From NCBI RefSeq assembly GCF_003382365.1, contig NZ_QTSU01000005.1, forward strand, positions 168,603 through 232,602: a stretch of DNA of 64,000 nucleotides. The letters run 5' to 3'. The translations under genes and the position numbers were made by a program. Below are positions 1 to 64,000 of the stretch, one piece after another. How positions within the stretch are numbered: position 1 is the first letter of the stretch; the number at the start of each line of letters is the position of its first letter. Under the pieces are notes generated by a model that did not search any database, had not been told where the DNA came from, and saw nothing but the letters and a program-made list of their open reading frames with translations. The stretch is from Lysobacter silvisoli (GTDB taxonomy: Bacteria; Pseudomonadota; Gammaproteobacteria; Xanthomonadales; Xanthomonadaceae).

Positions 1-1822
1 AATCCGAGTAGCGGATCGCCGCGGTCAGGTCCAGGGTGGACAGCACCGGGAAGTTGAACTCGGTGTAGACCTCGCTCACGTCGTAGCTGGCGCTGACCGG
101 CGCGGCGAAGGAGTCCTGCGACTCGCCGCTCTGGCGCAGCGGATCGGGGTTGAACTCGCCGCGGTAGCGGCGGTGCTCGACGCCGGCGGCGAAGCCGGCG
201 GCGCGGTCGCCGATATCGAACAGGTCGCCGGTGATGTTGGCCGAGAACAGGTCCAGGACCTGCTTGCTCGAGTCGATCTGGCGGGTGCGGATCCAGTCGA
301 TCATGGCCTGGGTCATCGGACGGCCCTGGCCGCCGAACAGATCCAGCGGCACGCAGCCCGGCACCGCCGCGCACACGGTCGGATCGCCCAGGGCGAGCTT
401 GATCTTGGCGACGTTGTAGCCGTTGAGGAAGGTCTGCTCGGCCTTGTTCTCGGAGTGGACGTAGTTGGCGTCCCAGCCGAAGCCGCGCTCGCCGATGTCG
501 AACACGCCGTCCAGGCCGATGTTGAAGTAGGTGGTGTCCACGTCCTGGTGGAAGATGCGCGGGCCGACTTCGATCGGACGCTTGGTGATCCAGCCGAAGT
601 TGGTGGCCGGGTCCAGGGTGATGCCGAACGGGTTGTACGGGTTGTTGGCGTGCACGATCACCGTGTCGGCGATGCCACCGGTGCCGGCGAAGGGACCGAC
701 GAAGATCGGTTCCGGCGCGGCCTGGTTGGTCGAGGTGCGGTTGTTGTACAGCGCCTTGACGTGCAACCGGGTGTTCTCGGTCAGGTCGTAGTTGATGCTG
801 GTGAACAGCGCCTTGCGCTTGCTTGGGGTCAGCAGCAGGTTGAACGGCGCGAAGTTGAAGCGGTCGGCACCGCTGAAGCCGTGGTAGGTGCCGCCGTTGG
901 GGTTGTTCGGGTCGAACACCGGCACGGTGGTGCCATTGTTGAGGGTGATGTCGTACCAGTTGTCGCCGGCCGCGTCGCAACCGCCCACGCCCGTCACCGG
1001 GCGGCTGGGGTCGCAGAAGGTGAAGCGGCCCTGCGGCACGCCCGAGCTGCCCGCGGCCAGGCCCGCGCCCGGTACCGGTTCGGACGACTGCTTCCACTTG
1101 CCCGAGCTGATTTCCTTCTGCTCGAAGTAGCTGGCGCTGAACACCGCCGACCAGCGCTCGCCGCTGCCGCCCAGGGTCAGGCTGGCCTCGGTGGTGTCGC
1201 CGCCGCGGTCCCACTGGCCGAAGTAGCCGTGGATCTCGGCGCCGTCGAACTTCTTGCGGGTGATGATGTTGACCACGCCGGCGATGGCGTCGGAGCCGTA
1301 GATCGCCGAGGCGCCGTCTTCCAGCACTTCGATGCGCTCGACGATGGCCAGCGGAATGGTGTTGACGTCGGCGCTGCCGCTGACGCCCGAGGCCGAGGAT
1401 TCGTTGACCCAGCGGATGCCGTCCACCAGCACCAGCACGCGCTGCGAGCCGAGGTTGCGCAGGTCGACCTGGGCCGAACCGGCGCCGATGCCGCCGCCGT
1501 CGGGCGGATAGCCGAAGTTGCCGGAGGAGTTGAACTTGGCGTTCAGCGCCTTGCCGCCGGCGGTGAGCTGCTGCAGCACTTCGCCGACGCTCTGCACGCC
1601 GGTCTTTTCGAGCTTGGCGCGGTCGAGCACGAACACCGGCTGGGCGGTGACGGCGTTGGTCTGCTTGATGCGGGTACCGGTCACGGTGACCGTGTCCAGC
1701 GTGGTCGCGGACTGGGCGGGTGCGGCGGGTGCGGCGTCCTGGGCGGCGGCAAGGCCGGGCAGGCTGATCAGCAACGACAACTGGATGGCTTTCGCCAAGG
1801 ACTGGCGGCGCAGCGGCTTCAT
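1..1822 (-). CDS. TonB-dependent receptor, C-terminal part cut by window edge
   Basis: Outer-membrane TonB-dependent receptor. About 607 codons are visible from the ATG at 1822, and the frame is still open at position 1, so the end of the beta-barrel is missing. The N-terminus is a Sec signal ending in LPGLAAAQ. It is followed by a Ton-box-like segment ([12 protein letters not shown]) and a plug domain with the motifs [18 protein letters not shown] and [20 protein letters not shown]. The plug style (DINTIP-type loop, VNII) matches the large Xanthomonadaceae receptors that take up carbohydrates, peptides or other large nutrients rather than classical siderophores. The substrate cannot be named from sequence. 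An AGAGAGA purine tract just upstream of the ATG can serve as ribosome binding site. Confidence 0.93.
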
Positions 1823-2026
1823 CTCTCTCTCCCTAAGACGTGGCTGGATTTTTTTTGTAGGCGCCGCGTCCCCTGGCTGCGGCGTCACGAGGTTGTAAAC
1901 AATTCGTGAATCCGCCACAAGCGGCAAAGTGCCTGCGCCGAGACCGAATGCTCAATTCCGCACACAAGCGCCCGCCGCGCCCCCTGTTCAGGGGCACGTT
2001 TCTTGCACAATCAATACGTTACACGT
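1823..2026. other. Intergenic region upstream of the receptor gene
   Basis: About 200 bp lie between the receptor start at 1822 and the end of the TauE/SafE gene at 2027, both on the minus strand. The region is locally AT-richer (a run of eight T at about 1850-1857, and ATTCGTGAATCC near 1900), as expected for the receptor promoter. I could not assign clear -35/-10 boxes, and I see no coding sequence. Confidence 0.4.
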
Positions 2027-2827
2027 TCAGCCGCCGATCAGCAGGCTGACTGCGACCGTGACCAGGAAGCCCGCGAACACCCGCTTGAGGGTCAGGCCGT
2101 TGAGGCGGTGCGCCAGGCGGGTGCCGTAGGGCGCGGCGACCACCGAGGCCAGGGCCACGCCGATGGCGGCGGGCAGGTAGACGTAGCCGATGGCGTGATG
2201 CGGCAGCGCCCCGGGCGGGGCGTGCAGGGCATAGCCCACCGCCGAGGCCAGGCCGATGGCCACGCCGCAGGCCGAGGAGGTGCCGACCGCGCGCACCGGC
2301 GCCACCCCGCGCCAGACCAGCAGCGGCACGGTCATGCTGCCGCCGCCGATGCCCACCACCGCCGACACCGCGCCGATGCCGACCCCGGCCGCGCTCATCG
2401 GCACGCCGCGCGGCGGCGGCTCGTGGTCGGCCACGGTCGGCCGGTTCTTGCCGAACAGCAGCTGCGCGGCGGCGATCAGGCAGTAGCCGGCGACGATGTA
2501 GCGCAGCAGGTCGTCGTCGATGCGCACCGCGACCAGGCTGCCCAGCCAGCCACCGATGAGCAGGCCCGGCACCATCCAGCGCACGGTCGGCCACAGCACG
2601 CTGCCGCGTTTGGCGTGCGCGCGCGCCGAGGCCGCCGCGGTCAGCACGATGCTGGCCAGCGAACTGGCCAGGGCGGTGTGCATGGCCGCTTCCTGCGGCA
2701 CGCCCACCCACGGCGCCAGCCACGACAACGCCGCCACCAGCACCAGGCCGCCGCCCACGCCGAGCAGGCCGGCGAGCACGCCGGCGATCGCGCCCAACAG
2801 CAGAAATACCGCCCAAGCGATCGTCAC
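2027..2827 (-). CDS. Sulfite exporter TauE/SafE family membrane protein
   Basis: A 266-residue multi-pass inner-membrane permease of the TauE/SafE (DUF81) family, whose members move sulfite, sulfoacetate or related anions. The family repeat is visible twice: AGLLGVGGGLVLVAALSWL near residue 20 and VSAVVGIGGGSMTVPLL near residue 155. Each glycine-rich GVGGG/GIGGG loop marks one half of the internally duplicated fold. Seven to eight hydrophobic segments fill the protein. The start is GTG at 2827, preceded by GGAGA at a suitable distance; no in-frame ATG gives a better N-terminus. Nothing nearby indicates the substrate. Confidence 0.88.
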   Translation of the reverse strand: MTIAWAVFLLLGAIAGVLAGLLGVGGGLVLVAALSWLAPWVGVPQEAAMHTALASSLASIVLTAAASARAHAKRGSVLWPTVRWMVPGLLIGGWLGSLVAVRIDDDLLRYIVAGYCLIAAAQLLFGKNRPTVADHEPPPRGVPMSAAGVGIGAVSAVVGIGGGSMTVPLLVWRGVAPVRAVGTSSACGVAIGLASAVGYALHAPPGALPHHAIGYVYLPAAIGVALASVVAAPYGTRLAHRLNGLTLKRVFAGFLVTVAVSLLIGG

Positions 2828-2953
2828 TGCATCGTCTCCGTCGTGGTGGCTCGTACCGGTCCGCGATCTTCGCGCGAAACACGCGTCGCGTCATTCGCAT
2901 CGCCCGCACGTCGGAACGGCCACGCCTCCAAACATCCGCCCGCACCCGACACA

Positions 2954-3045
2954 CCGTCATTCCGGCGAAAGCCGGAACCCATTTGGATTCCCCCCCTCGT
3001 CCCAGCCAAGATCAAAGTGGGTTCCGGCCTTCGCCGGAATGACGG
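2954..3045. repeat. Long inverted repeat, CATTCCGGCGAA family (copy 1)
   Basis: Two 28-nt arms (2954-2981 and 3018-3045) are complementary at all but one position. The outer ends read CCGTCATTCCGGCG and CGCCGGAATGACGG, and about 36 nt separate the arms. It lies between the TauE/SafE gene (transcribed leftward) and the lytic transglycosylase gene (rightward). A second copy with the same ends is at 56176-56278. It is a REP/MITE-like intergenic element with no coding content. Confidence 0.85.
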
Positions 3046-3108
3046 ATTCGTGGCCACCACCCGCGCCATCACGCAAGCGATTCACCATCGCTGGGCTATA
3101 GTCCGGCC

Positions 3109-5145
3109 ATGCTGCCCCGCCCCTTCCCCCTGCTGTTCGCCGCGCTCGCGGCCACCCTGGCCACCGCCGCCTGCGCGCAGACCACCGCCGCGCCGCCGGC
3201 CGCCGCCAGCGTGCCCGCGCCCGTCAACGATCCCCAGCTGCCGCGCGTGCGCGCCGCGCTGGAAGCCGCCGAGCGCGGCCAGTTCGACGCCGCCCAATAC
3301 GCCGACCTCGCCCGCCACCCGTTGTACGGCTGGGTCGAGTACGCCGGCCTGCGCCGCAACATCGACAGCGTGGGCAATGCCCAGGCGCAGAGCTTCCTGG
3401 GCCGCTACGGCAACCAGGCTGCCGGCACCGCGTTCCGCGAAGTGTGGCTGGCCGCGGCCGCGCGCCGCGAGGACTGGCCGGCGTTCATGGCCGCGTGGAA
3501 GCCGGAGCTGGCCAAGAACACCGGCCTGCGCTGCGCCGAACTCAGCGCGCGCCAGGCCCTGCGCCAGGCCGACGCGCAATGGACGCGCGATGCGCAGGCG
3601 GTGTGGACCGCCTCGGGCAAGGCGCTGCCCAACGAATGCGATGCGCCGATGGCACTGCTGGCCGCGCAGGGCGGCCTGACCTCCGAACTGCGCTGGCGGC
3701 GCATCGACGCCGCCGCGGCCGAGTGGCTGCCCGCGGTGATGCGCAGCGCCGCGCGCGGCCTGCCCGCCGACGAACAGGCCCAGGCCAACGACTACGCCGC
3801 GTTCCTGGAAGCGGTCAACGAGCGTGCGCTGAGCTGGCCCAAGACCGAGCGCAGCCGGCGCATGGCCTCCTACGGCCTGGCGCGGCTGGGCAAGTCGGCG
3901 CCGGTGGCGGCCGAGGCGCAGCTGCCCAAGTACGCCAATGCGCTGGGCTTCAGCGACGAAGACCGGGGCCGCGTGCTCTATCAGGTGGCGCTGTGGACGG
4001 TGGCCTCGTACGAGCCCGAGTCGGCGCAGCGCCTGGCCAACGTGCCGGCGGTGTCCTACGACGAACGCCTGCACGAATGGCGCGCGCGCGAGGCCATGTC
4101 GCGTTCGGACTGGGCCGGCGCGCTGGCCGCGATCCGGCGCATGGGCCCCAAGCAGCGCAACGATTCGCGCTGGCAGTATTTCGAAGCGCGCCTGACCGAA
4201 CGCGCCGGCGACAAGGCCGGCGCCGACCGCCTGTACCGCGACGCCGCGCGCAAGCCCGAGTTCCACGGCTTCCTGGCCGCCGACCGCGTCGGCCTGCCCT
4301 ACGCGCTGTGCCCGCTGATCCCCAACGACACCGCCGCGGCCAAGGCCGCGATCGCGCGCGACGGCGCGGTGCTGCGGGCGATGGGCCTGTACAAGATCGA
4401 GCGCAAGTCCTGGGCCACGCGCGAATGGGACGAGGCGCTGTCGCGCTTCGACGACGACCAGCGCCGGATCGCGGTGGAAGTGGCGCAGAGCTACGGCTGG
4501 TTCGACCGCGCGGTGTTCTCGCTGAGCAAGGACCCGCAGGGCAAGCCCAAGCCCGACGAGCTGCGCCTGTACCAGCTGCGCTTCCCGCTGCACCACGACG
4601 ACACCATCCGCCGCGAGTCGGCGCGCAACGGCCTGGACCCGGCCTGGGTCGCGGCCGAGATCCGCGCCGAAAGCGTGTTCGACCCCACCGCGCGCTCCGG
4701 CGCCAACGCAATGGGCCTGATGCAGGTGCTGCCCACCACCGGCGCCAACGTCGCCCGCCGCCTGGGCCTGCCCTGGGGCGGCGCGTCCAGCCTGTACGAC
4801 TCGGACACCAACATCGTCCTGGGCACGGCTTACCTGCGCGAGCTGCTGGACAAGTACGGCGGCCAGCCCTACTTCGCCATGGCCGGCTACAACGCCGGGC
4901 CCGCGCCGCTGGCGCGCTGGCAGTCGCAGCGCCCCGGCATGGATGCGGACTTCTGGATCGAGACCATCAGCTACAAGGAAACGCGCGAATACGTGGCGCG
5001 CGTGCTGGCCTTCAGCGTGATCTACGACTGGCGCCTCAACGGCGACGCGATGAACCTCACCGACCGCATGCGCGGCCGCATCGACGCGCCGCGCAAGCGC
5101 TTCGCCTGCCCGCTGGCCGCGGCGCCGGCGGCGAAGACGCCGTGA
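3109..5145 (+). CDS. slt: Soluble lytic murein transglycosylase (Slt70-like)
   Basis: A 678-residue periplasmic lytic transglycosylase that cleaves the MurNAc-GlcNAc bond of peptidoglycan to give 1,6-anhydro products. A Sec/lipoprotein-like leader (ATLATAACAQTT) is followed by about 450 residues of alpha-helical superhelix (U/L domains) and a C-terminal goose-lysozyme-like catalytic domain. The catalytic glutamate is Glu521 in AEIRAESVF, followed by the family motifs GLMQVLPTTG and AGYNAGPAPLARW. The length fits the E. coli Slt70 class. A TATAGT box at 3097-3102 lies only six bases before the ATG and there is no Shine-Dalgarno sequence, so a leaderless mRNA is possible. The stop codon overlaps the next gene (GTGA). 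Confidence 0.95.
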   Translation: MLPRPFPLLFAALAATLATAACAQTTAAPPAAASVPAPVNDPQLPRVRAALEAAERGQFDAAQYADLARHPLYGWVEYAGLRRNIDSVGNAQAQSFLGRYGNQAAGTAFREVWLAAAARREDWPAFMAAWKPELAKNTGLRCAELSARQALRQADAQWTRDAQAVWTASGKALPNECDAPMALLAAQGGLTSELRWRRIDAAAAEWLPAVMRSAARGLPADEQAQANDYAAFLEAVNERALSWPKTERSRRMASYGLARLGKSAPVAAEAQLPKYANALGFSDEDRGRVLYQVALWTVASYEPESAQRLANVPAVSYDERLHEWRAREAMSRSDWAGALAAIRRMGPKQRNDSRWQYFEARLTERAGDKAGADRLYRDAARKPEFHGFLAADRVGLPYALCPLIPNDTAAAKAAIARDGAVLRAMGLYKIERKSWATREWDEALSRFDDDQRRIAVEVAQSYGWFDRAVFSLSKDPQGKPKPDELRLYQLRFPLHHDDTIRRESARNGLDPAWVAAEIRAESVFDPTARSGANAMGLMQVLPTTGANVARRLGLPWGGASSLYDSDTNIVLGTAYLRELLDKYGGQPYFAMAGYNAGPAPLARWQSQRPGMDADFWIETISYKETREYVARVLAFSVIYDWRLNGDAMNLTDRMRGRIDAPRKRFACPLAAAPAAKTP

Positions 5146-6062
5146 ACGTACCCGCTCGCCGCCACATCGTGGTGCTGGGCGGCACCGGCTTCGTCGGCCG
5201 CCGCCTGGTCGAGCAACTGCTGCACGACGGCCACCGCACCACCGTGCTCAGCCGCGGCGCCGATCCGGCCAAGCGCGCGCAGCTGCCGCGCGGCAGCAGC
5301 CTGATCGAAGGCGACGTGCACGATCGCGGTTTTCTCAGCGCGGTGCTGGACGACGCCGACGCGGTGGTCAACCTGATCGGCATCCTCAACGAGCGCGGCG
5401 ACGACGGCCGCGGCTTCGAGCAGGTGTACGTGAGCCAGCTGGAGTCGCTGATCGCGGCCATGCGCGATATGGGCGTGCGCCGGCTGCTGCAGATGAGCGC
5501 GCTGGGCGCGGGCAGCGGCGAAAGCCATTACCTGCAGGCGCGCGGACGCGCCGAGGCGCTGGTGCGCGGCTCGCAGCTGGACTGGACTTTGTTCCGGCCC
5601 TCGGTGATCGCCGGTCCCGGCGACGGTTTGTTCTGCCGCTTCGACCAGCTGCTGCGCTACGCGCCGCTGCTGCCGATCGGCCGCGCCGACGCGCGCTTCC
5701 AGCCGGTGTGGGTGGACGACGTGGTCGCCGCGTACTCGCGTGCGCTGGCCGACGGCGGCAGCATCGGCCAGAGCTACGACCTGGTCGGCCCCGACGTGCT
5801 CAGCCTGGCCGAGATCGTGCGCCTGACCGCGCGTGCGCGCGGCCGCCTGCGCGGGGTGATCGCGCTGCCGCCCAGGCTGGGCCGCCTGCAGGCCGGCATC
5901 GGCGAGCACCTGCCCGGCAAGCCGATCAGCCGCGACAACTGGCGCTCGCTGCAGACCGATTCGGTCAGCGCCTACAACGGCCTGCCCAAGCTGGGCATCG
6001 CACCGACGCCGGTGGTGCCGCGCGTACGCGAGATTCTGGGCTTGGAGCCGGCGCGCGGCTGA
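5142..6062 (+). CDS. NAD(P)-binding epimerase/dehydratase-like protein (NDUFA9-like atypical SDR)
   Basis: A 306-residue Rossmann-fold protein. The dinucleotide-binding loop GGTGFVGRRL is within the first 25 residues, and the YxxxK catalytic motif is degenerate (SHYLQARGRAEAL). That combination is typical of the atypical extended SDR group that includes NDUFA9/complex I-associated proteins and Xanthomonas 'NAD-dependent epimerase' genes. The start is GTG at 5142, overlapping the slt stop as GTGA, so the two genes are translationally coupled. The functional link to the lytic transglycosylase is unknown. A role in quinone or lipid metabolism, or as a redox sensor, is possible but inferred only from the family. 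Confidence 0.88.
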   Translation: MNVPARRHIVVLGGTGFVGRRLVEQLLHDGHRTTVLSRGADPAKRAQLPRGSSLIEGDVHDRGFLSAVLDDADAVVNLIGILNERGDDGRGFEQVYVSQLESLIAAMRDMGVRRLLQMSALGAGSGESHYLQARGRAEALVRGSQLDWTLFRPSVIAGPGDGLFCRFDQLLRYAPLLPIGRADARFQPVWVDDVVAAYSRALADGGSIGQSYDLVGPDVLSLAEIVRLTARARGRLRGVIALPPRLGRLQAGIGEHLPGKPISRDNWRSLQTDSVSAYNGLPKLGIAPTPVVPRVREILGLEPARG

Positions 6063-6103
6063 AGGTGGCCCGGTGCGCTGCATCGGCGTCACGAACATTC
6101 GTA

Positions 6104-6140
6104 GCATCACTGGATTCCCGCCTTTGCGGGAATGACGAGC
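6104..6140. repeat. Short palindrome, GGATTCCCGC family (copy 1)
   Basis: A single hairpin unit (TTCCCGCCTTTGCGGGAA) followed by TGACGAGC, in the 182-bp gap between the epimerase gene and the PH-domain gene. The same unit occurs as a facing pair at 19482-19578. It is a short intergenic repeat and may act as a transcript-end structure for the slt operon. Confidence 0.7.
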
Positions 6141-6244
6141 GAAAGAAGGCGAGGCGACAAATCGCCGCACCAGCGCCGCCCCGCCCTCGCTCTCCCGCTC
6201 CACAAGCCTTAGCATCGGTATCCACTCCACACAGGACTGCCGCC

Positions 6245-6622
6245 ATGGGCCTGCTCGACACCCTGCTCGGCCACGCCGGCGACAAGCCGGTCGACAAGAT
6301 CGCCGAAGACTTCATGCCGCTGCTCGCGCCCGGCGAAACCGTGCAGCGCGCGTTCGGCGAGATCCGCGACCTGATCGTGTTCACCGACCGCCGCCTGATC
6401 CTGGTGGACAAGCAGGGCGTGACCGGCCGCAAGACAGAATTCCTCAGCCTGCCCTACCGCAGCATCGTGATGTTCTCGCTGGAAACCGCTGGCCACTTCG
6501 ACCTGGAGTCGGAGCTGCGGGTGTGGGTGTCCGGCCAGGCCGCGCCGATCGTGCGCCACCTGGGCCGCAGCAGCGGCGCCGAGGACATCATCGGCCTGCT
6601 GGCGCAGAACGCGCCGCGCTGA
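6245..6622 (+). CDS. PH domain-containing protein (bacterial PH, YvbH-like)
   Basis: A 125-residue cytoplasmic protein with the bacterial pleckstrin-homology fold (bPH_1, Pfam PF08000 type). Recognisable features are an N-terminal amphipathic segment ([15 protein letters not shown]) and the core strand pattern [18 protein letters not shown] followed by [13 protein letters not shown]. These proteins form oligomeric rings and their function is unknown. The start is the ATG at 6245, preceded by ACAGGAC. It ends 16 bp before the cca gene on the same strand, so co-transcription is likely. Confidence 0.88.
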
Positions 6623-6638
6623 GCGCGGTCCGCGCGGC

Positions 6639-7865
6639 ATGAAGACCTACCTGGTCGGCGGCGCGGTACGCGACCGGCTGCTGGGCCGCGAGCCCGGCGA
6701 CCGCGACTACGTCGTGGTCGGCGCGACCCCGCAAGCCATGCTCGACGCCGGCTACAAGCCGGTGGGCCGCGACTTCCCCGTGTTCCTGCATCCGCACAGC
6801 GGCGAGGAATACGCGCTGGCGCGCACCGAACGCAAGTCCGGACGCGGCTACCGCGGTTTCGTCGTCGACACCGATCCCGCGGTGACGCTGGAAGAGGACC
6901 TGGGCCGGCGCGACTTCACCATCAACGCCATCGCCCAGGACGAGGACGGCCGTCTGGTCGATCCCTACGGCGGCGCGCGCGATGTCGAGGCGCGGGTGCT
7001 GCGCCACGTCGGTCCGGCCTTCGTCGAAGATCCGCTGCGGGTGTTGCGTGCGGCGCGCTTCATGGCCCGCTTCGCGCCGCTGGGTTTCAGCGTGGCGCCG
7101 GAGACCGTGGCGCTGATGCGCGAGATGGCGGCCTCGGGCGAGTTGGCCGAACTGGTGCCCGAGCGCGTGTGGCAGGAACTGCGCCGCGCGCTCGCCAGCG
7201 AGCGGCCTTCGGCCTTCCTGCATACCTTGCGCCAGGCCGATGCGCTGGCCGCGGTGCTGCCGGAAGTGGACGCGCTGTACGGCGTGCCGCAGCGCGCCGA
7301 GTACCACCCCGAAGTCGACACCGGCACGCACATCGAACTGGTCTGCGACATGGCCGCACGGCTGGCGCCGGGCGACGACCTGATCGGCTATGCCGCGCTC
7401 ACCCACGACCTGGGCAAGGCGCTGACGCCCGCCGACGTGCTGCCCAAGCACGTCGGTCACGAACAGGCCGGCCTGGCGCCGCTGCGCGCGCTCAGCGAAC
7501 GGCTGAAGGTGCCGACCGAACACCGCCAGCTGGCCGAAGCCGCCTGCCGCGAGCATTTGAACGTGCACCGCTTCGACGAACTGCGCGCCAGCACCGTCTT
7601 CGATCTGATCGCGCGCTGCGACGGCTTCCGCCAGCCCGAGCGCGTGCGCCGCATGAGCGTGGTCTGCGAAGCCGACAAGCGCGGCCGCACCGGCCTGTCC
7701 GAAGTCGAGTACCCGCAAGGCCCGCGCCTGCGCGCGGCGCTGGACGCCGCCCTGGCCGTGCGCGCCGCCGACGTCGCCCAGGGCCGCAGCGGCCCCGAAG
7801 TCGGCGAAGCCCTGCGCAAAGCGCGCATCGCCGCAATCGCCCAGGCCTCCGGCAAGTCGCCATGA
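6639..7865 (+). CDS. cca: Multifunctional CCA tRNA nucleotidyltransferase with HD domain
   Basis: A 408-residue class II CCA-adding enzyme that builds or repairs the 3'-CCA end of tRNAs. The nucleotidyltransferase signature ([13 protein letters not shown], then [12 protein letters not shown]) opens the protein. The [10 protein letters not shown] motif (about residue 90) and the basic RxxRF region ([12 protein letters not shown]) follow. An HD phosphohydrolase domain is present in the C-terminal third ([14 protein letters not shown]). The length and presence of the HD domain match the gammaproteobacterial enzyme (about 410 residues). Housekeeping gene; nothing unusual. Confidence 0.97.
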
Positions 7866-7873
7866 GCCCCCGC

Positions 7874-7980
7874 CTTGGGGTAGGAGCGGCGTAAGCCGCG
7901 ACCGCGCAACCGCAGCTACGACGAACGTTCGCCGACCCACGCGGCTCCGGGTCGCGGCTCACGCCGCTCCTACCCCAAAG
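7874..7980. repeat. Inverted repeat, TAGGAGCGGC family
   Basis: Facing arms reading CTTGGGGTAGGAGCGGCG...AAGCCGCGACC and GGTCGCGGCTCACGCCGCTC...CCCCAAAG, about 107 bp in total, directly downstream of cca. Related partial units occur at 61985-62140. It is a non-coding intergenic repeat that would fold into a long hairpin in RNA. Confidence 0.8.
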
Positions 7981-8032
7981 CAACGCCGCTCCCACAGGGC
8001 CGGCTTGGCTAAAGCTTCGCGCGTTCGAAACA

Positions 8033-8066
8033 AAACGCCGGGCGGCCTCGCGGCCGCCCGGCGTTT
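8033..8066 (-). terminator. Rho-independent terminator of the second TonB-dependent receptor
   Basis: A perfect 15-bp stem (8033-8047 with 8052-8066) around a TCGC loop. The stem starts with AAACG, so on the minus strand it ends in a short U tract. It lies 25 bp beyond the receptor stop codon. Confidence 0.8.
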
Positions 8067-8090
8067 GGGTTCGCCGCAGAACGACGCGGC

Positions 8091-10601
8091 TTAGAAGCGA
8101 TAGTCCAAGCGCACGTAGTAGCTGCCGCCGTTCATGCCGAAGGGCATGGTTTCCCAGCCGTACTTGAAGCCCAGCGACGGGAACGGGTTCACGCCGGGGT
8201 TGTCGGCGCCCACCGTCCACTTGTCCGGGTACTGGTCGAAGATGTTGTTGCCGCCCACGGTCAGGTGCAGATCCTCGTTGAACGAGTAGCGCACCGCCAG
8301 GTCGAACAGGGTCTTGCCGCCCCAGGTCTGCTCCGGCGCGAAGAACTCGCCGGTGACCGAGCCGTAGTAGTTGGCGCGACCGGTGATCTGCCAGTCGCCG
8401 GTCTGATACACCGCCTGCAGCACGTGGTGCGCGCGCGGCTGGCCGCGTTCGACCAGGGTTTCCTGCGCCTGATCGAACAGCTGGCCCGGCGCCAGGATCG
8501 ACGAGTTGGAATGGATCTCGCGCACCTCGGTCTTGTTGAAGTGCACCAGCGCGGTCAGGGTCAGGTTGCTGCCGCCGGCGAACTCGGTGTTGTGGTTGGC
8601 GACGATGTCCAGGCCGGTGGTGCGGGTGTCGATGGCGTTGGTGAAGAACTGCGCCTGGCCCACGCGGAACGGCGACAGCGCGGCGGCGATCGGGCAGTTG
8701 CTGTTGCTGCCGTTGCAGGGCAGCCCGTCGGTGCCCACCGTCTCGGGCGCGATCACGCCGGAGAAGATGATGCGGTCGTCGATGTCGATGCGGAACAGGT
8801 CGGCGGTCAGCGAGAAGCGGTCGTTGGGCTTGAACACCAGGCCCACCGAGCCGCTGCGCGAGGTCTCTTCCTTCAGCGGCGCCACGCCCAGCGCGCGCGT
8901 CACCGCGCTGTCCTGACGCGCGGTCAGGGTGTCGGTGAGGGTGCCGTCGGGGTTGAGGTTGGTCGAGACCTGGTTGTAGTACTGCTGCTGCACGCCCGGT
9001 GCGCGGAAGCCGGTGGACAGGGTGCCGCGGATGGCGAAGCGCTCGGTGGCGTCGAAGCGCGCCGACAGCTTGCCGGTGGTGGTGTTGCCGAAGTCCGAGT
9101 AGTCCTCGAAACGCACCGCGCCGCCGAGCAGGAAGCGGTCGCTGAGGTTGGTTTCGGCGTCGAAGTACAGCGCCATGCTGTGGCGGCCTTCGTCGACCTC
9201 GGTGCCCGGGGTGAAGCCCGGGAAGCCCTGGATGCCGCCCGGCGCGAGGTCGCCGGTCTGGCCGCGGATGATGATGGCCGGATTGTTGGTGCGGCCGTAG
9301 GTGTACGACACCGGGTCGCCGGCCTCGATCGCGTAGTTGTCCTGGCGCCATTCGAAACCGGTGGCCAGGTACAGCGGACGCTCGTTGAAGCCGTTCACGC
9401 TGCCGCGGAAGTCCAGGTTGAACGTGGTCTGGTCGTACTTCAGCGTGCCAGTGTCGGCGCTGGTCGGCGAAGCGGCGTAGATGCCGGCGGCCGGGTTGGC
9501 CGGATCGCGCGGCTCGTACCACCAGCTCACGTTGACCGAGTTGGCCTCTTCGAAGCCGAACTTGCTGCGGCCGTGGTTGATCGAGATGTCCCAATCCCAG
9601 TTCTCGCCCAGCGGCGCCTTGTAACCCACCGCCAGCGAGGCGTCGTCCACCGTGGTCAGGATTTGCGGCAGGAAGCCGTTGGGGTACAGCGCCGGCACCG
9701 TGCGGTTGTCGCCGGCACTGCGGAAGAAGCCGGAGGAATCGCCCTCGCGGCGCGAGATGCCGCCGAACCAGTACAGCTCGCCCTTGCCCACCGGCAGGCC
9801 GCCGTTGAGCCACAGGTAATAGTCCTTGGCGTCGGCGTCGCCCAGGCGCTGGGTCACGCGTGGCGGGTTGGTGCGCAGGCTGTCGGGGCCGGCGCGGTTG
9901 GTCTCGTTGCGGTTGCGCGCTTCGGCCGAGAGGTTGATGAAGCCTTCGCCGCCGAGCTTGAAGCCGGTGTTGACCGAACCGTGCAGCATCTCGCCGTCGC
10001 CGGCGTAGTACTGCGCGCCCTCCACCGACAGTTCGGTGTGGTCGGTCTGGCGCTTGAGGATGATGTTGATCACGCCGGCGATCGCGTCGGAGCCGTACTG
10101 CGCGGCGGCGCCGTCGCGCAGCACTTCGATGCGCTCGATCGCCGAGACCGGAATCGCGTTGATGTCGGTGCCGGCCGAACCGCGGCCGATGGTCTGCTGC
10201 ACGTTGACCAGCGCCTGCTGGTGGCGGCGCTTGCCGTTGACCAGCACCAGCACCTGGTCCGGACCCAGCGCGCGCAGCGTGGCCGGGCGCAGGATGTCGG
10301 TGCCGTCGCTGACGAAGGTGCGCGAGAAGTTGAACGAGGGTTCCAGCATCTGCAGGATCTGGCCGACCTCGAGCGCGCCGGTGGCGTTGATCTCTTCGCG
10401 GCCGATCACGTCCACCGGTGCGGCGGTGTCCTCGGCGGTGCGCCCGCGCACGCGCGAGCCGATGACCTGGACCGCGTCCAGGGTGGTCGCCGATTCTTCG
10501 CCGGCGGGCGCTGCGGTTTGGGCGTAGGCGGGGGCCAGGGCGCCGGCGGCCATAGCGGCGGCCACGGCCAGGGCCAGTCGATTGCGGTGCACTGCGGGCA
10601 T
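8091..10601 (-). CDS. TonB-dependent receptor
   Basis: An 836-residue outer-membrane TonB-dependent receptor. It has a Sec signal ending AGALAPAYAQ, a Ton-box-like segment (TTLDAVQVIGSRV) and a plug with VLVLVNGKRRHQQAL and [23 protein letters not shown] 22-strand barrel follows and ends in aromatic YYVRLDYRF, the C-terminal signal for the BAM machinery. The plug motifs (VNGKRRH, GTDINAIP) place it in the large Xanthomonadaceae receptor group with wide nutrient substrates; no heme or siderophore signature was seen. It is a single gene flanked by its own terminator. The ATG at 10601 is preceded by GCAAGGAATC. Confidence 0.95.
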   Translation of the reverse strand: MPAVHRNRLALAVAAAMAAGALAPAYAQTAAPAGEESATTLDAVQVIGSRVRGRTAEDTAAPVDVIGREEINATGALEVGQILQMLEPSFNFSRTFVSDGTDILRPATLRALGPDQVLVLVNGKRRHQQALVNVQQTIGRGSAGTDINAIPVSAIERIEVLRDGAAAQYGSDAIAGVINIILKRQTDHTELSVEGAQYYAGDGEMLHGSVNTGFKLGGEGFINLSAEARNRNETNRAGPDSLRTNPPRVTQRLGDADAKDYYLWLNGGLPVGKGELYWFGGISRREGDSSGFFRSAGDNRTVPALYPNGFLPQILTTVDDASLAVGYKAPLGENWDWDISINHGRSKFGFEEANSVNVSWWYEPRDPANPAAGIYAASPTSADTGTLKYDQTTFNLDFRGSVNGFNERPLYLATGFEWRQDNYAIEAGDPVSYTYGRTNNPAIIIRGQTGDLAPGGIQGFPGFTPGTEVDEGRHSMALYFDAETNLSDRFLLGGAVRFEDYSDFGNTTTGKLSARFDATERFAIRGTLSTGFRAPGVQQQYYNQVSTNLNPDGTLTDTLTARQDSAVTRALGVAPLKEETSRSGSVGLVFKPNDRFSLTADLFRIDIDDRIIFSGVIAPETVGTDGLPCNGSNSNCPIAAALSPFRVGQAQFFTNAIDTRTTGLDIVANHNTEFAGGSNLTLTALVHFNKTEVREIHSNSSILAPGQLFDQAQETLVERGQPRAHHVLQAVYQTGDWQITGRANYYGSVTGEFFAPEQTWGGKTLFDLAVRYSFNEDLHLTVGGNNIFDQYPDKWTVGADNPGVNPFPSLGFKYGWETMPFGMNGGSYYVRLDYRF

Positions 10602-10729
10602 GGGTTCGATTCCTTGCGAGGGGCGGGCGGCGGACGTCGCCGACGTCCGGGCCGAGGTTCACAAGTTCTTAACCTTTGCGCAATAAGCCGTGTGACTGTG
10701 CCGACTTTGGCTTGTCCACGCCCGTCACA

Positions 10730-11176
10730 CTATGACGAACGCGTGTCCGCCAGACGCGCGTCGATGCGCTGCAGCAGCAGCGCCAGCGGGGTCGAGGCCG
10801 TGGCCAGGCCGGCCAGCACGCCCAGGGCGTTGGCCACCGCGTCGCGGCTGTCGCCCATGCGGCCCTCGGCCAGCGCCGCCTGGGCGTATTCCAGGGCCAC
10901 GCCCAGCACGATCAGCCCGGCCGCGCTCAGCGCCTGCGGCCGCATGCGCGCGAACAGCATCACCGCGTAGGCGGCCAGCGCGAAGTAGGTAAGGAAGTGC
11001 CCGACCTTGTCCGAGCCGGGGAACGGCGAGGACGGCAGGCCGCTGCCGGGCAGCAAGGACACCGCCACGGTGGCGATCACGCCCGCCGCGCCCAGCGCCA
11101 GCCAGCGCCGCGGCGTGCGCAACGGGCGCAGCCACGGGCCCTTGGGCGCGTCATCGCGCCGGCGTGCGGCGCTCAC
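10730..11176 (-). CDS. VanZ family membrane protein
   Basis: A 148-residue membrane protein of the VanZ family: about four transmembrane segments, and the family pattern SDKVGHFLTYFALAAYAV and ALEYAQAALAEGRMGDSRDAVANALG. In Gram-positives VanZ gives low-level teicoplanin resistance; most Gram-negative homologues have no assigned role. The start is taken as GTG at 11176 because it overlaps the stop codon of the upstream methyltransferase gene (GTGA), which implies coupling. No ATG start is available in a sensible position. Confidence 0.85.
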   Translation of the reverse strand: MSAARRRDDAPKGPWLRPLRTPRRWLALGAAGVIATVAVSLLPGSGLPSSPFPGSDKVGHFLTYFALAAYAVMLFARMRPQALSAAGLIVLGVALEYAQAALAEGRMGDSRDAVANALGVLAGLATASTPLALLLQRIDARLADTRSS

Positions 11177-12375
11177 AGGCGGTGGCTCAGGTCGCCGGCC
11201 AGGAAGGCCACGCCGAACTCCACGTCCTTCTCGAAGCCCATCACCTGGAAACGCTCGCCCATTTCGCTGGGCAGGGTCAGGCGCTTGACCTCGTTGTGGC
11301 GGCGCTGGCGCTCGGCCGGATCGGCGATGGCCTCGATGCGTTCCAACACGCCGGCCAGGCCGTTGCCGAGCAGGAAGCTGGCCTGCGAGCAGTAGCCGGC
11401 GAAATCGAAGCCGGCCGCCACGCCGGCCTCGGCCAGCGCGGTGAAATCCACCGACGCGGTCAAATCCTGCAGGCCCGGCCACAGCAGCGCGTCGTGGTGC
11501 ATGCGATGGCGGTAGAACGCGCGCAGGGTGCCGTCGCTGCGCTCGGGTGCGTAGTACTCCGCGCGCGCGTAGCCGTAATCGACGAACAGCATGGCGCCCG
11601 CGCGCAGGCCGCCGGACACCGCCTGGATCCAGTACGGCAGCTGCGGCAGCAGCTCGGAGCGGTAGCCCTCGTCCAGCGTGCGTTCGATGCGGCGTTCGAC
11701 ATGGCGCACCGCGTTGCCGAGGAAGGCGTCGGCCTCGCGCAGTTCGATCGCGAAACCGTCGCCGGCCACGACCACGTGCTCCTCGTAGACCTCGCCGTTG
11801 CGGATCGCGAAGCGCGGCGTGGGCAGCGCGTCGATGACCTCGTTGGCGAACAGCACGCCGTCCCAATCCTCCGGGAATGGACCGTCCAGCCATTCCACCA
11901 ACTCGAACAGCGGCGGCGTCAGCCGCTGCTGCAGGCGTTCGCGCTGGCGCAGGCGCAGCTCGGCGCTGGGCTCGAGGATGGCGTAGCGGTCGGGCAGCGC
12001 ATCCAGCTCCAGCAGCCGCTTCAGCGCGACCTCGGCGAAGGCGCCGGTGCCGCCGCCCAGTTCCAGGAAACGCGCGCTCGGGCCGAGCTGGCGCAGCACC
12101 GGCGCCACCGCCTCGGCCACGCAGGCGGCGAAGATCGGGCCGATCTCGGGCGCGGTGACGAAGTCGCCGTCGGAGCCGAACTTACGCGAGCCGGCGCTGT
12201 AATACCCCAGCCCCGGCGCGTACAGCGCCAGCTCCATGTAGCGCGAAAACGGGATGGCGCCGTCGCCGGCCTGGATCTGCGCGCGGATCAGCGCTTCCAG
12301 TCGCGCGCTGTGCTCCAGCGCGTCGGGGCCGGGTGCGGGCAGCGTGGCGGGGTCTTGGGGTCGGGCATCGGACAT
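11173..12375 (-). CDS. SAM-dependent methyltransferase, MidA/NDUFAF7 family (DUF185)
   Basis: A 400-residue class I SAM-dependent methyltransferase of the DUF185 family (PF02636). Mitochondrial members (MidA/NDUFAF7) dimethylate an arginine of the complex I subunit NDUFS2. Motifs seen: PFSRYMELALYAPGLGYYSAG near residue 40, FGSDGDFVTAPEIGPIFA, the SAM-binding FLELGGGTGAFAE, and VLFANEVIDALPTPRF. Bacterial homologues are common and their substrate is unproven. The ATG at 12375 lies 97 bp from the divergently transcribed pteridine reductase gene; VanZ is coupled downstream. Confidence 0.9.
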   Translation of the reverse strand: MSDARPQDPATLPAPGPDALEHSARLEALIRAQIQAGDGAIPFSRYMELALYAPGLGYYSAGSRKFGSDGDFVTAPEIGPIFAACVAEAVAPVLRQLGPSARFLELGGGTGAFAEVALKRLLELDALPDRYAILEPSAELRLRQRERLQQRLTPPLFELVEWLDGPFPEDWDGVLFANEVIDALPTPRFAIRNGEVYEEHVVVAGDGFAIELREADAFLGNAVRHVERRIERTLDEGYRSELLPQLPYWIQAVSGGLRAGAMLFVDYGYARAEYYAPERSDGTLRAFYRHRMHHDALLWPGLQDLTASVDFTALAEAGVAAGFDFAGYCSQASFLLGNGLAGVLERIEAIADPAERQRRHNEVKRLTLPSEMGERFQVMGFEKDVEFGVAFLAGDLSHRL

Positions 12376-12472
12376 GCGGGCAGTATAAGGAAGCGCGCCG
12401 TGATCCCATCGCGAGCGCTGCGCTCGCGTTTCCTCGTTACTCTCTACGCGTTCCTACGACCAGGCCCCCGTC

Positions 12473-13207
12473 ATGTCCGCACCCGTCGCTCTGATCACCG
12501 GCAGCGCCAAGCGCATCGGCGCGGCCATCGCGCGCACGCTGCATGCCGACGGCTACGACCTGGCCCTGCACTATCGGGGCTCGGCCGACGCCGTGGCCGC
12601 GCTGGCGGCGGAGCTGGAAGCGGCGCGACCGGGCAGCACCCTGACCCTGCAGGCCGATCTGGCCGAGTTCGACCGCCTGCCCGAGCTGGTCGCGCATACG
12701 GTGGGCCGTTACGGCCGCCTGGACGCGCTGGTCAACAACGCCTCCGGCTTCGCGCCCACGCCGCTGGGCAGCGCCACGCCCGCGCAATGGGACGCGCTGT
12801 TCGCCAGCAACGCGCGCGCCCCGTTCTTCCTGGCCCAGGCCGCGGCGCCGCACCTGAAGGCCGCGCACGGCGCCATCGTCAACCTGGTCGACATCTACGC
12901 CGAACAGCCGCTGCGCGAACACACGCTGTACTGCATGGCCAAGGCCGCGCTGGTCATGGCCACGCGCTCGCTGGCGCTGGAACTGGCGCCGCAGGTGCGG
13001 GTCAACGCGGTCGCGCCCGGCGCGATCCTGTGGCCCGAAGACGGCAAGGACGAGGCGGCGCAGGCCGCGATGCTGGCGCGCACGCCGCTGGGCCGGACCG
13101 GCACGCCCGAGGAGATCGCCGAAGCGGTGCGCTGGCTGTTGCGCGAAGCGCGCTATACCACCGGTCAGGTGCTGCGGGTGGATGGGGGGCGGTTGTTGGG
13201 GGGGTAG
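12473..13207 (+). CDS. Pteridine reductase (short-chain dehydrogenase)
   Basis: A 244-residue classical SDR. The cofactor loop is TGSAKRIGAAIA, where the arginine after the glycine motif indicates NADPH as in pteridine reductases. NNASGF and the catalytic Tyr-x-x-x-Lys (YCMAKAALV) follow. The spacing, and the location beside folK and folB, support a role in reducing dihydropterins/dihydrofolate, as in the FolM/PTR1 group; Xanthomonads carry this gene in this neighbourhood. An unspecific SDR function cannot be excluded from sequence alone. Read divergently from the MidA-like gene. Confidence 0.85.
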   Translation: MSAPVALITGSAKRIGAAIARTLHADGYDLALHYRGSADAVAALAAELEAARPGSTLTLQADLAEFDRLPELVAHTVGRYGRLDALVNNASGFAPTPLGSATPAQWDALFASNARAPFFLAQAAAPHLKAAHGAIVNLVDIYAEQPLREHTLYCMAKAALVMATRSLALELAPQVRVNAVAPGAILWPEDGKDEAAQAAMLARTPLGRTGTPEEIAEAVRWLLREARYTTGQVLRVDGGRLLGG

Positions 13208-13215
13208 CGCCGAAG

Positions 13216-13350
13216 TTGTCCCTTCTCCCGCTTGCGGGAGAAGGTGCCCGTAGGGCGGATGAGGGCGTGCGATGGCGCAGTTGCGGCGCGAGTGGGCTAG
13301 TCCGCGTGCCCTCACCCCAACCCCTCTCCCGCAAGCGGGAGAGGGGCTAG
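13216..13350. repeat. Inverted repeat, CTCTCCCGC family (copy 1)
   Basis: Paired hairpin units: TTCTCCCGCTTGCGGGAGAA at about 13222-13241 and CTCTCCCGCAAGCGGGAGAG at about 13324-13343, with CCTCACCCCAACC spacer sequence between. It lies at the convergent junction between the pteridine reductase gene and the DUF6159 gene. A related cluster is at 63537-63700. Confidence 0.8.
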
Positions 13351-13363
13351 AAGCAGCGGTTAG

Positions 13364-14194
13364 TTACTTGGTCCGGAACGCGCTTTCCAGCTGCAGCGCG
13401 CGGAACGCTTCCGGCGCCTGGCCGTCGTGGGCGTAACGGTACAGCGCGGCCGAGTAGATGCCGCTCAGCGCCGCCTGGTACACGCCCAGCAGCAGCATCA
13501 GGGTCACGAACACTGCCGCCACCGCCACCGCCAGGCCCACCGAAGCCTGCGCGGCCAGGTAGGTCAGGCCGACGCCGGCCAGCACCACCAGCAGCATGAT
13601 CAGGCCGAACACGGCGCCGATGCCCACGTTGCCGATCGCGTTCTCGCCCCAGGTCTTCTTCAGCAGCGCGATGCTGCGCTTGAGCGCCTCGATCGGGCCC
13701 ACGTCCTGGCTCACCAGCACCGGCACCACCAGGAACGTCGCCAGGGTCCAGGCCGCGCCCAGGCCGGCGCCGATCATGCGCACCAGGAAGTTGTTGTCGC
13801 GGTCCTTCAGCGACTGCAGGATCAGGCCCACGGTGGCGGCGATGGCCGCATAGCCCAGGATCGCCGGCAGCCGCGACTTGGCCGCGTTGATGCCGTCGCG
13901 CAGGGTCGGATCGCCGCCGTCCAAGCGGATCATCGCCGCGCCGACCAGGGCGCAGTTGAAGAAGATGATCACGCTGTACTGACAGAAGTAGAACAAGAAG
14001 CCGAACACCACGCCGCCCACGCCCACGCCGTTCTCGAACACGCGCAGCGCGAACATCGGAATCAGGAACGTGGCCAGCACCACCAGCGTCGCGGCGCCGG
14101 ACAGGATCGGGAACAGCATCAGCTCCTTGTCCGAACGCAGCACCCCCGCGCTCGCCTTGACCAGTTGCCAGCTACGCGAAAACTTGTCGAACAT
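13364..14194 (-). CDS. DUF6159 family multi-pass membrane protein
   Basis: A 276-residue integral membrane protein with six or more hydrophobic segments, starting MFDKFSRSWQLVKASAGVL. The N-terminal phrase 'W.L.K.S..VL..DKELM.FP..S' and the inner motif LVVPVLVSQDVGPIEALKRS are characteristic of the DUF6159/YihY-like family found in many bacteria. Function unknown. The start at 14194 is preceded by AGGGGGA. It lies downstream of folK on the same strand with a 142-bp gap. Confidence 0.82.
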   Translation of the reverse strand: MFDKFSRSWQLVKASAGVLRSDKELMLFPILSGAATLVVLATFLIPMFALRVFENGVGVGGVVFGFLFYFCQYSVIIFFNCALVGAAMIRLDGGDPTLRDGINAAKSRLPAILGYAAIAATVGLILQSLKDRDNNFLVRMIGAGLGAAWTLATFLVVPVLVSQDVGPIEALKRSIALLKKTWGENAIGNVGIGAVFGLIMLLVVLAGVGLTYLAAQASVGLAVAVAAVFVTLMLLLGVYQAALSGIYSAALYRYAHDGQAPEAFRALQLESAFRTK

Positions 14195-14336
14195 CGATCC
14201 GTCCCCCTGACGTGGTTGAAGGCTGCATGCTCGGGCCAAATCCCGCGCATCGCAAGCGCCGTGGGTAACGGACCGACCGGCGGAGGCGGCAGCGACCGGG
14301 TAGACGCCAGGCAGGCGCCGAATGTGACATCGGCGC

Positions 14337-14825
14337 CTACTCGCCGATGTCGGCCACCACCGCCGGCTCGCCGTGCTCGGGATGCGCGCGCCACAGTTGG
14401 GCCAGGCTGCGCCCGTCACCGGGCACCACCGCCTCGGGCGCGATGTCGGCCAGCGGCCGCAGCACGAAGGCGTGCTTGAGCTCCGGACGCGGAATGCGCA
14501 GGTTGCCCTGCCCTTCCAGCACGCGCTCATCGAACAGCACGATGTCGATGTCCAGGGTGCGGTCGCCGTAGCGCGGGCCGCTGCGGTCGCGTCCGTGCGC
14601 GTCTTCCAGCGCGTGCAGCCAGTCGTTGAGCGCCTGCGGCTCCAGGTCGCTGTCGATCACCGCCGCGCTGTTGTAGAAGTCGGCGCCGTCGAAGCCGACC
14701 GCACGGGTGCGGTACACCGGCGACAGCCGCACCGCGCCGAAGCGCTCGCGCAGCGCGGCGATCGCGCCGCGCAGGTGGAAGGCGGCATCGAGATTGCTGC
14801 CCAGACTGAGGTAGGCCTTGCCCAT
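14337..14825 (-). CDS. folK: 2-amino-4-hydroxy-6-hydroxymethyldihydropteridine pyrophosphokinase
   Basis: A 162-residue HPPK, which transfers pyrophosphate from ATP to 6-hydroxymethyl-7,8-dihydropterin in folate synthesis. Family landmarks: AYLSLGSNL at the N-terminus, SPVYRTRAVG, DFYNSAAVI, and the signature RYGDRTLDIDIVLFD with the two Mg-binding aspartates, then IPRPELKHAFVL. Full-length. It follows folB by 45 bp on the same strand. Confidence 0.97.
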   Translation of the reverse strand: MGKAYLSLGSNLDAAFHLRGAIAALRERFGAVRLSPVYRTRAVGFDGADFYNSAAVIDSDLEPQALNDWLHALEDAHGRDRSGPRYGDRTLDIDIVLFDERVLEGQGNLRIPRPELKHAFVLRPLADIAPEAVVPGDGRSLAQLWRAHPEHGEPAVVADIGE

Positions 14826-14870
14826 CGGCGGCGGTCCGCTGCGTGTGGTGGGAATGCGGGACGCCGCGGC

Positions 14871-15230
14871 TCAGGCCGGATCGCGCTCGCGCACGATGCT
14901 CACGCCCACCGCGCGCGCGCCGCGCACCGCGCCGGGCTTGCTCAGTTTCAACCGCACCCGGCGCACGCCGAACTCGTCGATCACGATCGCCGCCACGCGC
15001 TCGGCCAGGGTCTCGACCAGGCCGAAGTCCGACTGCGACACGTATTCGATGATGCGCTTGCTCACCGCCTTGTAGTTCAGCGTGTCCTCGATGGCGTCGC
15101 TGGCGGCGGGAATGCGGTTGTCGAACGTCATCTCCAGGTCGAACACCAGCGGCTGGCGGATGCGCCGCTCCCAGTCGTAGATGCCGATCAGCGCCTCGAT
15201 CTCGAGGCCTTCGATGAAGACGTGGTCCAT
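14871..15230 (-). CDS. folB: Dihydroneopterin aldolase
   Basis: A 119-residue FolB that converts 7,8-dihydroneopterin to 6-hydroxymethyl-7,8-dihydropterin plus glycolaldehyde. Landmarks: MDHVFIEGLEIEALIGIYDWE with the conserved Gly-Ile-Tyr-Asp-Trp-Glu segment, DTLNYKAVSKRI, LVETLAERVA with the substrate-binding Glu, and the C-terminal RLKLSKPGAV with the catalytic Lys. The ATG at 15230 is chosen because upstream in-frame sequence shows no family similarity. It sits between tsaD and folK in a run of minus-strand genes. Confidence 0.96.
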   Translation of the reverse strand: MDHVFIEGLEIEALIGIYDWERRIRQPLVFDLEMTFDNRIPAASDAIEDTLNYKAVSKRIIEYVSQSDFGLVETLAERVAAIVIDEFGVRRVRLKLSKPGAVRGARAVGVSIVRERDPA

Positions 15231-15283
15231 GGGCTGCCGTGATTCGTGACTCGTGATGCCGCAAAGCCTACAGGACGCGGCGC

Positions 15284-16309
15284 TCAAACCACCTCGGGCA
15301 AGGTCGCCATGTCCCAGCGCGGCGTCACCTTCACCGACGCGTCCTCGTGCTGCCCGGCCAGCAGCCGCAGCGCGCCGGCGTAGGCGATCATCGCGCCGTT
15401 GTCGGTGCAGAACGCCGGGCGCGGGAACGCGACCCGGCCGCCGCGGCGCTGCGCCATTTGCGCCAGCCGCGCGCGCAGGCGCTTGTTCGCGCCCACGCCG
15501 CCGGCCACCACCAGGGTCTCGCAGCCGGCCGCATCCAGCGCGCGCTCGCACTTGATCGCCAGGGTCTCCACCACCGCGTCCTCGAAACCGCGGGCGATGT
15601 CGGCCATGGTCTGCTCGCTCTGGTCGCTGTCGCGCCAGGCCAGCAGCACCTGGGTCTTCAGGCCGCTGAAGCTGAAATCCAGGCCCGGCCGGTCGGTCAT
15701 GGGCCGGGCGAACTTGTACGCGCCGGCGCGGCCGCGCTCGGCCAGCGCGGCCAGCTGCGGCCCGCCCGGATAGGGCAGGCCCATGAGCTTGGCGGTCTTG
15801 TCGAAGGCCTCGCCGGCGGCGTCGTCCAGGGTCTCGCCCAGCAGCCGGTAGCGGCCGATGGCCTCCACCGACACCAGCTGGGTATGCCCGCCGGAGACCA
15901 GCAGGGCCACGAACGGCGGCTGCGGGCGGCCCTGCGGGTCGTCCTCCATCAGCGGCGCCAGCAGGTGGCCTTCCATGTGATGCACGGCCACGGCCGGGCG
16001 GTCCAGGGCCCAGGCCAGGGACCGGGCCACGCCGGCGCCTACCAGCAGGGCGCCGACCAGGCCGGGGCCCGCGGTGTAGGCCACCCCGTCCAGGTCGGCC
16101 ACGTCCAGGCCGGACTCGGCCAGGGTCTGGCGGATCAACGGCAGCAACTTGCGCACGTGGTCGCGGCTGGCCAGCTCGGGCACCACCCCGCCGTACTCGG
16201 CGTGCAGGGCGATCTGGCTGTACAGGGCGTGCGCGCGCAGGCCGGCGTCGGTGTCGTACACCGCCACACCGGTCTCGTCGCAGCTGGTTTCTATGCCCAG
16301 AACCTTCAC
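15284..16309 (-). CDS. tsaD: tRNA N6-adenosine threonylcarbamoyltransferase
   Basis: A 341-residue TsaD (Kae1/Gcp), the catalytic subunit that places threonylcarbamoyl on A37 of ANN-decoding tRNAs, with TsaB/TsaE. Motifs: [17 protein letters not shown] at the N-terminus, the metal-binding [22 protein letters not shown], and [13 protein letters not shown] near the C-terminus. The start is GTG at 16309: it follows a GAGAGG ribosome binding site and gives the standard N-terminus, whereas a longer reading to 16360 would add 17 non-conserved residues. Divergent from rpsU. Confidence 0.97.
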
Positions 16310-16354
16310 AGGCGGGCCTCTCGGATGGGGTCTTGCGCCTTCATGGGGGCTATG

Positions 16355-16384
16355 TTGCACCTTCCGTAGCCCCGCCGCTATAAT
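16355..16384 (+). promoter_or_regulatory. Sigma-70 promoter of rpsU
   Basis: TTGCAC (16355-16360) and a perfect TATAAT (16379-16384) separated by 18 bp, ending about 50 bp before the rpsU start codon. This is the cleanest housekeeping promoter in the window. Confidence 0.8.
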
Positions 16385-16434
16385 GCACGGCTCGCCCGGT
16401 CTGCACGGGCCGGTCCCCGAATCCGAGATTACGT

Positions 16435-16650
16435 ATGCCCAGCGTCAAAGTCCGCGAAAACGAGCCCTTCGAGTTTGCCCTGCGTCGTTTCAAGCGCACC
16501 TGCGAAAAGGCCGGCGTGCTCGCCGAGACCCGCAAGCGCGAGTTCTACGAAAAGCCGACCCAGGAGCGCAAGCGCAAGGCCGCCGCTGCGGTGAAGCGTC
16601 AGGCGCGCCGCGCCTCGCGCGACGTCACCAAGCGCCAGCGCTTGTACTGA
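16435..16650 (+). CDS. rpsU: 30S ribosomal protein S21
   Basis: A 71-residue S21 with the family pattern [18 protein letters not shown] and the basic C-terminal helix ending [11 protein letters not shown]21 helps base-pairing of the 16S 3' end with mRNA. It heads the rpsU-yqeY-dnaG group, as in the macromolecular-synthesis region of many proteobacteria. Confidence 0.98.
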
Positions 16651-16701
16651 TCGCGCATCCCGTGTGCCCTGCCTTACGGTAGGGTACCGCGGATGACATC
16701 G

Positions 16702-16732
16702 AGCCGGCCGCGCCTTGCGCCGCCGGCTTTTT
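16702..16732 (+). terminator. Terminator or attenuator after rpsU
   Basis: AGCCGGC (16702-16708) pairs with GCCGGCT (16722-16728) through a GC-rich loop and is followed by a T run to 16732. It lies between rpsU and yqeY. It probably limits read-through from the strong rpsU promoter into dnaG, comparable to the attenuator seen between these genes in E. coli. Confidence 0.7.
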
Positions 16733-16802
16733 GCGTTTCGGCCGCCACGCAGCCGCGCAATTCCCCACAGCCCCCACCCGGCCGCCGTGCCAGGAGCCAG
16801 CC

Positions 16803-17249
16803 ATGAGCCTCAAGCTACGCCTCACCGACGACATGAAGGCCGCGATGAAGAGCGGCGACAAGCACAGCCTGGGCGTGATCCGTCTGATCAACGCCGCGAT
16901 CAAGCAGAAGGAAGTCGACGAGCGCATCGAGCTGGACGACGCCGCGGTGATCGCTGTGCTGGACAAGATGGTCAAGCAGCGCCGCGACTCGGTCAGCCAG
17001 TTCGAAGCCGCCGCGCGCGAGGACCTGGCTTCGGTCGAGCGCGAGGAGATCGCGGTGATCGAGCGCTACGTGCCGGCCAAGCTGGGCGAAGCCGAGATCC
17101 TGGCCGCGATCGACGCCGCCATCGCCGAGACCGGCGCCACCGGCCCGGCCGACATGGGCAAGCTGATGGGTCCGCTCAAGGCCAAGCTGGCCGGCCAGGC
17201 CGATATGGGTCTGGTGTCGGCGCTGGTGAAGAAGCGCTTGGCGGGCTGA
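16803..17249 (+). CDS. GatB/YqeY domain protein
   Basis: A 148-residue YqeY protein whose fold matches the tRNA-interacting tail of GatB amidotransferase subunits. Recognised from MSLKLRLTDDMKAAMKSGDK, VIRLINAAIKQKEVDER, the helical KQRRDSVSQFEAA, and the C-terminal GADMGKLMGPL-type segment followed by GQADMGLVSALVKKRL. A role in tRNA metabolism is assumed from the fold and the location between rpsU and dnaG, a conserved order. The ATG at 16803 follows CCAGGAGC. Confidence 0.95.
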   Translation: MSLKLRLTDDMKAAMKSGDKHSLGVIRLINAAIKQKEVDERIELDDAAVIAVLDKMVKQRRDSVSQFEAAAREDLASVEREEIAVIERYVPAKLGEAEILAAIDAAIAETGATGPADMGKLMGPLKAKLAGQADMGLVSALVKKRLAG

Positions 17250-17255
17250 AGTGCG

Positions 17256-17648
17256 ATGCGCTTCCTGCGGTTCGTCATCCCGGAGCGCGACTCGCGCACC
17301 GGGATGCCGTATGGGCTGCTGACGATCGCCTACGACCGACTTCACTCGGGCGAACTGAGCTCCGACGTGGAAGCGCAGTTGAGGGAACACGTAGGCTGGC
17401 TGGAACGGAACCTGCCCATTCCGGACCGTTTCGCACGAAAGCGCAACGTATCCCACAAGAACACGCTCGGGCTTTCTTGGCTCAAGGCAGAAGCCACGCT
17501 GGCCGTAGGCCACATGCACGCGGTTGCTGGAATCCTGCGGACATATGGTTATCCGGTCGAAATGCTGGTGACCGCCCGTCCGGGCTATGTCGTATACGAG
17601 GACGACCAGCAGATCGTCGCCGAGCCTTTTCACGGCGAGCCCGCCTAA
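17256..17648 (+). CDS. Hypothetical protein between yqeY and dnaG
   Basis: A 130-residue protein I cannot assign to a named family. It starts MRFLRFVIPERDSRTGMPYG and contains an LREHVGWLERNLPIPDRFARKR segment, a HKNTLGLSWLKAEA segment and a C-terminal strand-rich part ending in an acidic stretch. No signal peptide or membrane segment. Its base composition is visibly less GC-biased than the flanking genes (for example ATGGTTATCCGGTCG near 17550), and it interrupts the usual yqeY-dnaG junction, so a horizontally acquired insert is possible. It fits tightly (6 bp after yqeY, 30 bp before dnaG) and is probably co-transcribed. Confidence 0.75.
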   Translation: MRFLRFVIPERDSRTGMPYGLLTIAYDRLHSGELSSDVEAQLREHVGWLERNLPIPDRFARKRNVSHKNTLGLSWLKAEATLAVGHMHAVAGILRTYGYPVEMLVTARPGYVVYEDDQQIVAEPFHGEPA

Positions 17649-17678
17649 TCCCCGGCGTCATGGCATCCTAGCCCTCCG

Positions 17679-19430
17679 ATGGCCCGCATCCCCGACGCCT
17701 TCATCGACGACCTCCTCGCGCGCACCGACATCGTCGAGGTGATCGGCACGCGCGTGCCGTTGAAGCGCCAGGGCAAGGAGTACTCGGCGCGCTGTCCGTT
17801 CCACGACGAGCGCTCGCCCTCGTTCACGGTCTCGCCGAACAAGCAGTTCTATCACTGCTTCGGCTGCGGCGCGCACGGCACTGCGATCAGCTTCCTGATG
17901 AACTACGACCGCCTGGAGTTCCTCGATGCGGTCGAGGAGTTGGCCAAGCGCGTGGGCGTGGAAGTGCCGCGCGACACCCGCCAGCGCAACGAGGATTCCG
18001 ACAGCCGCGATCTGTACGCCGCGGTCGAGGCGGCCGCGCGTTTCTTCCAGAAGCAGTACGGGCTCAGCGGCAAGGCTCAGGGCTACCTGGACAGCCGCGA
18101 GGTCAGCGCCGATATCCGCGAGCGCTTCCTCATCGGTTACGCGCCCGACGGCTTCAACGCCCTGCGCGACGCGCTGGGCACGGACGAGCGGCGGATGAAA
18201 CTGCTCGAACGCGCCGGCCTGTTTTCCAAGAACGACAGCGGCCGCGTCTACGACAAGTTCCGCGACCGGGTGATGTTCCCGATCCACGATCGCCGCGGCC
18301 GGGTCATCGCCTTCGGCGGCCGCGTGCTGGACAAGGAAGACGGCCCCAAGTACCTCAACTCGCCCGAGACCCAGCTGTTCCACAAGGGCCGCGAACTTTA
18401 CGGCCTGTGGCAGGTGCGCCAGGCGCACAACAAGATCCCGCGGCTGATCGTGGTCGAGGGCTACATGGACGTGGTCGCGCTGTTCCAGCACGGCGTGGAC
18501 ACCGCGGTGGCCACGCTGGGCACGGCGACCACGCCCGACCACGCCGAGCTGCTGTTCCGCAATGCCGCCGACGTGTACTTCTGCTTCGACGGCGACCGCG
18601 CCGGCCGCGGCGCGGCCTGGAAGGCGGTGGAATCGGTGCTGCCGCGCATGAAGGACGGCCGCCAGGCCTTCTTCCTGTTCCTGCCCGACGGCGAGGACCC
18701 GGATTCGCTGGTGCGCAAGGAAGGCGCCGCCGGCTTCGACGCGCGCCTGCGCGAGGCAGTGCCGCTGTCGCAGTTCCTGTTCGATTCGCTGGCCGCCGAC
18801 GTCAACCTGGGCACGCTGGAAGGCAAGGGCCGCCTGGCCGAGCGCGCCAAGCCGCTGCTGGCGCAGATTCCCGACGGCGCCTTCGCCGACCTGATGCGCC
18901 AGCGTTTGACCGAACTCACCGGCGTGGGCGCACGCGCGAGCACGCCCGACACCCACGTGCCCGCGCAGCGCGCGCGCAACGCGCCCACGCCCGGCCAGAA
19001 GCGCTCGCTGGTGCGCGCGGCGATCTCGCTGCTGTTGCAACAGCCGGCGCTGGCGCTGCAACTGCAGGCGCCCTACGCCTTCGTTGGCTTGCGCCAGCCC
19101 GGCGTATCGCTGTTGTGCGAACTGCTGGATCTGGTGCAGCAGCGTCCCGACATCGGCACCGGCTCGCTGTTGGAGCACTTCGCCGAACACGAGCAGATCG
19201 GCGCGCTGCAGAAGCTGGCCAGCGCCACCCTGCCCGGCGGCGAGGAAAACCTGCAGCGCGAGTTCCTGGACGCGGTGTCGCAGCTGGAAAAGCAGACCGT
19301 GCTGCAGCGGCTGGACGAGTTGCAGGCGCGGCAGCGCGAAGAGGGCGCGCTCAGCGATGCGGAGAAGCGCGAACTGCTGGCCCTGCTGCAGATGCGCGCG
19401 GGCTTGCACAAGGTGCCCAGCGCGAACTAG
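17679..19430 (+). CDS. dnaG: DNA primase
   Basis: A 583-residue DnaG that synthesises RNA primers at the replication fork. The CHC2 zinc finger (CPFHDERSPSF...FYHCFGCGAHG) lies at about residues 40-67. The RNA polymerase core contains FRDRVMFPIHDRRGRVIAFGGR, and the TOPRIM metal site follows with VVEGYMDVVALFQHG and CFDGDRAGRGAAWKA. The C-terminal helicase-binding domain is present (DnaB interaction). Complete. rpoD, often the next gene, is not found downstream; a repeat and a convergent dipeptidase-like gene follow instead. Confidence 0.97.
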   Translation: MARIPDAFIDDLLARTDIVEVIGTRVPLKRQGKEYSARCPFHDERSPSFTVSPNKQFYHCFGCGAHGTAISFLMNYDRLEFLDAVEELAKRVGVEVPRDTRQRNEDSDSRDLYAAVEAAARFFQKQYGLSGKAQGYLDSREVSADIRERFLIGYAPDGFNALRDALGTDERRMKLLERAGLFSKNDSGRVYDKFRDRVMFPIHDRRGRVIAFGGRVLDKEDGPKYLNSPETQLFHKGRELYGLWQVRQAHNKIPRLIVVEGYMDVVALFQHGVDTAVATLGTATTPDHAELLFRNAADVYFCFDGDRAGRGAAWKAVESVLPRMKDGRQAFFLFLPDGEDPDSLVRKEGAAGFDARLREAVPLSQFLFDSLAADVNLGTLEGKGRLAERAKPLLAQIPDGAFADLMRQRLTELTGVGARASTPDTHVPAQRARNAPTPGQKRSLVRAAISLLLQQPALALQLQAPYAFVGLRQPGVSLLCELLDLVQQRPDIGTGSLLEHFAEHEQIGALQKLASATLPGGEENLQREFLDAVSQLEKQTVLQRLDELQARQREEGALSDAEKRELLALLQMRAGLHKVPSAN

Positions 19431-19481
19431 CGCCGCTCAGCGGCAATGCGGCTGTCACCGCACCTAAACCGTTGCTTTTGC

Positions 19482-19578
19482 CCGTCTTCCCGCGAAGGCG
19501 GGAATCCAGAGCCGCGGTGTTCTGGTGTTATCTCAGCTTCCGTGCATGGATTCCCGCCTTCGCGGGAATGACGAGCGA
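19482..19578. repeat. Inverted repeat, GGATTCCCGC family (copy 2)
   Basis: Facing units: CTTCCCGCGAAGGCGGGAATCCA at the left end and TGGATTCCCGCCTTCGCGGGAA at the right end, then TGACGAGCG, about 97 bp in all. It is the same unit as the single copy at 6104-6140. It fills most of the gap between dnaG and the convergently transcribed M19-like gene. Confidence 0.82.
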
Positions 19579-19635
19579 GGCGTACGTGGACGCTCGGGAA
19601 AATATGGCGTCCACGCATCCCATACGGGCAACCCG

Positions 19636-20760
19636 TCAACCCCAGATTTCAGTCAACGCTCGTTTGAAATTGCCGCCCAACAACTTGGCGATGCGCGCAT
19701 CGCTGTGGCCGCGCGCCGACAGCAGGCCGGCCAGGGTCTCGAGGCGGCGCGGGTGGTTGAGGTCGGGCAGAATCAGGTAGACATCGTCGGCCTCGCCCGG
19801 TGCGGAGATGCCCAGCGCGCGGCGCTCGGCGATGACCTTGCGGTGCTCGCGCTTGTACTCGGCGGTGAGCTGCACCGCCGACACGGTGCCGTCGCTGCCG
19901 ATGCCCACGTGGTCTTCGCCGCAGACGTTGACCGCATGCTCCAGGTGCGCGATCAGGTCGGCCGCCATCGGCTGGCCCTTAACGCGCAGGAACGGCATCA
20001 GGTAGATGCCGACCACGCCGCCGCGCTGCGCCATCGCGCGCAGTTCCTCGTCGGTCTTGTTGCGCGGCAGCGCCGCCAGCGCCGCGCAGCCGCTATGGCT
20101 GACCAGCGCCGGCGACTTCGATGCCGCGAACGCGTCCAGCGCGGTGCGCCGACCGCTGTGCGACAGATCCACGGCGATGCGCTGCTCGTTCAAGGCCTCG
20201 ATGATCTTGCGCCCATAACGGCTCAGGCCGGCGTCGGCCGGTTCCAGGCAGCCGTCGCCGACCAGGTTGCGCAGGTTGTAGGTCAGCTGCACGCTGCGCA
20301 CGCCCAGGCGATGGAAGGTGGCGATACGGTCCGGGTCCTCGCCGATCGGCGTGGTGTCCTGGAAGCCATAGACCAGCGCGGTCTTGCGCTCGCGCTGGGC
20401 GCGGTCGAAGTCGGCGCCGTTGCGCGCGAGCAGCAAGTACTCCGGGCGTCGCGCGACCTCCTCGTTCCAACGGCTGATGTACTCGACCGTGTCCTCCAGA
20501 GCGTTGGCGTAGCGACCCACCGGCGCCACGGTGAGTTGCAACGCGCTCAAGCCGGAATCGCGCAGGTCGCCCAACTCCAGATCGGTGTAGGGCGAGTCGG
20601 GCTTGCGCCCCTCGCGGCCCAGTCCGCCGCAGGCGTCCATGGCGAAGGTATCGGCATACGGCGCCCAACCGGGCCTGCTTGCCGCCACCGCGCGCACCGG
20701 CCCACTGCCCGCCCATGCCGCCGCCATCGCCGTGCCGATCAGGAATCCGCGCCTGTCCAT
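19636..20760 (-). CDS. Tat-exported M19 membrane dipeptidase-like protein A
   Basis: A 374-residue amidohydrolase-fold protein of peptidase family M19 (renal dipeptidase). The N-terminus carries a twin-arginine signal (DRRGFLIGTAMAAAW) for folded export. The distal zinc ligands are present: VDLSHSGRRT, PALVSHSGCAAL and DHVGIGSDGTV. The usual N-terminal His-x-Asp (IDGHND type) is replaced by FAMDACGGL, and the bridging Glu motif is replaced by a glutamine (YGFQDTTPIGED). A normal binuclear site is therefore unlikely. A close paralogue lies immediately upstream (20799-21923); the two end in nearly the same 30 residues (SARGHSDARIAK.LGGNF). Substrate unknown. Confidence 0.88.
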   Translation of the reverse strand: MDRRGFLIGTAMAAAWAGSGPVRAVAASRPGWAPYADTFAMDACGGLGREGRKPDSPYTDLELGDLRDSGLSALQLTVAPVGRYANALEDTVEYISRWNEEVARRPEYLLLARNGADFDRAQRERKTALVYGFQDTTPIGEDPDRIATFHRLGVRSVQLTYNLRNLVGDGCLEPADAGLSRYGRKIIEALNEQRIAVDLSHSGRRTALDAFAASKSPALVSHSGCAALAALPRNKTDEELRAMAQRGGVVGIYLMPFLRVKGQPMAADLIAHLEHAVNVCGEDHVGIGSDGTVSAVQLTAEYKREHRKVIAERRALGISAPGEADDVYLILPDLNHPRRLETLAGLLSARGHSDARIAKLLGGNFKRALTEIWG

Positions 20761-20798
20761 CGTCCGCCCTCGCTGAGTTCGCCCCGGTTGCGCGCGGA

Positions 20799-21923
20799 TC
20801 AGCCCCAGACTTCGGTCATCACCCGCGCGAAGTTGCCGCCCAGGATCTTAGCGATACGCGCGTCCGAATGCCCGCGCGCCGACAGCAGCGCGGCCAGGGT
20901 GTCGAAGCGGTCGGCGGTGTTGAGGTCCGGCGGGAACAGCAGCAGGTTGGGATCGCGGTCCGGCTCGAAGATGCCGTCGGCGATCATCTGCTTGATCATC
21001 TCGGTGTTTTCCTTGCGGAACTCCGGCGTCAGCTCCACGGGGGTCAGGTTGAGATCGGTGCCGATGCCCACGTGGTCCTCGCCGCAGACCTTGATCGCAT
21101 GCTCGATGTGCGCGATCACGTCGGCCGAGGTCTGCTGTCCCTGCTTGCGGATATAGGGCCAGAAGATCATGCCGGCCACGCCGCCGCGGTCGGCCATGAG
21201 CTTGAGCTCGGCGTCGCCGACCATGCGCGGCACGTCCACCAGCGCGCGGCAGCCGGTGTGGCCGATCAGCACCGGCGCCTTGGAAGCCAGGATGCCTTCG
21301 CGGATCGTGCGCTGGCCGCCATGAGCCAGGTCCACCACCATCTTCTCGGCGTTGAGCCGTTCCACCACCTGGTGGCCGAACCTGCTCAGGCCGGCGTTGC
21401 CGGGCTCGGTGCAGCCGTCGCCGACCAGGTTGCGGCGGTTGTGGGTGAGCTGGATCACGCGCACGCCCTGCGCGCGGAACTGCGGAATGCGCTCGACGTC
21501 CTCGCCCAGCGGTTCGGCGCCCTGGAAGGTGAAGATCAAACCGACCTTGTTCTCGCGCTTGGCGCGGTGCAGGTCCTCGCCGTTGCGCACCAACAGCAGC
21601 GCATCGGGATAGCGCTCGATGGTCTGCCGCCACTCGTCGGTGCGCTGCTTGAACAGGTTATAGGCCTCGTCCGTGTACCAGAAGCGGCCGTAGGGCGCGG
21701 GGTTGGTCATGACCGCGCTGAGCCCGGACTCGCGCAGCGCCTTCAGTGCGACCGGCACGCCGGGATCGTCGGGCTTGAGGAAGACCAGTTCGGTGCCGCC
21801 CAGGGCATCGATGGCCACGGTGTCGCGGTACGGTTTCCAGCGCGGCGCCGCCGCCACCGCCGGTACGGCCGTGGCCAACGCGGCCAGTCCGGCCGCCCCC
21901 AGGAACTCACGTCGGTCGATCAT
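20799..21923 (-). CDS. Tat-exported M19 membrane dipeptidase-like protein B
   Basis: A 374-residue paralogue of the preceding entry. The twin-arginine signal is DRREFLGAAGLAALA. Conserved second-half ligands are VVDLAHGGQRT, PVLIGHTGCRAL and DHVGIGTDLNL. As in its neighbour, the first metal-binding motif (AIDALGGTE instead of IDGHNDL) and the bridging glutamate (FTFQGAEPLGED) are substituted. The conserved loss in both copies suggests a defined subfamily rather than decay. The start is ATG at 21923, after a purine-rich GGAGAGGGGGG stretch; 38 bp separate it from the next gene, so an operon is likely. Confidence 0.88.
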   Translation of the reverse strand: MIDRREFLGAAGLAALATAVPAVAAAPRWKPYRDTVAIDALGGTELVFLKPDDPGVPVALKALRESGLSAVMTNPAPYGRFWYTDEAYNLFKQRTDEWRQTIERYPDALLLVRNGEDLHRAKRENKVGLIFTFQGAEPLGEDVERIPQFRAQGVRVIQLTHNRRNLVGDGCTEPGNAGLSRFGHQVVERLNAEKMVVDLAHGGQRTIREGILASKAPVLIGHTGCRALVDVPRMVGDAELKLMADRGGVAGMIFWPYIRKQGQQTSADVIAHIEHAIKVCGEDHVGIGTDLNLTPVELTPEFRKENTEMIKQMIADGIFEPDRDPNLLLFPPDLNTADRFDTLAALLSARGHSDARIAKILGGNFARVMTEVWG

Positions 21924-22027
21924 GCCTGCCCCCCTCTCCGTGTGGACTGGGGCCGACTCTAGCGCAGGCCCCGCCCACGCACCGACCGATTCGGCGCACG
22001 GCAAGAACCGTTCGACCGGAACAAGTG

Positions 22028-22095
22028 GCTCAAGCTGCCCGCTTTTCTTCCCCCTTTGGAAAAGGAGGACCGAGTGGGATTTGCTTTTGCCTACC
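22028..22095. repeat. Partial GCAAATCCCCC-family repeat
   Basis: Contains CCCCCTTTGGAAAAGGAGG and GTGGGATTTGCTTTTGCC, the two recognisable ends of the element seen in fuller form at 23563-23815 and 54440-54558. It lies in the gap between the dipeptidase-like pair and the RidA gene. Confidence 0.7.
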
Positions 22096-22099
22096 CGCG

Positions 22100-22558
22100 C
22101 TAAGCCGCCGCGATCGCCTCGATCTCCAGCAACCACGCGCTGTCGTAGATATCCACGATCACCACCGTCAGCGCCGGCGCGTGGCGCAGACGGCCCAGCA
22201 CCTGCTGGCGCACCTCGCGCGCGGCGTCGCGATCCTCGCGGCGGGCCAGGGAGACCGTGGTCTTGACCAGGTGTTCGTAACCCAGCCCCGCCGCGCGCAG
22301 TTGCGCCCCGACGTTCTCCCAGGCCAACCGGCACTGCGCGCGGAAGTCCGCGGGCACCTCACCCTCGGCATCCGCCGGCACCTGGCCGCTGACGAACAGC
22401 AGGCGCTGCGGCGCGCGCACCTCGGCGGCTTGGGCGTAGGTTCCGTCGGCCGGCGCATAGCTGCGCCGCGCCGCAACAGGCGGCGACGGCGCAGGTGCGG
22501 CAATGGCCAGCGGCGCGAACAGGCTCAGACCGGCAGTGCAAAAGGCGCGACGGTGCAT
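22100..22558 (-). CDS. RidA family protein with signal peptide
   Basis: A 152-residue YjgF/YER057c/UK114 (Rid) protein. Classical RidA hydrolyses reactive enamine/imine intermediates from PLP enzymes in the cytosol. This copy starts MHRRAFCTAGLSLFAPLAIA, an export signal, so it should act in the periplasm. The Rid core is visible: APQRLLFVSGQVPAD, FRAQCRLAWENVGAQLRAAG, HLVKTTVSL and ALTVVIVDIYD. The arginine used by the active Rid subgroup to bind the carboxylate (usually RSxV.V near this point) is not clear, so an Rid2/Rid3-like role is possible. Confidence 0.87.
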   Translation of the reverse strand: MHRRAFCTAGLSLFAPLAIAAPAPSPPVAARRSYAPADGTYAQAAEVRAPQRLLFVSGQVPADAEGEVPADFRAQCRLAWENVGAQLRAAGLGYEHLVKTTVSLARREDRDAAREVRQQVLGRLRHAPALTVVIVDIYDSAWLLEIEAIAAA

Positions 22559-22589
22559 GGAGGCGGCTCCGGGGACGGGAAATCACTAT

Positions 22590-22615
22590 AACCGTTAAAA
22601 CTTGTTTTACCGGTT
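22590..22615. promoter_or_regulatory. 26-bp palindrome in the divergent ridA/PD40 intergenic region
   Basis: AACCGTTAAAAC (22590-22601) faces GTTTTACCGGTT (22604-22615) with one mismatch and a TT spacer. It stands out as AT-rich in a GC-rich background and lies between the start codons of two divergent genes (22558 and 22670), a classic position for a repressor/activator operator. The regulator is unknown. Confidence 0.55.
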
Positions 22616-22669
22616 TGGGCGCGCTAGCCTGCGCGGCATGGGCGGCCGTCGCCGCCGGAGCCGCCGACC

Positions 22670-23551
22670 ATGCGCCTGCCTCCCTACGCCGCCGCCTGTC
22701 TGCTGTGCGTGTTCGCCCTGCCCGCTTGCGGCGCCGACGCACCGGGTGCGCAACGCTGGACCCCGCCCGCGCTGTCCAGCGACCAGTACGAATCCTCGCC
22801 GACCTTCTCGCCCGACGGCCGCGAGCTCTACTTCATGCGCGCCGACCGCGCTTTCGGCCGCTACCGCGTGCTGATGTCGCGCTGCGAGCGCGGCAGCTGG
22901 AGCGCAGCGGTGCCGCCCTCGTTCGCCGGCCCGGCCCAAGCGCAGGAAGCCGATCCGTTTCTCAGCCACGATGGCCAGCGCCTGTACTACGTGTCCTCGC
23001 GCGGCAACGCCGATCCCGACGATCTGGACATCTGGCGCGTGCAGCGCGGCCGCGACGGTGCGTGGTCGGTGCCGCAGCGCCTGCCCGAGCCGGTGAACTC
23101 GCGCGCATCCGAATTGCTGCCGCGCGAAACCGCCGACGGCCGCCTGTACTTCGGCTCGGCCCGCCCCGGCGGCCCCGGCCTCACCGACATCTACCTGGCC
23201 ACACCGCACGGCGACGGCTGGGACGTGGCCCTGGTCGGTCCGCCGATCAGCACCGCCGAGCAGGAATACGAAGTGGAGGTCTCGCGCGACGGGCGCCAGC
23301 TGATCCTGGTGGGGCAGCGCGGCGACGGGCGTTCGCACTTGTACCGCTTCCAGCGCGAGGGCGAGGCCTGGGTCGCGCGCGGACGCGTGCCGGCGCGCGA
23401 GGACGTGTTCCAGGTCGGCCCGCTGCTATCGCCGCGCGGCGACAGGGTGCTGTTCGGGCAGGTCGCCGATACCCAGGATTCGGGCGAATTGTTCCTTGCC
23501 GATCTGGTGCCGGATCCGGATCGCCGCTGGCCGCCACGCTGCGCTGAGTAG
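22670..23551 (+). CDS. Secreted PD40/TolB-like beta-propeller protein
   Basis: A 293-residue exported protein with a lipoprotein-like leader (LLCVFALPACGAD; the cysteine at about residue 21 may be lipidated). At least four PD40 (WD40-like TolB) repeats follow: SSPTFSPDGRELYFMR, ADPFLSHDGQRLYYVSSR, LPRETADGRLYFGSAR and YEVEVSRDGRQLILVGQR, plus GPLLSPRGDRVLFGQV. Such propellers bind peptides or proteins in the periplasm. No catalytic motif was seen. Divergent from the ridA gene. Confidence 0.85.
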   Translation: MRLPPYAAACLLCVFALPACGADAPGAQRWTPPALSSDQYESSPTFSPDGRELYFMRADRAFGRYRVLMSRCERGSWSAAVPPSFAGPAQAQEADPFLSHDGQRLYYVSSRGNADPDDLDIWRVQRGRDGAWSVPQRLPEPVNSRASELLPRETADGRLYFGSARPGGPGLTDIYLATPHGDGWDVALVGPPISTAEQEYEVEVSRDGRQLILVGQRGDGRSHLYRFQREGEAWVARGRVPAREDVFQVGPLLSPRGDRVLFGQVADTQDSGELFLADLVPDPDRRWPPRCAE

Positions 23552-23562
23552 CGACGGCGACG

Positions 23563-23815
23563 GCGACGGCCACAGCAAAAGCAAAAGCAAATCCCCCGTC
23601 GTCCGCTGCGCGGACGCCCGCCCCCTTTGTCAAAGGGGGCAAATAGCGCCGTTGCCTGTCTTCCCTTCGGCAGAGAGCGCCAACAACTCAGTCGCTTGTC
23701 TTCCCCCTTTGAAAAAGGCTGAGAGCGTGCGCTTGCGAACCGCAGGTTCGCGCACGATCGAACGCCCAACAAGCTGTGCTTGCTGGGCCGGAGGATCGAG
23801 GGGGATTTGCTTTTA
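23563..23815. repeat. GCAAATCCCCC-family repeat cluster
   Basis: Begins with GCAAAAGCAAATCCCCC (about 23576-23592), continues with CCCCCTTTGTCAAAGGGGG (about 23620) and CCCCCTTTGAAAAAGG (about 23703), and ends with GAGGGGGATTTGCTTTTAG next to the stop codon of the heme O synthase gene. The two GCAAATCCCCC ends are inverted. It occupies almost the whole 261-bp convergent gap. It is a non-coding repeat and may be transcribed as an end hairpin for both genes. Confidence 0.8.
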
Positions 23816-24733
23816 GCCCACCGGCTGCAACTCGAACGCCGCCATCGGCTGCAGCAGCGGCTGCAACCAGTGGTCGACCAGGATGAACGCGAACAGGGCC
23901 ATCAGGTAGACGATGGAATAGTTGAACACCTTCATCGCGTACAGCTCGTCCGGCGGGTCCATCAGCTTCCAGGCGTAGCCCAGGAACACCAGGCCCAGCA
24001 CCAGCGCGCCGCCCAGGTAGAACAGGCCGCTCATGCCGGTGGCCCAGGGCAGCACGGTCACCACCACCAGCAGCACGGTGTAGAACAGGATCTGCCAGCG
24101 CGTGTACTGCACGCCGTGGGTGACCGGCAGCATCGGCACCATCGCGCGGGCGTAGTCCTCGCGGCGGAAGATCGCCAACGCCCAGAAGTGCGGCGGGGTC
24201 CAGACGAAGATGATCAGCACCAGAAGCAGCGCGTGCGGCTCCAAAGTGCCGGTGATCGATGCCCAGCCCAGCGCCGGCGGCGCGGCGCCGGCGATGCCGC
24301 CGATGACGATGTTCTGCGGCGTGGCGCGCTTGAGGTACACCGTGTAGACCACGGCGTAGCCGATCAGCGAGGCGAAGGTCAGCGCCGCGGTCAGGGGGTT
24401 CACCCACAGCACCAGGATGGTCATCGACAGCGCGGCCAGCGCCAGCGCGAACACCAGCGCCTGGGTCGGGGTGACTTGGCCGGCGACGATGGGGCGCCAG
24501 GAGGTGCGCGCCATCTTGGCGTCGATGCGCGAATCCAGCAGCTGGTTGATCGCCGCGGCGCTGGAGGCCGCGAGCCAGATGCCGAAGAAACCGAGCAGGC
24601 CGCGCCGCGTTTCCTCGGCGGTCGGCAAGCCGTCCACGGCCAGCAGCATGCCCACCAGCGCGGTGAACACGATCAGCGCGACCACGCGCGGCTTGGTCAG
24701 GTCCCAGTATTGGCGCAAGCGCAAGGTCGCCAT
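23813..24733 (-). CDS. cyoE: Heme O synthase (protoheme IX farnesyltransferase)
   Basis: A 306-residue UbiA-family membrane prenyltransferase that farnesylates heme B to heme O for aa3 oxidase. Motifs: [17 protein letters not shown] in the first segment, the aspartate-rich [20 protein letters not shown], and the second site [21 protein letters not shown] followed by [20 protein letters not shown]. About nine transmembrane helices. The ATG at 24733 is preferred because GGAG sits 8 nt upstream; a GTG at 24739, overlapping the ctaA stop, is possible. Coupled to ctaA. Confidence 0.95.
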
Positions 24734-24735
24734 GC

Positions 24736-25884
24736 TCACGGCTCCGGGGTGCGCAGGCGCGCGAGCAGCGAGACCAGCACGAACAGCAGCAGCACCGCGC
24801 CGGCGTTATGCAGCACCGCCACGGTCAGCGGCAGGCTGAGCTTGACGTTGGCGATGCCCAGGCCGACCTGGGCCAGGGTCAGCAGCGCGAGCAGGCTACC
24901 CCAGCCGCGCATGCCGGGCGTGCGCAGCAGGCGCTGCGCCAGGAACAGCAGGTAGACGAAGACCACGCCGGCCATGATCCGGTGCGCGAGCTGGATGGCG
25001 ATGCGCGCCTCGCCGTCGAGGATGCCGCCTTCGTAGTCCACGCCGATGCCGCGCCACAGCACGAAGCCCTCGGCGAAGTCGTGGCGCGGCCACCACTGGC
25101 CCACGCAGGTTGGGAAATCGTTGCCGCAGGCCAGCGCGGCGTAGTTGGCGCTGGTCCAGCCGCCCAGCGCGATCTGCACGCCCAGCACGACCAGGCCGAC
25201 GATCAGCAGCTTGCGCACGATGGCCGCGTCGGCCAGGCGGATCGGCTGGTGAGTCGCGCGCCAAGCCATCCACAGCAGCAGCGAGAAGGTCAGCAGGCCG
25301 CCGAGCAGATGGCCCATGACCACGATCGGCTTGAGCAGCCAGGTCACGGTCCACATGCCCAGCAGGGCCTGGAACACGATCACCGCCAGGGTCAGCGCGG
25401 CCACGCGCGCCAGGTCGCTGTTGTTCCAGCGCAGCGCGGCGAACAGCAGCACGGCCTCGCCCAGCGCGGCCAGCACCGAGGCGGCGGCGTGCTGGCCCTT
25501 CATGTACAGCGGGATCGACACCGCCACCAACGCGGCGGCCGCGATCACCTGCGCCACGCCGTAGCTGCGCCGGCGCGCGGCCAGCAGCGCCAGGGTCAGG
25601 GTCAGCAAGCCGAGCAGGCCGGCGATCATGCGGTGGAACTGCTCGCGCCAGGCCTTGTGCACTTCCACCGGGCGGATCGCGGTGGCGGCGTGGTCGGCGG
25701 CCTCGTGCGCGGCGGTGGGCCACGCGGCGCGGCCGTAGCAGGTCGGCCAGTCCGGGCAGCTCAGACCGGCATTGGACAGGCGCACGAACGCGCCGAACAC
25801 GATCACGCACAGCGCGAGCGCGACCGCCAGCCAGGCGATGCGGTGGAAGTGGCGGTACCAGGTCGGTTTGAACGTCACGTTCAT
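24736..25884 (-). CDS. ctaA: Heme A synthase (COX15/CtaA)
   Basis: A 382-residue, eight-helix membrane protein that oxidises heme O to heme A. The heme-ligand histidine motifs are [14 protein letters not shown] and [10 protein letters not shown] in the first half and [13 protein letters not shown] plus [12 protein letters not shown] in the second, as expected for the internally duplicated fold. The periplasmic CPDWPTCYG and [13 protein letters not shown] loops hold the cysteine pairs typical of type-2 CtaA. The start is placed at ATG 25884 ([12 protein letters not shown]); a GTG nine codons upstream lacks support. Confidence 0.95.
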
Positions 25885-25942
25885 TGCGGAACTCTTGCGG
25901 TGGGGACACACCCGCGGCGCGGACCTCGCGGCCCGCGCGCGG

Positions 25943-26512
25943 TCACATCAGTTTCAGCAGCTTGGCCAGGTCCTGGCGCAAGCCCGAAGGATCGAAGCCG
26001 GGAGCGTAGCGCAGAATGACGAAGCCGTTCGGGTCGATCACGTACACCGGCACCCCGCGCGGATCGTCTACGCGCGGCAAGCCGGCGCGCAGCTCGGGCG
26101 AGGGCTGCAGCACGCGCAGCGCGGCCGGGTGCGAGGCGCCGGCCGGCGGCGTGCCGACCCAGAGCAGATGCACTTCGTCGGCGTCCTTGCCGAACAGCTG
26201 CCAGACCTTGTCCAACTCGGCGGCCAGCTGCACGCAGGGCTGCGCGCAGTTCGCCGGCGGCGCGACCACGATGCGCCACATGCGCTCGGCCGGGCGCCAT
26301 TCGTAGACGCTGCCGTCGGCCAGGCGCGGGGTCACCGCGCGCAGGTCCGAAGGCGGCTGCAGCAGCTCGCCGTGGTTCTTCATGCCCTGCGGGCGCCAGC
26401 CGGAGAAGCGCAGCAGGCCGGCCACGAGCATGCTGCCGAAGAACACGGCGAAGATCGCCACCAGCATCCAGCGGTTGCGGTTGCGCGCGGCATCGGGAGC
26501 GGGAGCGTTCAT
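25943..26512 (-). CDS. Membrane-anchored thioredoxin-like cytochrome oxidase assembly protein
   Basis: A 189-residue protein with one N-terminal transmembrane helix (WMLVAIFAVFFGSMLVAGLL) and a periplasmic domain containing a Cys-Ala-Gln-Pro-Cys motif (PANCAQPCVQLAAELDKVW). It ends in VPVYVIDPNGFVILRYAPGFDP, a strand pattern of SCO/thioredoxin-like folds. Many beta- and gammaproteobacteria have a similar gene between SURF1 and CtaA. A role in copper or disulfide handling for oxidase subunit II is inferred from location and the cysteine pair. It overlaps SURF1 by the ATGA arrangement. Confidence 0.82.
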   Translation of the reverse strand: MNAPAPDAARNRNRWMLVAIFAVFFGSMLVAGLLRFSGWRPQGMKNHGELLQPPSDLRAVTPRLADGSVYEWRPAERMWRIVVAPPANCAQPCVQLAAELDKVWQLFGKDADEVHLLWVGTPPAGASHPAALRVLQPSPELRAGLPRVDDPRGVPVYVIDPNGFVILRYAPGFDPSGLRQDLAKLLKLM

Positions 26513-27225
26513 CGGCGGGACTTCCGGAAAGTGAGGATCAAAGCGGTGATGAGCACGGCGGCGGCCAGGGCGAACCACTGCAAGGCGTAGCCGCGGTGCT
26601 GTTCCGGCGGCAAGGTGTTGGCCAGCAGCTCCAGGTCGCGGTCGTAGCCCAGCGGCAGCGCCGGGTCCAGGCGCAGCACGCGCGGCGCCAGCGCCGGCAG
26701 CTGCAGGCCCTGGCCGATCGCGGCGGTGTCCACGCGGGTCAGCAGCCAGCCCTGGCCTTCGCGGCCCAGCGCCGGGCCCAGGGCGATGCCGGTGGACGGC
26801 GGCGGCGCCAGCAGGCCGCGCAGTTCCAGCTCGCCTTCAGGCTTGGGCACGCTGGGGAAGTCGCGGCGCCCGTCCAGCGGCAGCCAGCCCAGATCGACCA
26901 GCAGGGGCGCGCCCGCGGCCGGCAGGAACACGCGATAGGCGCGCACACCGGCGCGGCCGTTGCGCTGCTGGTTGTCCAGCAACAGCGCGCCGCGCGCGTC
27001 GAAGCTGCCACGCCCGCTGGCCCAGTCGTAACCGCGGCTGCGCGCGGGATCGGCCGCCAGCGCCAGCGCGTTGGGCACGCGCTGGCCGAGCACGCCGGCG
27101 GCGGCGTCGAGCATGGCCTGCTTTTCGACCGCGCGGCGCGACTGCCACAGACCCAGGTGGGCGAAGCCGGCGATGGTCAGCAGCGCCAGCGTCCAGCCCA
27201 CGATCAGGTTGCGGCGGCGGCTCAC
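26509..27225 (-). CDS. SURF1 family cytochrome oxidase biogenesis protein
   Basis: A 238-residue SURF1/Shy1 protein with two transmembrane helices at the ends (LIVGWTLALLTIAGFAHLGLW and YALQWFALAAAVLITALILTF) flanking a periplasmic domain. Motifs: LGLWQSRRAVEKQAML, LLDNQQRNGRAGVRAYRVF, VDLGWLPLDGRRDFP and the C-terminal YALQWFALA. SURF1 helps insert heme A into subunit I. The start is GTG at 27225 with GGAGG 7 nt upstream. Divergent from the DUF2909 gene. Confidence 0.93.
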   Translation of the reverse strand: MSRRRNLIVGWTLALLTIAGFAHLGLWQSRRAVEKQAMLDAAAGVLGQRVPNALALAADPARSRGYDWASGRGSFDARGALLLDNQQRNGRAGVRAYRVFLPAAGAPLLVDLGWLPLDGRRDFPSVPKPEGELELRGLLAPPPSTGIALGPALGREGQGWLLTRVDTAAIGQGLQLPALAPRVLRLDPALPLGYDRDLELLANTLPPEQHRGYALQWFALAAAVLITALILTFRKSRR

Positions 27226-27291
27226 CCCATCCTCCCGCCGGGCTGCGATAATCGCTGTCGCGCCGCCACGCGCGCGCCGCCGGAGGCCGCC

Positions 27292-27519
27292 ATGAACGAC
27301 TCGCTCAAGACCCTGCTGATCATCGCGTTCCTGGTCGTCATCGTCTGGAACCTGGGCGCCGGCCTTTATTACATGCTCGTGGACAAGGGTCAGAGCAAGC
27401 GCACCGTCAACGCCCTGACCCGACGTATCGCGCTGTCCGTCGCGCTGATCCTGATCATCGTCCTGTCGATCAAGATGGGCTGGATCCAGCCGCACGGGAT
27501 CGGCTCCAACCCGAATTGA
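27292..27519 (+). CDS. DUF2909 family twin-transmembrane protein
   Basis: A 75-residue protein with two transmembrane helices (LLIIAFLVVIVWNLGAGLYYM and RIALSVALILIIVLSIKMGWI) around a short basic loop. The pattern, including YYMLVDKG and WIQPHGI, is that of DUF2909, which is nearly always found in cytochrome c oxidase loci of gamma/betaproteobacteria. It is probably an accessory of oxidase assembly; not experimentally defined as far as I know. CGGAGG precedes the ATG. Confidence 0.9.
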   Translation: MNDSLKTLLIIAFLVVIVWNLGAGLYYMLVDKGQSKRTVNALTRRIALSVALILIIVLSIKMGWIQPHGIGSNPN

Positions 27520-27592
27520 GGCCCCCGCGCGGAGGCGACCGCGGCGCGCAGCGCGCCTGACGGCGGAAAACTCGCGACTCCCAAGACGCAAA

Positions 27593-27613
27593 CGGGCCGG
27601 CAGTGCCGGCCCG
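27593..27613. terminator. Bidirectional hairpin between the DUF2909 gene and subunit III
   Basis: CGGGCCGGCA (27593-27602) pairs with TGCCGGCCCG (27604-27613), a nearly continuous palindrome in a 117-bp convergent gap. There is no U tract, so termination may need Rho or the hairpin may only stabilise 3' ends. Confidence 0.55.
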
Positions 27614-27636
27614 GTGCGCAACGGTGTCGCCTGCGC

Positions 27637-28515
27637 TTACAGCACGTAGACGAACAGGAACAGGCCCAGCCAGACCACGTCGACGAAGTGCCAGTACCAG
27701 GCCACCGCTTCGAAGGCGAAGTGGTTGTCCTTGTCGAAGTGGCCCTTCAGGCAGCGGAACCAGATGATCGCGAGCATCAGCGTGCCCAGGGTCACGTGCG
27801 CGCCGTGGAAGCCGGTGAGCATGAAGAAGGTCGAACCGTAGATGCCCGAGCCCAGGGTCAGGTTCAGTTCCTTGTAGGCGTGGATGTATTCCTCGGCCTG
27901 GAAGTACAGGAACACGCAGCCCAGCAGCACGGTCAGGCCCAGGAAGGTCAGCAGCTGCTTGCGGTGGCCGGCCTTGAGCGCGTGATGGGCGATGGTGATG
28001 GTCACGCCCGAGGTCAGCAGGATCAGGGTGTTGAGCAGCGGCAGGCCCCAGGCGGGGATGGTCTCGAAGGTGCCGCCGATGGCGCCCGGGCCGTTGGTCG
28101 GCCAGCCCGCGGCGTAGTTAGCCCACAGCAGGTTGTTGGTCATCACGCCGTCGCCCTCGCCGCTCAGCCACGGCAGCGCGAACTGGCGGGCGTAGAACAG
28201 CGCGCCGAAGAAGGCGGCGAAGAACATCACTTCCGAGAAGATGAACCACATCATGCCCATGCGGAAGGACACGTCGACCTGGCGGTTGTAGTGGCCGCGC
28301 ACCGACTCGCGGATCACGTCGCCGAACCAGCCGAACAGCACGCCGCACAGCAGGGCGATGCCGACGAAGAACGCGGTCTTGCCCCAGGCATCCTCGTTAA
28401 GCCAGTTGGCCAGGCCGATCATGGTCACGAACAGGGCGATCGAGCCCAGGAACGGCCAACGGCTGCTATGCGGCACGAAGTAGATGTTGGCGTCTGGCGT
28501 GTGAGCTTGGCCCAT
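27637..28515 (-). CDS. ctaE: Cytochrome c oxidase subunit III
   Basis: A 292-residue, seven-helix subunit III of aa3 cytochrome c oxidase. Recognised by YFVPHSSRWPFLGSIALF, MWFIFSEVMFFAAFFGALFYAR, IAHHALKAGHRKQLL and the C-terminal FHGAHVTLGTLML followed by WYWHFVDVVWLGLFLFVYVL. It stabilises the catalytic core and the proton entry side. It lies 38 bp downstream of ctaG in the oxidase operon. Confidence 0.97.
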   Translation of the reverse strand: MGQAHTPDANIYFVPHSSRWPFLGSIALFVTMIGLANWLNEDAWGKTAFFVGIALLCGVLFGWFGDVIRESVRGHYNRQVDVSFRMGMMWFIFSEVMFFAAFFGALFYARQFALPWLSGEGDGVMTNNLLWANYAAGWPTNGPGAIGGTFETIPAWGLPLLNTLILLTSGVTITIAHHALKAGHRKQLLTFLGLTVLLGCVFLYFQAEEYIHAYKELNLTLGSGIYGSTFFMLTGFHGAHVTLGTLMLAIIWFRCLKGHFDKDNHFAFEAVAWYWHFVDVVWLGLFLFVYVL

Positions 28516-28553
28516 GGCGGCGTTCCGTTATGTGCTACTGAAATGTAATCGGC

Positions 28554-29147
28554 TCAAGGCGCCGACAGCGGCGACGCCGGCGATTTCGCCGTCGTGCCCT
28601 GCTGCTGCGCGGTGAGTACGTCGTTCTTGAAGAAGGTATACGACAGGGTGATGGTGCTGACGTCGTCGGGCAGGTTGGGATCGACGATGAAGCGCACCGG
28701 CATGTCGCGCTTCTCGCCCGCCGCCAGGGTCTGGGCGGTGAAGCAGAAGCATTCGGTCTTGCTGAAATAGCCCGACGCGCGCGCCGGCGCCACCGACGGC
28801 ACGGCGCTGCCGACGATGGTGCGGTCGCTGTCGTTGTGGGCGTAGTAGGTGGTCTCGTACTGCTCGCCCGGACGCACCTGCATGGTCAGCTGGTTGGGGT
28901 GGAACGACCACGGCAGCTTGGAGTTCACGCCGCCGTCGAACTGCACCGTGACCAAGCGCGCGGCCTGCTTGGTCGCCGCCGCGGCCTCCCCTTCGGCGGC
29001 GGTGCGCTCCAGGCGGATGCCGAACACCTTCTCGCAGGCGATGCGGTACAGCGGCACCAGGCTGAAGGTGAACGCGAACGCGGCCAGCGCCACCAGCACC
29101 AGCTTGCCCAGCCCCGCGGCGTTGTTCCTGGCCTGCGGCTCGCTCAT
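28554..29147 (-). CDS. ctaG: Cytochrome c oxidase assembly protein CtaG/Cox11
   Basis: A 197-residue copper chaperone for the CuB site of subunit I. One N-terminal helix ([22 protein letters not shown]) anchors a periplasmic immunoglobulin-like domain containing the copper-binding Cys-Phe-Cys pair in [17 protein letters not shown]. The [10 protein letters not shown] segment after the helix has the third conserved cysteine. The start is ATG at 29147, overlapping the stop of the small upstream gene (ATGA). Confidence 0.96.
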
Positions 29148-29275
29148 TGCGCGAACACCCCGCTGGCGATGAACGCCGCGTAGATCGCCACCGCGATCGC
29201 CGCCACCACCCACGCCGTGCGCCGCACGCCCTTGCGGCGCGCCTCGGTCTCCGGATTGTGCGTGGTCTTGTTCAT
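29144..29275 (-). CDS. Small membrane protein, cytochrome oxidase small assembly protein type
   Basis: A 43-residue ORF ([19 protein letters not shown], then one transmembrane helix [20 protein letters not shown], ending AQ). Short one-helix proteins of this form, with an acidic/basic N-terminus and a single helix, sit between ctaD and ctaG in many proteobacteria and are annotated as small cytochrome oxidase assembly proteins. The stop overlaps the ctaG start as ATGA, which supports translation. Confidence 0.8.
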
Positions 29276-29290
29276 CGTTTAGTCGCCGCG

Positions 29291-29360
29291 GATCCCCCGC
29301 CTTTGGAGGCCCCTTAAGTTAAGGGGCCGGCCTTGCGAAGCAAGGCGGGGTTGTGGGATG
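29291..29360. other. Hairpins between ctaD and the small assembly gene
   Basis: Two small palindromes, GGCCCCTTAAGTTAAGGGGCC (about 29308-29328) and GCCTTGCGAAGCAAGGC (about 29331-29347), lie in the 139-bp gap downstream of ctaD. They may form transcript-stabilising structures separating the ctaC-ctaD message from the ctaG-ctaE message. Confidence 0.5.
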
Positions 29361-29414
29361 CAATCCGAATCTATCCGAAGCAACGATCTCCGAGCTTCTT
29401 TCTGTGCGTAAGGT

Positions 29415-31034
29415 TCAGTGCGTGATGTCGCCGTGGGCGAGGTCGCCATCGCGAATCACCGGCGGCGTGCTGAAGGTGTGGTGCGGCGCCGGGCTCGGCA
29501 CGGTCCACTCCAGGCCCTTGGCGCTGTCCCACGAACGGGCTTCGGCCTTGGCGCCGTACTTCTTCGAGTGCCACAGGATGCCCAGCATCATGAACGGGGT
29601 CAGGAACATGCCGAAGGCGCCGATCGAGCTGACCAGGTTCCAGTCGGCGAAGACCACGTTGTAGTCCGGGATGCGGCGCGGCATGCCGGCCAGGCCCAGG
29701 AAGTGCTGCGGGAAGAACAGCAGGTTCACGAACACGATGGTCCACCAGAAGTGGAACTTGGCCATCTTCTCGTTGTACATGCGGCCGGTCCACTTCGGCC
29801 ACCAGTAGTACACCGCGGCGATGATGGAGAACAGCGCGCCGGTCACCAGCACGTAGTGGAAGTGGGCGACCACGAAATAGGTGTCGTGGTACTGGAAGTC
29901 GGCCGGCACGATCGCCAGCATCAGGCCCGAGAAGCCGCCGATGGTGAACAGGATCACGAAGGCGATCGCCCACAGCATCGGCGATTCGAAGCTGATCGAA
30001 CCGCGCCACATGGTGGTGACCCAGTTGAACACCTTCACGCCGGTCGGCACCGCGATCAGCATGGTGGCGAACATGAAGTAGATTTCGCCGCCCAGCGGCA
30101 TGCCCACCGTGAACATGTGGTGCGCCCACACGATGAACGACAGGAACGCGATCGAGGCGGTCGCGTACACCATGGCCTGGTAGCCGAACAGCGGCTTGCG
30201 GCTGAAGGTCGGGATGATTTCCGACACCACGCCGAACGCCGGCAGGATCATGATGTAGACCTCGGGGTGACCGAAGAACCAGAAGATGTGCTGGAACATC
30301 ACCGGGTCGCCGCCGCCGGCCGCGTTGAAGAACGAGGTGGCGAAGAACTTGTCGGTGAGCAGCATGGTCACCGCGCCGGCGAGCACCGGCATCACCGCGA
30401 TCAGCAGGAAGGCGGTGATCAGCCAGGTCCAGCAGAAGATCGGCATCTTCAACAGGTCCACGCCCGGGGCGCGCATGTTGAGGATGGTGGCGATGACGTT
30501 GATCGCGCCCATGATCGAGCTGATGCCCATCATGTGGATGGCGAAGATCGCGAAGGCCACGTTGGAACCGCCCTGCAGCGACAGCGGCGGGTACAGGGTC
30601 CAGCCGCCGGCCGGCGCGCCGCCGTCCAGGAACAGGGTGACCAGCAGCACGCTGAAGGCGAACGGCATGATCCAGAAGGACCAGTTGTTCATGCGCGGCA
30701 GCGCCATGTCCGGCGCGCCGATCTGCAGCGGGATCATCCAGTTGGCCAGGCCGACGAAGGCCGGCATCACGCCGCCGAAGATCATGACCAGGGCGTGCAC
30801 CGTGGTCATCTGATTGAAGAATTCGGGGCTGACGTGCTGCAGGCCCGGCTCCATCAGCTCGGCGCGGATGATGACCGACATGCCGGCGCCGATGATGAAC
30901 ATGATGAAGCTGAACACCAGATACAGCGTGCCGATGTCCTTGTGGTTGGTCGAGAAGAACCAACGCTCGATGAAGCCCTGCTTGTGGGCGTGGTGATCAT
31001 CGTGATGATCGGCGACGGGGTGCGTGGCAGCCAT
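29415..31034 (-). CDS. ctaD: Cytochrome c oxidase subunit I
   Basis: A 539-residue catalytic subunit with twelve helices carrying heme a, heme a3 and CuB. Signature sequences: RWFFSTNHKDIGTLYL, the CuB/heme region WFFGHPEVYIMILPAFG with the cross-linked His/Tyr, WAHHMFTVGM, and HDTYFVVAHFHYVL with the axial histidines. The length matches A-type oxidases. It lies 28 bp downstream of coxB. Confidence 0.98.
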   Translation of the reverse strand: MAATHPVADHHDDHHAHKQGFIERWFFSTNHKDIGTLYLVFSFIMFIIGAGMSVIIRAELMEPGLQHVSPEFFNQMTTVHALVMIFGGVMPAFVGLANWMIPLQIGAPDMALPRMNNWSFWIMPFAFSVLLVTLFLDGGAPAGGWTLYPPLSLQGGSNVAFAIFAIHMMGISSIMGAINVIATILNMRAPGVDLLKMPIFCWTWLITAFLLIAVMPVLAGAVTMLLTDKFFATSFFNAAGGGDPVMFQHIFWFFGHPEVYIMILPAFGVVSEIIPTFSRKPLFGYQAMVYATASIAFLSFIVWAHHMFTVGMPLGGEIYFMFATMLIAVPTGVKVFNWVTTMWRGSISFESPMLWAIAFVILFTIGGFSGLMLAIVPADFQYHDTYFVVAHFHYVLVTGALFSIIAAVYYWWPKWTGRMYNEKMAKFHFWWTIVFVNLLFFPQHFLGLAGMPRRIPDYNVVFADWNLVSSIGAFGMFLTPFMMLGILWHSKKYGAKAEARSWDSAKGLEWTVPSPAPHHTFSTPPVIRDGDLAHGDITH

Positions 31035-31062
31035 GGCCTACCTCTGAATTAGTGCTGGTCGA

Positions 31063-32001
31063 TCAGCCGGCGACCGCGGCGGCGGTCGGGGCGTCGGAGT
31101 TCGGGGTGCCGGCGGTGGCCGGAGCCGGGGCGGCCGCCGGAGCGGCTTCGGCCGGAGCGGCGGGCGCGGCCGGAGCCGGCGCGTTCTTCGCCTTCTGTTC
31201 GGCCAGCCACTGCTGGTACTCGGCCGGCGGCACCGCGCGCACCACGATCGGCATGAAGCCGTGGTCCTTGCCGCACAGTTCCGCGCACTGGCCGCGGTAC
31301 ACGCCCGGCTGCTTAATTTCGGTCCAGGCCTCGTTGACGATGCCCGGGATCGCGTCCTGCTTCCAGCCCAGCGCCGGCACCCACCAGGCGTGGATCACGT
31401 CGTCGGCGGTGATCACGAAGCGGATCTTGGTGTCGGTGGGCAGCACCAGCACGTTGTCGACGTCGAGCAGGTAGTGCTCGTGGTCGGCCTGGGTGACGGT
31501 CTTCTTGCTCTGGCGCAGCTGGTCGCTCTTGCGGTCCAGGCGGCTGGTGAAGGACACGCCCTCGCCCAGGTAGTCGTACTTCCACATCCACTGGAAGCCG
31601 GTGACCTTGACGGTCATCTTGGCGCCCTCGTGGGTGTTGTACATGGCGATCAGCTTGCTGGTGGCCGGGAAGGCCATCGCCACCAGCAGCACCACCGGGA
31701 CCACGGTCCAGATGATTTCCAGCTTGGTGCTGTGGGTGAAATCCTTGTCCGCGACCGCGCCCTTGGAGTGGCGGAACTTGAACATGGCCACGGCCATGGC
31801 GCCGAACACCAGGATGCCGATCGCCACGCAGATCCACAGCGCCAGCATGTGCGCCTCGTAGGCGTTGACGGACTGGGCGGTGACGCCCCGGCCCATGTTC
31901 AGCTGCCACGGCTTGGGATCGGCCGCCTGCGCAAATGCAAGGACCGGCAGCGCCATGGCGGCGACGCCCACTGCCCACTGCTGGAAACGACCGGCTTTCA
32001 T
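31063..32001 (-). CDS. coxB: Cytochrome c oxidase subunit II
   Basis: A 312-residue subunit II with a signal peptide (VAAMALPVLAFAQA), two transmembrane helices and a cupredoxin domain. The CuA ligands are in GQCAELCGKDHGFMPI, with the upstream His in VIHAWWVPALG; FQWMWKYDY is the electron-transfer Trp region. After the domain there is a 55-residue Ala/Pro-rich tail (NAPAPAAPAAPAEAAP...), low complexity and presumably a periplasmic linker without attached heme domain. First gene of the oxidase operon. Confidence 0.97.
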   Translation of the reverse strand: MKAGRFQQWAVGVAAMALPVLAFAQAADPKPWQLNMGRGVTAQSVNAYEAHMLALWICVAIGILVFGAMAVAMFKFRHSKGAVADKDFTHSTKLEIIWTVVPVVLLVAMAFPATSKLIAMYNTHEGAKMTVKVTGFQWMWKYDYLGEGVSFTSRLDRKSDQLRQSKKTVTQADHEHYLLDVDNVLVLPTDTKIRFVITADDVIHAWWVPALGWKQDAIPGIVNEAWTEIKQPGVYRGQCAELCGKDHGFMPIVVRAVPPAEYQQWLAEQKAKNAPAPAAPAAPAEAAPAAAPAPATAGTPNSDAPTAAAVAG

Positions 32002-32406
32002 CAGTTCGAGCCCCGACTTAAATCATGAAAGGTTGCGTTGTCTGCTCCGCGGGCTGCCCCTCCGGGCCCCGGCCCCGGAGCCTGGCGGGGCGCGGGGGGA
32101 CCGTCCTGGAAGAGGTGGCTGGCGAGCCCGGCTAGGGCCCATCACGCCGCGGACGGCGCTACGGATAATCCGCGAAATGGTAGCCGCCACCCCGCTTTGC
32201 GGCAACCCGCAGGGCTTGCGCGCGAGGCCTTGCGCCCTTGCGCGGACGGCTGCGTCGCGGGGTTTGGGGCACGCCGTCACGGCTGGCCGGCCCGACCCGG
32301 CAGCCCCGGCCGCCAGGACCGACGCGCCGATCGCCCGCCCGCGACAGGCCCGATTCGACCGAAAGCTCTAAACTACCGGGCTCCCCTCCCGCTCGCCGCG
32401 GTCCGA
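32002..32406. other. Divergent intergenic region between coxB and putA
   Basis: 405 bp without a convincing gene, holding the promoters of both divergent genes. The middle is very GC-rich (GGGCCCCGGCCCCGGAG near 32070); a small palindrome CGGATAATCCG occurs at 32162-32172. I could not identify reliable -35/-10 boxes or a known operator. Confidence 0.5.
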
Positions 32407-35400
32407 ATGACCTACGACAACGCCTCCGATGCCGCCGACGGCCCGCCGCCGCGCGCGCTGATCAGCCCCGAACTGCCCCCGGCCCCGGCCGCCCCGCGCG
32501 CGGCCATCACCGCCGCCTGGGTCCGCGACGAAGCCGTCCACGTGCGCCGCCTGCTGGAACAGGCGCGGCTGCCCGAGGCCGACCGCAGCGCCGCCCAGGC
32601 CACCGCCGCCGACCTGGTCCAGCGGGTGCGCGCCCGCGCCCAGGACCAGGGCGCGATCGAAGCCTTCATGCGCCAGTACGACCTGGGCAGCGAGGAAGGC
32701 GTGCTGCTGATGTGCGTGGCCGAGGCCCTGCTGCGCATTCCGGACCAGGAAACGGCCGACAAGCTGATCCGCGACAAGCTCGGCGACGCCGACTGGAAGC
32801 GCCACCTGGGCCAGTCCGACTCGGTCCTGGTCAACGCCTCCACCTGGGGCCTGATGCTGACCGGCAAGCTGGTCGACCTGGCCGACGACACCAAGCGCGA
32901 CGTGCACAACGCCTTCAAGCGCCTGGTCGGCCGCGTCGGCGAGCCGGTGATCCGCCTGGCCGTGCGCCAGGCGATGCGCATCATGGGCCACCAGTTCGTG
33001 ATGGGCCGCACCATCGGCGAGGCCCTGTCGCGCTCGCGCAAGGGCGACAACGCCAGCTATCGCTATTCCTTCGACATGCTCGGCGAAGGCGCGCTGACCA
33101 CCAAGGACGCGCTGCGCTACCAGGAGGCCTACCGCCAGGCCATCCACGCCATCGGCAAGAGCGGCCCGGCCGGCCACTTCCTGCAACACGACGTGTTCGC
33201 CGCGCCCAGCATCTCGGTCAAGCTCTCGGCGCTGCACCCGCGCTACGAGCACGCCAAGCGCGAACGCGTGTTCGCCGAACTGGTGCCGCGCGTGCTGGAG
33301 CTGGCGCAGCTGGCCAAGAGCTACGGCATCGGCTTCACCATCGACGCCGAAGAGGCCGACCGCCTGGAAATGTCGCTGGACGTGATCGCCGCGGCCTATT
33401 CGGACAAGTCGCTGGACGGCTGGCAGGGCTACGGCCTGGCCGTGCAGGCCTACCAGAAGCGCGCGCCGGAGGTGATCGACTTCCTCGCCGACCTGGCCCG
33501 CCGCACCGGCCGCCGCATCCCGGTGCGCCTGGTCAAGGGCGCGTACTGGGACAGCGAGGTCAAGCGCGCCCAGGTCGACGGCCAGCTCGGCTACCCGGTG
33601 TTCACGCGCAAGCCCAACACCGACGTGTCCTACCTGGCCAACGCCCGGCGCATGCTCGAGGCCAGCGACGCGATCTACCCGATGTTCGCCACCCACAACG
33701 CGCAGACCATCGCCACCGTGCACCGCATGGCCGCCGGGCGCGCGTTCGAGTTCCAGAAACTGCACGGCATGGGCGACGACCTCTACGCCGAGGTGGTGCC
33801 GGCCGACCGCCTGGACGTGCCCTGCCGCGTGTACGCGCCGGTGGGCTCGCACGAGGATCTGCTGCCCTACCTGGTGCGCCGCCTGCTCGAGAACGGCGCC
33901 AACTCCAGCTTCGTCAACCGCATCACCGACGAAGACGTGGCCATCGACGAGCTGATCCAGGACCCGGTGGAAACCGTGTCCGCCTTCGCCAGCATTCCCC
34001 ACCCGCGCATTCCGCTGCCGGCCGATCTGTACCGCAGCTTTGGTTACGACAGGACCAACTCCATGGGCGTCAATCTCGCCAACGACCAGCAACTGCACTC
34101 CCTGGCCGACCAGGTCAACGCCGCGATCAAGGACTGGCGCGCCGCGCCGCTGGTGCCCGGCGCCAATGCCGGCGGTCCCGACATCGCCGTGACCAACCCG
34201 GCCGACCGCCGCGAGACCGTGGGCCAGTGGCGCGCGGCCGACAGCGCCACCGTCGAGCTGGCGCTCAAGAACGCGGTGGCCGCGCAGGAAGCCTGGGACG
34301 CGACTCCGGCCGCCAGCCGCGCCGCGATCCTGGAGCACGCCGCGCAGCTGCTGGAAGACCGCATGCCGCAGTACCTCGCGCTGTGCACCAAGGAAGCCGG
34401 CAAGACCATTCCCGACGGCGTGGCCGAAGTGCGCGAGGCGGTGGACTTCCTGCGCTACTACGGCGCCCAGGCGCGCAAGCTGTTCGCGCCCGAAGCGCTG
34501 CCCGGCCCCACCGGCGAGTCCAACACCCTGCACCTGTCCGGCCGCGGCGTGTTCGTCTGCATCAGCCCCTGGAACTTCCCGCTGGCGATCTTCCTGGGCC
34601 AGGTGTCGGCGGCGCTGGCCGCCGGCAACAGCGTGATCGCCAAGCCGGCCGAGCAGACCAACCTGATCGGCTACTACGCGGTCAAGCTGCTGCACGAAGC
34701 CGGCGTGCCCGAGGCGGTGCTGCAGTTCCTGCCCGGCGACGGCGCCACCGTCGGCGCCGCGCTCACCCGCGACCCGCGCGTGGCCGGCGTGGCCTTCACC
34801 GGCTCCACCGACACCGCGCGCGCGATCAACCGCGCCCTGGCCGCGCGCGACGCCGCCATCGGCGTGCTGATCGCCGAAACCGGCGGTCAGAACGCGCTGA
34901 TCGCCGACTCGTCCTCGCTGCCCGAGCAGCTGGTCAAGGACGCCATCGGTTCGGCCTTCACCTCCGCCGGCCAGCGCTGCTCGGCCGCGCGCGTGCTGTT
35001 CGTGCAGGACGACATCGCCGACAAGGTGGTGCAGATGCTGGCCGGCGCCATGGCCGAGCTCAAGGTCGGCGACCCCGGCCTGCTGTCCACCGATGTGGGC
35101 CCGGTGATCGACGCCGACGCACTGAAGATGCTCGACGACCACGCCGCGCGCATGGACAAGGAAGCGAGCAAGATCGCCGAGGTCGCGCTGGACGCCGACG
35201 CCGCGCACGGCAGCTACTTCGCCCCGCGCGCCTACGCGCTCAAGTCGCTGGACCAGCTGACCAAGGAAGTGTTCGGCCCGGTGCTGCATGTGATCCGCTG
35301 GAAGGCCGATCAGCTCGACGCGGTCATCGACGCGATCAACGCCACCGGCTACGGCCTGACCCTGGGCATCCACTCGCGCATCGACGAGACCATCGAGCGC

Positions 35401-35616
35401 ATCAGCGCGCGGGTCAAGGTCGGCAACTGCTACGTCAACCGCAACCAGATCGGCGCGGTGGTCGGCGTGCAGCCCTTCGGCGGCCAGAACCTGTCCGGCA
35501 CCGGCCCCAAGGCCGGCGGCCCGCACTACCTGCCGCGCTTCACCACCGAGAAGACCATCACCGTCAACACCACGGCGGCCGGCGGCAACGCCTCGCTGCT
35601 GACGCTGGGCGACTGA
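32407..35616 (+). CDS. putA: Bifunctional proline dehydrogenase / L-glutamate gamma-semialdehyde dehydrogenase
   Basis: A 1069-residue PutA that oxidises proline to glutamate, with FAD in the first half and NAD in the second. The FAD-linked PRODH barrel includes SVKLSALHPRYEHAKR, GFTIDAEEADRLEMSLD and RIPVRLVKGAYWDSE. The aldehyde dehydrogenase has VFVCISPWNFPLAIF, catalytic Glu824 in IAETGGQNAL and nucleophile Cys858 in SAGQRCSAARVLF. There is no N-terminal ribbon-helix-helix DNA-binding domain and no long C-terminal extension, so this is the short bifunctional (non-repressor) form, unlike 1320-residue E. coli PutA. A separate regulator would be needed. Confidence 0.97.
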   Translation: MTYDNASDAADGPPPRALISPELPPAPAAPRAAITAAWVRDEAVHVRRLLEQARLPEADRSAAQATAADLVQRVRARAQDQGAIEAFMRQYDLGSEEGVLLMCVAEALLRIPDQETADKLIRDKLGDADWKRHLGQSDSVLVNASTWGLMLTGKLVDLADDTKRDVHNAFKRLVGRVGEPVIRLAVRQAMRIMGHQFVMGRTIGEALSRSRKGDNASYRYSFDMLGEGALTTKDALRYQEAYRQAIHAIGKSGPAGHFLQHDVFAAPSISVKLSALHPRYEHAKRERVFAELVPRVLELAQLAKSYGIGFTIDAEEADRLEMSLDVIAAAYSDKSLDGWQGYGLAVQAYQKRAPEVIDFLADLARRTGRRIPVRLVKGAYWDSEVKRAQVDGQLGYPVFTRKPNTDVSYLANARRMLEASDAIYPMFATHNAQTIATVHRMAAGRAFEFQKLHGMGDDLYAEVVPADRLDVPCRVYAPVGSHEDLLPYLVRRLLENGANSSFVNRITDEDVAIDELIQDPVETVSAFASIPHPRIPLPADLYRSFGYDRTNSMGVNLANDQQLHSLADQVNAAIKDWRAAPLVPGANAGGPDIAVTNPADRRETVGQWRAADSATVELALKNAVAAQEAWDATPAASRAAILEHAAQLLEDRMPQYLALCTKEAGKTIPDGVAEVREAVDFLRYYGAQARKLFAPEALPGPTGESNTLHLSGRGVFVCISPWNFPLAIFLGQVSAALAAGNSVIAKPAEQTNLIGYYAVKLLHEAGVPEAVLQFLPGDGATVGAALTRDPRVAGVAFTGSTDTARAINRALAARDAAIGVLIAETGGQNALIADSSSLPEQLVKDAIGSAFTSAGQRCSAARVLFVQDDIADKVVQMLAGAMAELKVGDPGLLSTDVGPVIDADALKMLDDHAARMDKEASKIAEVALDADAAHGSYFAPRAYALKSLDQLTKEVFGPVLHVIRWKADQLDAVIDAINATGYGLTLGIHSRIDETIERISARVKVGNCYVNRNQIGAVVGVQPFGGQNLSGTGPKAGGPHYLPRFTTEKTITVNTTAAGGNASLLTLGD

Positions 35617-35644
35617 CGGCGTCCGCGTCCATGCGGTAAAGAAG

Positions 35645-35671
35645 AGCCCCGCGCAATGCGGGGCTTTTTTT
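35645..35671 (+). terminator. Rho-independent terminator of putA
   Basis: AGCCCCGC (35645-35652), loop GCAAT, GCGGGGCT (35658-35665), then a T run to 35671; 29 bp after the putA stop codon. Confidence 0.92.
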
Positions 35672-35894
35672 GCATCGAAAGCGCAGTATGCAGAACAGTT
35701 GCGGCTGCATTTCATGTGCCTGCCGGCAGTTGCGATCGCCGGCCAAATTGACACGACGATCGACGCCGTGCTGGTATGAATTCTGCGAAAGCCTGCAGGC
35801 AGCAAGCGAAGCTCGCCGTTGTTGAAGTCGGGCGTATCCGTTGCGGACCAACTGATCTTGGACGCATCGATTCAAGGAGGAGCGCGACACGCCA

Positions 35895-36377
35895 ATGAGC
35901 ACGATGTCATTTCAGGCAAAACCGCCGGCGAATGCGCAGGGCTGTATACGCCGGCTGCTCCTGCTCCCGCTCCCGCTGCTCCTGGCCTGCCAGCCGCACC
36001 CTCGGGCCCCAGCCGATAGCGCGAACGCCGAGTTGTCGGTGATCGAGGTCGCGGCGCCGGTCTACCAGCCCGCGCAAGGCGCGCGACCTGCGGCGAACGA
36101 GGAAGCCATGTGCAAGGCCTGGGTCCTGGACAAGGCGCAGGCCGAATCGTTCTTCCGCCTGAGCCGGCCGCTGCGCGAAGGCGAACGGCACGACTTCGAC
36201 TGGCTGCCGTGCTCGATCAAGGGCTGTCTGCGCGCGCAGGGGCGCGATTGGGCGTTCGAGATCAATGCCGCGGGCACCAGCGCCTGGTTCGGCGGCGAGG
36301 AAACGCGCTCGTTCGGCTGCTCGCAGGCGCAGTGCGAGCCGCTGGTGATCCTGATGCCGGATCCGGCGGGCGGATGA
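35895..36377 (+). CDS. Hypothetical lipoprotein
   Basis: A 160-residue protein not recognised beyond its leader: basic residues, LLLLPLPLLLACQ with a lipobox cysteine at about residue 32, then a mature part with four further cysteines, two of them in LPCSIKGCLRAQGRDW and two in FGCSQAQCEPLVILMP. The even spacing suggests two disulfides. A strong Shine-Dalgarno-like AAGGAGGAG lies about 12 nt before the ATG at 35895; a second ATG four codons in is an alternative. No operon partner. Confidence 0.7.
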   Translation: MSTMSFQAKPPANAQGCIRRLLLLPLPLLLACQPHPRAPADSANAELSVIEVAAPVYQPAQGARPAANEEAMCKAWVLDKAQAESFFRLSRPLREGERHDFDWLPCSIKGCLRAQGRDWAFEINAAGTSAWFGGEETRSFGCSQAQCEPLVILMPDPAGG

Positions 36378-36411
36378 ACCGGCCCGGCGCGGGCCGTATG
36401 CGCAAAAGAAG

Positions 36412-36436
36412 AGCCCCGCGAGCGCGGGGCTTTTTC
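36412..36436 (+). terminator. Rho-independent terminator of the lipoprotein gene
   Basis: AGCCCCGCG (36412-36420) pairs with CGCGGGGCT (36423-36431) and is followed by five T. Confidence 0.88.
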
Positions 36437-36468
36437 CTTTGCGGGCTCAGCGCCTGTATCGCTGCCCA

Positions 36469-36492
36469 GGCGCCCCGCGATCGCGGGGCGCC
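36469..36492 (-). terminator. Perfect 24-bp palindrome, probable terminator of the secreted-protein gene
   Basis: The two halves GGCGCCCCGCGA and TCGCGGGGCGCC are exact reverse complements. It lies 17 bp beyond the stop codon of the minus-strand gene. There is no U tract, so intrinsic termination may be weak. Confidence 0.6.
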
Positions 36493-36509
36493 GTCAGGGC
36501 AAGGACCGC

Positions 36510-38237
36510 TCAGCGGCGCGGGCCGCCGGGCTCGCACAGCACCGCATTGCGCGAGGTGCGCGTAGCGCTCTGGCCGTCGGCGGTGGTCACCACCAGGGTC
36601 GCCGTGGCGCCACTGGCGATCTCGGCCGAACGGCCGTCGGCGGACTGCCACAGCACGTTGCTCCAGCTGTAGCTGTACGGCGCGACGCCGCCGCTGACCG
36701 TCGCGGTCACCACGATGGTGTCGCCGCAGCCGCGGGTGAGCACCGGCAGGCCCACGGTGAACGGACCCACCGACTCGTAGGCCGGGCGGTCGTCGAACAC
36801 CTGCGCCCAGCGGCCGTCGAAACCGCCGTTCTGGGCCAGCTGCCAGCCGTTCAACAGCCACTGGCCGGCCTCGTAGTGCTCGCGCGTGTCGATGCCGCCG
36901 GAGTGGACCAGCAGGTCGTGCTGGCGCCAGTACACGTTCAGCGACGCATAGTCGCCGCTGGCGTCGGCGCGGTTGCGGTTGTAGCTGTCGCGGCCGGCGC
37001 CGGTGTAGCCGCCGAGCTTGTCCGAACCGGAGATGGTGTCGGCATTGGTCTCGGCCGAGTACGCGCCCCACAGCCAATCCTTGCCCAGCACGCCATCGCG
37101 GCCGTCGGTGAGGCTGGAACTGGAGGTGTCGCGCGAGAGCACGTAGAAGCGCTGCAGGCCGGCCGGCACTTCGATCTGGCCGGCTTCGTCGACGATCGGG
37201 CTGTCGAGCAGGATGTCGGCGGTCTGGCCCGAATTCCAGTTGGTCGACCAGTTCGCGCCCGACCACTGCCCGCCGAACACGTCGGCCAGGTCCTGCAGTT
37301 CGTAGGTGATGCGCTTGACCAGCGACCACGACACCGTGTCGTCGCGTCCGGCGGCCAGGGCGAAGGCGTTGTCGTAGCGGATCGTGCTCGCGCCCCAGGC
37401 CGACACCGCCGAGGGCGAGGTCTCCGGCACCCAGACGTAATGCACCGACTTGTCGTCGTCGTTGGTCACCTCCACTTCGGCCGAGTTGTTGTTGGTGCGG
37501 CGCGTGGCGATGGTGGCGTAGCTGTCCTGGACGAAATGCAGCTCGTGGCCGTGCGTGCCCAGCTCGGTGTTGTCCTCGTCGGCCTGCCAGATCATCACGT
37601 GCTTGCCGTCGGCGACCTGCATGAAGTTCAGGTCCGGGCTGCCGTAGCTGCGCATCACGTGGTCTTTGTGGCTGGTGATGGTCACGTGGCCCACGTACTC
37701 GCCGCCGGCGCCGGGCGTGCCGCCCACGCCACGCACCACGATCTCGATGCGCTCCCAATCGTGGATCTCGTTGGCCTTCTTATCCACCGGATGATAGACG
37801 TGGTACAGCAGCAGCAAGGCCTTGCTGTTGCCGTCCATGAACTCGACCGCCGACGAATACAGAGTGGGACGGATGCGCCAGTTCGAATAGGCGCCCGAAC
37901 GCGTCTGCGATGCGTAGATGTACTGCGACAGCAGGTTCGGCCAGGTGTAGCGGTTGTTGGCGAAATTGCCGTCGCGGTCGAAATCGTAGTTGGATATCCA
38001 GTCGCGTCCCGGCTTGCTGGAGTTCTCCTCGGCGCGCTGCAGGATCACCGGCGCGTAGTACTGCTGATAGGTCTTGCGCTCGGCCGCGGTCAGCAGCCAG
38101 GCCTGCGCCTGCACGCTGCGCACCGGCAGCAGCGCGAGCAGCACCGCCAGCGCGGCGAGCAGCCAGCGCAGGCTTACGGCGGGTACGGTGAAACCGCCCG
38201 AACGCGAATAACGCTCGGGGCGAATAGCCAGATCCAT
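36510..38237 (-). CDS. Secreted protein of unknown function with HDWE motif and C-terminal Ig/PKD-like repeat
   Basis: A 575-residue exported protein. An N-terminal helix (WLLAALAVLLALLPVRSVQAQ) acts as signal peptide. The central part contains YHVYHPVDKKANEIHDWERIEIVVRG, whose HDWE recalls the GHRHDWE heptapeptide of NPP1-type necrosis-inducing proteins, then GTHGHELHF and several Trp/Asn-rich stretches. The last 70 residues, from CGDTIVVTATVSGGVAPYSYSWSN to TRTSRNAVLC, form a PKD/SprB-like immunoglobulin module bounded by two cysteines. I do not assign a family. The ATG at 38237 has TAAGGAGACG upstream. It lies 209 bp downstream of the MFS gene on the same strand. Confidence 0.8.
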   Translation of the reverse strand: MDLAIRPERYSRSGGFTVPAVSLRWLLAALAVLLALLPVRSVQAQAWLLTAAERKTYQQYYAPVILQRAEENSSKPGRDWISNYDFDRDGNFANNRYTWPNLLSQYIYASQTRSGAYSNWRIRPTLYSSAVEFMDGNSKALLLLYHVYHPVDKKANEIHDWERIEIVVRGVGGTPGAGGEYVGHVTITSHKDHVMRSYGSPDLNFMQVADGKHVMIWQADEDNTELGTHGHELHFVQDSYATIATRRTNNNSAEVEVTNDDDKSVHYVWVPETSPSAVSAWGASTIRYDNAFALAAGRDDTVSWSLVKRITYELQDLADVFGGQWSGANWSTNWNSGQTADILLDSPIVDEAGQIEVPAGLQRFYVLSRDTSSSSLTDGRDGVLGKDWLWGAYSAETNADTISGSDKLGGYTGAGRDSYNRNRADASGDYASLNVYWRQHDLLVHSGGIDTREHYEAGQWLLNGWQLAQNGGFDGRWAQVFDDRPAYESVGPFTVGLPVLTRGCGDTIVVTATVSGGVAPYSYSWSNVLWQSADGRSAEIASGATATLVVTTADGQSATRTSRNAVLCEPGGPRR

Positions 38238-38446
38238 GTTCGTCTCCTTAGTCCTTCAAGGTGCCTGCGTGGCAGGCCGCTGCGCGATGCGGCGCACGCG
38301 GCGCATCGCGAGCCCATTGCGCGCACCGGACCGGGGCGCTGTCAATCGCGGCGATCGTCCGCCTTGAATCGGTTGCGCGCATGCGCGCGAATCGGTTGGC
38401 CCACGGTAGGGAGCGCGCCCGCTTGCGACGTTGCGCTGCCGCGCAT

Positions 38447-39658
38447 TCAGACAGCCGCGGAGGGCGCCTGCTGAGCGCGCGCGCCGAACAGCCGCGCCAA
38501 TCCCAACGCGCACCCCAGACCGACCGCGCAATAAACCAGCCACGGCAGGCAAGGCCACTGCCGCGCGCCGGCCAAGTCCACCAGCCAGCCGCCGGCCACG
38601 CTGCCCAGCGCGCCGCCCACGGCCAGGCTCAGCGAACTGGCGCCCAGGAACGCGCCCAGCGCGCGCGGATCGGCCATGCCGGCGATCAGGGTCTGCTGGG
38701 TCGGCCGGGTCATCACCGCGCCCAGCGCGAACGCGGCCACGCAGGCCAGGAAGCCGGCGAAGTCCGACACCCAGCCGATCGCGCCGGTGGCCAGCGACAT
38801 CAGCGCCACGCCCGCCACCAGCACCTGCGCCGTCGACCAGCGCCGCTCCAGCCAGCGCACCAGCACGTACTGCAGGCTCACCGTCAGCACCGCGCTGACC
38901 GCGAACATCAGCCCTACCCCGTCGCTGCCGCCGTACAACTTTTGCGCGAGCAGGGGAAAACTGAGATTGATCTGCACGGCCAGGAACCAGTACAGGCCCA
39001 TCAGCGCGATCAGTGCGACGAAGCGGCGGTCGCGCCAGACCAGGCCCAGGCCGCGCGACGGCGGCGCCGGCTCGGGCATCTCGACCTTGGGCAGCCAGAC
39101 CAGGGCGACGACGAAGTTGGCGGCGAAACAGGCGGCCGCGACCAGACACACCACGCGGAAGTCGTAGCGCAGCAGCGCCACGCCCAGCAGCGGGCCCAGG
39201 GTGGTGGCCACGCCGCCGACCCAGTTGCTGGCCGCGTAATAACGCGGCCGGGTCTCGGCCGTGGTCAGTGCCGCGATCGAGGCCTGGTAGGGCGCCTCGA
39301 ACAAGGCACCGCCCAAGGCCGACAACACCATCGCCCACAGCAGAGCGGGCAGGTCTTGCGCATACGCCAGGCTGGCGAAGCCCAGCGCGCGCAGCAGCAC
39401 GCCCAGGCAGATCATGCGCCGCGCGCCGTAGCGATCCGAGAGCAGGCCGCCCAGCAGCGCCAAGCCTTGTTGCGTCAACTGCCGCACCGCTAACGCCACG
39501 CCCACCGCGGCGGCGGCGAAGCCGAGCCGGTCGACGTAATGCACCGCCACCAGCGGCATCAGCATGGCGTAGCCGGTCACCATCAGGAAGGTGTAGACCA
39601 GCAGGCCGTTGAGGCCGCGCCGGCGCGCGGCCTGGTCCAGTGGCGCGCTCGCGCTCAT
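38447..39658 (-). CDS. MFS transporter, probable exporter of the operon product
   Basis: A 403-residue, twelve-helix major facilitator. The A-motif is visible after helix 2 (GGLLSDRYGARRMICLGVLLRALGF), and the second half begins after a loop at about residue 200 (PEPAPPSRGLGLVWRDRRF). It resembles MdtH/EntS-like drug and siderophore exporters. The start (ATG 39658) overlaps the stop of the DUF364 gene by ATGA, and it is the last gene of the ten-gene minus-strand operon. Export of a small chelator made by the preceding enzymes is inferred from context. Confidence 0.88.
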   Translation of the reverse strand: MSASAPLDQAARRRGLNGLLVYTFLMVTGYAMLMPLVAVHYVDRLGFAAAAVGVALAVRQLTQQGLALLGGLLSDRYGARRMICLGVLLRALGFASLAYAQDLPALLWAMVLSALGGALFEAPYQASIAALTTAETRPRYYAASNWVGGVATTLGPLLGVALLRYDFRVVCLVAAACFAANFVVALVWLPKVEMPEPAPPSRGLGLVWRDRRFVALIALMGLYWFLAVQINLSFPLLAQKLYGGSDGVGLMFAVSAVLTVSLQYVLVRWLERRWSTAQVLVAGVALMSLATGAIGWVSDFAGFLACVAAFALGAVMTRPTQQTLIAGMADPRALGAFLGASSLSLAVGGALGSVAGGWLVDLAGARQWPCLPWLVYCAVGLGCALGLARLFGARAQQAPSAAV

Positions 39659-40506
39659 GCCGCCGCGCGCGCGCCGTCGTAATCCGGTGCCCGGTACAGA
39701 TGGATCGGCGTCGGGTCGGCGCTGAACTGCGAGAACGGGAACGGTTCGGCCGACACCGCCGCCACGCCGTGGCCCAGGAAGCGCGGCACGATCGCGCTGC
39801 CGGTCTGGGCGTAGACCACCAGGGGCACGCCGCGCGCGCGCAGCGTGGCCAGGATCTCGTCGAAGGAACCGTTGGACAGGGTCATGCCGGTGGCGATGAC
39901 CAGGTCGGCCTGGGCCAGCACCGGCCGCATGTCGCGCGCGACCTCGGTGCCGTCCTGGGTGCGCGCCAGATTGAAGTCGCAGGGCAGGCACACGCCGCCG
40001 TGCGCCTGGATCGCGGCGACCAGCGGATTGACCACGCCGATCAGGCCCACGCGTTGACCGGGCTGGATATGCAGCAGCCCGGCGATGGCCTCGTCGCGCG
40101 CCTTCGCACGCTGCAGCGGGGTGCCGTGCGGCAGCCACAGCGTGCGCGCCTCGCGCTGCTGCAGGTGCGGCCGGGTCAGCGACAGGTAGGCGTCCAGAGC
40201 AGCCACGCGTACCGGCACGCGCGCATCGGTCAGCAACTCCGCCAGGTTGCGACCGGACAGTTCCTCGGCCACGTCGGGATGCAGTTGCTCGCGTTCCACG
40301 CAGCAACCGCCGAAGCCCGCGTCCACGCGCAGCACCAGGTAGTGATTGCGGTACTTGGTGTCGGTGCCGGGAAACTGGGTGCTCTGCCGCACCCAGAACG
40401 CGCCCACCGCATGCAGGCCGGCGGGATCGGGACCGTAGTCGCCGCGCAACACGGCGGCGGTGAGGTCGGCGACGGATTCGGGCGGAACGAGGCGGGCGTT
40501 GGACAT
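39655..40506 (-). CDS. DUF364 family Rossmann-like protein (putative heavy-metal chelation)
   Basis: A 283-residue protein of the DUF364/DUF4213 family (Pfam PF04016, labelled putative heavy-metal chelation). An N-terminal DUF4213-like half includes YRNHYLVLRVDAGFGGCCVER and SGRNLAELL. The Rossmann-like half starts at VGLIGVVNPLVAAIQAHGG, contains ADLVIATGMTLSNGSFDEIL and ends VPRFLGHGVAAVSAEPFPFS. The adjacent cysteine pair (Gly-Gly-Cys-Cys-Val-Glu) could bind metal. The family is often near metal transporters; its biochemical role is unknown. In this operon it may act on the product or on the metal-product complex. Confidence 0.82.
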   Translation of the reverse strand: MSNARLVPPESVADLTAAVLRGDYGPDPAGLHAVGAFWVRQSTQFPGTDTKYRNHYLVLRVDAGFGGCCVEREQLHPDVAEELSGRNLAELLTDARVPVRVAALDAYLSLTRPHLQQREARTLWLPHGTPLQRAKARDEAIAGLLHIQPGQRVGLIGVVNPLVAAIQAHGGVCLPCDFNLARTQDGTEVARDMRPVLAQADLVIATGMTLSNGSFDEILATLRARGVPLVVYAQTGSAIVPRFLGHGVAAVSAEPFPFSQFSADPTPIHLYRAPDYDGARAAA

Positions 40507-40538
40507 GACGGTGTCTGCGATGAGAGTGCGAGGAGTGC

Positions 40539-41789
40539 TCAGGCGTAATGCAGCGCGATCCGGCCCAGGGCCCGCTCGGCATGCGCGCGCGCCTCCAGCC
40601 CGCTCGCGTCGGTGGCCACCACGTGACCCAGGTAGCAGGCGTTGTCCACCGGCTCGCCGACGTCGCAGCCGACGATGGGCACCAGGCTCCAGCGCGCCAC
40701 ATCGGCATCGGCGGCCAGCGCCTGCGCGCCCTCGATCGCGGCGATGCGGCCGGCGCGCGGCGGTACCAGGAATTTGATCGCCGCGCTGGCGATGCCGGTG
40801 GCTTTGCGCTGCAGATCCGGCGCGCGGCCCAGCGCCAGTTCGATCTGCGCGTCGAGCAGGTCGATGCCGGTCACGCGCTGGATCAGTTCGACGATGTAGT
40901 TGCCGCCGGGGCGCGGATTGATCTCGACGATGCGCGGGCCATCGGCGGTCAGCTTGACCTCGGTGTGGCTGATGCCGTGGTCGTGGCCCACCGCCTGCAG
41001 CGCGCCGCGCACCAGCGTTTCGATCTCCGCCGCCAGCGGCGCCGGCAGCCGCGCCGGAAACATGTGCCCGTCCTCGATGAAGTACGGCAGCCCGGTCACG
41101 CTCTTGTCGGTGATGCCCAGCACCGTGGTCGCGCCCTGGAAGGTGCAGGCCTCCACGCTGACTTCCTCGCCGCGCATGAATTCCTCCAGCAGCACCAGCG
41201 GCACCCGCGCCTGCTCGCGGAAGTTGACCGGGAACCGTTCCAGCGCATCGAAGGCCAGGCACAGCTCGGTCTCGTCGTGGACCAGGCGCACGAAGGCGCT
41301 GGAGGCCAGGTCGGTGGGCTTGAGCACCAGCGGGTAACCGATGCGCGCGGCGGCTTCGCGCGCCTGCGGCCAGGACTCGGCCACGGCGAACTTCGGATTG
41401 GGCAGACCCGCCTGTTCGAGCGCGGTGCGCACCCGGTCCTTGCGTCGCGCCAGCGCCACCTGCGCCGAATACGCCTGCGGCAGGTCCAGCGCCTGCGCCA
41501 CCTGGGCCACGGTGTCGATGTAGTAGTCGCAGATGGTGACCACGCCGTCGAATGGCGTCTGACCATGACGTTCGCGCAGGAATGCGATCAGCGCCGGTAC
41601 GTCGTTGGTATCGAAGTCCAGCACCTGCTCGGCGTTGGCCACCACCGGATGCGCGCCGTCGGCGTCGTCGGCGTAATGGCTGCGGCTGCGGGTGACGAAG
41701 CTGTAGCGATGGCCCAGCCGGCGGATGGCCGGCGGGAAAATGCGGCCAGTGCCGCCGACCCAACTTTCGATCATCAACAAATGCGCCAT
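40539..41789 (-). CDS. ATP-grasp ligase
   Basis: A 416-residue ATP-grasp enzyme that should form an amide bond by way of an acyl-phosphate. The ATP-binding and Mg-binding motifs are YPLVLKPTDLASSAFVRLVHD, VLLEEFMRGEEVSVEACTF, HTEVKLTADGPRIVEINPRPGGNYI. The C-terminal RimK/carbamoyl-phosphate-like region ends RALGRIALHYA. Similar enzymes (BL00235-, DdaF- and carnosine synthase-like) link amino acids in natural-product pathways. Its position after a PLP synthase and a kinase suggests it condenses the amino acid they make with another carboxylic or amino acid. ATG at 41789 follows CAGGAGACC. Confidence 0.9.
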   Translation of the reverse strand: MAHLLMIESWVGGTGRIFPPAIRRLGHRYSFVTRSRSHYADDADGAHPVVANAEQVLDFDTNDVPALIAFLRERHGQTPFDGVVTICDYYIDTVAQVAQALDLPQAYSAQVALARRKDRVRTALEQAGLPNPKFAVAESWPQAREAAARIGYPLVLKPTDLASSAFVRLVHDETELCLAFDALERFPVNFREQARVPLVLLEEFMRGEEVSVEACTFQGATTVLGITDKSVTGLPYFIEDGHMFPARLPAPLAAEIETLVRGALQAVGHDHGISHTEVKLTADGPRIVEINPRPGGNYIVELIQRVTGIDLLDAQIELALGRAPDLQRKATGIASAAIKFLVPPRAGRIAAIEGAQALAADADVARWSLVPIVGCDVGEPVDNACYLGHVVATDASGLEARAHAERALGRIALHYA

Positions 41790-41812
41790 GGCGGCGGTCT
41801 CCTGTAGGGAAT

Positions 41813-42835
41813 TCAATGCGCGGCGGGGGCCGGCGGGTAGTCGCGGCGGGCCCAAGCCATCGCCGACCAGGGCAGCGCCAGCTGGTCCAGCGACTCGATC
41901 GTTTGCGGCGCCAAGGTGCGCGGGTCGGCGGCGCTGTCGTGGTGGGCGAACACGCCCTCGACGTAGCGGTGGCCGGTGTCGGCGGCCACGAACAGCACGC
42001 TGCGCTCCGGCCGCCGCGCCGCCTCGTGCGCGGCCACCAGATACGCGCAGCCGCTGGACAGCCCGGCGAACACCGCGTGCTCGCGCAACAGCGCCACCGC
42101 GCCGGCCACGCCGTAGTCGAAGCTGACCCAATGCACCTGGTCGTACAGCGCGTGGCGCACGTTGCGGAACGGGATCGAAGTGCCGATGCCGGCGATGATG
42201 ATGCCGGGGTCCTCGATGTGCTGGCAGCCGAAACTGACGCTGCCGAAGGGCTGCACGCCGATCAGCTCCACGCCGTCGTCGATCGCGCGCAGGGCCTGCG
42301 CCAGGCCGCCGGTGGAACAACCCGAGCCGACGCCGCCGACCACGCTCAGCGCCGCGCAACCCAAGGCGTCGGCGATGGCCTCGGCCACCGGCGCGTAGCC
42401 GTGGTAGTGGATGTCGTCGTGGTACTGCTGCATCCAGTGCATGTCCGGCCGCTCGTGCAGCAGTTGCTGGATGCGCGCCACCCGCAGACTCTGGTCCAGC
42501 TTCAGCGTGGCCTGCGGCTCCACCTGTTCGACCGTGGCGCCGAGCACGCGCAGCTGCAGCATCAACGCGCGGTCTATGGTCTTGGAGCCGACGATGTGGC
42601 AGTGCAGGCCGTAGCGGTGGCAGGCCACCGCCAGCGCGTAGGCGTACAGGCCGCTGGAACTGTCGAGCAAGGTCGCGCCTGGGCGCACGCGGCCGCTGGC
42701 GAGCAGACGTTCCACCGCCACCAGGGTGGAATACAGCTTCATGGTCTCGAACCGCGCCACGTACAGGTTCGATGCCAGCTGCACCAATGCGGGCGCCTTG
42801 ACCGCATCGGCGATATGCGCATGCACCGCGTTCAC
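41813..42835 (-). CDS. PLP-dependent enzyme of the cysteine synthase / SbnA fold
   Basis: A 340-residue fold-type II PLP enzyme related to cysteine synthase and to SbnA (the O-phosphoserine-dependent synthase of staphyloferrin B). The PLP lysine is probably in FETMKLYSTLVAVE. The usual SGNTG substrate loop is altered to DSSSGLYAYALA, and the phosphate-binding glycine loop is VVGGVGSGCSTGGLAQAL. The divergent loop argues against ordinary cysteine synthesis. The start is GTG at 42835, overlapping the kinase stop codon (GTGA) with GGAG 8 nt upstream. The kinase and this enzyme probably act in sequence: phosphorylate a hydroxyl, then replace the phosphate. Confidence 0.85.
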   Translation of the reverse strand: MNAVHAHIADAVKAPALVQLASNLYVARFETMKLYSTLVAVERLLASGRVRPGATLLDSSSGLYAYALAVACHRYGLHCHIVGSKTIDRALMLQLRVLGATVEQVEPQATLKLDQSLRVARIQQLLHERPDMHWMQQYHDDIHYHGYAPVAEAIADALGCAALSVVGGVGSGCSTGGLAQALRAIDDGVELIGVQPFGSVSFGCQHIEDPGIIIAGIGTSIPFRNVRHALYDQVHWVSFDYGVAGAVALLREHAVFAGLSSGCAYLVAAHEAARRPERSVLFVAADTGHRYVEGVFAHHDSAADPRTLAPQTIESLDQLALPWSAMAWARRDYPPAPAAH

Positions 42836-43776
42836 GGCCCGGTCTCCACGAAACGGCACTGCCGGCCCAGGCCGTGGAAGAACGCCGACAACTCGCTCAT
42901 GCGCGCCGCGCTGGGCCGGCGCGCGTACAGGTAGCCGATCAGGCTGCCGGTGTGCGCGACCACGATGCCGTCGGCGCCGAGCTCGCGCCGGTGCCGCTGC
43001 ATGGCCGCGAAGCTGGGCTTGGGCAGCACCCCCTGCGAGAGCGCGGCGCTGCGCGTGGAACAGGCGCAGATCGCGCGCGGATCGCGCTGGCCGAACGCGG
43101 CCAGCATGGCGTCCAGGTTGCGCGCGTACTCGCCCTGGCGGCGGCGATAGTGGGCGAGCAACGGCGCCGCGGCCGATTCGGTTTCCACCGCGCCGCCTTC
43201 GTCGATGTAACAGGCGTGCAGCCGCAGCGGCCGGGCGAAGGTGCGCACCACTTCCTGCAGGCCGCTGAGGTAGAGCGCGTGGCGGTCCAGGAACACGCTG
43301 TCGGAGCGCTCGATCTGGCGCAGCAGCGCGGCCACCAGTGGCGGCGGCGAACGTCGCGCGAACACCTGATCCAGGCAGCGCACCGTGGCGACGATGTCGG
43401 CGGTGGAGCTGGCCATGCCCTTGCCGATGGGCAACTCGGAATCGTGGCTCCAACGCCCGGGCGGCAGGCGCAGGCCGTAGTGCTTCAGGTACAGCGCGAT
43501 GGCCTGGCGGCAGCGCGGCTTGCTAGTCAGTTCGGCGTCGATGTCGCCGGCCTCGCCCTGGGCGAAGTGTACCCAGCTGTAGCGGCGGATCGGCAGCGAG
43601 ATCAGGCCGATGTGCAGCTCGCCGCCGCGCTCATAGGGCCCTTGCAGCAACTCGCCCAGAGTGCCGTGGCAGACGCCGCTGCGCACCGTAGGCGCGGCGG
43701 CCGACGCAGGCACGGCGCGGCGGCGCAACGATGCGCGCTGCGGCGCCAAGGCGAGCGCGGTGTTTCCCTGATCCAT
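42832..43776 (-). CDS. GHMP kinase, L-threonine kinase (PduX)-like
   Basis: A 314-residue GHMP-superfamily small-molecule kinase. The ATP-binding motif LPIGKGMASSTADIVATVR matches the P-x-x-x-G-M-A-S-S-T-A-D pattern of PduX/BluE L-threonine kinases. The N-terminal strand (SGVCHGTLGELLQGP) and the C-terminal VVAHTGSLIGYLYARR are also present. No cobalamin gene is nearby, so the classic aminopropanol-linker role is unlikely. A substrate such as L-serine or L-threonine, feeding the PLP enzyme with an O-phospho-amino acid, is inferred. The ATG at 43776 lies 3 bp after the receptor stop. Confidence 0.85.
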   Translation of the reverse strand: MDQGNTALALAPQRASLRRRAVPASAAAPTVRSGVCHGTLGELLQGPYERGGELHIGLISLPIRRYSWVHFAQGEAGDIDAELTSKPRCRQAIALYLKHYGLRLPPGRWSHDSELPIGKGMASSTADIVATVRCLDQVFARRSPPPLVAALLRQIERSDSVFLDRHALYLSGLQEVVRTFARPLRLHACYIDEGGAVETESAAAPLLAHYRRRQGEYARNLDAMLAAFGQRDPRAICACSTRSAALSQGVLPKPSFAAMQRHRRELGADGIVVAHTGSLIGYLYARRPSAARMSELSAFFHGLGRQCRFVETGP

Positions 43777-43779
43777 GGG

Positions 43780-45699
43780 TCATCCCTCGAAGTCCACTGC
43801 CAGTTGCACCACGTAGCGGCGGCCGTCGGTGAGGCCGAAGCTGTTGTGGCCGTACAGATTCCAGGCGTAGGTGTCGCCCACGTTCGCCACCAGCAGGCGC
43901 AGGCTGGCCGGCGCCGCGCCGAGCTTGAAGCGGTAGCGCGCGCCGACATCGGCCAGGGTGTAGGCGGGCAGGCGGTTGACGCCGTCGCGCGAGGCCACGC
44001 GTTCGCCGTAGTGGCTCATCGCCACGTCGAACGACCAGCCCGGCAGCGCCGGCGGCCGGTACTCCAGATCGCCGCGCAGCACCCGTTCGGCCTGGCCGAT
44101 CGGACGCTCGCCGACCCGTCCTTCGCGCACCGCCGCGCCGCTCACGCGCGGCCGCATCAGCACCGCACCGGCCACCAGGTTGAAACGGTCGTTGAGCGCG
44201 CCGCTCAGGCTCAGCTCCATGCCGCGGTGGCGCACTTCGCCCAGCGGTCCGAACACGTTGTTCTCGTCGGTGACGAAGTAGGGCTTGCGCACGTCGAAGC
44301 CGCCGGCGACCAGCTTCATGCCGTTGCCCAGGGTCCAGCGCAGCCCGGCGTCGGTCTGGCGCGTGCGGATCGCCGGCAGCGCCTGGTTGCGGTTGGCCGC
44401 GTCGTCCGGCGCCACCCCGCTTTCCTCCAGCCCGCGGGTATGGCCGGCGTACAGGGCCAGGCGCGGACTGAGGTAGGCGCTGACACTGGCGCTGGGCAGC
44501 CAGGGATCGTCGCGCGTGGACACGCGCGGCAGGCCGGGCTGGTCCACCTGCTTGTGGTAGCGGCTGCGCTGCAGGCCCAGGCTGAGCTCGCCCACATCAC
44601 GCCAGCGGCCTTCGTAGGCCAGCCCGCCGGTCCACTGGCGCACGCGGTCGCGGGTGCGCTGGGCGAATGCGAACGCGTCGGGTTCGGGCATCGGCCGCAA
44701 CTCGCCCAGGCGCCGCCATCCGTAGTCCAGCGCCGGCGCCGAACCGCCGTAAAGGCTTTCCAGGCTGCGCCCGCGCACCGCCGCATGCAGCAGGTGCAGG
44801 CGCGGGCCCTCACTGAAGCTGCGGCTCAGGCGCAGCTCGCCGCTGCTGGACACCGAGCGCTGGCTGGGATCGGCGATGACCTTTTCGCGAGTCATGCCAT
44901 CGGGCGTGGTATCGACGAACAACTCGGCGAAACCGCTGGGCATGTGGAAGATCGAGCGCACCGCGCTGCCCGACAGCGCCCAGTCGCGGCCGATGCGCGC
45001 TTTGGCGATCACGCCGTAGTTGCGGCTGTCGTATTCGTTGTCCGACCAGCGCTGGCCGAAGTGGCGGCGGCGCTGCACCTTGGGCGGCAGGTAGTTGCCG
45101 GCGGTCACGATCACCGGCGCCACTTCCTCGTCGCGCCCGCGCGAGATGCTCCAGAACGGCAGGATCTCCACGTGCTCGCTGGGCCGCCAGCGCGGTACCA
45201 CCGCCGCGCGCAGGTAGCGCGCGTCGGCGCCGTCGTAATACTCCTCGCGCGCCCACGACACGTTGGCCGCCACGCCCAGGCGGCCCTCGACGATGGGCAG
45301 CTTGGCGTCCAGCTCCAGCGCCGGCGCGCCATAGGCGTTGAGCGCGCCGATGACACTGAGCACGCGCCGGTCGCCGGCCTTCTTCAGCCGGTAATCGACG
45401 ATGCCGGTGGGCGCCGGGAACGGATACCCCAGCGCCGACAGGCCCACGCGAATAGTGGAACCCTCCACCAGCGCCGGCGGCACCGTGCCCTGGCGGTCGA
45501 AGTACAGGCCCTCCATGCGCACGTTGCCGGCCTCCACCGGCGAGAATCCGCGCACCTGCTTGCTGCTGTACAGGCCGATGCTTTCGTTGCCCAGGGTCGC
45601 GCCGAACGCGTCCTCGGCCGCGGTCACCGCGTTGTCGCCGGCGCGTTGCGCATAGGCGGGCGCGCAGGCGATCGCCGCCATCCATAGCCAGGCTTTCAT
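43780..45699 (-). CDS. Atypical TonB-dependent receptor B
   Basis: A 639-residue outer-membrane receptor with a signal peptide (MKAWLWMAAIACAPAYAQ). The plug is short and unusual: AEDAFGATLGNESIGLYSSKQVRGFSP, AGNVRMEGLYFD and STIRVGLSALGYPFPAPTGIVDYRL replace the common 'VEVLRGPSSxLYG' wording, and no clear Ton box follows the signal. The barrel ends VVQLAVDFEG, where the last residue is not the usual Phe/Trp. GGAGG lies 8 nt before the ATG. It is embedded between the ABC permease and the biosynthetic genes, so it is probably the dedicated uptake receptor for the operon product. Confidence 0.85.
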   Translation of the reverse strand: MKAWLWMAAIACAPAYAQRAGDNAVTAAEDAFGATLGNESIGLYSSKQVRGFSPVEAGNVRMEGLYFDRQGTVPPALVEGSTIRVGLSALGYPFPAPTGIVDYRLKKAGDRRVLSVIGALNAYGAPALELDAKLPIVEGRLGVAANVSWAREEYYDGADARYLRAAVVPRWRPSEHVEILPFWSISRGRDEEVAPVIVTAGNYLPPKVQRRRHFGQRWSDNEYDSRNYGVIAKARIGRDWALSGSAVRSIFHMPSGFAELFVDTTPDGMTREKVIADPSQRSVSSSGELRLSRSFSEGPRLHLLHAAVRGRSLESLYGGSAPALDYGWRRLGELRPMPEPDAFAFAQRTRDRVRQWTGGLAYEGRWRDVGELSLGLQRSRYHKQVDQPGLPRVSTRDDPWLPSASVSAYLSPRLALYAGHTRGLEESGVAPDDAANRNQALPAIRTRQTDAGLRWTLGNGMKLVAGGFDVRKPYFVTDENNVFGPLGEVRHRGMELSLSGALNDRFNLVAGAVLMRPRVSGAAVREGRVGERPIGQAERVLRGDLEYRPPALPGWSFDVAMSHYGERVASRDGVNRLPAYTLADVGARYRFKLGAAPASLRLLVANVGDTYAWNLYGHNSFGLTDGRRYVVQLAVDFEG

Positions 45700-45700
45700 C

Positions 45701-47184
45701 TCAATCCTCCATGGGCCAATGACGCAGGCGGCGCAGCGCCCAAAAGGACAGCGCGGCGGCGAGCAAGGCCAGCCACAGCAGCGCAGGCAGCACCGCACGC
45801 AACCGCGCCTCGGAGCCCGGCTCGCGGCCGGCCCAGGCGGGGATCGCGTCGTACTCGCCGAAGTTCTGCCGCCCGCGCGACTGCGCGGGACGCGGTGTGG
45901 GCGCCGCGATCTGCCGCTGGATTCGCGGGTAGAACCAGTCGCGCAAGCGCTGCTGGTAGTCGCGCACCTGGGTTTCGAAACGGCGGTGGCGCTGCGCATC
46001 GGTGCCGGCCAGCTGCGCCAGCGCGGACTGCAGGCCCAGCGGCGGCGATAGGTAGGCCGCGAACGCCGACGCTTGCGCGCGGCCGTCGCGCGCGGCCTGG
46101 CGCTGCGCCTCCAGCCTGGACAGCCGCCGCTCCAGCTCGGGCGCCAGGAAGGTCATGCGGGTGGCGTAGTCCAGGCTGCCGACGCGATCGGACGCACCGA
46201 TCAGGTCGCTGCGCCGCGCGAACGCGGCGGCGGCGATCGCATCGCGCTGCGCGGCGATGGCGTCGTTGCCGCGCCGCTGCGCGTCCACCAGCGCGGTGGC
46301 CGAGGGCATCGGATAGCGCGTCCGCGCATAGGCATCGGCCGCCAGCGGCACGCCGATGGCCAAGGCGGCCCACAATGCGACCAGGCTGCCCACCGCGCCG
46401 GCCGCGCTAGGCCAAGCGGCGAGTACGAGGAAAGCCAGGGCCAGCCATAGGCCCAGGTAAGCCAGGCTCAGCGCCGCCGCGGCCGCCAGCTCGGGCCACG
46501 CCGCGCGCGCATCCACACCGGCCCAGCACAAAGCCAAGATCAGCGACGCCAACACCAGCGGCGCCATCCACAAACCGATCGCGGCGATACGCGCACTCAA
46601 CCAGATGCGCGGACCGATTCGTTGCGCGGCGATCAAGCGCAGCATGCCGTTGTCGCGCTCGAAGCTCCCAACAACGCGGCCAACAGGATCGTCGCCACCG
46701 GCAGCAGATAGGCCAGCACGAAGCCCAGATCGAAGCGGCCCAGGCCCAGGCTGCGCGGCGGCTCGAAGTCGTACACCGGTTCCACCCCGAACGGCGTTTC
46801 CAGCTTCACCGGCAACCGCGTCGGCAACAGGTCGCTGGCGCCCACGGCCAGCGGCGAGGACGGCAGATTGGGCTTGTACGCCTGAGCGCGCAGGAAGTAG
46901 CGGCTGTAGCCGGCCACGTCGGTCGGGTCCTGCCAGTACGGCAAGGGCTCGGCCGCCGGCTGCGCGTAACCGCGCGCACGCTCGCGCGTCTGCTCCAGCC
47001 AGGCGCGGTCGGCGGCGCGCGCCTGTGCGATCGCCGCGTCCTGCGCGCGATGCAGGGCCGCGCCGCTGTCGGCGCCCCACAGCATCGCCAGCGCCAGCAG
47101 GCCCAGCACCAGCCACAGCAGGCGGCTGCGCCCGACCTGGCGCAGTTCCCAGCGCAGCAGCGCGAAGAAACCGGGCGCGCTCAT
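45701..47184 (-). pseudogene. ABC-2 type permease (DUF3526-like) with a -1 frameshift
   Basis: The second permease of the ABC exporter/importer, expected length about 494 residues. The first 174 codons (47184 down to 46663; MSAPGFFALLRWELRQVG..., ending VATILLAALLGA) are in one frame, which then runs into a stop at 46633. The rest (FERDNGMLRLIAAQRIGPR..., to RRLRHWPMED) continues in the -1 frame to 45701. The join is at 46661-46665 (plus strand GAAGC). Both parts are clean and family-like, so a recent single-base deletion or a sequencing error is likely. No slippery heptamer is present. The ATG at 47184 overlaps the first permease's stop codon. Confidence 0.82.
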
Positions 47185-48584
47185 GGCCGCAACCTGCGCG
47201 TGGCCACGGCCAGCAGGGTCAGCGCCAGCGCCGACCACAGCAGCAGGGCGGCCGCGGCCGGCGCCGCCACCGCGCGCGCGGCCGGCAGCGCCAGCGGGCG
47301 GTGATGGAACTCGGGCACCTGCGCCCACAGCCGCTCGTCGTTGTTATGACGCGCGCCTGTGTCGCCGCTGGGGTGCGCCATCACGTCCTGGTTCATGCGG
47401 TTCACCAGCGCGCGCCGGTAGCGCTCGGCGCCGTCGATGAAGCCGCGGTGGTGGGCGAAGTCGCTGCCGGCCAGCGCGGGCGACAGGCCCTGCAGCGCGA
47501 TCGCCGGCGACAGCAGGCCGAGCACGGCGTACGTACGGTCCTGGCCGACCACGCGGTCGTAGTAGCCGCCCAGCACGCGGTCGAACACGCCGTGCGAATG
47601 GCGTTCGTTGAGGTCCAACTCGGCGCCGCGCAGGTCCACCGGCAGCTGTGCCTGCTCGCGCACGCCGTAGCGCGCCAGCAGTTGGGCGCGGTTGGCCTGC
47701 CCCGCCTCGGCGGTCCAGTACGAGGGCGCTTCGTCGAGCAGGCGCTGTTTGACCGCCTGCGTGGACGGCAGCGGTTGCGCGCGCTGGGCCAGGCCGTCGG
47801 CCCAGCGCGGCAGGATCAGTGCGAACGCGATCCACAGGCCGAACAGCGTCGCCAGCGCGATGCGCACGTTGCCGGCCAGCAGCGACACCGCCACCCCCAC
47901 CGCGGTGAGCACGCCCAGCCACAGCGCCATCGCCGACGCCCACAGGCTCAGGCGCAGGCCGGTGTCGACATCCAGCAGGCCCTGCGCCAAGGCCAACGAT
48001 GCCGCGCACAGGACCACCGGCAGCAGCAGGGCCAGCAGCAGCGCGCTCCAGATCGCCAGCACCTTGGCGCGCACGATGGCCGCCGGCCGCACCGCCGCGC
48101 CCAAGGCCAGGCGCAGGCTGCCGCGCTCGCGATCCATGGCCACCGCGCCGAAGGCGAGCAGGAACGCCACCAGCGGCGCGAAACCGATCAGCAGACTCGA
48201 AGGACTCAGCGCCGCGGCGCGCTGCAAGGGCGAGGCATCGCCTTGCGGCCGGTACAGCGCGTCGTTCTGCACGTGCGCCTCCAGCCACACCGCCTGGCCG
48301 ACATAGGGCTCCGCGCCCGGGTCCAGCGCCGCCAGCGGCGGCGTGGGCTTGAACGCATAGATGCTGTAATGCGCGGCCGAGTGCGGGTCCTTCGCGCCCT
48401 GCCCCAGCCAGCGCGCGCGCTCGGCCTGGGCCATGCGCGATTTCTCGGCGTTGCCGGCGGCGATGCGTTCGGCGTTGAACGCGAAGGCCAGCAGTACCAG
48501 CGCGCCCAGGCACAGCAGCGACCACCAGGCGCGGCGGTCGCGCCGCAGCAGGGTCCATTCGTAGGCGGTGGCATGCGCCTTCAT
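47181..48584 (-). CDS. ABC-2 type permease (DUF3526-like)
   Basis: A 467-residue membrane protein: an N-terminal helix (WWSLLCLGALVLLAFAF), a large extracytoplasmic part, then five or six C-terminal helices (for example LIGFAPLVAFLLAFGAVAMDRERGSLRL, the latter being the typical 'ERERGTLxL' turn of ABC-2 permeases). It pairs with the ATPase encoded upstream and the frameshifted permease downstream. DUF3526-type permeases are frequently found next to TonB-dependent receptors. Transport direction and substrate are unknown. ATGA overlaps occur at both ends. Confidence 0.87.
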   Translation of the reverse strand: MKAHATAYEWTLLRRDRRAWWSLLCLGALVLLAFAFNAERIAAGNAEKSRMAQAERARWLGQGAKDPHSAAHYSIYAFKPTPPLAALDPGAEPYVGQAVWLEAHVQNDALYRPQGDASPLQRAAALSPSSLLIGFAPLVAFLLAFGAVAMDRERGSLRLALGAAVRPAAIVRAKVLAIWSALLLALLLPVVLCAASLALAQGLLDVDTGLRLSLWASAMALWLGVLTAVGVAVSLLAGNVRIALATLFGLWIAFALILPRWADGLAQRAQPLPSTQAVKQRLLDEAPSYWTAEAGQANRAQLLARYGVREQAQLPVDLRGAELDLNERHSHGVFDRVLGGYYDRVVGQDRTYAVLGLLSPAIALQGLSPALAGSDFAHHRGFIDGAERYRRALVNRMNQDVMAHPSGDTGARHNNDERLWAQVPEFHHRPLALPAARAVAAPAAAALLLWSALALTLLAVATRRLRP

Positions 48585-49315
48585 CGCGACAGCTGCTCCA
48601 GGTACAGCGCCTCGATCTGCGCCGCGCTGAGCCGGTCGGTGCGCTGCTCCAGCAGCAGCCGGCCGTCGCGCAGGATGCCCAGGCGCTGGGCCACGTCCTT
48701 GACCCGGTACAGGTCGTGGGTGGCCATCAGCACCGCCATGCCGCGCTGCGCGGCCGCGCGCACGCCGTGGCTGAGATCGTTGGCGGCGCTGGCGTCCAGG
48801 CCCGAGGTGGGCTCGTCCAGCAACAGCACGCGCGCATCCTTGGCCAACGCGATGGCCAGCCCGACTTTCTGGCGCATGCCCTTGGAATAGCCGCCGGCGC
48901 GCCGCGCATGCGCTTCTTCCTGCAAGCCGGCCTCGTTGAGCAGCGCGCGCGCCTGCGCGTCGTCCAGGCGCCGGCCGCCGAGCAGGGCGAAGTAGCCCAG
49001 GTTCTCGATCGCGCTCAGCGTCGGGTGCAGCATCACCGTTTCCGGCAGGTAGGCGATGCGTGCGCGCGCGCCCAGCGGATCGGCCACCGCATCGATGCCG
49101 GCCACTTCGATGCGGCCAGCGTCGGGGCGCAGGAACCCCAGAATCAGGTTCAAGGTGGTGGTCTTGCCCGCGCCGTTGGGCCCGAGCAGGGCATAGACCT
49201 CGCCCGGCGCCAACGCCAGGCTCAGCGACTCCAGCGCGCAACGCTCGCCGAAGCGCTTGCGCACCGAATCCAGCCGCAATGCCTGCGCCGCCGCCGGCGC
49301 GTCCAGGCGGCTCAC
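48581..49315 (-). CDS. ABC transporter ATP-binding protein
   Basis: A 244-residue ATPase. Walker [18 protein letters not shown], signature [15 protein letters not shown], Walker [15 protein letters not shown] and the H-loop [11 protein letters not shown] are all intact. It belongs to the ABC-2 (CcmA/NosF-like) group rather than to siderophore importers. The start is GTG at 49315, overlapping the receptor stop (GTGA); purine-rich AAGGTGGA precedes it. Confidence 0.95.
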
Positions 49316-51561
49316 AGGTCCACCTTGAACGTGAGCTCGACGCTGCGCGGGGCGCCAATGACCAACTGGTCGGCCGCGCCGCCGGACCACTGCGCGTAGA
49401 ACGCATCGCCCAGGTTGCGCCCGTGCAAGGCCAGCTCGCCGAACGGCAGCCGGTAGGCCAGCGACGCGTCCCACACGGTATGCGAATCCACGCGGATGCT
49501 GTTGGCGTTGTTGGTGTAGAACGCGCCCACGTAGCGCGCGCCACCGCTCAAGCGCAGCGGCACCGCGTTGAAGCGGTAGCTGGCGTACAACTGGGCCAGA
49601 CGTTCGGGCACGTTGGGCGGCGTGTTGCCGGCGCGGTCGATGCCGCCGGCCTCGCGCAGTTCATCGAAGCGCGCGTTCAACGCCGCCACGCTCGCGTCCA
49701 CCCTCAGCTGCGGCGTCAGCGCGGCCGACAGCGACAGCTCCGCGCCGCGCGAGGACTGGCGCCCGCCCTGGATCGAGATCGCGGCGTTGGCCGGATCGCG
49801 GGTGACGATGTCGTCCTGGCGGATCCAGTACCCGCCCAGAGTCAGGTCGATGCGGTCCTGCCAGAACGTGCGCTTGAGGCCGATATCGACCGCGCGTCCG
49901 TGGGTGAGGTCGAAACGCGCATTGGCCTGCGACAGCAGCGGCAGGCTGCCCACCGGCGCGACCGCGGCGCTGTATTGCGCGTACAGCTGGGTCTGCGGCT
50001 GCAGGTCGTAGACCGTGCCCACGCGCCAGGACAGCGGATCGTAATCGCGCGAGAAGCGCGTGAGCGCGCCGGTGTTGTAGTCGCGATTGCTGCGTTCCAG
50101 TTCGATGCGGTCGTAGCGCAGCCCGGCCAGCAGCAGCCAGCGCGGGGTCAGGTTGAGTGCGTCTTCGAGGAACACCGAGGCGGTGCGCGTGCTGGAATCG
50201 AAGTCCACGCGGTTGCCGGCGCCGGGAAACAGCGCGGCCTCGTTACCGACCGGGAACAAGCCGCGCTGCGGCGCGAACGGGTCCACCGCCGCGGCCGTGC
50301 CGAAGCGACGCGGCACCGCCAGATCGCCGTCGCTGAACTCCACGCCCACCGAGTAGCGGTTGCGGCGTCCCGCCCACAGCGATTCGCCGATCAGGCTGGC
50401 GCGCTCGACCCAGTAACGGTGGCGGTGCTCGATGCGGGTGATGCCGCGCTTGAGCAGGCCGCTGGCGGCATCGAAGCTGTAGGTTTCGGAATTGAGCCAG
50501 CGCCGAGTGGCGTCGTAGTAGCTGGCTTCGTTGACCAGGCGCAGGTTCTCGCCCAGCTGCCACGACACCCGCGTGCGCAGCCAGTCGCTGCGCGCGGTCT
50601 GGGTGCCGTCGGCGACGTTGTAGTTGACCTCGCGCATCGCGCGGTCGAGCACGTAGCCGTTGCCGCTGCGGACCAGATCGCTGGGATCGCGGGCCACGGC
50701 GCGCGGCACCAGCGGCGTGCCCCAGTAGGCGCTGTCGTAGTCGTCCTCGTAATGGTCCAGCGCGATCTCCGCGTCCACCGCATCGCTGGGGCGCCAGCGC
50801 GCGCTGAGCGTGGCCGAGGTGGCGCGGTTCTCGGTGGCGTCCACATAGCCGTCGCTGCGGCGGTGGCTGGCGATCAGGCGCAGCGCGAAGCGCTCGTCCA
50901 GCGGCCAGTTGCCGTCCACCGCATAGCGCTGTCCGCCGAAGCTGCCCCAGCCCAGCAGCGCCGACAGCCGGCGCCCGTCGAAGTCGGCGCGCTTGGGCAC
51001 CAGGTTGATCGCGCCGGCCAGTGCGCCTTCGCCGTACAGCACCGAGGCCGGCCCCTTGAGCACCTCGATGCGTTCGAAGCTCCAGCTGTCGAAATCGCGG
51101 GTGACCAGCGGCGCGGCGGTCTGGCGCGCGCCGTCGTACAGCAGCGAGATCGCGCCGCCGCTGAAGCCGCGCATGGACGTGGTGCCCGGCGAGGACGGCA
51201 GCTGTCCGGCCAACACGCCGGGCGCGGCGTTGAGCGCTTCCACGCTGCTGCGCAGGCCGCGTTGCTGCAGATCGTCGGCGGTCAGCACTTCGACCGCGGC
51301 CGGGGTCTCGCGCGGGCTCAGGCCCAGGCGCGAGGCGGTCGCGGACGGCGTGTCCAGGCGCGCGCGCTCGGCGGTGCCGGTCACGGTCACGCCGTCGAGC
51401 TGATGCGCAGTGGTCGCCGCGGCGTCGGCGTCGGCGCCCTGCGCTCTGGCCGGCGCGAGCGACAGCGCGCTCAGCGCCACCGCGCTCACCGTGGCCAGCT
51501 TGCGGGCGCGGCCGCGCCCCGTTGCGGCCGCGTCGCGGCCCCCGCCCTGTCGTGCGCCCAC
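49312..51561 (-). CDS. TonB-dependent receptor A (siderophore-receptor type), first gene of the operon
   Basis: A 749-residue receptor of the FhuA/FpvA-like siderophore class. The leader has a long N-region (LATVSAVALSALSLAPARAQ). A Ton-box-like HQLDGVTVTGTAE follows, then a complete plug (RETPAAVEVLTADDLQQRG, TTSMRGFSGGAISLLYDG, IEVLKGPASVLYGEGALAGAINLVPKR) and a barrel ending ELTFKVDL. The start is GTG at 51561, preceded by GAGGGG. The palindromic Zur-like operator lies 19 bp upstream. As the first gene of the cluster it senses or imports the metallophore (inferred). Confidence 0.93.
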   Translation of the reverse strand: MGARQGGGRDAAATGRGRARKLATVSAVALSALSLAPARAQGADADAAATTAHQLDGVTVTGTAERARLDTPSATASRLGLSPRETPAAVEVLTADDLQQRGLRSSVEALNAAPGVLAGQLPSSPGTTSMRGFSGGAISLLYDGARQTAAPLVTRDFDSWSFERIEVLKGPASVLYGEGALAGAINLVPKRADFDGRRLSALLGWGSFGGQRYAVDGNWPLDERFALRLIASHRRSDGYVDATENRATSATLSARWRPSDAVDAEIALDHYEDDYDSAYWGTPLVPRAVARDPSDLVRSGNGYVLDRAMREVNYNVADGTQTARSDWLRTRVSWQLGENLRLVNEASYYDATRRWLNSETYSFDAASGLLKRGITRIEHRHRYWVERASLIGESLWAGRRNRYSVGVEFSDGDLAVPRRFGTAAAVDPFAPQRGLFPVGNEAALFPGAGNRVDFDSSTRTASVFLEDALNLTPRWLLLAGLRYDRIELERSNRDYNTGALTRFSRDYDPLSWRVGTVYDLQPQTQLYAQYSAAVAPVGSLPLLSQANARFDLTHGRAVDIGLKRTFWQDRIDLTLGGYWIRQDDIVTRDPANAAISIQGGRQSSRGAELSLSAALTPQLRVDASVAALNARFDELREAGGIDRAGNTPPNVPERLAQLYASYRFNAVPLRLSGGARYVGAFYTNNANSIRVDSHTVWDASLAYRLPFGELALHGRNLGDAFYAQWSGGAADQLVIGAPRSVELTFKVDL

Positions 51562-51580
51562 TGCGATCCCCTCAGTCTTA

Positions 51581-51604
51581 ATTGAAACGTTATATCATTT
51601 CAAT
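51581..51604 (-). promoter_or_regulatory. Zur-like operator upstream of the metallophore operon
   Basis: A 24-bp near-palindrome: outer arms ATTGAAA and TTTCAAT are exact complements and the core reads CGTTATATCA; 20 of 24 positions are symmetric. It is the only AT-rich stretch near the start codon at 51561. The GAAA..GTTATA..CATTTC layout resembles proteobacterial Zur boxes built from GTTATA-type half-sites flanked by GAAAT/ATTTC. It is not a match to the GATAATGATAATC-type Fur box. The binding protein is inferred. Confidence 0.6.
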
Positions 51605-51673
51605 CTAGAGCGGGATGGCGGCGGCGTCAAGACGTTTTCGTCGGCCCAGGTACGGAAAACGCCAACCCGGACG

Positions 51674-51704
51674 CAAAAAAAGAGCCCCGCCGTAGCGGGG
51701 CTCT
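51674..51704 (-). terminator. Rho-independent terminator of the FadL-type gene
   Basis: AGAGCCCCGC (51681-51690) pairs with GCGGGGCTCT (51695-51704), loop CGTA; the A run at 51674-51681 gives a U tract on the minus strand. Confidence 0.9.
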
Positions 51705-51728
51705 TCGGGTGTCGCCTTGCCGGCCGGA

Positions 51729-53090
51729 TCAGAAGTGGTACTGAGCCGAAGCGCCGAACAGGTTGACGTTGCTGTCGTAGGAACCGAACAGACGCTGGCC
51801 GCCCTGGGCCGCCGGCGTGACGATGCCGATCTGCGGACGGTCCGGCTCGATGCGGGTGTAGGCGAAGCTGAATTCCAGCTGCTCGCTGAAGTTCCAGGTC
51901 GCGCCGATCGAGTACCACTTGCGGTCTTCGTCCGGCAGGCGCGGGGTGCGCGTGGCGTACGTGGTCGGGGTTTCGTCGTAGGCGTAACCGGCGCGCAGGG
52001 TCCAGGCGTCGTTGAGCTTGTACTCGGCGCCCAGCGACATGAAGCGCGTGGTATCCCAGCCGAAATGCTCGACCGAGTCCGCGTCCGGGTTGGCGAAGTC
52101 GATGCGGATTTCCTGCAGCGAGCTCCAATCGGTCTCGGCGTAGTCGGCCAGCAGCGAGAACTGGTCGTTGAACTTGTACTCGACGCTGACGGTGGTGACC
52201 GACGGCGTGGTCAGCTTGGCCAGCGCGCGGCCGTCCTTGAACAGCGGGGTGGCGCCCAGCGGGCCACCGGCTACGGCGGCCGGCACGGTCCAGTCGACGG
52301 TGCCGCTCAGGTCGTGGTCGATTTCCGAGCGGTGCGACAGGCCGATGGCCAGCTTGTCGTTCGGACGGAAGTTGACGCCGATGACCCAGCCCATGCCGGT
52401 GTCGTCGCCTTCGACCTTGGCGAAGCCGTCGGAGCCCTGCGGACGCGCGAACGCCGGCGCGGTCGGACGCGCCGCCGGCGGCAGCTGGCCGAACAGGATG
52501 GCGCCGAAGTCGACGGTCTTGGACAGCTCGGCCTCGGCCTTCTCCCAGATGATGCCGCCGCCCACCGACAGGTGGTCGGGCACCAGCTCGAACGCGGCCG
52601 ACAGGGTCAGGTCGACGGTCTTGAGCTCGGACTTGGCGGCGTAGTAGCGGCCGACCCAGCCGGGCTCGTACTCGGTCTTCAGACCGAACGGCGCGCTGAC
52701 CATGGCGCCCACGGTCAGACCGTTGTTGAACTTGTGGATCAGCGACATGGCCGGAACCGGGGTGACGTCGCCGGCTTCGCCGCCGTCGCCGCCGGTGAGC
52801 GGGCGGCCGATCAGGTCGTAGCCGCCGCCTTCGAAGCGGGCGTTGAGGTCGATCACGGTGACGTCGGTCTGCACCGTGGTGCCTTCGAACTGGGTCATCG
52901 CGGCCGGGTTGTTGGCGACCACCGAGGTGTCGCCGGCTGCCACGCCGGTACCGGCGAACGCGCGGCCCTGGGCCTTGACGCTGTTTTCCTTGAGCTGGAA
53001 GCCCGAAGCGTGAACCTGGCCGAGGGCCAGTGCGCCGGTGATGCCCAGCGCGAGGGCGGTCAGGCGCGTATAGCGGTGTGCGTGCTGCAT
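51729..53090 (-). CDS. OmpP1/FadL/TodX family outer-membrane transporter
   Basis: A 453-residue FadL-type porin for long-chain fatty acids or other hydrophobic compounds. After the signal peptide (LGITGALALGQVHASG) comes the family start SGFQLKENSVKAQGRAFAGTGVAAGDTSVVANNPAAMTQF with the NPA hatch motif. Then follow ALSRKTEY-type strand residues (FGLKTEYEPGWVGRYYA) and a C-terminal YHF for BAM recognition. The ATG at 53090 with GGAGA upstream is preferred to an open frame extending to 53204, which would put 38 residues before the signal. Confidence 0.94.
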   Translation of the reverse strand: MQHAHRYTRLTALALGITGALALGQVHASGFQLKENSVKAQGRAFAGTGVAAGDTSVVANNPAAMTQFEGTTVQTDVTVIDLNARFEGGGYDLIGRPLTGGDGGEAGDVTPVPAMSLIHKFNNGLTVGAMVSAPFGLKTEYEPGWVGRYYAAKSELKTVDLTLSAAFELVPDHLSVGGGIIWEKAEAELSKTVDFGAILFGQLPPAARPTAPAFARPQGSDGFAKVEGDDTGMGWVIGVNFRPNDKLAIGLSHRSEIDHDLSGTVDWTVPAAVAGGPLGATPLFKDGRALAKLTTPSVTTVSVEYKFNDQFSLLADYAETDWSSLQEIRIDFANPDADSVEHFGWDTTRFMSLGAEYKLNDAWTLRAGYAYDETPTTYATRTPRLPDEDRKWYSIGATWNFSEQLEFSFAYTRIEPDRPQIGIVTPAAQGGQRLFGSYDSNVNLFGASAQYHF

Positions 53091-53347
53091 GCGTAAGTCT
53101 CCATTGGAGTATTTTTTGGTCTTCCACGGCTGTCCGCGCGCGCCGGCGAAAGCCGGGCCCGCGCCCGCCGGAAAGCCCCTCCCGACGTACGACGCCGTAT
53201 GCACTATAGCGCGGCTGTTAACCGAAAGCTAACAATAGCGACCGGTCCGACCGCTACCGTTCTCAGCCAGGTTTTCGTCCAGGTTTTCCCAACGCCGGCA
53301 TCCCCCTGTTCAGCCTGCCGGCGGCGGGCACCGCGACGCCCCGAATC

Positions 53348-54040
53348 ATGTTCATCGCCATCCCCTCCCGCGAAAAGGCACCCTTGCGCTGGGCCACGCC
53401 CCTGCTGTTCGCGGCGCTGTGGCTGTGCTTCATCGGTTCGGCCCTGCTGCCGGACCCGGAGCAGCGCCGGCTGATGCTGGAATGGGGCGCGCTGTCGGGC
53501 GGCCTGTCCAACCCCGAAGCCTGGTGGAACGCGGTGCGCGACGGCAGCGGCCTGCGCTTGTTCAGCGCGCTGTTCCTGCACGCCGACTGGGCGCACCTGC
53601 TCGGCAACCTGGTGTTCCTGCTGATCTTCGGCCTGCCCGCGGAGCGGGCGATGGGGCCGTGGCGGTTCCTGGCCTTGTTCCTGTGCGGCGGCGCGGTGGC
53701 GAACCTGGCGGCGGTGATCACCATCGGCACGCCCGACCGCATGATCATCGGCGCCAGCGGCGCGGTGTCGGCGCTGATCGGCGCCTACCTGGCGCTGTTC
53801 CCCGGCGCCAAGCTCGGCGTGGTGGTGCCGCTGGGGCTGTTCCTGCAGTTCGTGAAAGTGCCCGCGCCGTTGCTGATCGGCATCTGGGCGTTGCTGCAAG
53901 TGGTGTTCACCTTCATCGGCCCGGCCTTCGGCGCGGTGGCGTGGTCGGCGCACCTGGCCGGCTTCGCCTTCGGCGGCGGCTTCGCCCTGATCGCGCGCGC
54001 GGGCATCGCCCGGCGCATGCGCCGGCGGCGAGGCTACTGA
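53348..54040 (+). CDS. Rhomboid family intramembrane serine protease
   Basis: A 230-residue membrane protein with six or so helices. Family motifs: LFLHADWAHLLGNLVFLLIFG (HxxxN), the nucleophile Ser137 in IIGASGAVSALIGAY and the catalytic His202 in WSAHLAGFAFG. It cleaves single-pass membrane substrates within the bilayer. The ATG at 53348 follows the divergent fadL promoter region. Confidence 0.94.
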   Translation: MFIAIPSREKAPLRWATPLLFAALWLCFIGSALLPDPEQRRLMLEWGALSGGLSNPEAWWNAVRDGSGLRLFSALFLHADWAHLLGNLVFLLIFGLPAERAMGPWRFLALFLCGGAVANLAAVITIGTPDRMIIGASGAVSALIGAYLALFPGAKLGVVVPLGLFLQFVKVPAPLLIGIWALLQVVFTFIGPAFGAVAWSAHLAGFAFGGGFALIARAGIARRMRRRRGY

Positions 54041-54109
54041 CCTTGCAAGTCACGGCCGCGCCCTTACTTCCGTTGCATCGATAGACACCCCGCACGCCCA
54101 CCGACCGCC

Positions 54110-54430
54110 ATGGCCAAGACGCTCTACAAAGTCACCTTCCTCAACGCCGGCAAGGTCTACGAACTGTACGCGCGGCATGTCGCCTCCGGCGCGCTGTGGG
54201 GCTTCACCGAAGTCGGCGAACTGGTGTTCGACCTGCACGAAGGCTTGGTGGTGGACCCCACCGAAGAACGCCTGCGCGACGAATTCGGCAACACCCGCGT
54301 ACTGCACCTGCCGATGCACAGCATCGTGCGCATCGAGGAAGTGGAGCGCAAAGGGCAGTCGGCGATCCGCGATGCCGCTACGGGCGAGAAGGTGGTGACG
54401 CCGTTTCCGTTGCCGGCTAAGCCGCGTTGA
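54110..54430 (+). CDS. DUF1820 family protein
   Basis: A 106-residue cytoplasmic protein, starting MAKTLYKVTFLNAGKVYELYARHV, with the conserved GFTEVGELVFDLHEGLVVDPTEERLRDEF and HLPMHSIVRIEEVERKG segments. DUF1820 is common in gammaproteobacteria and of unknown function. It lies 69 bp after the rhomboid gene. Confidence 0.9.
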   Translation: MAKTLYKVTFLNAGKVYELYARHVASGALWGFTEVGELVFDLHEGLVVDPTEERLRDEFGNTRVLHLPMHSIVRIEEVERKGQSAIRDAATGEKVVTPFPLPAKPR

Positions 54431-54439
54431 GTTGGGGCG

Positions 54440-54558
54440 GCTAAAAGCAAATCCCCCCTGCCCCCTTTTCCGAAGGGGGGAACAGCAACGGCAGCGACGA
54501 CGTCTCCGCTTTTGATTCCCCCCTTTGGAAAAGGGGGGCTAGGGGGATTTGCTTTTGC
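54440..54558. repeat. GCAAATCCCCC-family repeat (full copy)
   Basis: Begins with AAAAGCAAATCCCCCC, then CCCCCTTTTCCGAAGGGGGG, and ends with CCCCCTTTGGAAAAGGGGGG and GGGGGATTTGCTTTTGCC. The inverted GCAAATCCCCC ends enclose two inner hairpins. It sits between the convergent DUF1820 and ctpA genes; the right end runs into the ctpA stop codon. Confidence 0.85.
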
Positions 54559-54559
54559 C

Positions 54560-55948
54560 TCAGCGCTTAGCAGCGCCTTCCCCGGCCTGCGCCACTGCCG
54601 GCTTCTTCAACTCCGCCAGCGCCGCGGCGATCGGCGCATCGCCTTCCAGTACTTCGCCGGCATTCGTACCCGGCGCATCGTCCGCGTCGCCGCGCAGATG
54701 CCCGGGCAGGTTGGCTTCGCTGTAGCCGGTGCGGCCGCCGTTGGTGGCGTCCTTGCCTGGGTGCAGGGCGACGTCGGGCACGATGCCCAGCGCCTGGATC
54801 GACTTGCCGCTGGGCGTGTAATAACGCGCGGTGGTGAGCTTGACCGAGTCGCCGTTGTCCAAGGGCAGCACGGTCTGCACCGAGCCCTTGCCAAAGGTGC
54901 GGCTGCCGACCACGCGCGCGCGGCCGTTGTCGCGCAGCGCGCCGGCCAGCACTTCCGAGGCGCTGGCCGAACCGGCGTCCACCAGCACCACCACCGGCGC
55001 GCCGGACAAACGGTCGCCCGGCGTGGCGCCGAACTCGGCGTCGCTGATGGCGATGCGGCCGCGGGTGCTGACGATCTTGCCCTTCTCGAGCAGGTCGTCG
55101 GCGATCTGCACGGCCGACGTCAGCAGGCCGCCGGGGTTGCTGCGCAGGTCGATCACCAGACCGCGCAGATTGCCGCCGGCCTGGGTCTTGAGCTTTTCCA
55201 GTTGGCTTTCGAAATCGGCCGCGGTGTCGGCCTGGAACGCGGCGATGCGCAGGTAACCGTAGCCCGGTTCGAGCATGCGGCTGCGCACGCTGGCCACGCG
55301 GATGGTCTCGCGCGTGACCGGCACGTCGAAGGGCTTGTCGCGGCCTTCGCGCACGATGGTCAGCACCACCTTGCTGCCGGGCTCGCCGCGCAGCGGGCCG
55401 GAGCTGTCGCCTTCGTCGGCCTTGAACGGCTTGCCGTCGATGGCCACGATCAGGTCGCCGGCCTTGATGCCCGCGCGCGCGGCGGGGGTGTCGTCGATGG
55501 GCGAGATCACCCGCAGGCTGCCGTCGGGCTGGCGCTGCAGTTCCACGCCGATGCCGTCGTAGGCGCCGCGCGCCTGCTCGTCGAAGTCGTCGGCGGCGGC
55601 CTTGTCCAGGTAGACGCTGTGCGGGTCCAGGTCGAACAGCAGGCCGCGGATCGCCGAATGCATGAGCTTGCGGTCGTCCACCGGTTCCACATAGGCCTGC
55701 TTGACCGCGTTGTAGACGGCCACGTAGCGGCGGATCTCGTCCAGCGGCACCTTGGAATCGGCCTCGTCCTGCTTGGCGTCGGCTTTCTTGGCGCCGTCCT
55801 TCTGCGCCGGGTCCTTGGCAGGGGCGGGCGCCTGCGCGGGCGGCTCCTGCGCGGCCGCGGGCAGCGCCAGCGCGAACGCGGCCAGGCCCAGCCACAGGGC
55901 GCGGCGCAAGGTCGCCGAGGAAAGAGGTGCGGGGTGACGCAGGCGCAT
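54560..55948 (-). CDS. ctpA: S41 family carboxy-terminal processing protease (CtpA)
   Basis: A 462-residue periplasmic serine protease. A signal peptide (LGLAAFALALPAAAQ), an Ala/Pro/Lys-rich linker, then the PDZ domain (DGIGVELQRQPDGSLRVISPI...AGIKAGDLIVAIDG) and the S41 core, whose catalytic Ser is in DAGSASASEVLAGAL and Lys in VGSRTFGKGSVQTVLPL. It processes the C-termini of periplasmic proteins and cell-wall enzymes. It is the third gene of the gpmI-envC-ctpA order found in Xanthomonads, but 400 bp with a repeat separates it from envC. Confidence 0.95.
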   Translation of the reverse strand: MRLRHPAPLSSATLRRALWLGLAAFALALPAAAQEPPAQAPAPAKDPAQKDGAKKADAKQDEADSKVPLDEIRRYVAVYNAVKQAYVEPVDDRKLMHSAIRGLLFDLDPHSVYLDKAAADDFDEQARGAYDGIGVELQRQPDGSLRVISPIDDTPAARAGIKAGDLIVAIDGKPFKADEGDSSGPLRGEPGSKVVLTIVREGRDKPFDVPVTRETIRVASVRSRMLEPGYGYLRIAAFQADTAADFESQLEKLKTQAGGNLRGLVIDLRSNPGGLLTSAVQIADDLLEKGKIVSTRGRIAISDAEFGATPGDRLSGAPVVVLVDAGSASASEVLAGALRDNGRARVVGSRTFGKGSVQTVLPLDNGDSVKLTTARYYTPSGKSIQALGIVPDVALHPGKDATNGGRTGYSEANLPGHLRGDADDAPGTNAGEVLEGDAPIAAALAELKKPAVAQAGEGAAKR

Positions 55949-56348
55949 GCAGGAACTCCGAAGCGGATTGCCGGTTGGACCGCGCGCGGCGCGCAGGGTT
56001 CGCGCACCGGGACGGCCATGGGAACACGTTAGGCAGGGGCTCGGGAAGCTTTCGTTAACGGCGGCGGGGCGGGTTCAGCCGGGGGTGGGGCGCGAGCTTG
56101 CCGCAGGTCACGCGCCGCTGCAGGCACCTACGCGATACGGGGAACGATCCGGCCTGGGGCCAGACGAATCATCACCCGTCATTCCGGCAGAAGCCGGAAC
56201 CCATGTTGCTGTCCCCGCAGCGTCCGGTCCGGAAACAGCGAAGATCAAAATAAGTTCCGGCGTTCGCCGGAATGACGGTGAACCAAGGCGACCAGTGGCT
56301 GACGCCGCTGCTGCGCGCAGCTCAGCCCCGCTGCGCAACCGGCCCGGC
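55949..56348. other. Intergenic region between envC and ctpA
   Basis: 400 bp holding the ctpA upstream region and the inverted repeat listed separately. Apart from these I see no gene; small open frames here are antisense or cross the repeat. Confidence 0.5.
56176..56278. repeat. Long inverted repeat, CATTCCGGCGAA family (copy 2)
   Basis: Ends CCGTCATTCCGGC (from 56176) and GCCGGAATGACGG (to 56278). It matches the copy at 2954-3045 in arms and in the inner AAGATCAAA spacer, with a slightly longer middle. It lies between envC and ctpA. Confidence 0.82.
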
Positions 56349-57584
56349 TCAGCGCCGCAGCCAGGTCGAGGGGTTCACCGGCTGGCCGTTGCGGCGCAGT
56401 TCGAAGTACAGCGCCGGGCGGCCGTTGCCGCCGGAGCTGCCAACGGTGGCGACGGCGTCGCCGCGCTTGACCCGGTCGCCGACGTTGCGCAGCAGCGCGT
56501 CGTTCTGCGCGTACAGGCTCATGTAGCCGTTGCCGTGGTCGACGATCAACAGCAGGCCGTAGCCGGTCATCCATTCGGCGTAGACCACCTGACCGTCGCC
56601 GACGGCCTTGACCGTGGCGCCGGCGGCCGCGCCGATCAGCAGGCCGTCGCTGCCGCGGCCGTCGGGCATGGTCGCGCCGTAGCCGGCCAGCAGCGCGCCC
56701 GACACCGGCCAGCCCAGGCCGCCGACCTGCGGCGCCGGCGCGCTGGCCACGGTCAGCGGCTTGCGTATGCTCGATTCGGGCTTGCCGGTCTTGGCCGCGG
56801 CGGCGCGCGCCTCGCGCTCGGCCTTGGCCGCGGCCGCCTTGCGTTGCGCCTCGGCGCGCGCGGCGGCCTGGCGCAGCTTCTTGAGCAGGTCTTCCAGGCC
56901 CTTGGCGTCGCGCCCCAGGGCGCGCTCGCGGCTGCTGCGGTCCTGGTACTTGCGGTTGATCTGAGCGACCAGCGCCGCACGCGTTTCGCGATCGCTCTGC
57001 AACTCGCCCAGCTGGCTGCGCTGCTGCTTGCGCGCGCCGTCGAGTTCGGCCTGGCGGGCGACGATCTCGCGCTCGACCGTGTCCAGCTCGGCCAGTTCGG
57101 TGCGCAGCTGGGCGATGCGGCGTGCGCGGTCGCGCTGCACGTAGCCGTGATACGCGAGCAGGCGGTTGGCATCCGCCACGCGGTCCTGCGACAGCATCAC
57201 CTTCAAGGGCGCGTCGTTGCCCTGGGCGTAGGCGGCGCGCAGCAGCCGCGCCAGTTCCTCGCGCTTGGCGCCCAGCGTGCCCTGCAGGGTTTCGCGGCGC
57301 TGGCGCAGTTGGGTCAGCGAGGACTGTTCGCGGGCGATGCGCTGCTCGGTGTCGCGCAGAGTGCGATTGGTGCGGCCGACCTTCTCATCGGCCTCGCGCA
57401 GCTCGCGCGAGGCGGTGCCGCGCTGGCCTTCGAGCTTGCGGCGCTCGTCGGCGACCGACTTGAGCTCGCTCTTGATGCGCTCGAGCTTGCGCTCGGTGTC
57501 GCGGCTGTTGTTCTGCGCTGCGGCCGGCGCGCAGGCCAGCCACGCCAGCAGCGTCGCGGCGGCGAGCGCGCGCAGGCTCCGCAT
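56349..57584 (-). CDS. envC: Murein hydrolase activator EnvC-like (M23 domain)
   Basis: A 411-residue periplasmic protein: signal peptide (ALAAATLLAWLACAPAAAQ), two coiled-coil segments (TERKLERIKSELKSVADERRKLEG and REELARLLRAAYAQ..., Lys/Ala/Arg-rich) and a C-terminal LytM/M23 domain (GYGLLLIVDHGNGYMSLYAQN). The M23 site looks degenerate: HxH is not intact (LYAQN in place of LYGHL). That is typical of EnvC, which activates AmiA/AmiB amidases in cell division rather than cutting peptidoglycan itself. The stop of gpmI overlaps its ATG. Confidence 0.92.
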   Translation of the reverse strand: MRSLRALAAATLLAWLACAPAAAQNNSRDTERKLERIKSELKSVADERRKLEGQRGTASRELREADEKVGRTNRTLRDTEQRIAREQSSLTQLRQRRETLQGTLGAKREELARLLRAAYAQGNDAPLKVMLSQDRVADANRLLAYHGYVQRDRARRIAQLRTELAELDTVEREIVARQAELDGARKQQRSQLGELQSDRETRAALVAQINRKYQDRSSRERALGRDAKGLEDLLKKLRQAAARAEAQRKAAAAKAEREARAAAAKTGKPESSIRKPLTVASAPAPQVGGLGWPVSGALLAGYGATMPDGRGSDGLLIGAAAGATVKAVGDGQVVYAEWMTGYGLLLIVDHGNGYMSLYAQNDALLRNVGDRVKRGDAVATVGSSGGNGRPALYFELRRNGQPVNPSTWLRR

Positions 57585-59137
57585 CAGGCGCCCGACCCGC
57601 CTTCGATCAGCAGCGTCCGGCCGCTCATCTCGGCCGGCTGCGGCACACCGAGCAGGTCGAGCATGGTCGGTGCGACGTCGCGCAGGGCGCCGCCGCTGCG
57701 CAGCTGCGCCGGGCGCGGGCCCAGGTAGACCAAGGGCACAGGGCCCACGGTGTGAGCGGTGTGCGGCTGGCCGGTGGCGGGGTCGCGCATCATTTCCAGG
57801 TTGCCGTGATCGGCGGTGATCAGCAGCGCGCCGCCGACCTCGCGCACCGCCTGGGCGATCGCGCCGATGGCCACGTCCACGGCCTCGGCGGCCTTGACCG
57901 CGGCGGCCAGATCGCCGGTGTGGCCAACCATGTCGGGGTTGGCGATGTTGCACACGGCCACGTCGATCTCGCCCGAACGGATCGCCGCGGCCAGCTTGGC
58001 GGTCACTTCCGGGCAGCTCATTTCCGGCTGCAGGTCGTAGGTGGCGACCTTGGGGCTGGGCACCAGGATGCGGCTCTCGCCGGCGTAAGGCTCTTCGCGC
58101 CCGCCGCTGAAGAAGAAGGTGACGTGCGCGTACTTCTCGGTCTCGGCGATGCGCAATTGCTTCAGGCCCTGCGCGGCCAGCAGTTCGCCCAGGGTGTTGC
58201 GCAGTTCGTCCGGCGCGAACGCCACCGGCGCCGGCAGCCTGGCGTCGTACTCGGTCAGGCAGACGTAGCGCGACAGTCGCGGGCGGCGTGCTTCGTAGCC
58301 GTCGAAGTTCGGATCGACGAAGGCGGCGCTGAGCTGGCGCGCGCGGTCGGCGCGGAAGTTCATGTAGACCACCGCGTCGCCGTCGGCCATCGGCAGGGAC
58401 GGATCGATCACGGTCGGGGCGACGAACTCGTCGGTCTCGCCGCGCGCATACGCCGCGTCCAGCGCCGCCAGCGCATCGGCGGCGTGGTGCTCGCTGCGCG
58501 CCTCCACAATCGCGTCCCAGGCGCGCAGCTGGCGGTCCCAGCGTTTGTCGCGGTCCATGGCGTAGTAGCGGCCGCTGACGCTGGCGATGCGCGCGTTGCC
58601 GGCGCGCTCGCAGGCCTGCTGCAGCAGCTGCAGGCTGGGCGCGGCCGACTTGGGCGGCATGTCGCGGCCGTCCAGGAAGGCGTGCACGGCGACCCGGGCC
58701 ACGCCCTCGCGCCGCGCCAGTTCGATCATCGCGAAGATGTGCTGCTCGTGGCTGTGCACGCCGCCGGGCGAGAGCAGGCCCATCAGGTGCAGCGTGCCGC
58801 CGGCATCGCGGGCGGCGGCGCAGGCCGCGCGCAGTTCGTGGTTGGCGTAGAAGCTGCCGTCCTCGATCGCCGCGTCGATGCGGGTCAGGTCCTGGTAGAC
58901 GATGCGGCCGGCGCCCAGGTTCATGTGGCCGACTTCGGAATTGCCCATCTGCCCGTCCGGCAGGCCGACGTGGCGGCCTTCGGTGTGGATCAGGGTGTGC
59001 GGCGCGCTGGCCAGCAGCGCCCGCCAGTTCGGCAGGTCGGCCTGGGCCAGGGCGTTGTCGGCGGGGTCTTCGCGATGGCCCCAGCCATCCAGGATCAGCA
59101 GGACGACGGGGCGGGGGCGCGCGGAAGCAGGGGACAC
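57584..59137 (-). CDS. gpmI: 2,3-bisphosphoglycerate-independent phosphoglycerate mutase
   Basis: A 517-residue alkaline-phosphatase-fold enzyme that interconverts 3- and 2-phosphoglycerate with two Mn ions. Motifs: VVLLILDGWG, the nucleophile Ser in GQMGNSEVGHMNLGAG, HAFLDGRDMPP, NIANPDMVGHTG and LLITADHGNLEMM. The start is GTG at 59137 (AGGA 8 nt upstream), giving a normal length; a longer frame upstream has no family similarity. Coupled to envC. Confidence 0.96.
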   Translation of the reverse strand: MSPASARPRPVVLLILDGWGHREDPADNALAQADLPNWRALLASAPHTLIHTEGRHVGLPDGQMGNSEVGHMNLGAGRIVYQDLTRIDAAIEDGSFYANHELRAACAAARDAGGTLHLMGLLSPGGVHSHEQHIFAMIELARREGVARVAVHAFLDGRDMPPKSAAPSLQLLQQACERAGNARIASVSGRYYAMDRDKRWDRQLRAWDAIVEARSEHHAADALAALDAAYARGETDEFVAPTVIDPSLPMADGDAVVYMNFRADRARQLSAAFVDPNFDGYEARRPRLSRYVCLTEYDARLPAPVAFAPDELRNTLGELLAAQGLKQLRIAETEKYAHVTFFFSGGREEPYAGESRILVPSPKVATYDLQPEMSCPEVTAKLAAAIRSGEIDVAVCNIANPDMVGHTGDLAAAVKAAEAVDVAIGAIAQAVREVGGALLITADHGNLEMMRDPATGQPHTAHTVGPVPLVYLGPRPAQLRSGGALRDVAPTMLDLLGVPQPAEMSGRTLLIEGGSGA

Positions 59138-59326
59138 GGTGCGATTCCTGGTCGATGAACAGGGCCGGCGGGCCCTGCATAGCGTTGCCGGGATTGTAGC
59201 GGAGCCGGCGCGACCGGCATGACCAAGGACACACGCAGGCATTGGCGATGTGGCTTAAACCTGTGCGCCCTTCGCCGCATCTCTGTTAGCGAGCCCACCC
59301 ACGGGAACTCCCAAAGGACCCCGCCC

Positions 59327-60001
59327 ATGATCCGCAACCGCTACACCGTCGCCCTGTCGCTGGCCCTGACCGCCACGGCCATACCCGCTTTCGCCGCCGA
59401 CCCGAGCATCGACAAGGTCAACGGCAGCATCACCGTCGACGCCGGCGAGCGCTACGGCGACCTGGAAACCGTCAACGGCAGCATCCGCATCGGCGCCAAC
59501 GCCCGCGTGGCCGACGCCGAAACCGTCAACGGCAGCATCACCGTGGCCGACAGCGTGCAGGCCGGCGGCCTGCAGACCGTCAACGGCAGCATCCGCGTGG
59601 GCCGCAACGGCACCATGGGAGACAGCGTGGGCACGGTCAACGGCAGCGTGTTCGTCGACCGCGGCGGCAGCATCCGCGGCGGCGTGGAGACGGTGAACGG
59701 CTCCATCGGCCTGGTCGACACCGACGTGTCCGAAGGCATCAACACCGTCAACGGCGACCTGACCGTGGGCGTGGACTCGCACGTCAAGGGCGGCATCACC
59801 TACGAGAAGCCGAACTTCCAGCTGCTGTCGAGCAAGCGCCGCAACCCGCGCGTGATCATCGGCCCCAACGCCCAGGTCGACGGACCGCTGGTGTTCAAGC
59901 GCGAAGTGGACCTGTACGTGCACACCAGCGCCAAGATCGGCCCGGTCACCGGCGCCAAGGCCGAGCGCTACTCCGGCGACGCCCCGCCCGAGCGCAAGTA
60001 A
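59327..60001 (+). CDS. Secreted protein with TVNGSI tandem repeats (beta-solenoid-like)
   Basis: A 224-residue exported protein (leader MIRNRYTVALSLALTATAIPAFAA). The mature part is built of seven imperfect repeats of about 20 residues centred on a V-N-G-S/D motif: KVNGSITVD, TVNGSIRIG, TVNGSITVA, TVNGSIRVG, TVNGSVFVD, TVNGSIGLV, TVNGDLTVG. Each carries a 'GSI.V' strand followed by a small loop, as in bactofilin and other polymer-forming beta-solenoids. A basic KRRNPR segment and KREVDLYVHTSAKIG follow at the C-terminus. Function unknown; it could be an adhesive or scaffold protein. A CAAAGGAC site precedes the ATG. Confidence 0.82.
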   Translation: MIRNRYTVALSLALTATAIPAFAADPSIDKVNGSITVDAGERYGDLETVNGSIRIGANARVADAETVNGSITVADSVQAGGLQTVNGSIRVGRNGTMGDSVGTVNGSVFVDRGGSIRGGVETVNGSIGLVDTDVSEGINTVNGDLTVGVDSHVKGGITYEKPNFQLLSSKRRNPRVIIGPNAQVDGPLVFKREVDLYVHTSAKIGPVTGAKAERYSGDAPPERK

Positions 60002-60110
60002 GGCCACTCCGGCCGGGGCCCGACCGCGTATTCACGCTACCGGTCAGGTCCCGGGCCGCGCAGGGACATAGAATCGGGATTCCGCCGATGAAGGCCGTCC
60101 CGGAGTAGCC

Positions 60111-61889
60111 ATGTCCCGCTCGCAGATTCACCCGTCTTCCACCGCCTTGCCGCGCGTAGCCGCACTGGCCGCGCTGTCGGCGCTGGCGCTGGCCGCGTGC
60201 AAGCCCGAACCGGCGCCTGCGCCGGCCGCCGCGGCGCCCGAAACCGCGGCCACGCCCGCCTCCGCCCACGCCTTCGACGGCGCCATCAACGCCGGCGACT
60301 TCGCCGAGCACGTCAAGACCCTGGCTTCGGACGAATACGAAGGCCGCGCGCCGGGCAGCCCCGGCGAGGACAAGACCGTCCAATACCTGGAAGCGCAGTT
60401 CAAGCGCATGGGCCTGAAGCCGGGCAACGGCGACAGCTATTTCCAGACCGTGCCGATGGTGGAAACCACGGCCGACGAATCCACCGTGCTCAAGCTCGAC
60501 GTCAAGGGACAGGCGCGCGAGCTCAAGTTCGGCAGCGACATGGTGCTGGGCACCCGCACCGGACAGGCGGAAGTGAAGGTCGATGCCAGCGATCTGGTGT
60601 TCGTCGGCTACGGCGTCAACGCGCCGGAGCAGAAGTGGAACGACTACGCCGGCGTGGACGTCAAGGGCAAGACCGTGGTCATGTTCGTCAACGACCCGGG
60701 CTTCCATAACCAGGACGCCAAGCTGTTCGAAGGCAAGCGGATGACTTACTACGGCCGCTGGACCTACAAGTTCGAGGAAGCCGCGCGCCAGGGCGCCAAG
60801 GCCGCCCTGATCATCCACGACGACGAAGGCGCGTCCTACGGCTGGGAAGTGGTGAAGAACTCCTGGTCCGGCGCGCAGTTCGACCTGCCGGCCAAGGACG
60901 ATCCGGAACCGCGCCTGCCGGTGCAGGGCTGGATCACCGGCGACGCCGCGCGCAAGCTGCTGGCCGACCTGGGCCAGGATCTGGACGCGCTGTACAAGGC
61001 CGCCGGCACGCCGGGCTTCAAGGCCATCCCGCTGCAGGCCCAGGCCACGGTGGACCTGAAGAGCACGATCAGCCAGAAGTCCTCGCGCAACGTGATCGCG
61101 CGGCTGGACGGCGCCAAGCGTCCGGACGAGGCCATCGTCTACATGGCGCACTGGGACCACCTGGGCGACCACGCCGACAAGGGCGGCCACGAAGGCCACG
61201 CGACGGACGCCAAGGCGCCGGCCGCGGACACGATCTACAACGGCGCGGTCGACAACGCCACCGGCGTGGCCGGCATCCTGGAGATCGCCGAGGCCTTCAC
61301 CAAGCAGACGCCGCCGCCGGATCGTTCGCTGCTGTTCGTGGCGGTGACGCTGGAAGAGTCGGGCCTGCTGGGTTCCAAGTACTACGTCGCCCATCCGACC
61401 GTGCCGCTGAATAAGACCGTTGCGGTGATCAATCTCGACGCCATGCCGGTGATCGGCAAGGCCCGCGACATGACCGTGATCGGCTACGGCAGCTCGGAGC
61501 TGGAGGACATCCTCAAGCCCATCGCGGCCGAACAGGGCCGCACCTTGCATGCCGAAGCCACGCCGGAAGACGGTTTCTACTTCCGCTCCGATCACTTCAA
61601 CTTCGCCAAGGCCGGCGTGCCCGCGTTGTACGCCAAGGGCGGCGACGACCTGGTCGAAGGCGGCACCACCGCCGGGCAGCAGGCCAACAGCGATTACCGC
61701 GACCACCGCTATCACAAGCCCGCCGATCAGTTCGATCCGGCCTGGAAGCTGGATGGCGTGATCCAGGATCTGGACGCGCTGTACGGGGTGGGCAAGGTGC
61801 TGGCGGGGAACGAGCAGTGGCCCAACTGGTACGAGGGCAATGCGTTCCGCGCGGCGCATGAGAAGTTGATGAAGGCGGCGGCTAAGTAG
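60111..61889 (+). CDS. M28 family zinc aminopeptidase, lipoprotein
   Basis: A 592-residue periplasmic or outer-membrane peptidase. The leader ends LALAACKPEPA (lipobox cysteine near residue 30). A PA domain insert (DLVFVGYGVNAPEQKWNDYAGVDVKGKTVVMFVNDPGFH) precedes the M28 domain with zinc ligands in YMAHWDHLGDH, DNATGVAGILEIAEAF, EESGLLGSKYY and NLDAM. The final zinc His lies in DYRDHRYHKPAD. It releases N-terminal amino acids from peptides. The ATG at 60111 follows CCGGAGTAGCC. Confidence 0.94.
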   Translation: MSRSQIHPSSTALPRVAALAALSALALAACKPEPAPAPAAAAPETAATPASAHAFDGAINAGDFAEHVKTLASDEYEGRAPGSPGEDKTVQYLEAQFKRMGLKPGNGDSYFQTVPMVETTADESTVLKLDVKGQARELKFGSDMVLGTRTGQAEVKVDASDLVFVGYGVNAPEQKWNDYAGVDVKGKTVVMFVNDPGFHNQDAKLFEGKRMTYYGRWTYKFEEAARQGAKAALIIHDDEGASYGWEVVKNSWSGAQFDLPAKDDPEPRLPVQGWITGDAARKLLADLGQDLDALYKAAGTPGFKAIPLQAQATVDLKSTISQKSSRNVIARLDGAKRPDEAIVYMAHWDHLGDHADKGGHEGHATDAKAPAADTIYNGAVDNATGVAGILEIAEAFTKQTPPPDRSLLFVAVTLEESGLLGSKYYVAHPTVPLNKTVAVINLDAMPVIGKARDMTVIGYGSSELEDILKPIAAEQGRTLHAEATPEDGFYFRSDHFNFAKAGVPALYAKGGDDLVEGGTTAGQQANSDYRDHRYHKPADQFDPAWKLDGVIQDLDALYGVGKVLAGNEQWPNWYEGNAFRAAHEKLMKAAAK

Positions 61890-62205
61890 GGGCTGCGGCT
61901 TGATCGAGGCAAAAGAAGGCCGGCCTCGCGAGAGGCCGGCCTTTTTGTTTTTTCGGGAGCGGAACGTCTGCGCTGTTCGGAGCGGATCGCGGCTCACGCC
62001 GCTCCCACAGGGAGCAGGCGCTTTCGACACAGGTGGAAGGTCGCGGTCGCAGCTGGCGCAACTCCTACGGTGGGTGGTGTGGGGTTCGCGGCGATGGCGG
62101 GTACGCGGTCGCGGCTTACGCCGCTCCTACCCCGACGCCAGGGCGGCGCCGCATCGGACGATGCTTTCGGCTAGGCTTAACGCGACTTCCGCCTCGGACC
62201 CTGCC
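61890..62205. other. Terminator and repeat region after the M28 gene
   Basis: 316 bp: the M28 terminator, then TAGGAGCGGC-family remnants (GGATCGCGGCTCACGCCGCTCCCAC near 61983, CGGTCGCGGCTTACGCCGCTCCTACCCC near 62107), then the MAPEG promoter region. No gene was seen. Confidence 0.6.
61916..61947 (+). terminator. Rho-independent terminator of the M28 peptidase gene
   Basis: AAGGCCGGCCTC (61916-61927) pairs with GAGGCCGGCCTT (61932-61943) around GCGA and is followed by a T run. Confidence 0.92.
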
Positions 62206-62616
62206 ATGACGCTAGCCCTCGCCTATTGGTGCGTCGTCTTCGTCGCCGTGCTGCCCTACTTGTGGGTATATGTCGCCAAGGCCAGCGGCCAGCGCTACAA
62301 CAACCGCGACCCGCGTGGCTGGCAGGCCCGCCAGGACAACCCGCGCTCGATCCGCGCCAACGCCGCCCAGCTCAATGCCTTCGAGGCCTTCGCCCCGTTC
62401 GCCGCGGGCGTCGTCATGGCCCAGCTGACCGGCGTGGCCCATGGCACCATCGCCGCCCTGGCCGTGGTGTTCGCGATCTCGCGCCTGCTGCACGGCCTGC
62501 TGTATCTGGCCGATCGGCACGCCCTGCGCAGCCTGGTCTGGGCGGTCGGCTTCGTTTGCGCGGTCGCGCTGCTGGTGCTGGCCGCATTGAAGGCGGCGGC
62601 CATCGCGCCCATCTGA
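62206..62616 (+). CDS. MAPEG family membrane protein
   Basis: A 136-residue four-helix membrane protein of the MAPEG (membrane-associated eicosanoid/glutathione metabolism) family. The pattern NPRSIRANAAQLNAFEAFAPFAAGVVMAQ after helix 1 and the RLLHGLLYLADRHALRSLVWAVGF stretch match the bacterial MAPEG group. Substrate unknown, though glutathione-dependent chemistry is known in the family. Confidence 0.88.
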   Translation: MTLALAYWCVVFVAVLPYLWVYVAKASGQRYNNRDPRGWQARQDNPRSIRANAAQLNAFEAFAPFAAGVVMAQLTGVAHGTIAALAVVFAISRLLHGLLYLADRHALRSLVWAVGFVCAVALLVLAALKAAAIAPI

Positions 62617-62627
62617 TTGGTCACATC

Positions 62628-62654
62628 GCGGCCTGCGGCGCCCACCGCGGCAGG
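62628..62654 (+). terminator. Possible hairpin terminator after the MAPEG gene
   Basis: GGCCTGC and GCAGGCC face each other across CGGCGCCCACCGCG. No U tract, so this is weak evidence for termination. Confidence 0.4.
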
Positions 62655-62739
62655 CCCTGCTTCCGGCGCGCCGCCGGAGCACGGACATCCCCCACCCGGA
62701 CCCGGCGCGTCCGGCGCAGGCGTTGCGCAAGGCTCCCCC

Positions 62740-63489
62740 ATGAATTCCGGCGTCACCGATACCGTGCAAGCGCTAGAGAGCGGCCTGCAGCACGACGGCT
62801 TCCGCTTCGTCGAAGCCGTCACCATGCGCGAGCTGCTGGAGGCGGAGCGACCGCTGGCGGATTGGACGGCCTTCGCCGACAGCTGGAACGACCTGGGGCC
62901 GGACAACTACCTGGCCCGGCACGGCCGCGAGCGGCGGCGCCGCTACGCCGTCTACAGCGCCGGCCCCGACGGCGAGATCCGCCGCGAGGCGCACCAGCCG
63001 CATTACCAGAGCCTGGACTACAACAGCCTGCAGGGCGATATCGAACGCTGGTTCGAACCGATCGCGGCGAACATCGGCGAAGGCGAGAGCCTGCGCCGCA
63101 TCCTGGCCTTCTGTCACGGCTTCTTCGGCGCGCTGGCGCCGGCGATCAGCGGCTGGCACATCGAGGTCCACCAGTTCCGCATCGAGGCCCGTCCCGGCCA
63201 GGCCGGCGAGCCCACCCCCGAAGGCGTGCACCGCGACGGCGTGGACTACGTGCTGGTGCTGCTCATCGATCGGCAGAACATCGTCAGCGGTACCACCACC
63301 ATCCACTCCGGCGATGGGCGCGAACTGGGCAGTTTCACGCTGACCACGCCCCTGGATGCGGCTTTGGTCGACGACAGCCGGGTGTTCCATGGCGTGACCG
63401 CGGTGACCCCGCAGGATCCCATCCTCCCCGCGCACCGAGACGTGCTGGTGGTGACGCTGCGCGCCAGGGATTCCAGCGCTCCGCGCTGA
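62740..63489 (+). CDS. 2OG-Fe(II) dioxygenase family protein (PF10014 type)
   Basis: A 249-residue protein whose second half fits the 2OG-Fe dioxygenase family that includes bacterial free amino acid hydroxylases such as L-isoleucine dioxygenase. The iron ligands are His-x-Asp in PEGVHRDGVDYVLVLLIDR and a distal His in DDSRVFHGVTAVTPQD, with the 2-oxoglutarate-binding Arg candidate further on in AHRDVLVVTLRAR. ATG at 62740 chosen because the protein aligns from there; upstream in-frame sequence is low-complexity Pro/Gly. Substrate not predictable; an amino acid is likely. Confidence 0.84.
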   Translation: MNSGVTDTVQALESGLQHDGFRFVEAVTMRELLEAERPLADWTAFADSWNDLGPDNYLARHGRERRRRYAVYSAGPDGEIRREAHQPHYQSLDYNSLQGDIERWFEPIAANIGEGESLRRILAFCHGFFGALAPAISGWHIEVHQFRIEARPGQAGEPTPEGVHRDGVDYVLVLLIDRQNIVSGTTTIHSGDGRELGSFTLTTPLDAALVDDSRVFHGVTAVTPQDPILPAHRDVLVVTLRARDSSAPR

Positions 63490-63536
63490 GGGGTCTGGCA
63501 AGGCGTAAGTGCCGGCGCAAGGCCGCTCCTTCGCGT

Positions 63537-63700
63537 GCCCTCACCCCAACCCCTCTCCCGCATAGCGGGAGAGGGGCTAAAGCGTCAACGTCGATCGAGT
63601 CCGTCCTCTCTCCCATTTACGGGAGCGGGTTAGGGTGAAAGGTAAAGGGTAGCGGTCGAATGTGTCCCCTCTCCCGTTCACGGGAGAGGGCTAGGGTGAG
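63537..63700. repeat. CTCTCCCGC-family repeat cluster (copy 2)
   Basis: Units CCTCACCCCAACCCCTCTCC, TCTCCCGCATAGCGGGAGAG and CCTCTCCCGTTCACGGGAGAGG; the first resembles the 13216-13350 copy, and the set includes diverged repeats in the same orientation. Confidence 0.75.
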
Positions 63701-63854
63701 GGGGTGAGCGCGAAGCGCGAATGCTCTTGATCTCCGCTCGGGCCCCGAGCTCGCAGCTCCAACAGTAGACCCATAGAGCCTGGCCCCCGCGAAGACGGGG
63801 CGGCGCGCGCATCGATCTCGCACGGGAGCTCTGGCGAAGCGTTTTTCTTTGGTT

Positions 63855-63884
63855 ACTTTCTTTTGACGCTTATCAAAAGAAAGT
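63855..63884. repeat. Perfect 12-bp inverted repeat, ACTTTCTTTTGA
   Basis: ACTTTCTTTTGA (63855-63866) and TCAAAAGAAAGT (63873-63884) are exact complements around CGCTTA. The AT-rich stem is preceded by TTTTTCTTTGGTT and followed by GACCCGGCC. It resembles an element commonly seen in Xanthomonas and Stenotrophomonas intergenic DNA. Confidence 0.8.
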
Positions 63885-64000
63885 GACCCGGCCGCTTGCG
63901 AACGGAAGCTGTTGCTGTTGTTCCTAAGCAAGAGCAACAGCAAAGGCAAATCCCCCGCAATCCCGCTTTTCCAAAGGGGGAAGACAAGCCGGGGCGAAAC

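Follow-up and report, generated by a model that had tools for sequence, protein, structure and literature searches.

A candidate zincophore operon in Lysobacter silvisoli with a predicted Zur-type operator and a biosynthetic cassette free of NRPS, NIS and opine enzymes

Few zinc metallophores are known so far. The opine metallophores staphylopine and pseudopaline are secreted ligands for zinc acquisition, a role that we likewise propose for the product of a ten-gene operon in a 64-kb stretch of Lysobacter silvisoli DNA (the window), although the nicotianamine-synthase-like and opine dehydrogenase genes of those systems are missing from the ten. The product type expected from the window operon is that of EDDS, which is under zinc control, and of aspergillomarasmine, two compounds whose pathways are not known to involve a GHMP kinase, an ATP-grasp ligase or a DUF364 protein. 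An SbnA-like PLP enzyme is shared with the start of staphyloferrin B biosynthesis, in which SbnA works with SbnB and uses O-phosphoserine; in the window operon the part of this substrate would be played by the product of a GHMP kinase, the inferred source of the activated amino acid. The window genes differ from staphyloferrin B biosynthesis in having neither an SbnB dehydrogenase nor NIS synthetases, and their PLP enzyme scores below the SbnA cut-off. The L-amino acid ligases BacD, BL00235 and DdaF share the ATP-grasp fold with the window ligase, which has LAL_C2 by Pfam, whereas the context of the latter, with predicted metal control, receptors and importers, is unlike that of the dipeptide ligases.

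The receptor and ABC-2 half of the operon has a counterpart in the Zur-repressed znuK-znuGHI genes of Caulobacter crescentus, which encode a TonB receptor, an ABC-2 ATPase and two permeases (PMC4176598). Both loci combine a TonB receptor adjoining the ABC-2 ATPase and permeases with a Zur-type box, and the window operon adds a further receptor and a cassette of five genes, biosynthetic or export genes not being described for znuK-znuGHI in the portion of that source available to us (PMC4176598). The preliminary description, which did not recognise the ensemble as a described system, missed this counterpart of the uptake half; for the proposed biosynthetic route, which does without NRPS, NIS and opine enzymes, no description was found. 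We found no literature linking DUF364 with metallophores or DUF3526 with TonB-dependent systems, and none of relevance combining GHMP kinase, ATP-grasp, siderophore, SbnA and zincophore, with only unrelated work being returned; among the literature matches listed, DUF364 was met only in its structure paper and DUF3526 in none. One recent genome-mining effort, according to its abstract, targets peptide (NRP) metallophores (PMC12971057), and since the present pathway lacks the marker enzymes of that group, an unseen metallophore class may sit in many genomes.

Ten genes on one strand with short or overlapping junctions had been described beforehand, and the gene coordinates bear this out (Table 1), with 4-bp overlaps read off at 49312, 48581, 47181, 42832 and 39655. 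The gene families named at that stage (two receptors, ABC transporter, kinase, PLP enzyme, ATP-grasp ligase, DUF364 protein and MFS transporter) are matched by Pfam. What had been missed is that permease 2 is split over two frames, with an N-terminal piece at 47184-46633 and a C-terminal piece ending at 45701. Both pieces were matched in 22 of the 25 relative rows examined, and in all 22 rows (20 distinct genomes) permease 2 is a single open frame; because it is intact in 20/20 distinct relatives, we consider the interruption a lesion or assembly error peculiar to the window genome. Apart from this interruption, the front half of the operon has the make-up of znuK-znuGHI and may transport zinc, and DUF3526 was found in Caulobacter alone among 14 control genomes. 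Receptor 1 reaches 259.5 bits with NCBIfam TIGR01783, above the cut-off of 223.5, and receptor 2 reaches 105.2 bits, below it, with no Pfam plug match.

Table 1. Features of the Lysobacter silvisoli operon in window coordinates
Feature	Position	Strand	Basis or remark
Lysobacter silvisoli operon, ten genes	51561-38447	minus	Several 4-bp overlaps
Predicted Zur box TTGAAATGATATAACGTTTCAA	51582..51603	minus	Zur matrix and conservation
TonB-dependent receptor 1, siderophore-receptor type	49312..51561	minus	Pfam barrel and plug
ABC transporter ATPase, ZnuG-like position	48581..49315	minus	Pfam ABC_tran
ABC-2 permease 1 with DUF3526, ZnuH-like position	47181..48584	minus	Pfam ABC2_membrane_2 and DUF3526
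ABC-2 permease 2 with DUF3526, ZnuI-like position	45701..47184	minus	Interrupted frame
TonB-dependent receptor 2, short	43780..45699	minus	Pfam barrel alone
GHMP-superfamily kinase	42832..43776	minus	Pfam GHMP_kinases_N
PLP-dependent enzyme, SbnA/cystathionine beta-synthase-like	41813..42835	minus	Pfam PALP
ATP-grasp ligase with L-amino-acid-ligase C-terminal domain	40539..41789	minus	Pfam ATP-grasp_4 and LAL_C2
DUF364 protein	39655..40506	minus	Pfam PF04016 above cut-off
MFS transporter	38447..39658	minus	Pfam MFS_1

The back half of the operon, from the kinase through the PLP enzyme, ATP-grasp ligase and DUF364 protein to the MFS transporter, has the appearance of a cassette for biosynthesis and export. 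The kinase has the GHMP N domain and fold (Pfam; predicted model with pLDDT 85.6), with IspE and mevalonate kinases as the nearest folds of the model and homoserine kinases ranking 10th and 12th, and its matches to the nearest named NCBIfam families are weak; its predicted substrate is a small amino acid, phosphorylated on the hydroxyl. Some kinase homologues carry the source name "propanediol utilization", the sole pointer, by name only, to a PduX-type L-threonine kinase. CouR3 of coumermycin, a threonine kinase, was considered as a precedent and set aside, the term not occurring among the literature matches listed. The PLP enzyme has SbnA as its best NCBIfam match (133.9 bits, far under the equivalog cut-off of 349.95) and, in a profile search, SbnA among its solved relatives, and is predicted to catalyze beta-replacement; plain phmmer searches of the PDB with this enzyme and the DUF364 protein gave nothing at the limits used. 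The ATP-grasp ligase, with ATP-grasp_4 and LAL_C2 above cut-off, is nearest to the solved ligase BL00235 (7.1e-29) and is predicted to form a peptide-type bond. The model of the DUF364 protein (pLDDT 86.0) has two solved DUF364 proteins, 3l5o and 3npg, as its top fold matches, and the protein, which has no match in PHROGs, is a predicted pathway enzyme. The MFS transporter, predicted to export the product, has its best NCBIfam match in the multidrug pump MdtH (289.9 bits, under the cut-off of 469). Family scans of the ten genes returned no NRPS, NIS or opine enzymes, as had been stated before, and no SbnB-type dehydrogenase, nicotianamine-synthase-like gene or IucA/IucC synthetase.

We favor, at a probability of about 0.7, the reading that this conserved operon with its predicted Zur site serves the synthesis, export and recapture of a zincophore, a small molecule that binds zinc. 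The direct sequence evidence consists of gene content, gene order, conservation, Zur-like boxes, a gene fusion in Massilia and family memberships. Upon zinc starvation, Zur would leave the promoter, and serine, threonine or homoserine would receive a phosphate on its hydroxyl from the GHMP kinase. In the next step, the SbnA-like PLP enzyme would exchange this phosphate for the amine of a second amino acid to form an aminopolycarboxylate, the kind of compound that the chemistry of SbnA, EDDS and aspergillomarasmine yields. A further amino acid would be joined by the ATP-grasp enzyme through a peptide-type bond, with DUF364 acting at this step or the next one, before the MFS pump exports the ligand. 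The two TonB receptors would carry the metal complex into the periplasm, from which the ABC-2 (ZnuGHI-type) transporter would pass the metal or the complex onward.

Homologues that almost never co-occur would speak against such a system, and we observe strong co-occurrence of the families across 119 genomes of the family and 80 fetched loci. The kinase is found in 6/119 family genomes (window's included) and DUF3526 in 15/119, and in all six kinase genomes the DUF3526 pair shares the contig of the kinase at a distance of no more than about 5 kb. Of the 80 fetched loci, 13 show all ten genes in this order, as does L117, and gene order is conserved over several families. Lysobacter enzymogenes, a laboratory species known from biocontrol, carries a full operon (L047). 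As the rough gene caller missed genes, counts over loci were taken from tblastn, with L116 and L118 left out because their contigs are as long as those of L026 and L033. In one scan, at least 507 stretches encode a kinase relative, a count of the kinase and not of the whole cluster. In Massilia, the ATP-grasp and DUF364 parts lie in one frame in 5/5 loci (Pfam on one). Together with a conserved Zur-type box, the co-occurrence supports the metallophore proposed in the preliminary description as the best reading of the gene content.

The ten-gene operon is predicted to carry a Zur-type operator in its promoter, where the box overlaps a sigma70-like promoter identified by eye (TTGACG at 51630-51625, a 17-bp spacer and TAGATT at 51607-51602). 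With a Zur weight matrix built solely from four published Caulobacter sites (PMC4176598), the operon promoter has the top site in the whole window, its score being equalled or exceeded in 3/100 window shuffles and 4/2000 promoter shuffles. The top matrix site of the locus falls at the operon promoter in 15/15 distinct full operons, and in L101 it lies where the biosynthetic genes have their divergent promoter, as does the second-best site in L099 (Aliikangiella). No best Zur-type site was found at the assumed operon start in L044, L046, L095 and L102, and the best score in L035, where the operon start is unset, is 6.4. Under the bare Caulobacter core pattern GTTATANNATAAC, the window box, with 2 mismatches, is at background in the L. 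silvisoli genome (22 forward matches versus 21 for the reversed control), so that the case for Zur is built on matrix scores and conservation. The best core-pattern match of that genome, and the sole standout, is the promoter between two divergent genes, one for a MerC protein and one for a ZnuD-like receptor (ZnuD being its best NCBIfam match, at 464.7 bits with a cut-off of 950). A second Fur-family gene lies about 6 kb from this promoter and has Zur as its best model, with 146 bits (cut-off 167) and 103 bits above the next model. Zinc is proposed as the metal because the Zur-type box in the promoter is kept across relatives.

That the product is instead an iron siderophore or broad chelator, with the Zur-like boxes being misread Fur-family boxes, appears unlikely to us. 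Receptor 1 does score as a siderophore receptor, ferric-reductase-like or FhuF-like genes accompany the core in 36/54 actinobacterial loci, and the Massilia clusters, with a Zur-type site at the promoter in 0/5, have GATAAT...ATTATC-type promoter palindromes and an internal Fur-family gene (best model Bacillus-type Fur at 66.8 bits against a cut-off of 220, with Zur reaching 28.9). However, the boxes of all 15 full operons agree with the matrix, whose source sites had been tested by experiment, the best core match of the genome is at its own ZnuD-like/MerC promoter, and the Aliikangiella locus has, close to the cluster, a gene for the zinc metallochaperone ZigA (693.6 bits, above the cut-off of 600) that follows the strongest Zur-type site there. 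A Fur consensus gave, at up to 5 mismatches, 0 promoter matches in the 13 full operons of the 80 loci, the sole match within these being far off in L042. Over the fetched loci, consensus patterns for Fur, IdeR and the actinobacterial Zur had no consistent promoter match, with IdeR matched only in L048, L070 and L085, 3 to 9 kb from the kinase, and Fur in L041, L042, L044, L063, L090, L099 and L102, including one match near the operon start (L041, Massilia) and one with 5 mismatches 0.9 kb before the receptor match (L102).

Actinomycete versions of the core retain the PLP enzyme beside the kinase in 48/54 loci and an ATP-grasp relative in 48/54, and an MFS match (E<=1e-8) stands beside the kinase in 36/54, spanning at least 40% of the query in 6/54; the ATP-grasp and MFS proteins are about 27-36% identical to those of the window. 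FecB or FecCD of a FecBCD-type importer is present in 38/54 loci, with a Tsukamurella plasmid showing FecCDB adjoining DUF364, MFS, kinase and PLP enzyme genes. Judged by gene content, the uptake genes are thus exchanged to suit the cell envelope. A B12-box precedes the kinase in 38/54 loci, Rfam cobalamin riboswitches were found in 13 of the 17 loci scanned, and consensus scans found no iron or zinc box near the kinase in actinobacterial promoters. Related clusters accordingly differ in their predicted regulator, with a Fur-family gene inside the Massilia clusters and cobalamin riboswitches in Streptomyces. Since the actinomycete core comes with cobalamin riboswitches and ferric-reductase/FhuF-like genes, the core as such is not zinc-specific, and the riboswitches suggest that the actinomycete version may be a cobalt metallophore. 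A PLP enzyme tree of 49 rows, with B12-labelled rows thinned to every third and L073, L086, L046 and L095 as long rows, was used solely for the split of the Actinobacteria. More tentatively, and at slightly less than even odds in our estimate, the kinase/SbnA-like/ATP-grasp core may represent a new metallophore class, built with no NRPS, NIS or opine enzyme and reaching from Proteobacteria to Actinobacteria. Its metal would depend on the regulator, being zinc where Zur is in control (Lysobacter, Sphingomonas and Aliikangiella) and cobalt where cobalamin riboswitches are (Streptomyces). Regulators could then serve as a handle, Zur boxes predicting zinc and cobalamin riboswitches predicting cobalt. 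If true, Streptomyces would provide the first example of a cobaltophore, a ligand secreted to collect cobalt for vitamin B12; the terms cobaltophore, cobalophore, cobalt metallophore and cobalt-binding siderophore were not found in the literature searched, and no pairing of cobalamin riboswitch with metallophore terms was among the literature matches listed.

Among the enzymes that make dipeptide antibiotics are ATP-grasp L-amino acid ligases and PLP enzymes, and BacD is among the solved ligases nearest to the window ATP-grasp protein, which also matches dapdiamide synthase weakly in NCBIfam, with a multidrug pump as the best match of the MFS transporter. A small peptide antibiotic or antimetabolite of the dapdiamide or bacilysin kind, exported by MFS or ABC-2 while the receptors import something else, is nevertheless slightly less probable still than an iron siderophore, given the apparent metal- or cofactor-responsive control in differing forms across phyla, the importers that accompany the core in both envelope types, and family scans that show no immunity- or target-like gene among the ten.

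That a module for zinc uptake shares no more than a promoter with a biosynthetic cassette unrelated to it, as might be read from DUF3526 modules standing without the kinase in 9/119 family genomes and from Streptomyces loci holding the cassette without DUF3526-type permeases, is very improbable given the gene order kept across several families and the divergent promoters with Zur-type sites in Aliikangiella and L101, through which the biosynthetic genes appear to be independently under the same control. Eight of the nine stand-alone modules were fetched for a Zur-site scan, and in 7/8 the top-ranking Zur-type site of the stretch immediately precedes the first module gene, the remaining one (L108) having its second-best site there. 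In the L112 module, this first gene encodes a CobW/COG0523 GTPase and the next one a TonB receptor that includes a plug domain.

Across the loci compared, the core enzymes (GHMP kinase, SbnA-like PLP enzyme and ATP-grasp ligase) remain together, an exporter is present and the importer type varies with the envelope, and the controls near the core are apparently of three kinds, metal- or cofactor-responsive. Judged from sequence, this combination of three controls, envelope-matched importers, an exporter and a constant core would look like the pattern expected of a secreted metal-ligand family. In the window (G+C, 70%; Lysobacter silvisoli genome, 4.5 Mb), the operon reads, from 5' to 3', TonB receptor 1, ABC ATPase, two DUF3526 ABC-2 permeases, TonB receptor 2, GHMP kinase, PLP enzyme, ATP-grasp ligase, DUF364 and MFS. 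The preliminary description of ten genes on one strand is borne out, as is, by family scans of these ten genes, its statement that no NRPS, NIS or opine enzyme is encoded. A FadL-type protein is the upstream neighbor, and a SprB-repeat-match protein adjoins the operon downstream; no tRNA was found in the window, and Rfam at gathering thresholds gave no match within it. Permease 2 is split over two reading frames here and is a single frame in all 20 distinct relatives for which both pieces gave a match, the split being either a real lesion or an assembly error.

From the matches listed by a search with an alignment of 17 kinases, 80 loci were fetched, and by tblastn with the window's own proteins 13 of them keep this ten-gene order: seven from Lysobacter (L026 to L031 and L047), two Lysobacteraceae MAGs (L033 and L034), a Rhodanobacteraceae MAG (L036), Tahibacter (L038) and two of Sphingomonas type (L042 and L045). 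One further locus, L117, shares the order. L045 is labeled Bacillus sp. 2B10, a doubtful label; its layout is that of the Sphingomonas locus L042, with which it pairs in the PLP tree. The biosynthetic genes are arranged divergently in L099 (Aliikangiella) and in L101, and the set is rearranged in an Acidobacteria MAG (L035). Within the window's own family (119 genomes), the kinase occurs in 6 genomes and DUF3526 in 15, nine of which lack the kinase; the co-occurrence proposed earlier was found, with kinase and DUF3526 pair within about 5 kb in 6/6 kinase genomes. By our own arithmetic, independent draws would give this with a chance near 1.4e-6, a figure that overstates the evidence because five of the six, including the window's, belong to one genus and the sixth to the same family.

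The front half of the operon (receptor, ATPase and two ABC-2 permeases) has the layout of Caulobacter znuK-znuGHI, a module described as Zur-repressed (PMC4176598), and among 14 control genomes DUF3526 was found in Caulobacter only. The uptake half already has a described relative, which the earlier remark that the set was not recognized as a described system had missed; for the biosynthetic route, and for its coupling to Zur or cobalamin riboswitches, searches of openly licensed PubMed Central papers gave no description.

The operon promoter carries a predicted Zur box, TTGAAATGATATAACGTTTCAA, which overlaps a -10 judged sigma70-like by eye. The four independent Zur sites tabulated in the Caulobacter paper (PMC4176598) were made into a matrix of 19 columns, under which this site scores 11.2 and the runner-up in the 64-kb window 7.8; the score was attained by 3/100 dinucleotide shuffles of the window and 4/2000 shuffles of the 300-bp promoter. 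The locus-best site lies at the operon promoter in all 15 distinct full operons (scores, 9.3 to 19.4). L101 has its best site, and L099 its second best, at the promoter from which the biosynthetic genes diverge; the strongest site of L099 precedes a ZigA zinc-chaperone gene near the cluster; an additional TonB receptor gene lies between the ZigA gene and the cluster. The locus-best site was never at the presumed operon start in L044, L046, L095 and L102, nor in any of five Massilia loci. With the bare Caulobacter core pattern, the window's box is no better than genome background, and the sole one-mismatch place in the genome lies, close to a Zur-like gene, in the promoter that a ZnuD-like receptor with a His-rich stretch shares with a MerC protein. 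Of the family's nine kinase-free DUF3526 modules, eight were fetched and scanned; the stretch-best site is immediately 5' of the module's first gene in seven and the second best is so in L108. In L108, the best site precedes a zinc carboxypeptidase (M14) domain gene, not the ABC module. L112 has a run of CobW/COG0523 GTPase, TonB-plug-domain protein and ABC genes, apparently shared by L113 as judged by BLAST. The window's operon is read as being under predicted Zur-type control, and its metal would hence be zinc.

Coordinates of features in the window and in compared loci
Sequence	Feature	Position	Strand
Window	Ten-gene operon	51561 -> 38447	minus
Window	Permease 2 (split)	45701-47184	
Window	SprB-repeat-match protein	36510-38237	minus
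Own genome G000 (L009)	ZnuD-like/MerC promoter	C1:143550	
L040 (Massilia)	Fur-family gene	9348-9809	minus
L040 (Massilia)	ATP-grasp/DUF364 frame	11886-13961	
L051 (Streptomyces)	Cobalamin riboswitch	9569-9741	
L051 (Streptomyces)	sodF sRNA match (RF02790)	4124-4213	
L099 (Aliikangiella)	ZigA gene	334-1542	
L099 (Aliikangiella)	Strongest Zur-type site	1610-1628	
L099 (Aliikangiella)	Additional TonB receptor gene	1903-3954	
L108 (kinase-free module)	Best Zur-type site	5928	
L108 (kinase-free module)	M14 domain gene	6120-7982	

The five Massilia loci (L037, L039 to L041 and L043) have receptor 1 divergent and a Fur-family gene within the cluster, and tblastn gave no receptor 2 match in them. GATAAT...ATTATC-type palindromes occur in both of their divergent promoters.

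All 54 actinobacterial loci of the 80 were compared by tblastn: PLP enzyme and ATP-grasp ligase were each matched in 48. A methyltransferase was matched in 42 of the loci, 38 gave FecB or FecCD, and 36 a gene resembling ferric reductase or FhuF. MFS matches at E<=1e-8 occur in 36/54, with coverage of >=40% in just 6/54; the matching protein of L051 is MFS by Pfam. A B12-box is present in the 800 bp preceding the kinase in 38/54 (36/48 of those with the PLP enzyme) and in 0/26 non-actinobacterial loci. Of 17 distinct actinobacterial loci scanned with Rfam, 13 gave a cobalamin riboswitch above the gathering score; none was called in L069, L086, L087 and L094 or in nine scanned non-actinobacterial loci. 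Eleven loci (L048, L049, L051, L057, L062, L066, L073, L077, L078, L079 and L104) have one copy immediately before the kinase and a second about 5 kb on, by importer genes. Streptomyces clusters with a riboswitch before the kinase and by a FecB-type importer are, from their sequences, candidates for a cobalt metallophore. In the Streptomyces neighborhood of L051, a sodF sRNA match lies by a superoxide-dismutase-like gene. L107 (Tsukamurella plasmid 26) has FecCDB, DUF364, MFS, kinase and PLP enzyme consecutively, with no ATP-grasp ligase adjoining the cluster and no cobalamin riboswitch called by Rfam. The PLP tree (49 rows) sets the 27 non-actinobacterial rows behind a single branch (support, 99/96).

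With respect to the enzymes, the kinase is modeled with a GHMP fold (pLDDT, 85.6), nearest to IspE and mevalonate kinases and next to homoserine kinases. The nearest named family of the PLP enzyme is SbnA, with a score below the SbnA cut-off, and its solved relatives include a cystathionine beta-synthase, SbnA and CmnB. The substrate of SbnA is O-phosphoserine; in the central step proposed here, an O-phospho-amino acid from the cluster's kinase would be the substrate of the PLP enzyme. EDDS and aspergillomarasmine would be parallels for the product chemistry. An ATP-grasp fold is joined to LAL_C2 in the ligase, whose nearest solved relative is the L-amino acid ligase BL00235. From family chemistry, the order would be kinase, SbnA-like beta-replacement, ligation and DUF364. 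The DUF364 model has the fold of 3l5o and 3npg, and the 3l5o paper proposes a condensing or hydrolytic role in the synthesis of flavins, pterins or siderophores (PMC2954201). ATP-grasp and DUF364 form one 691-residue open frame in 5/5 Massilia loci, which ties DUF364 to the ligase step; both domains of the fused frame are seen by Pfam in L040.
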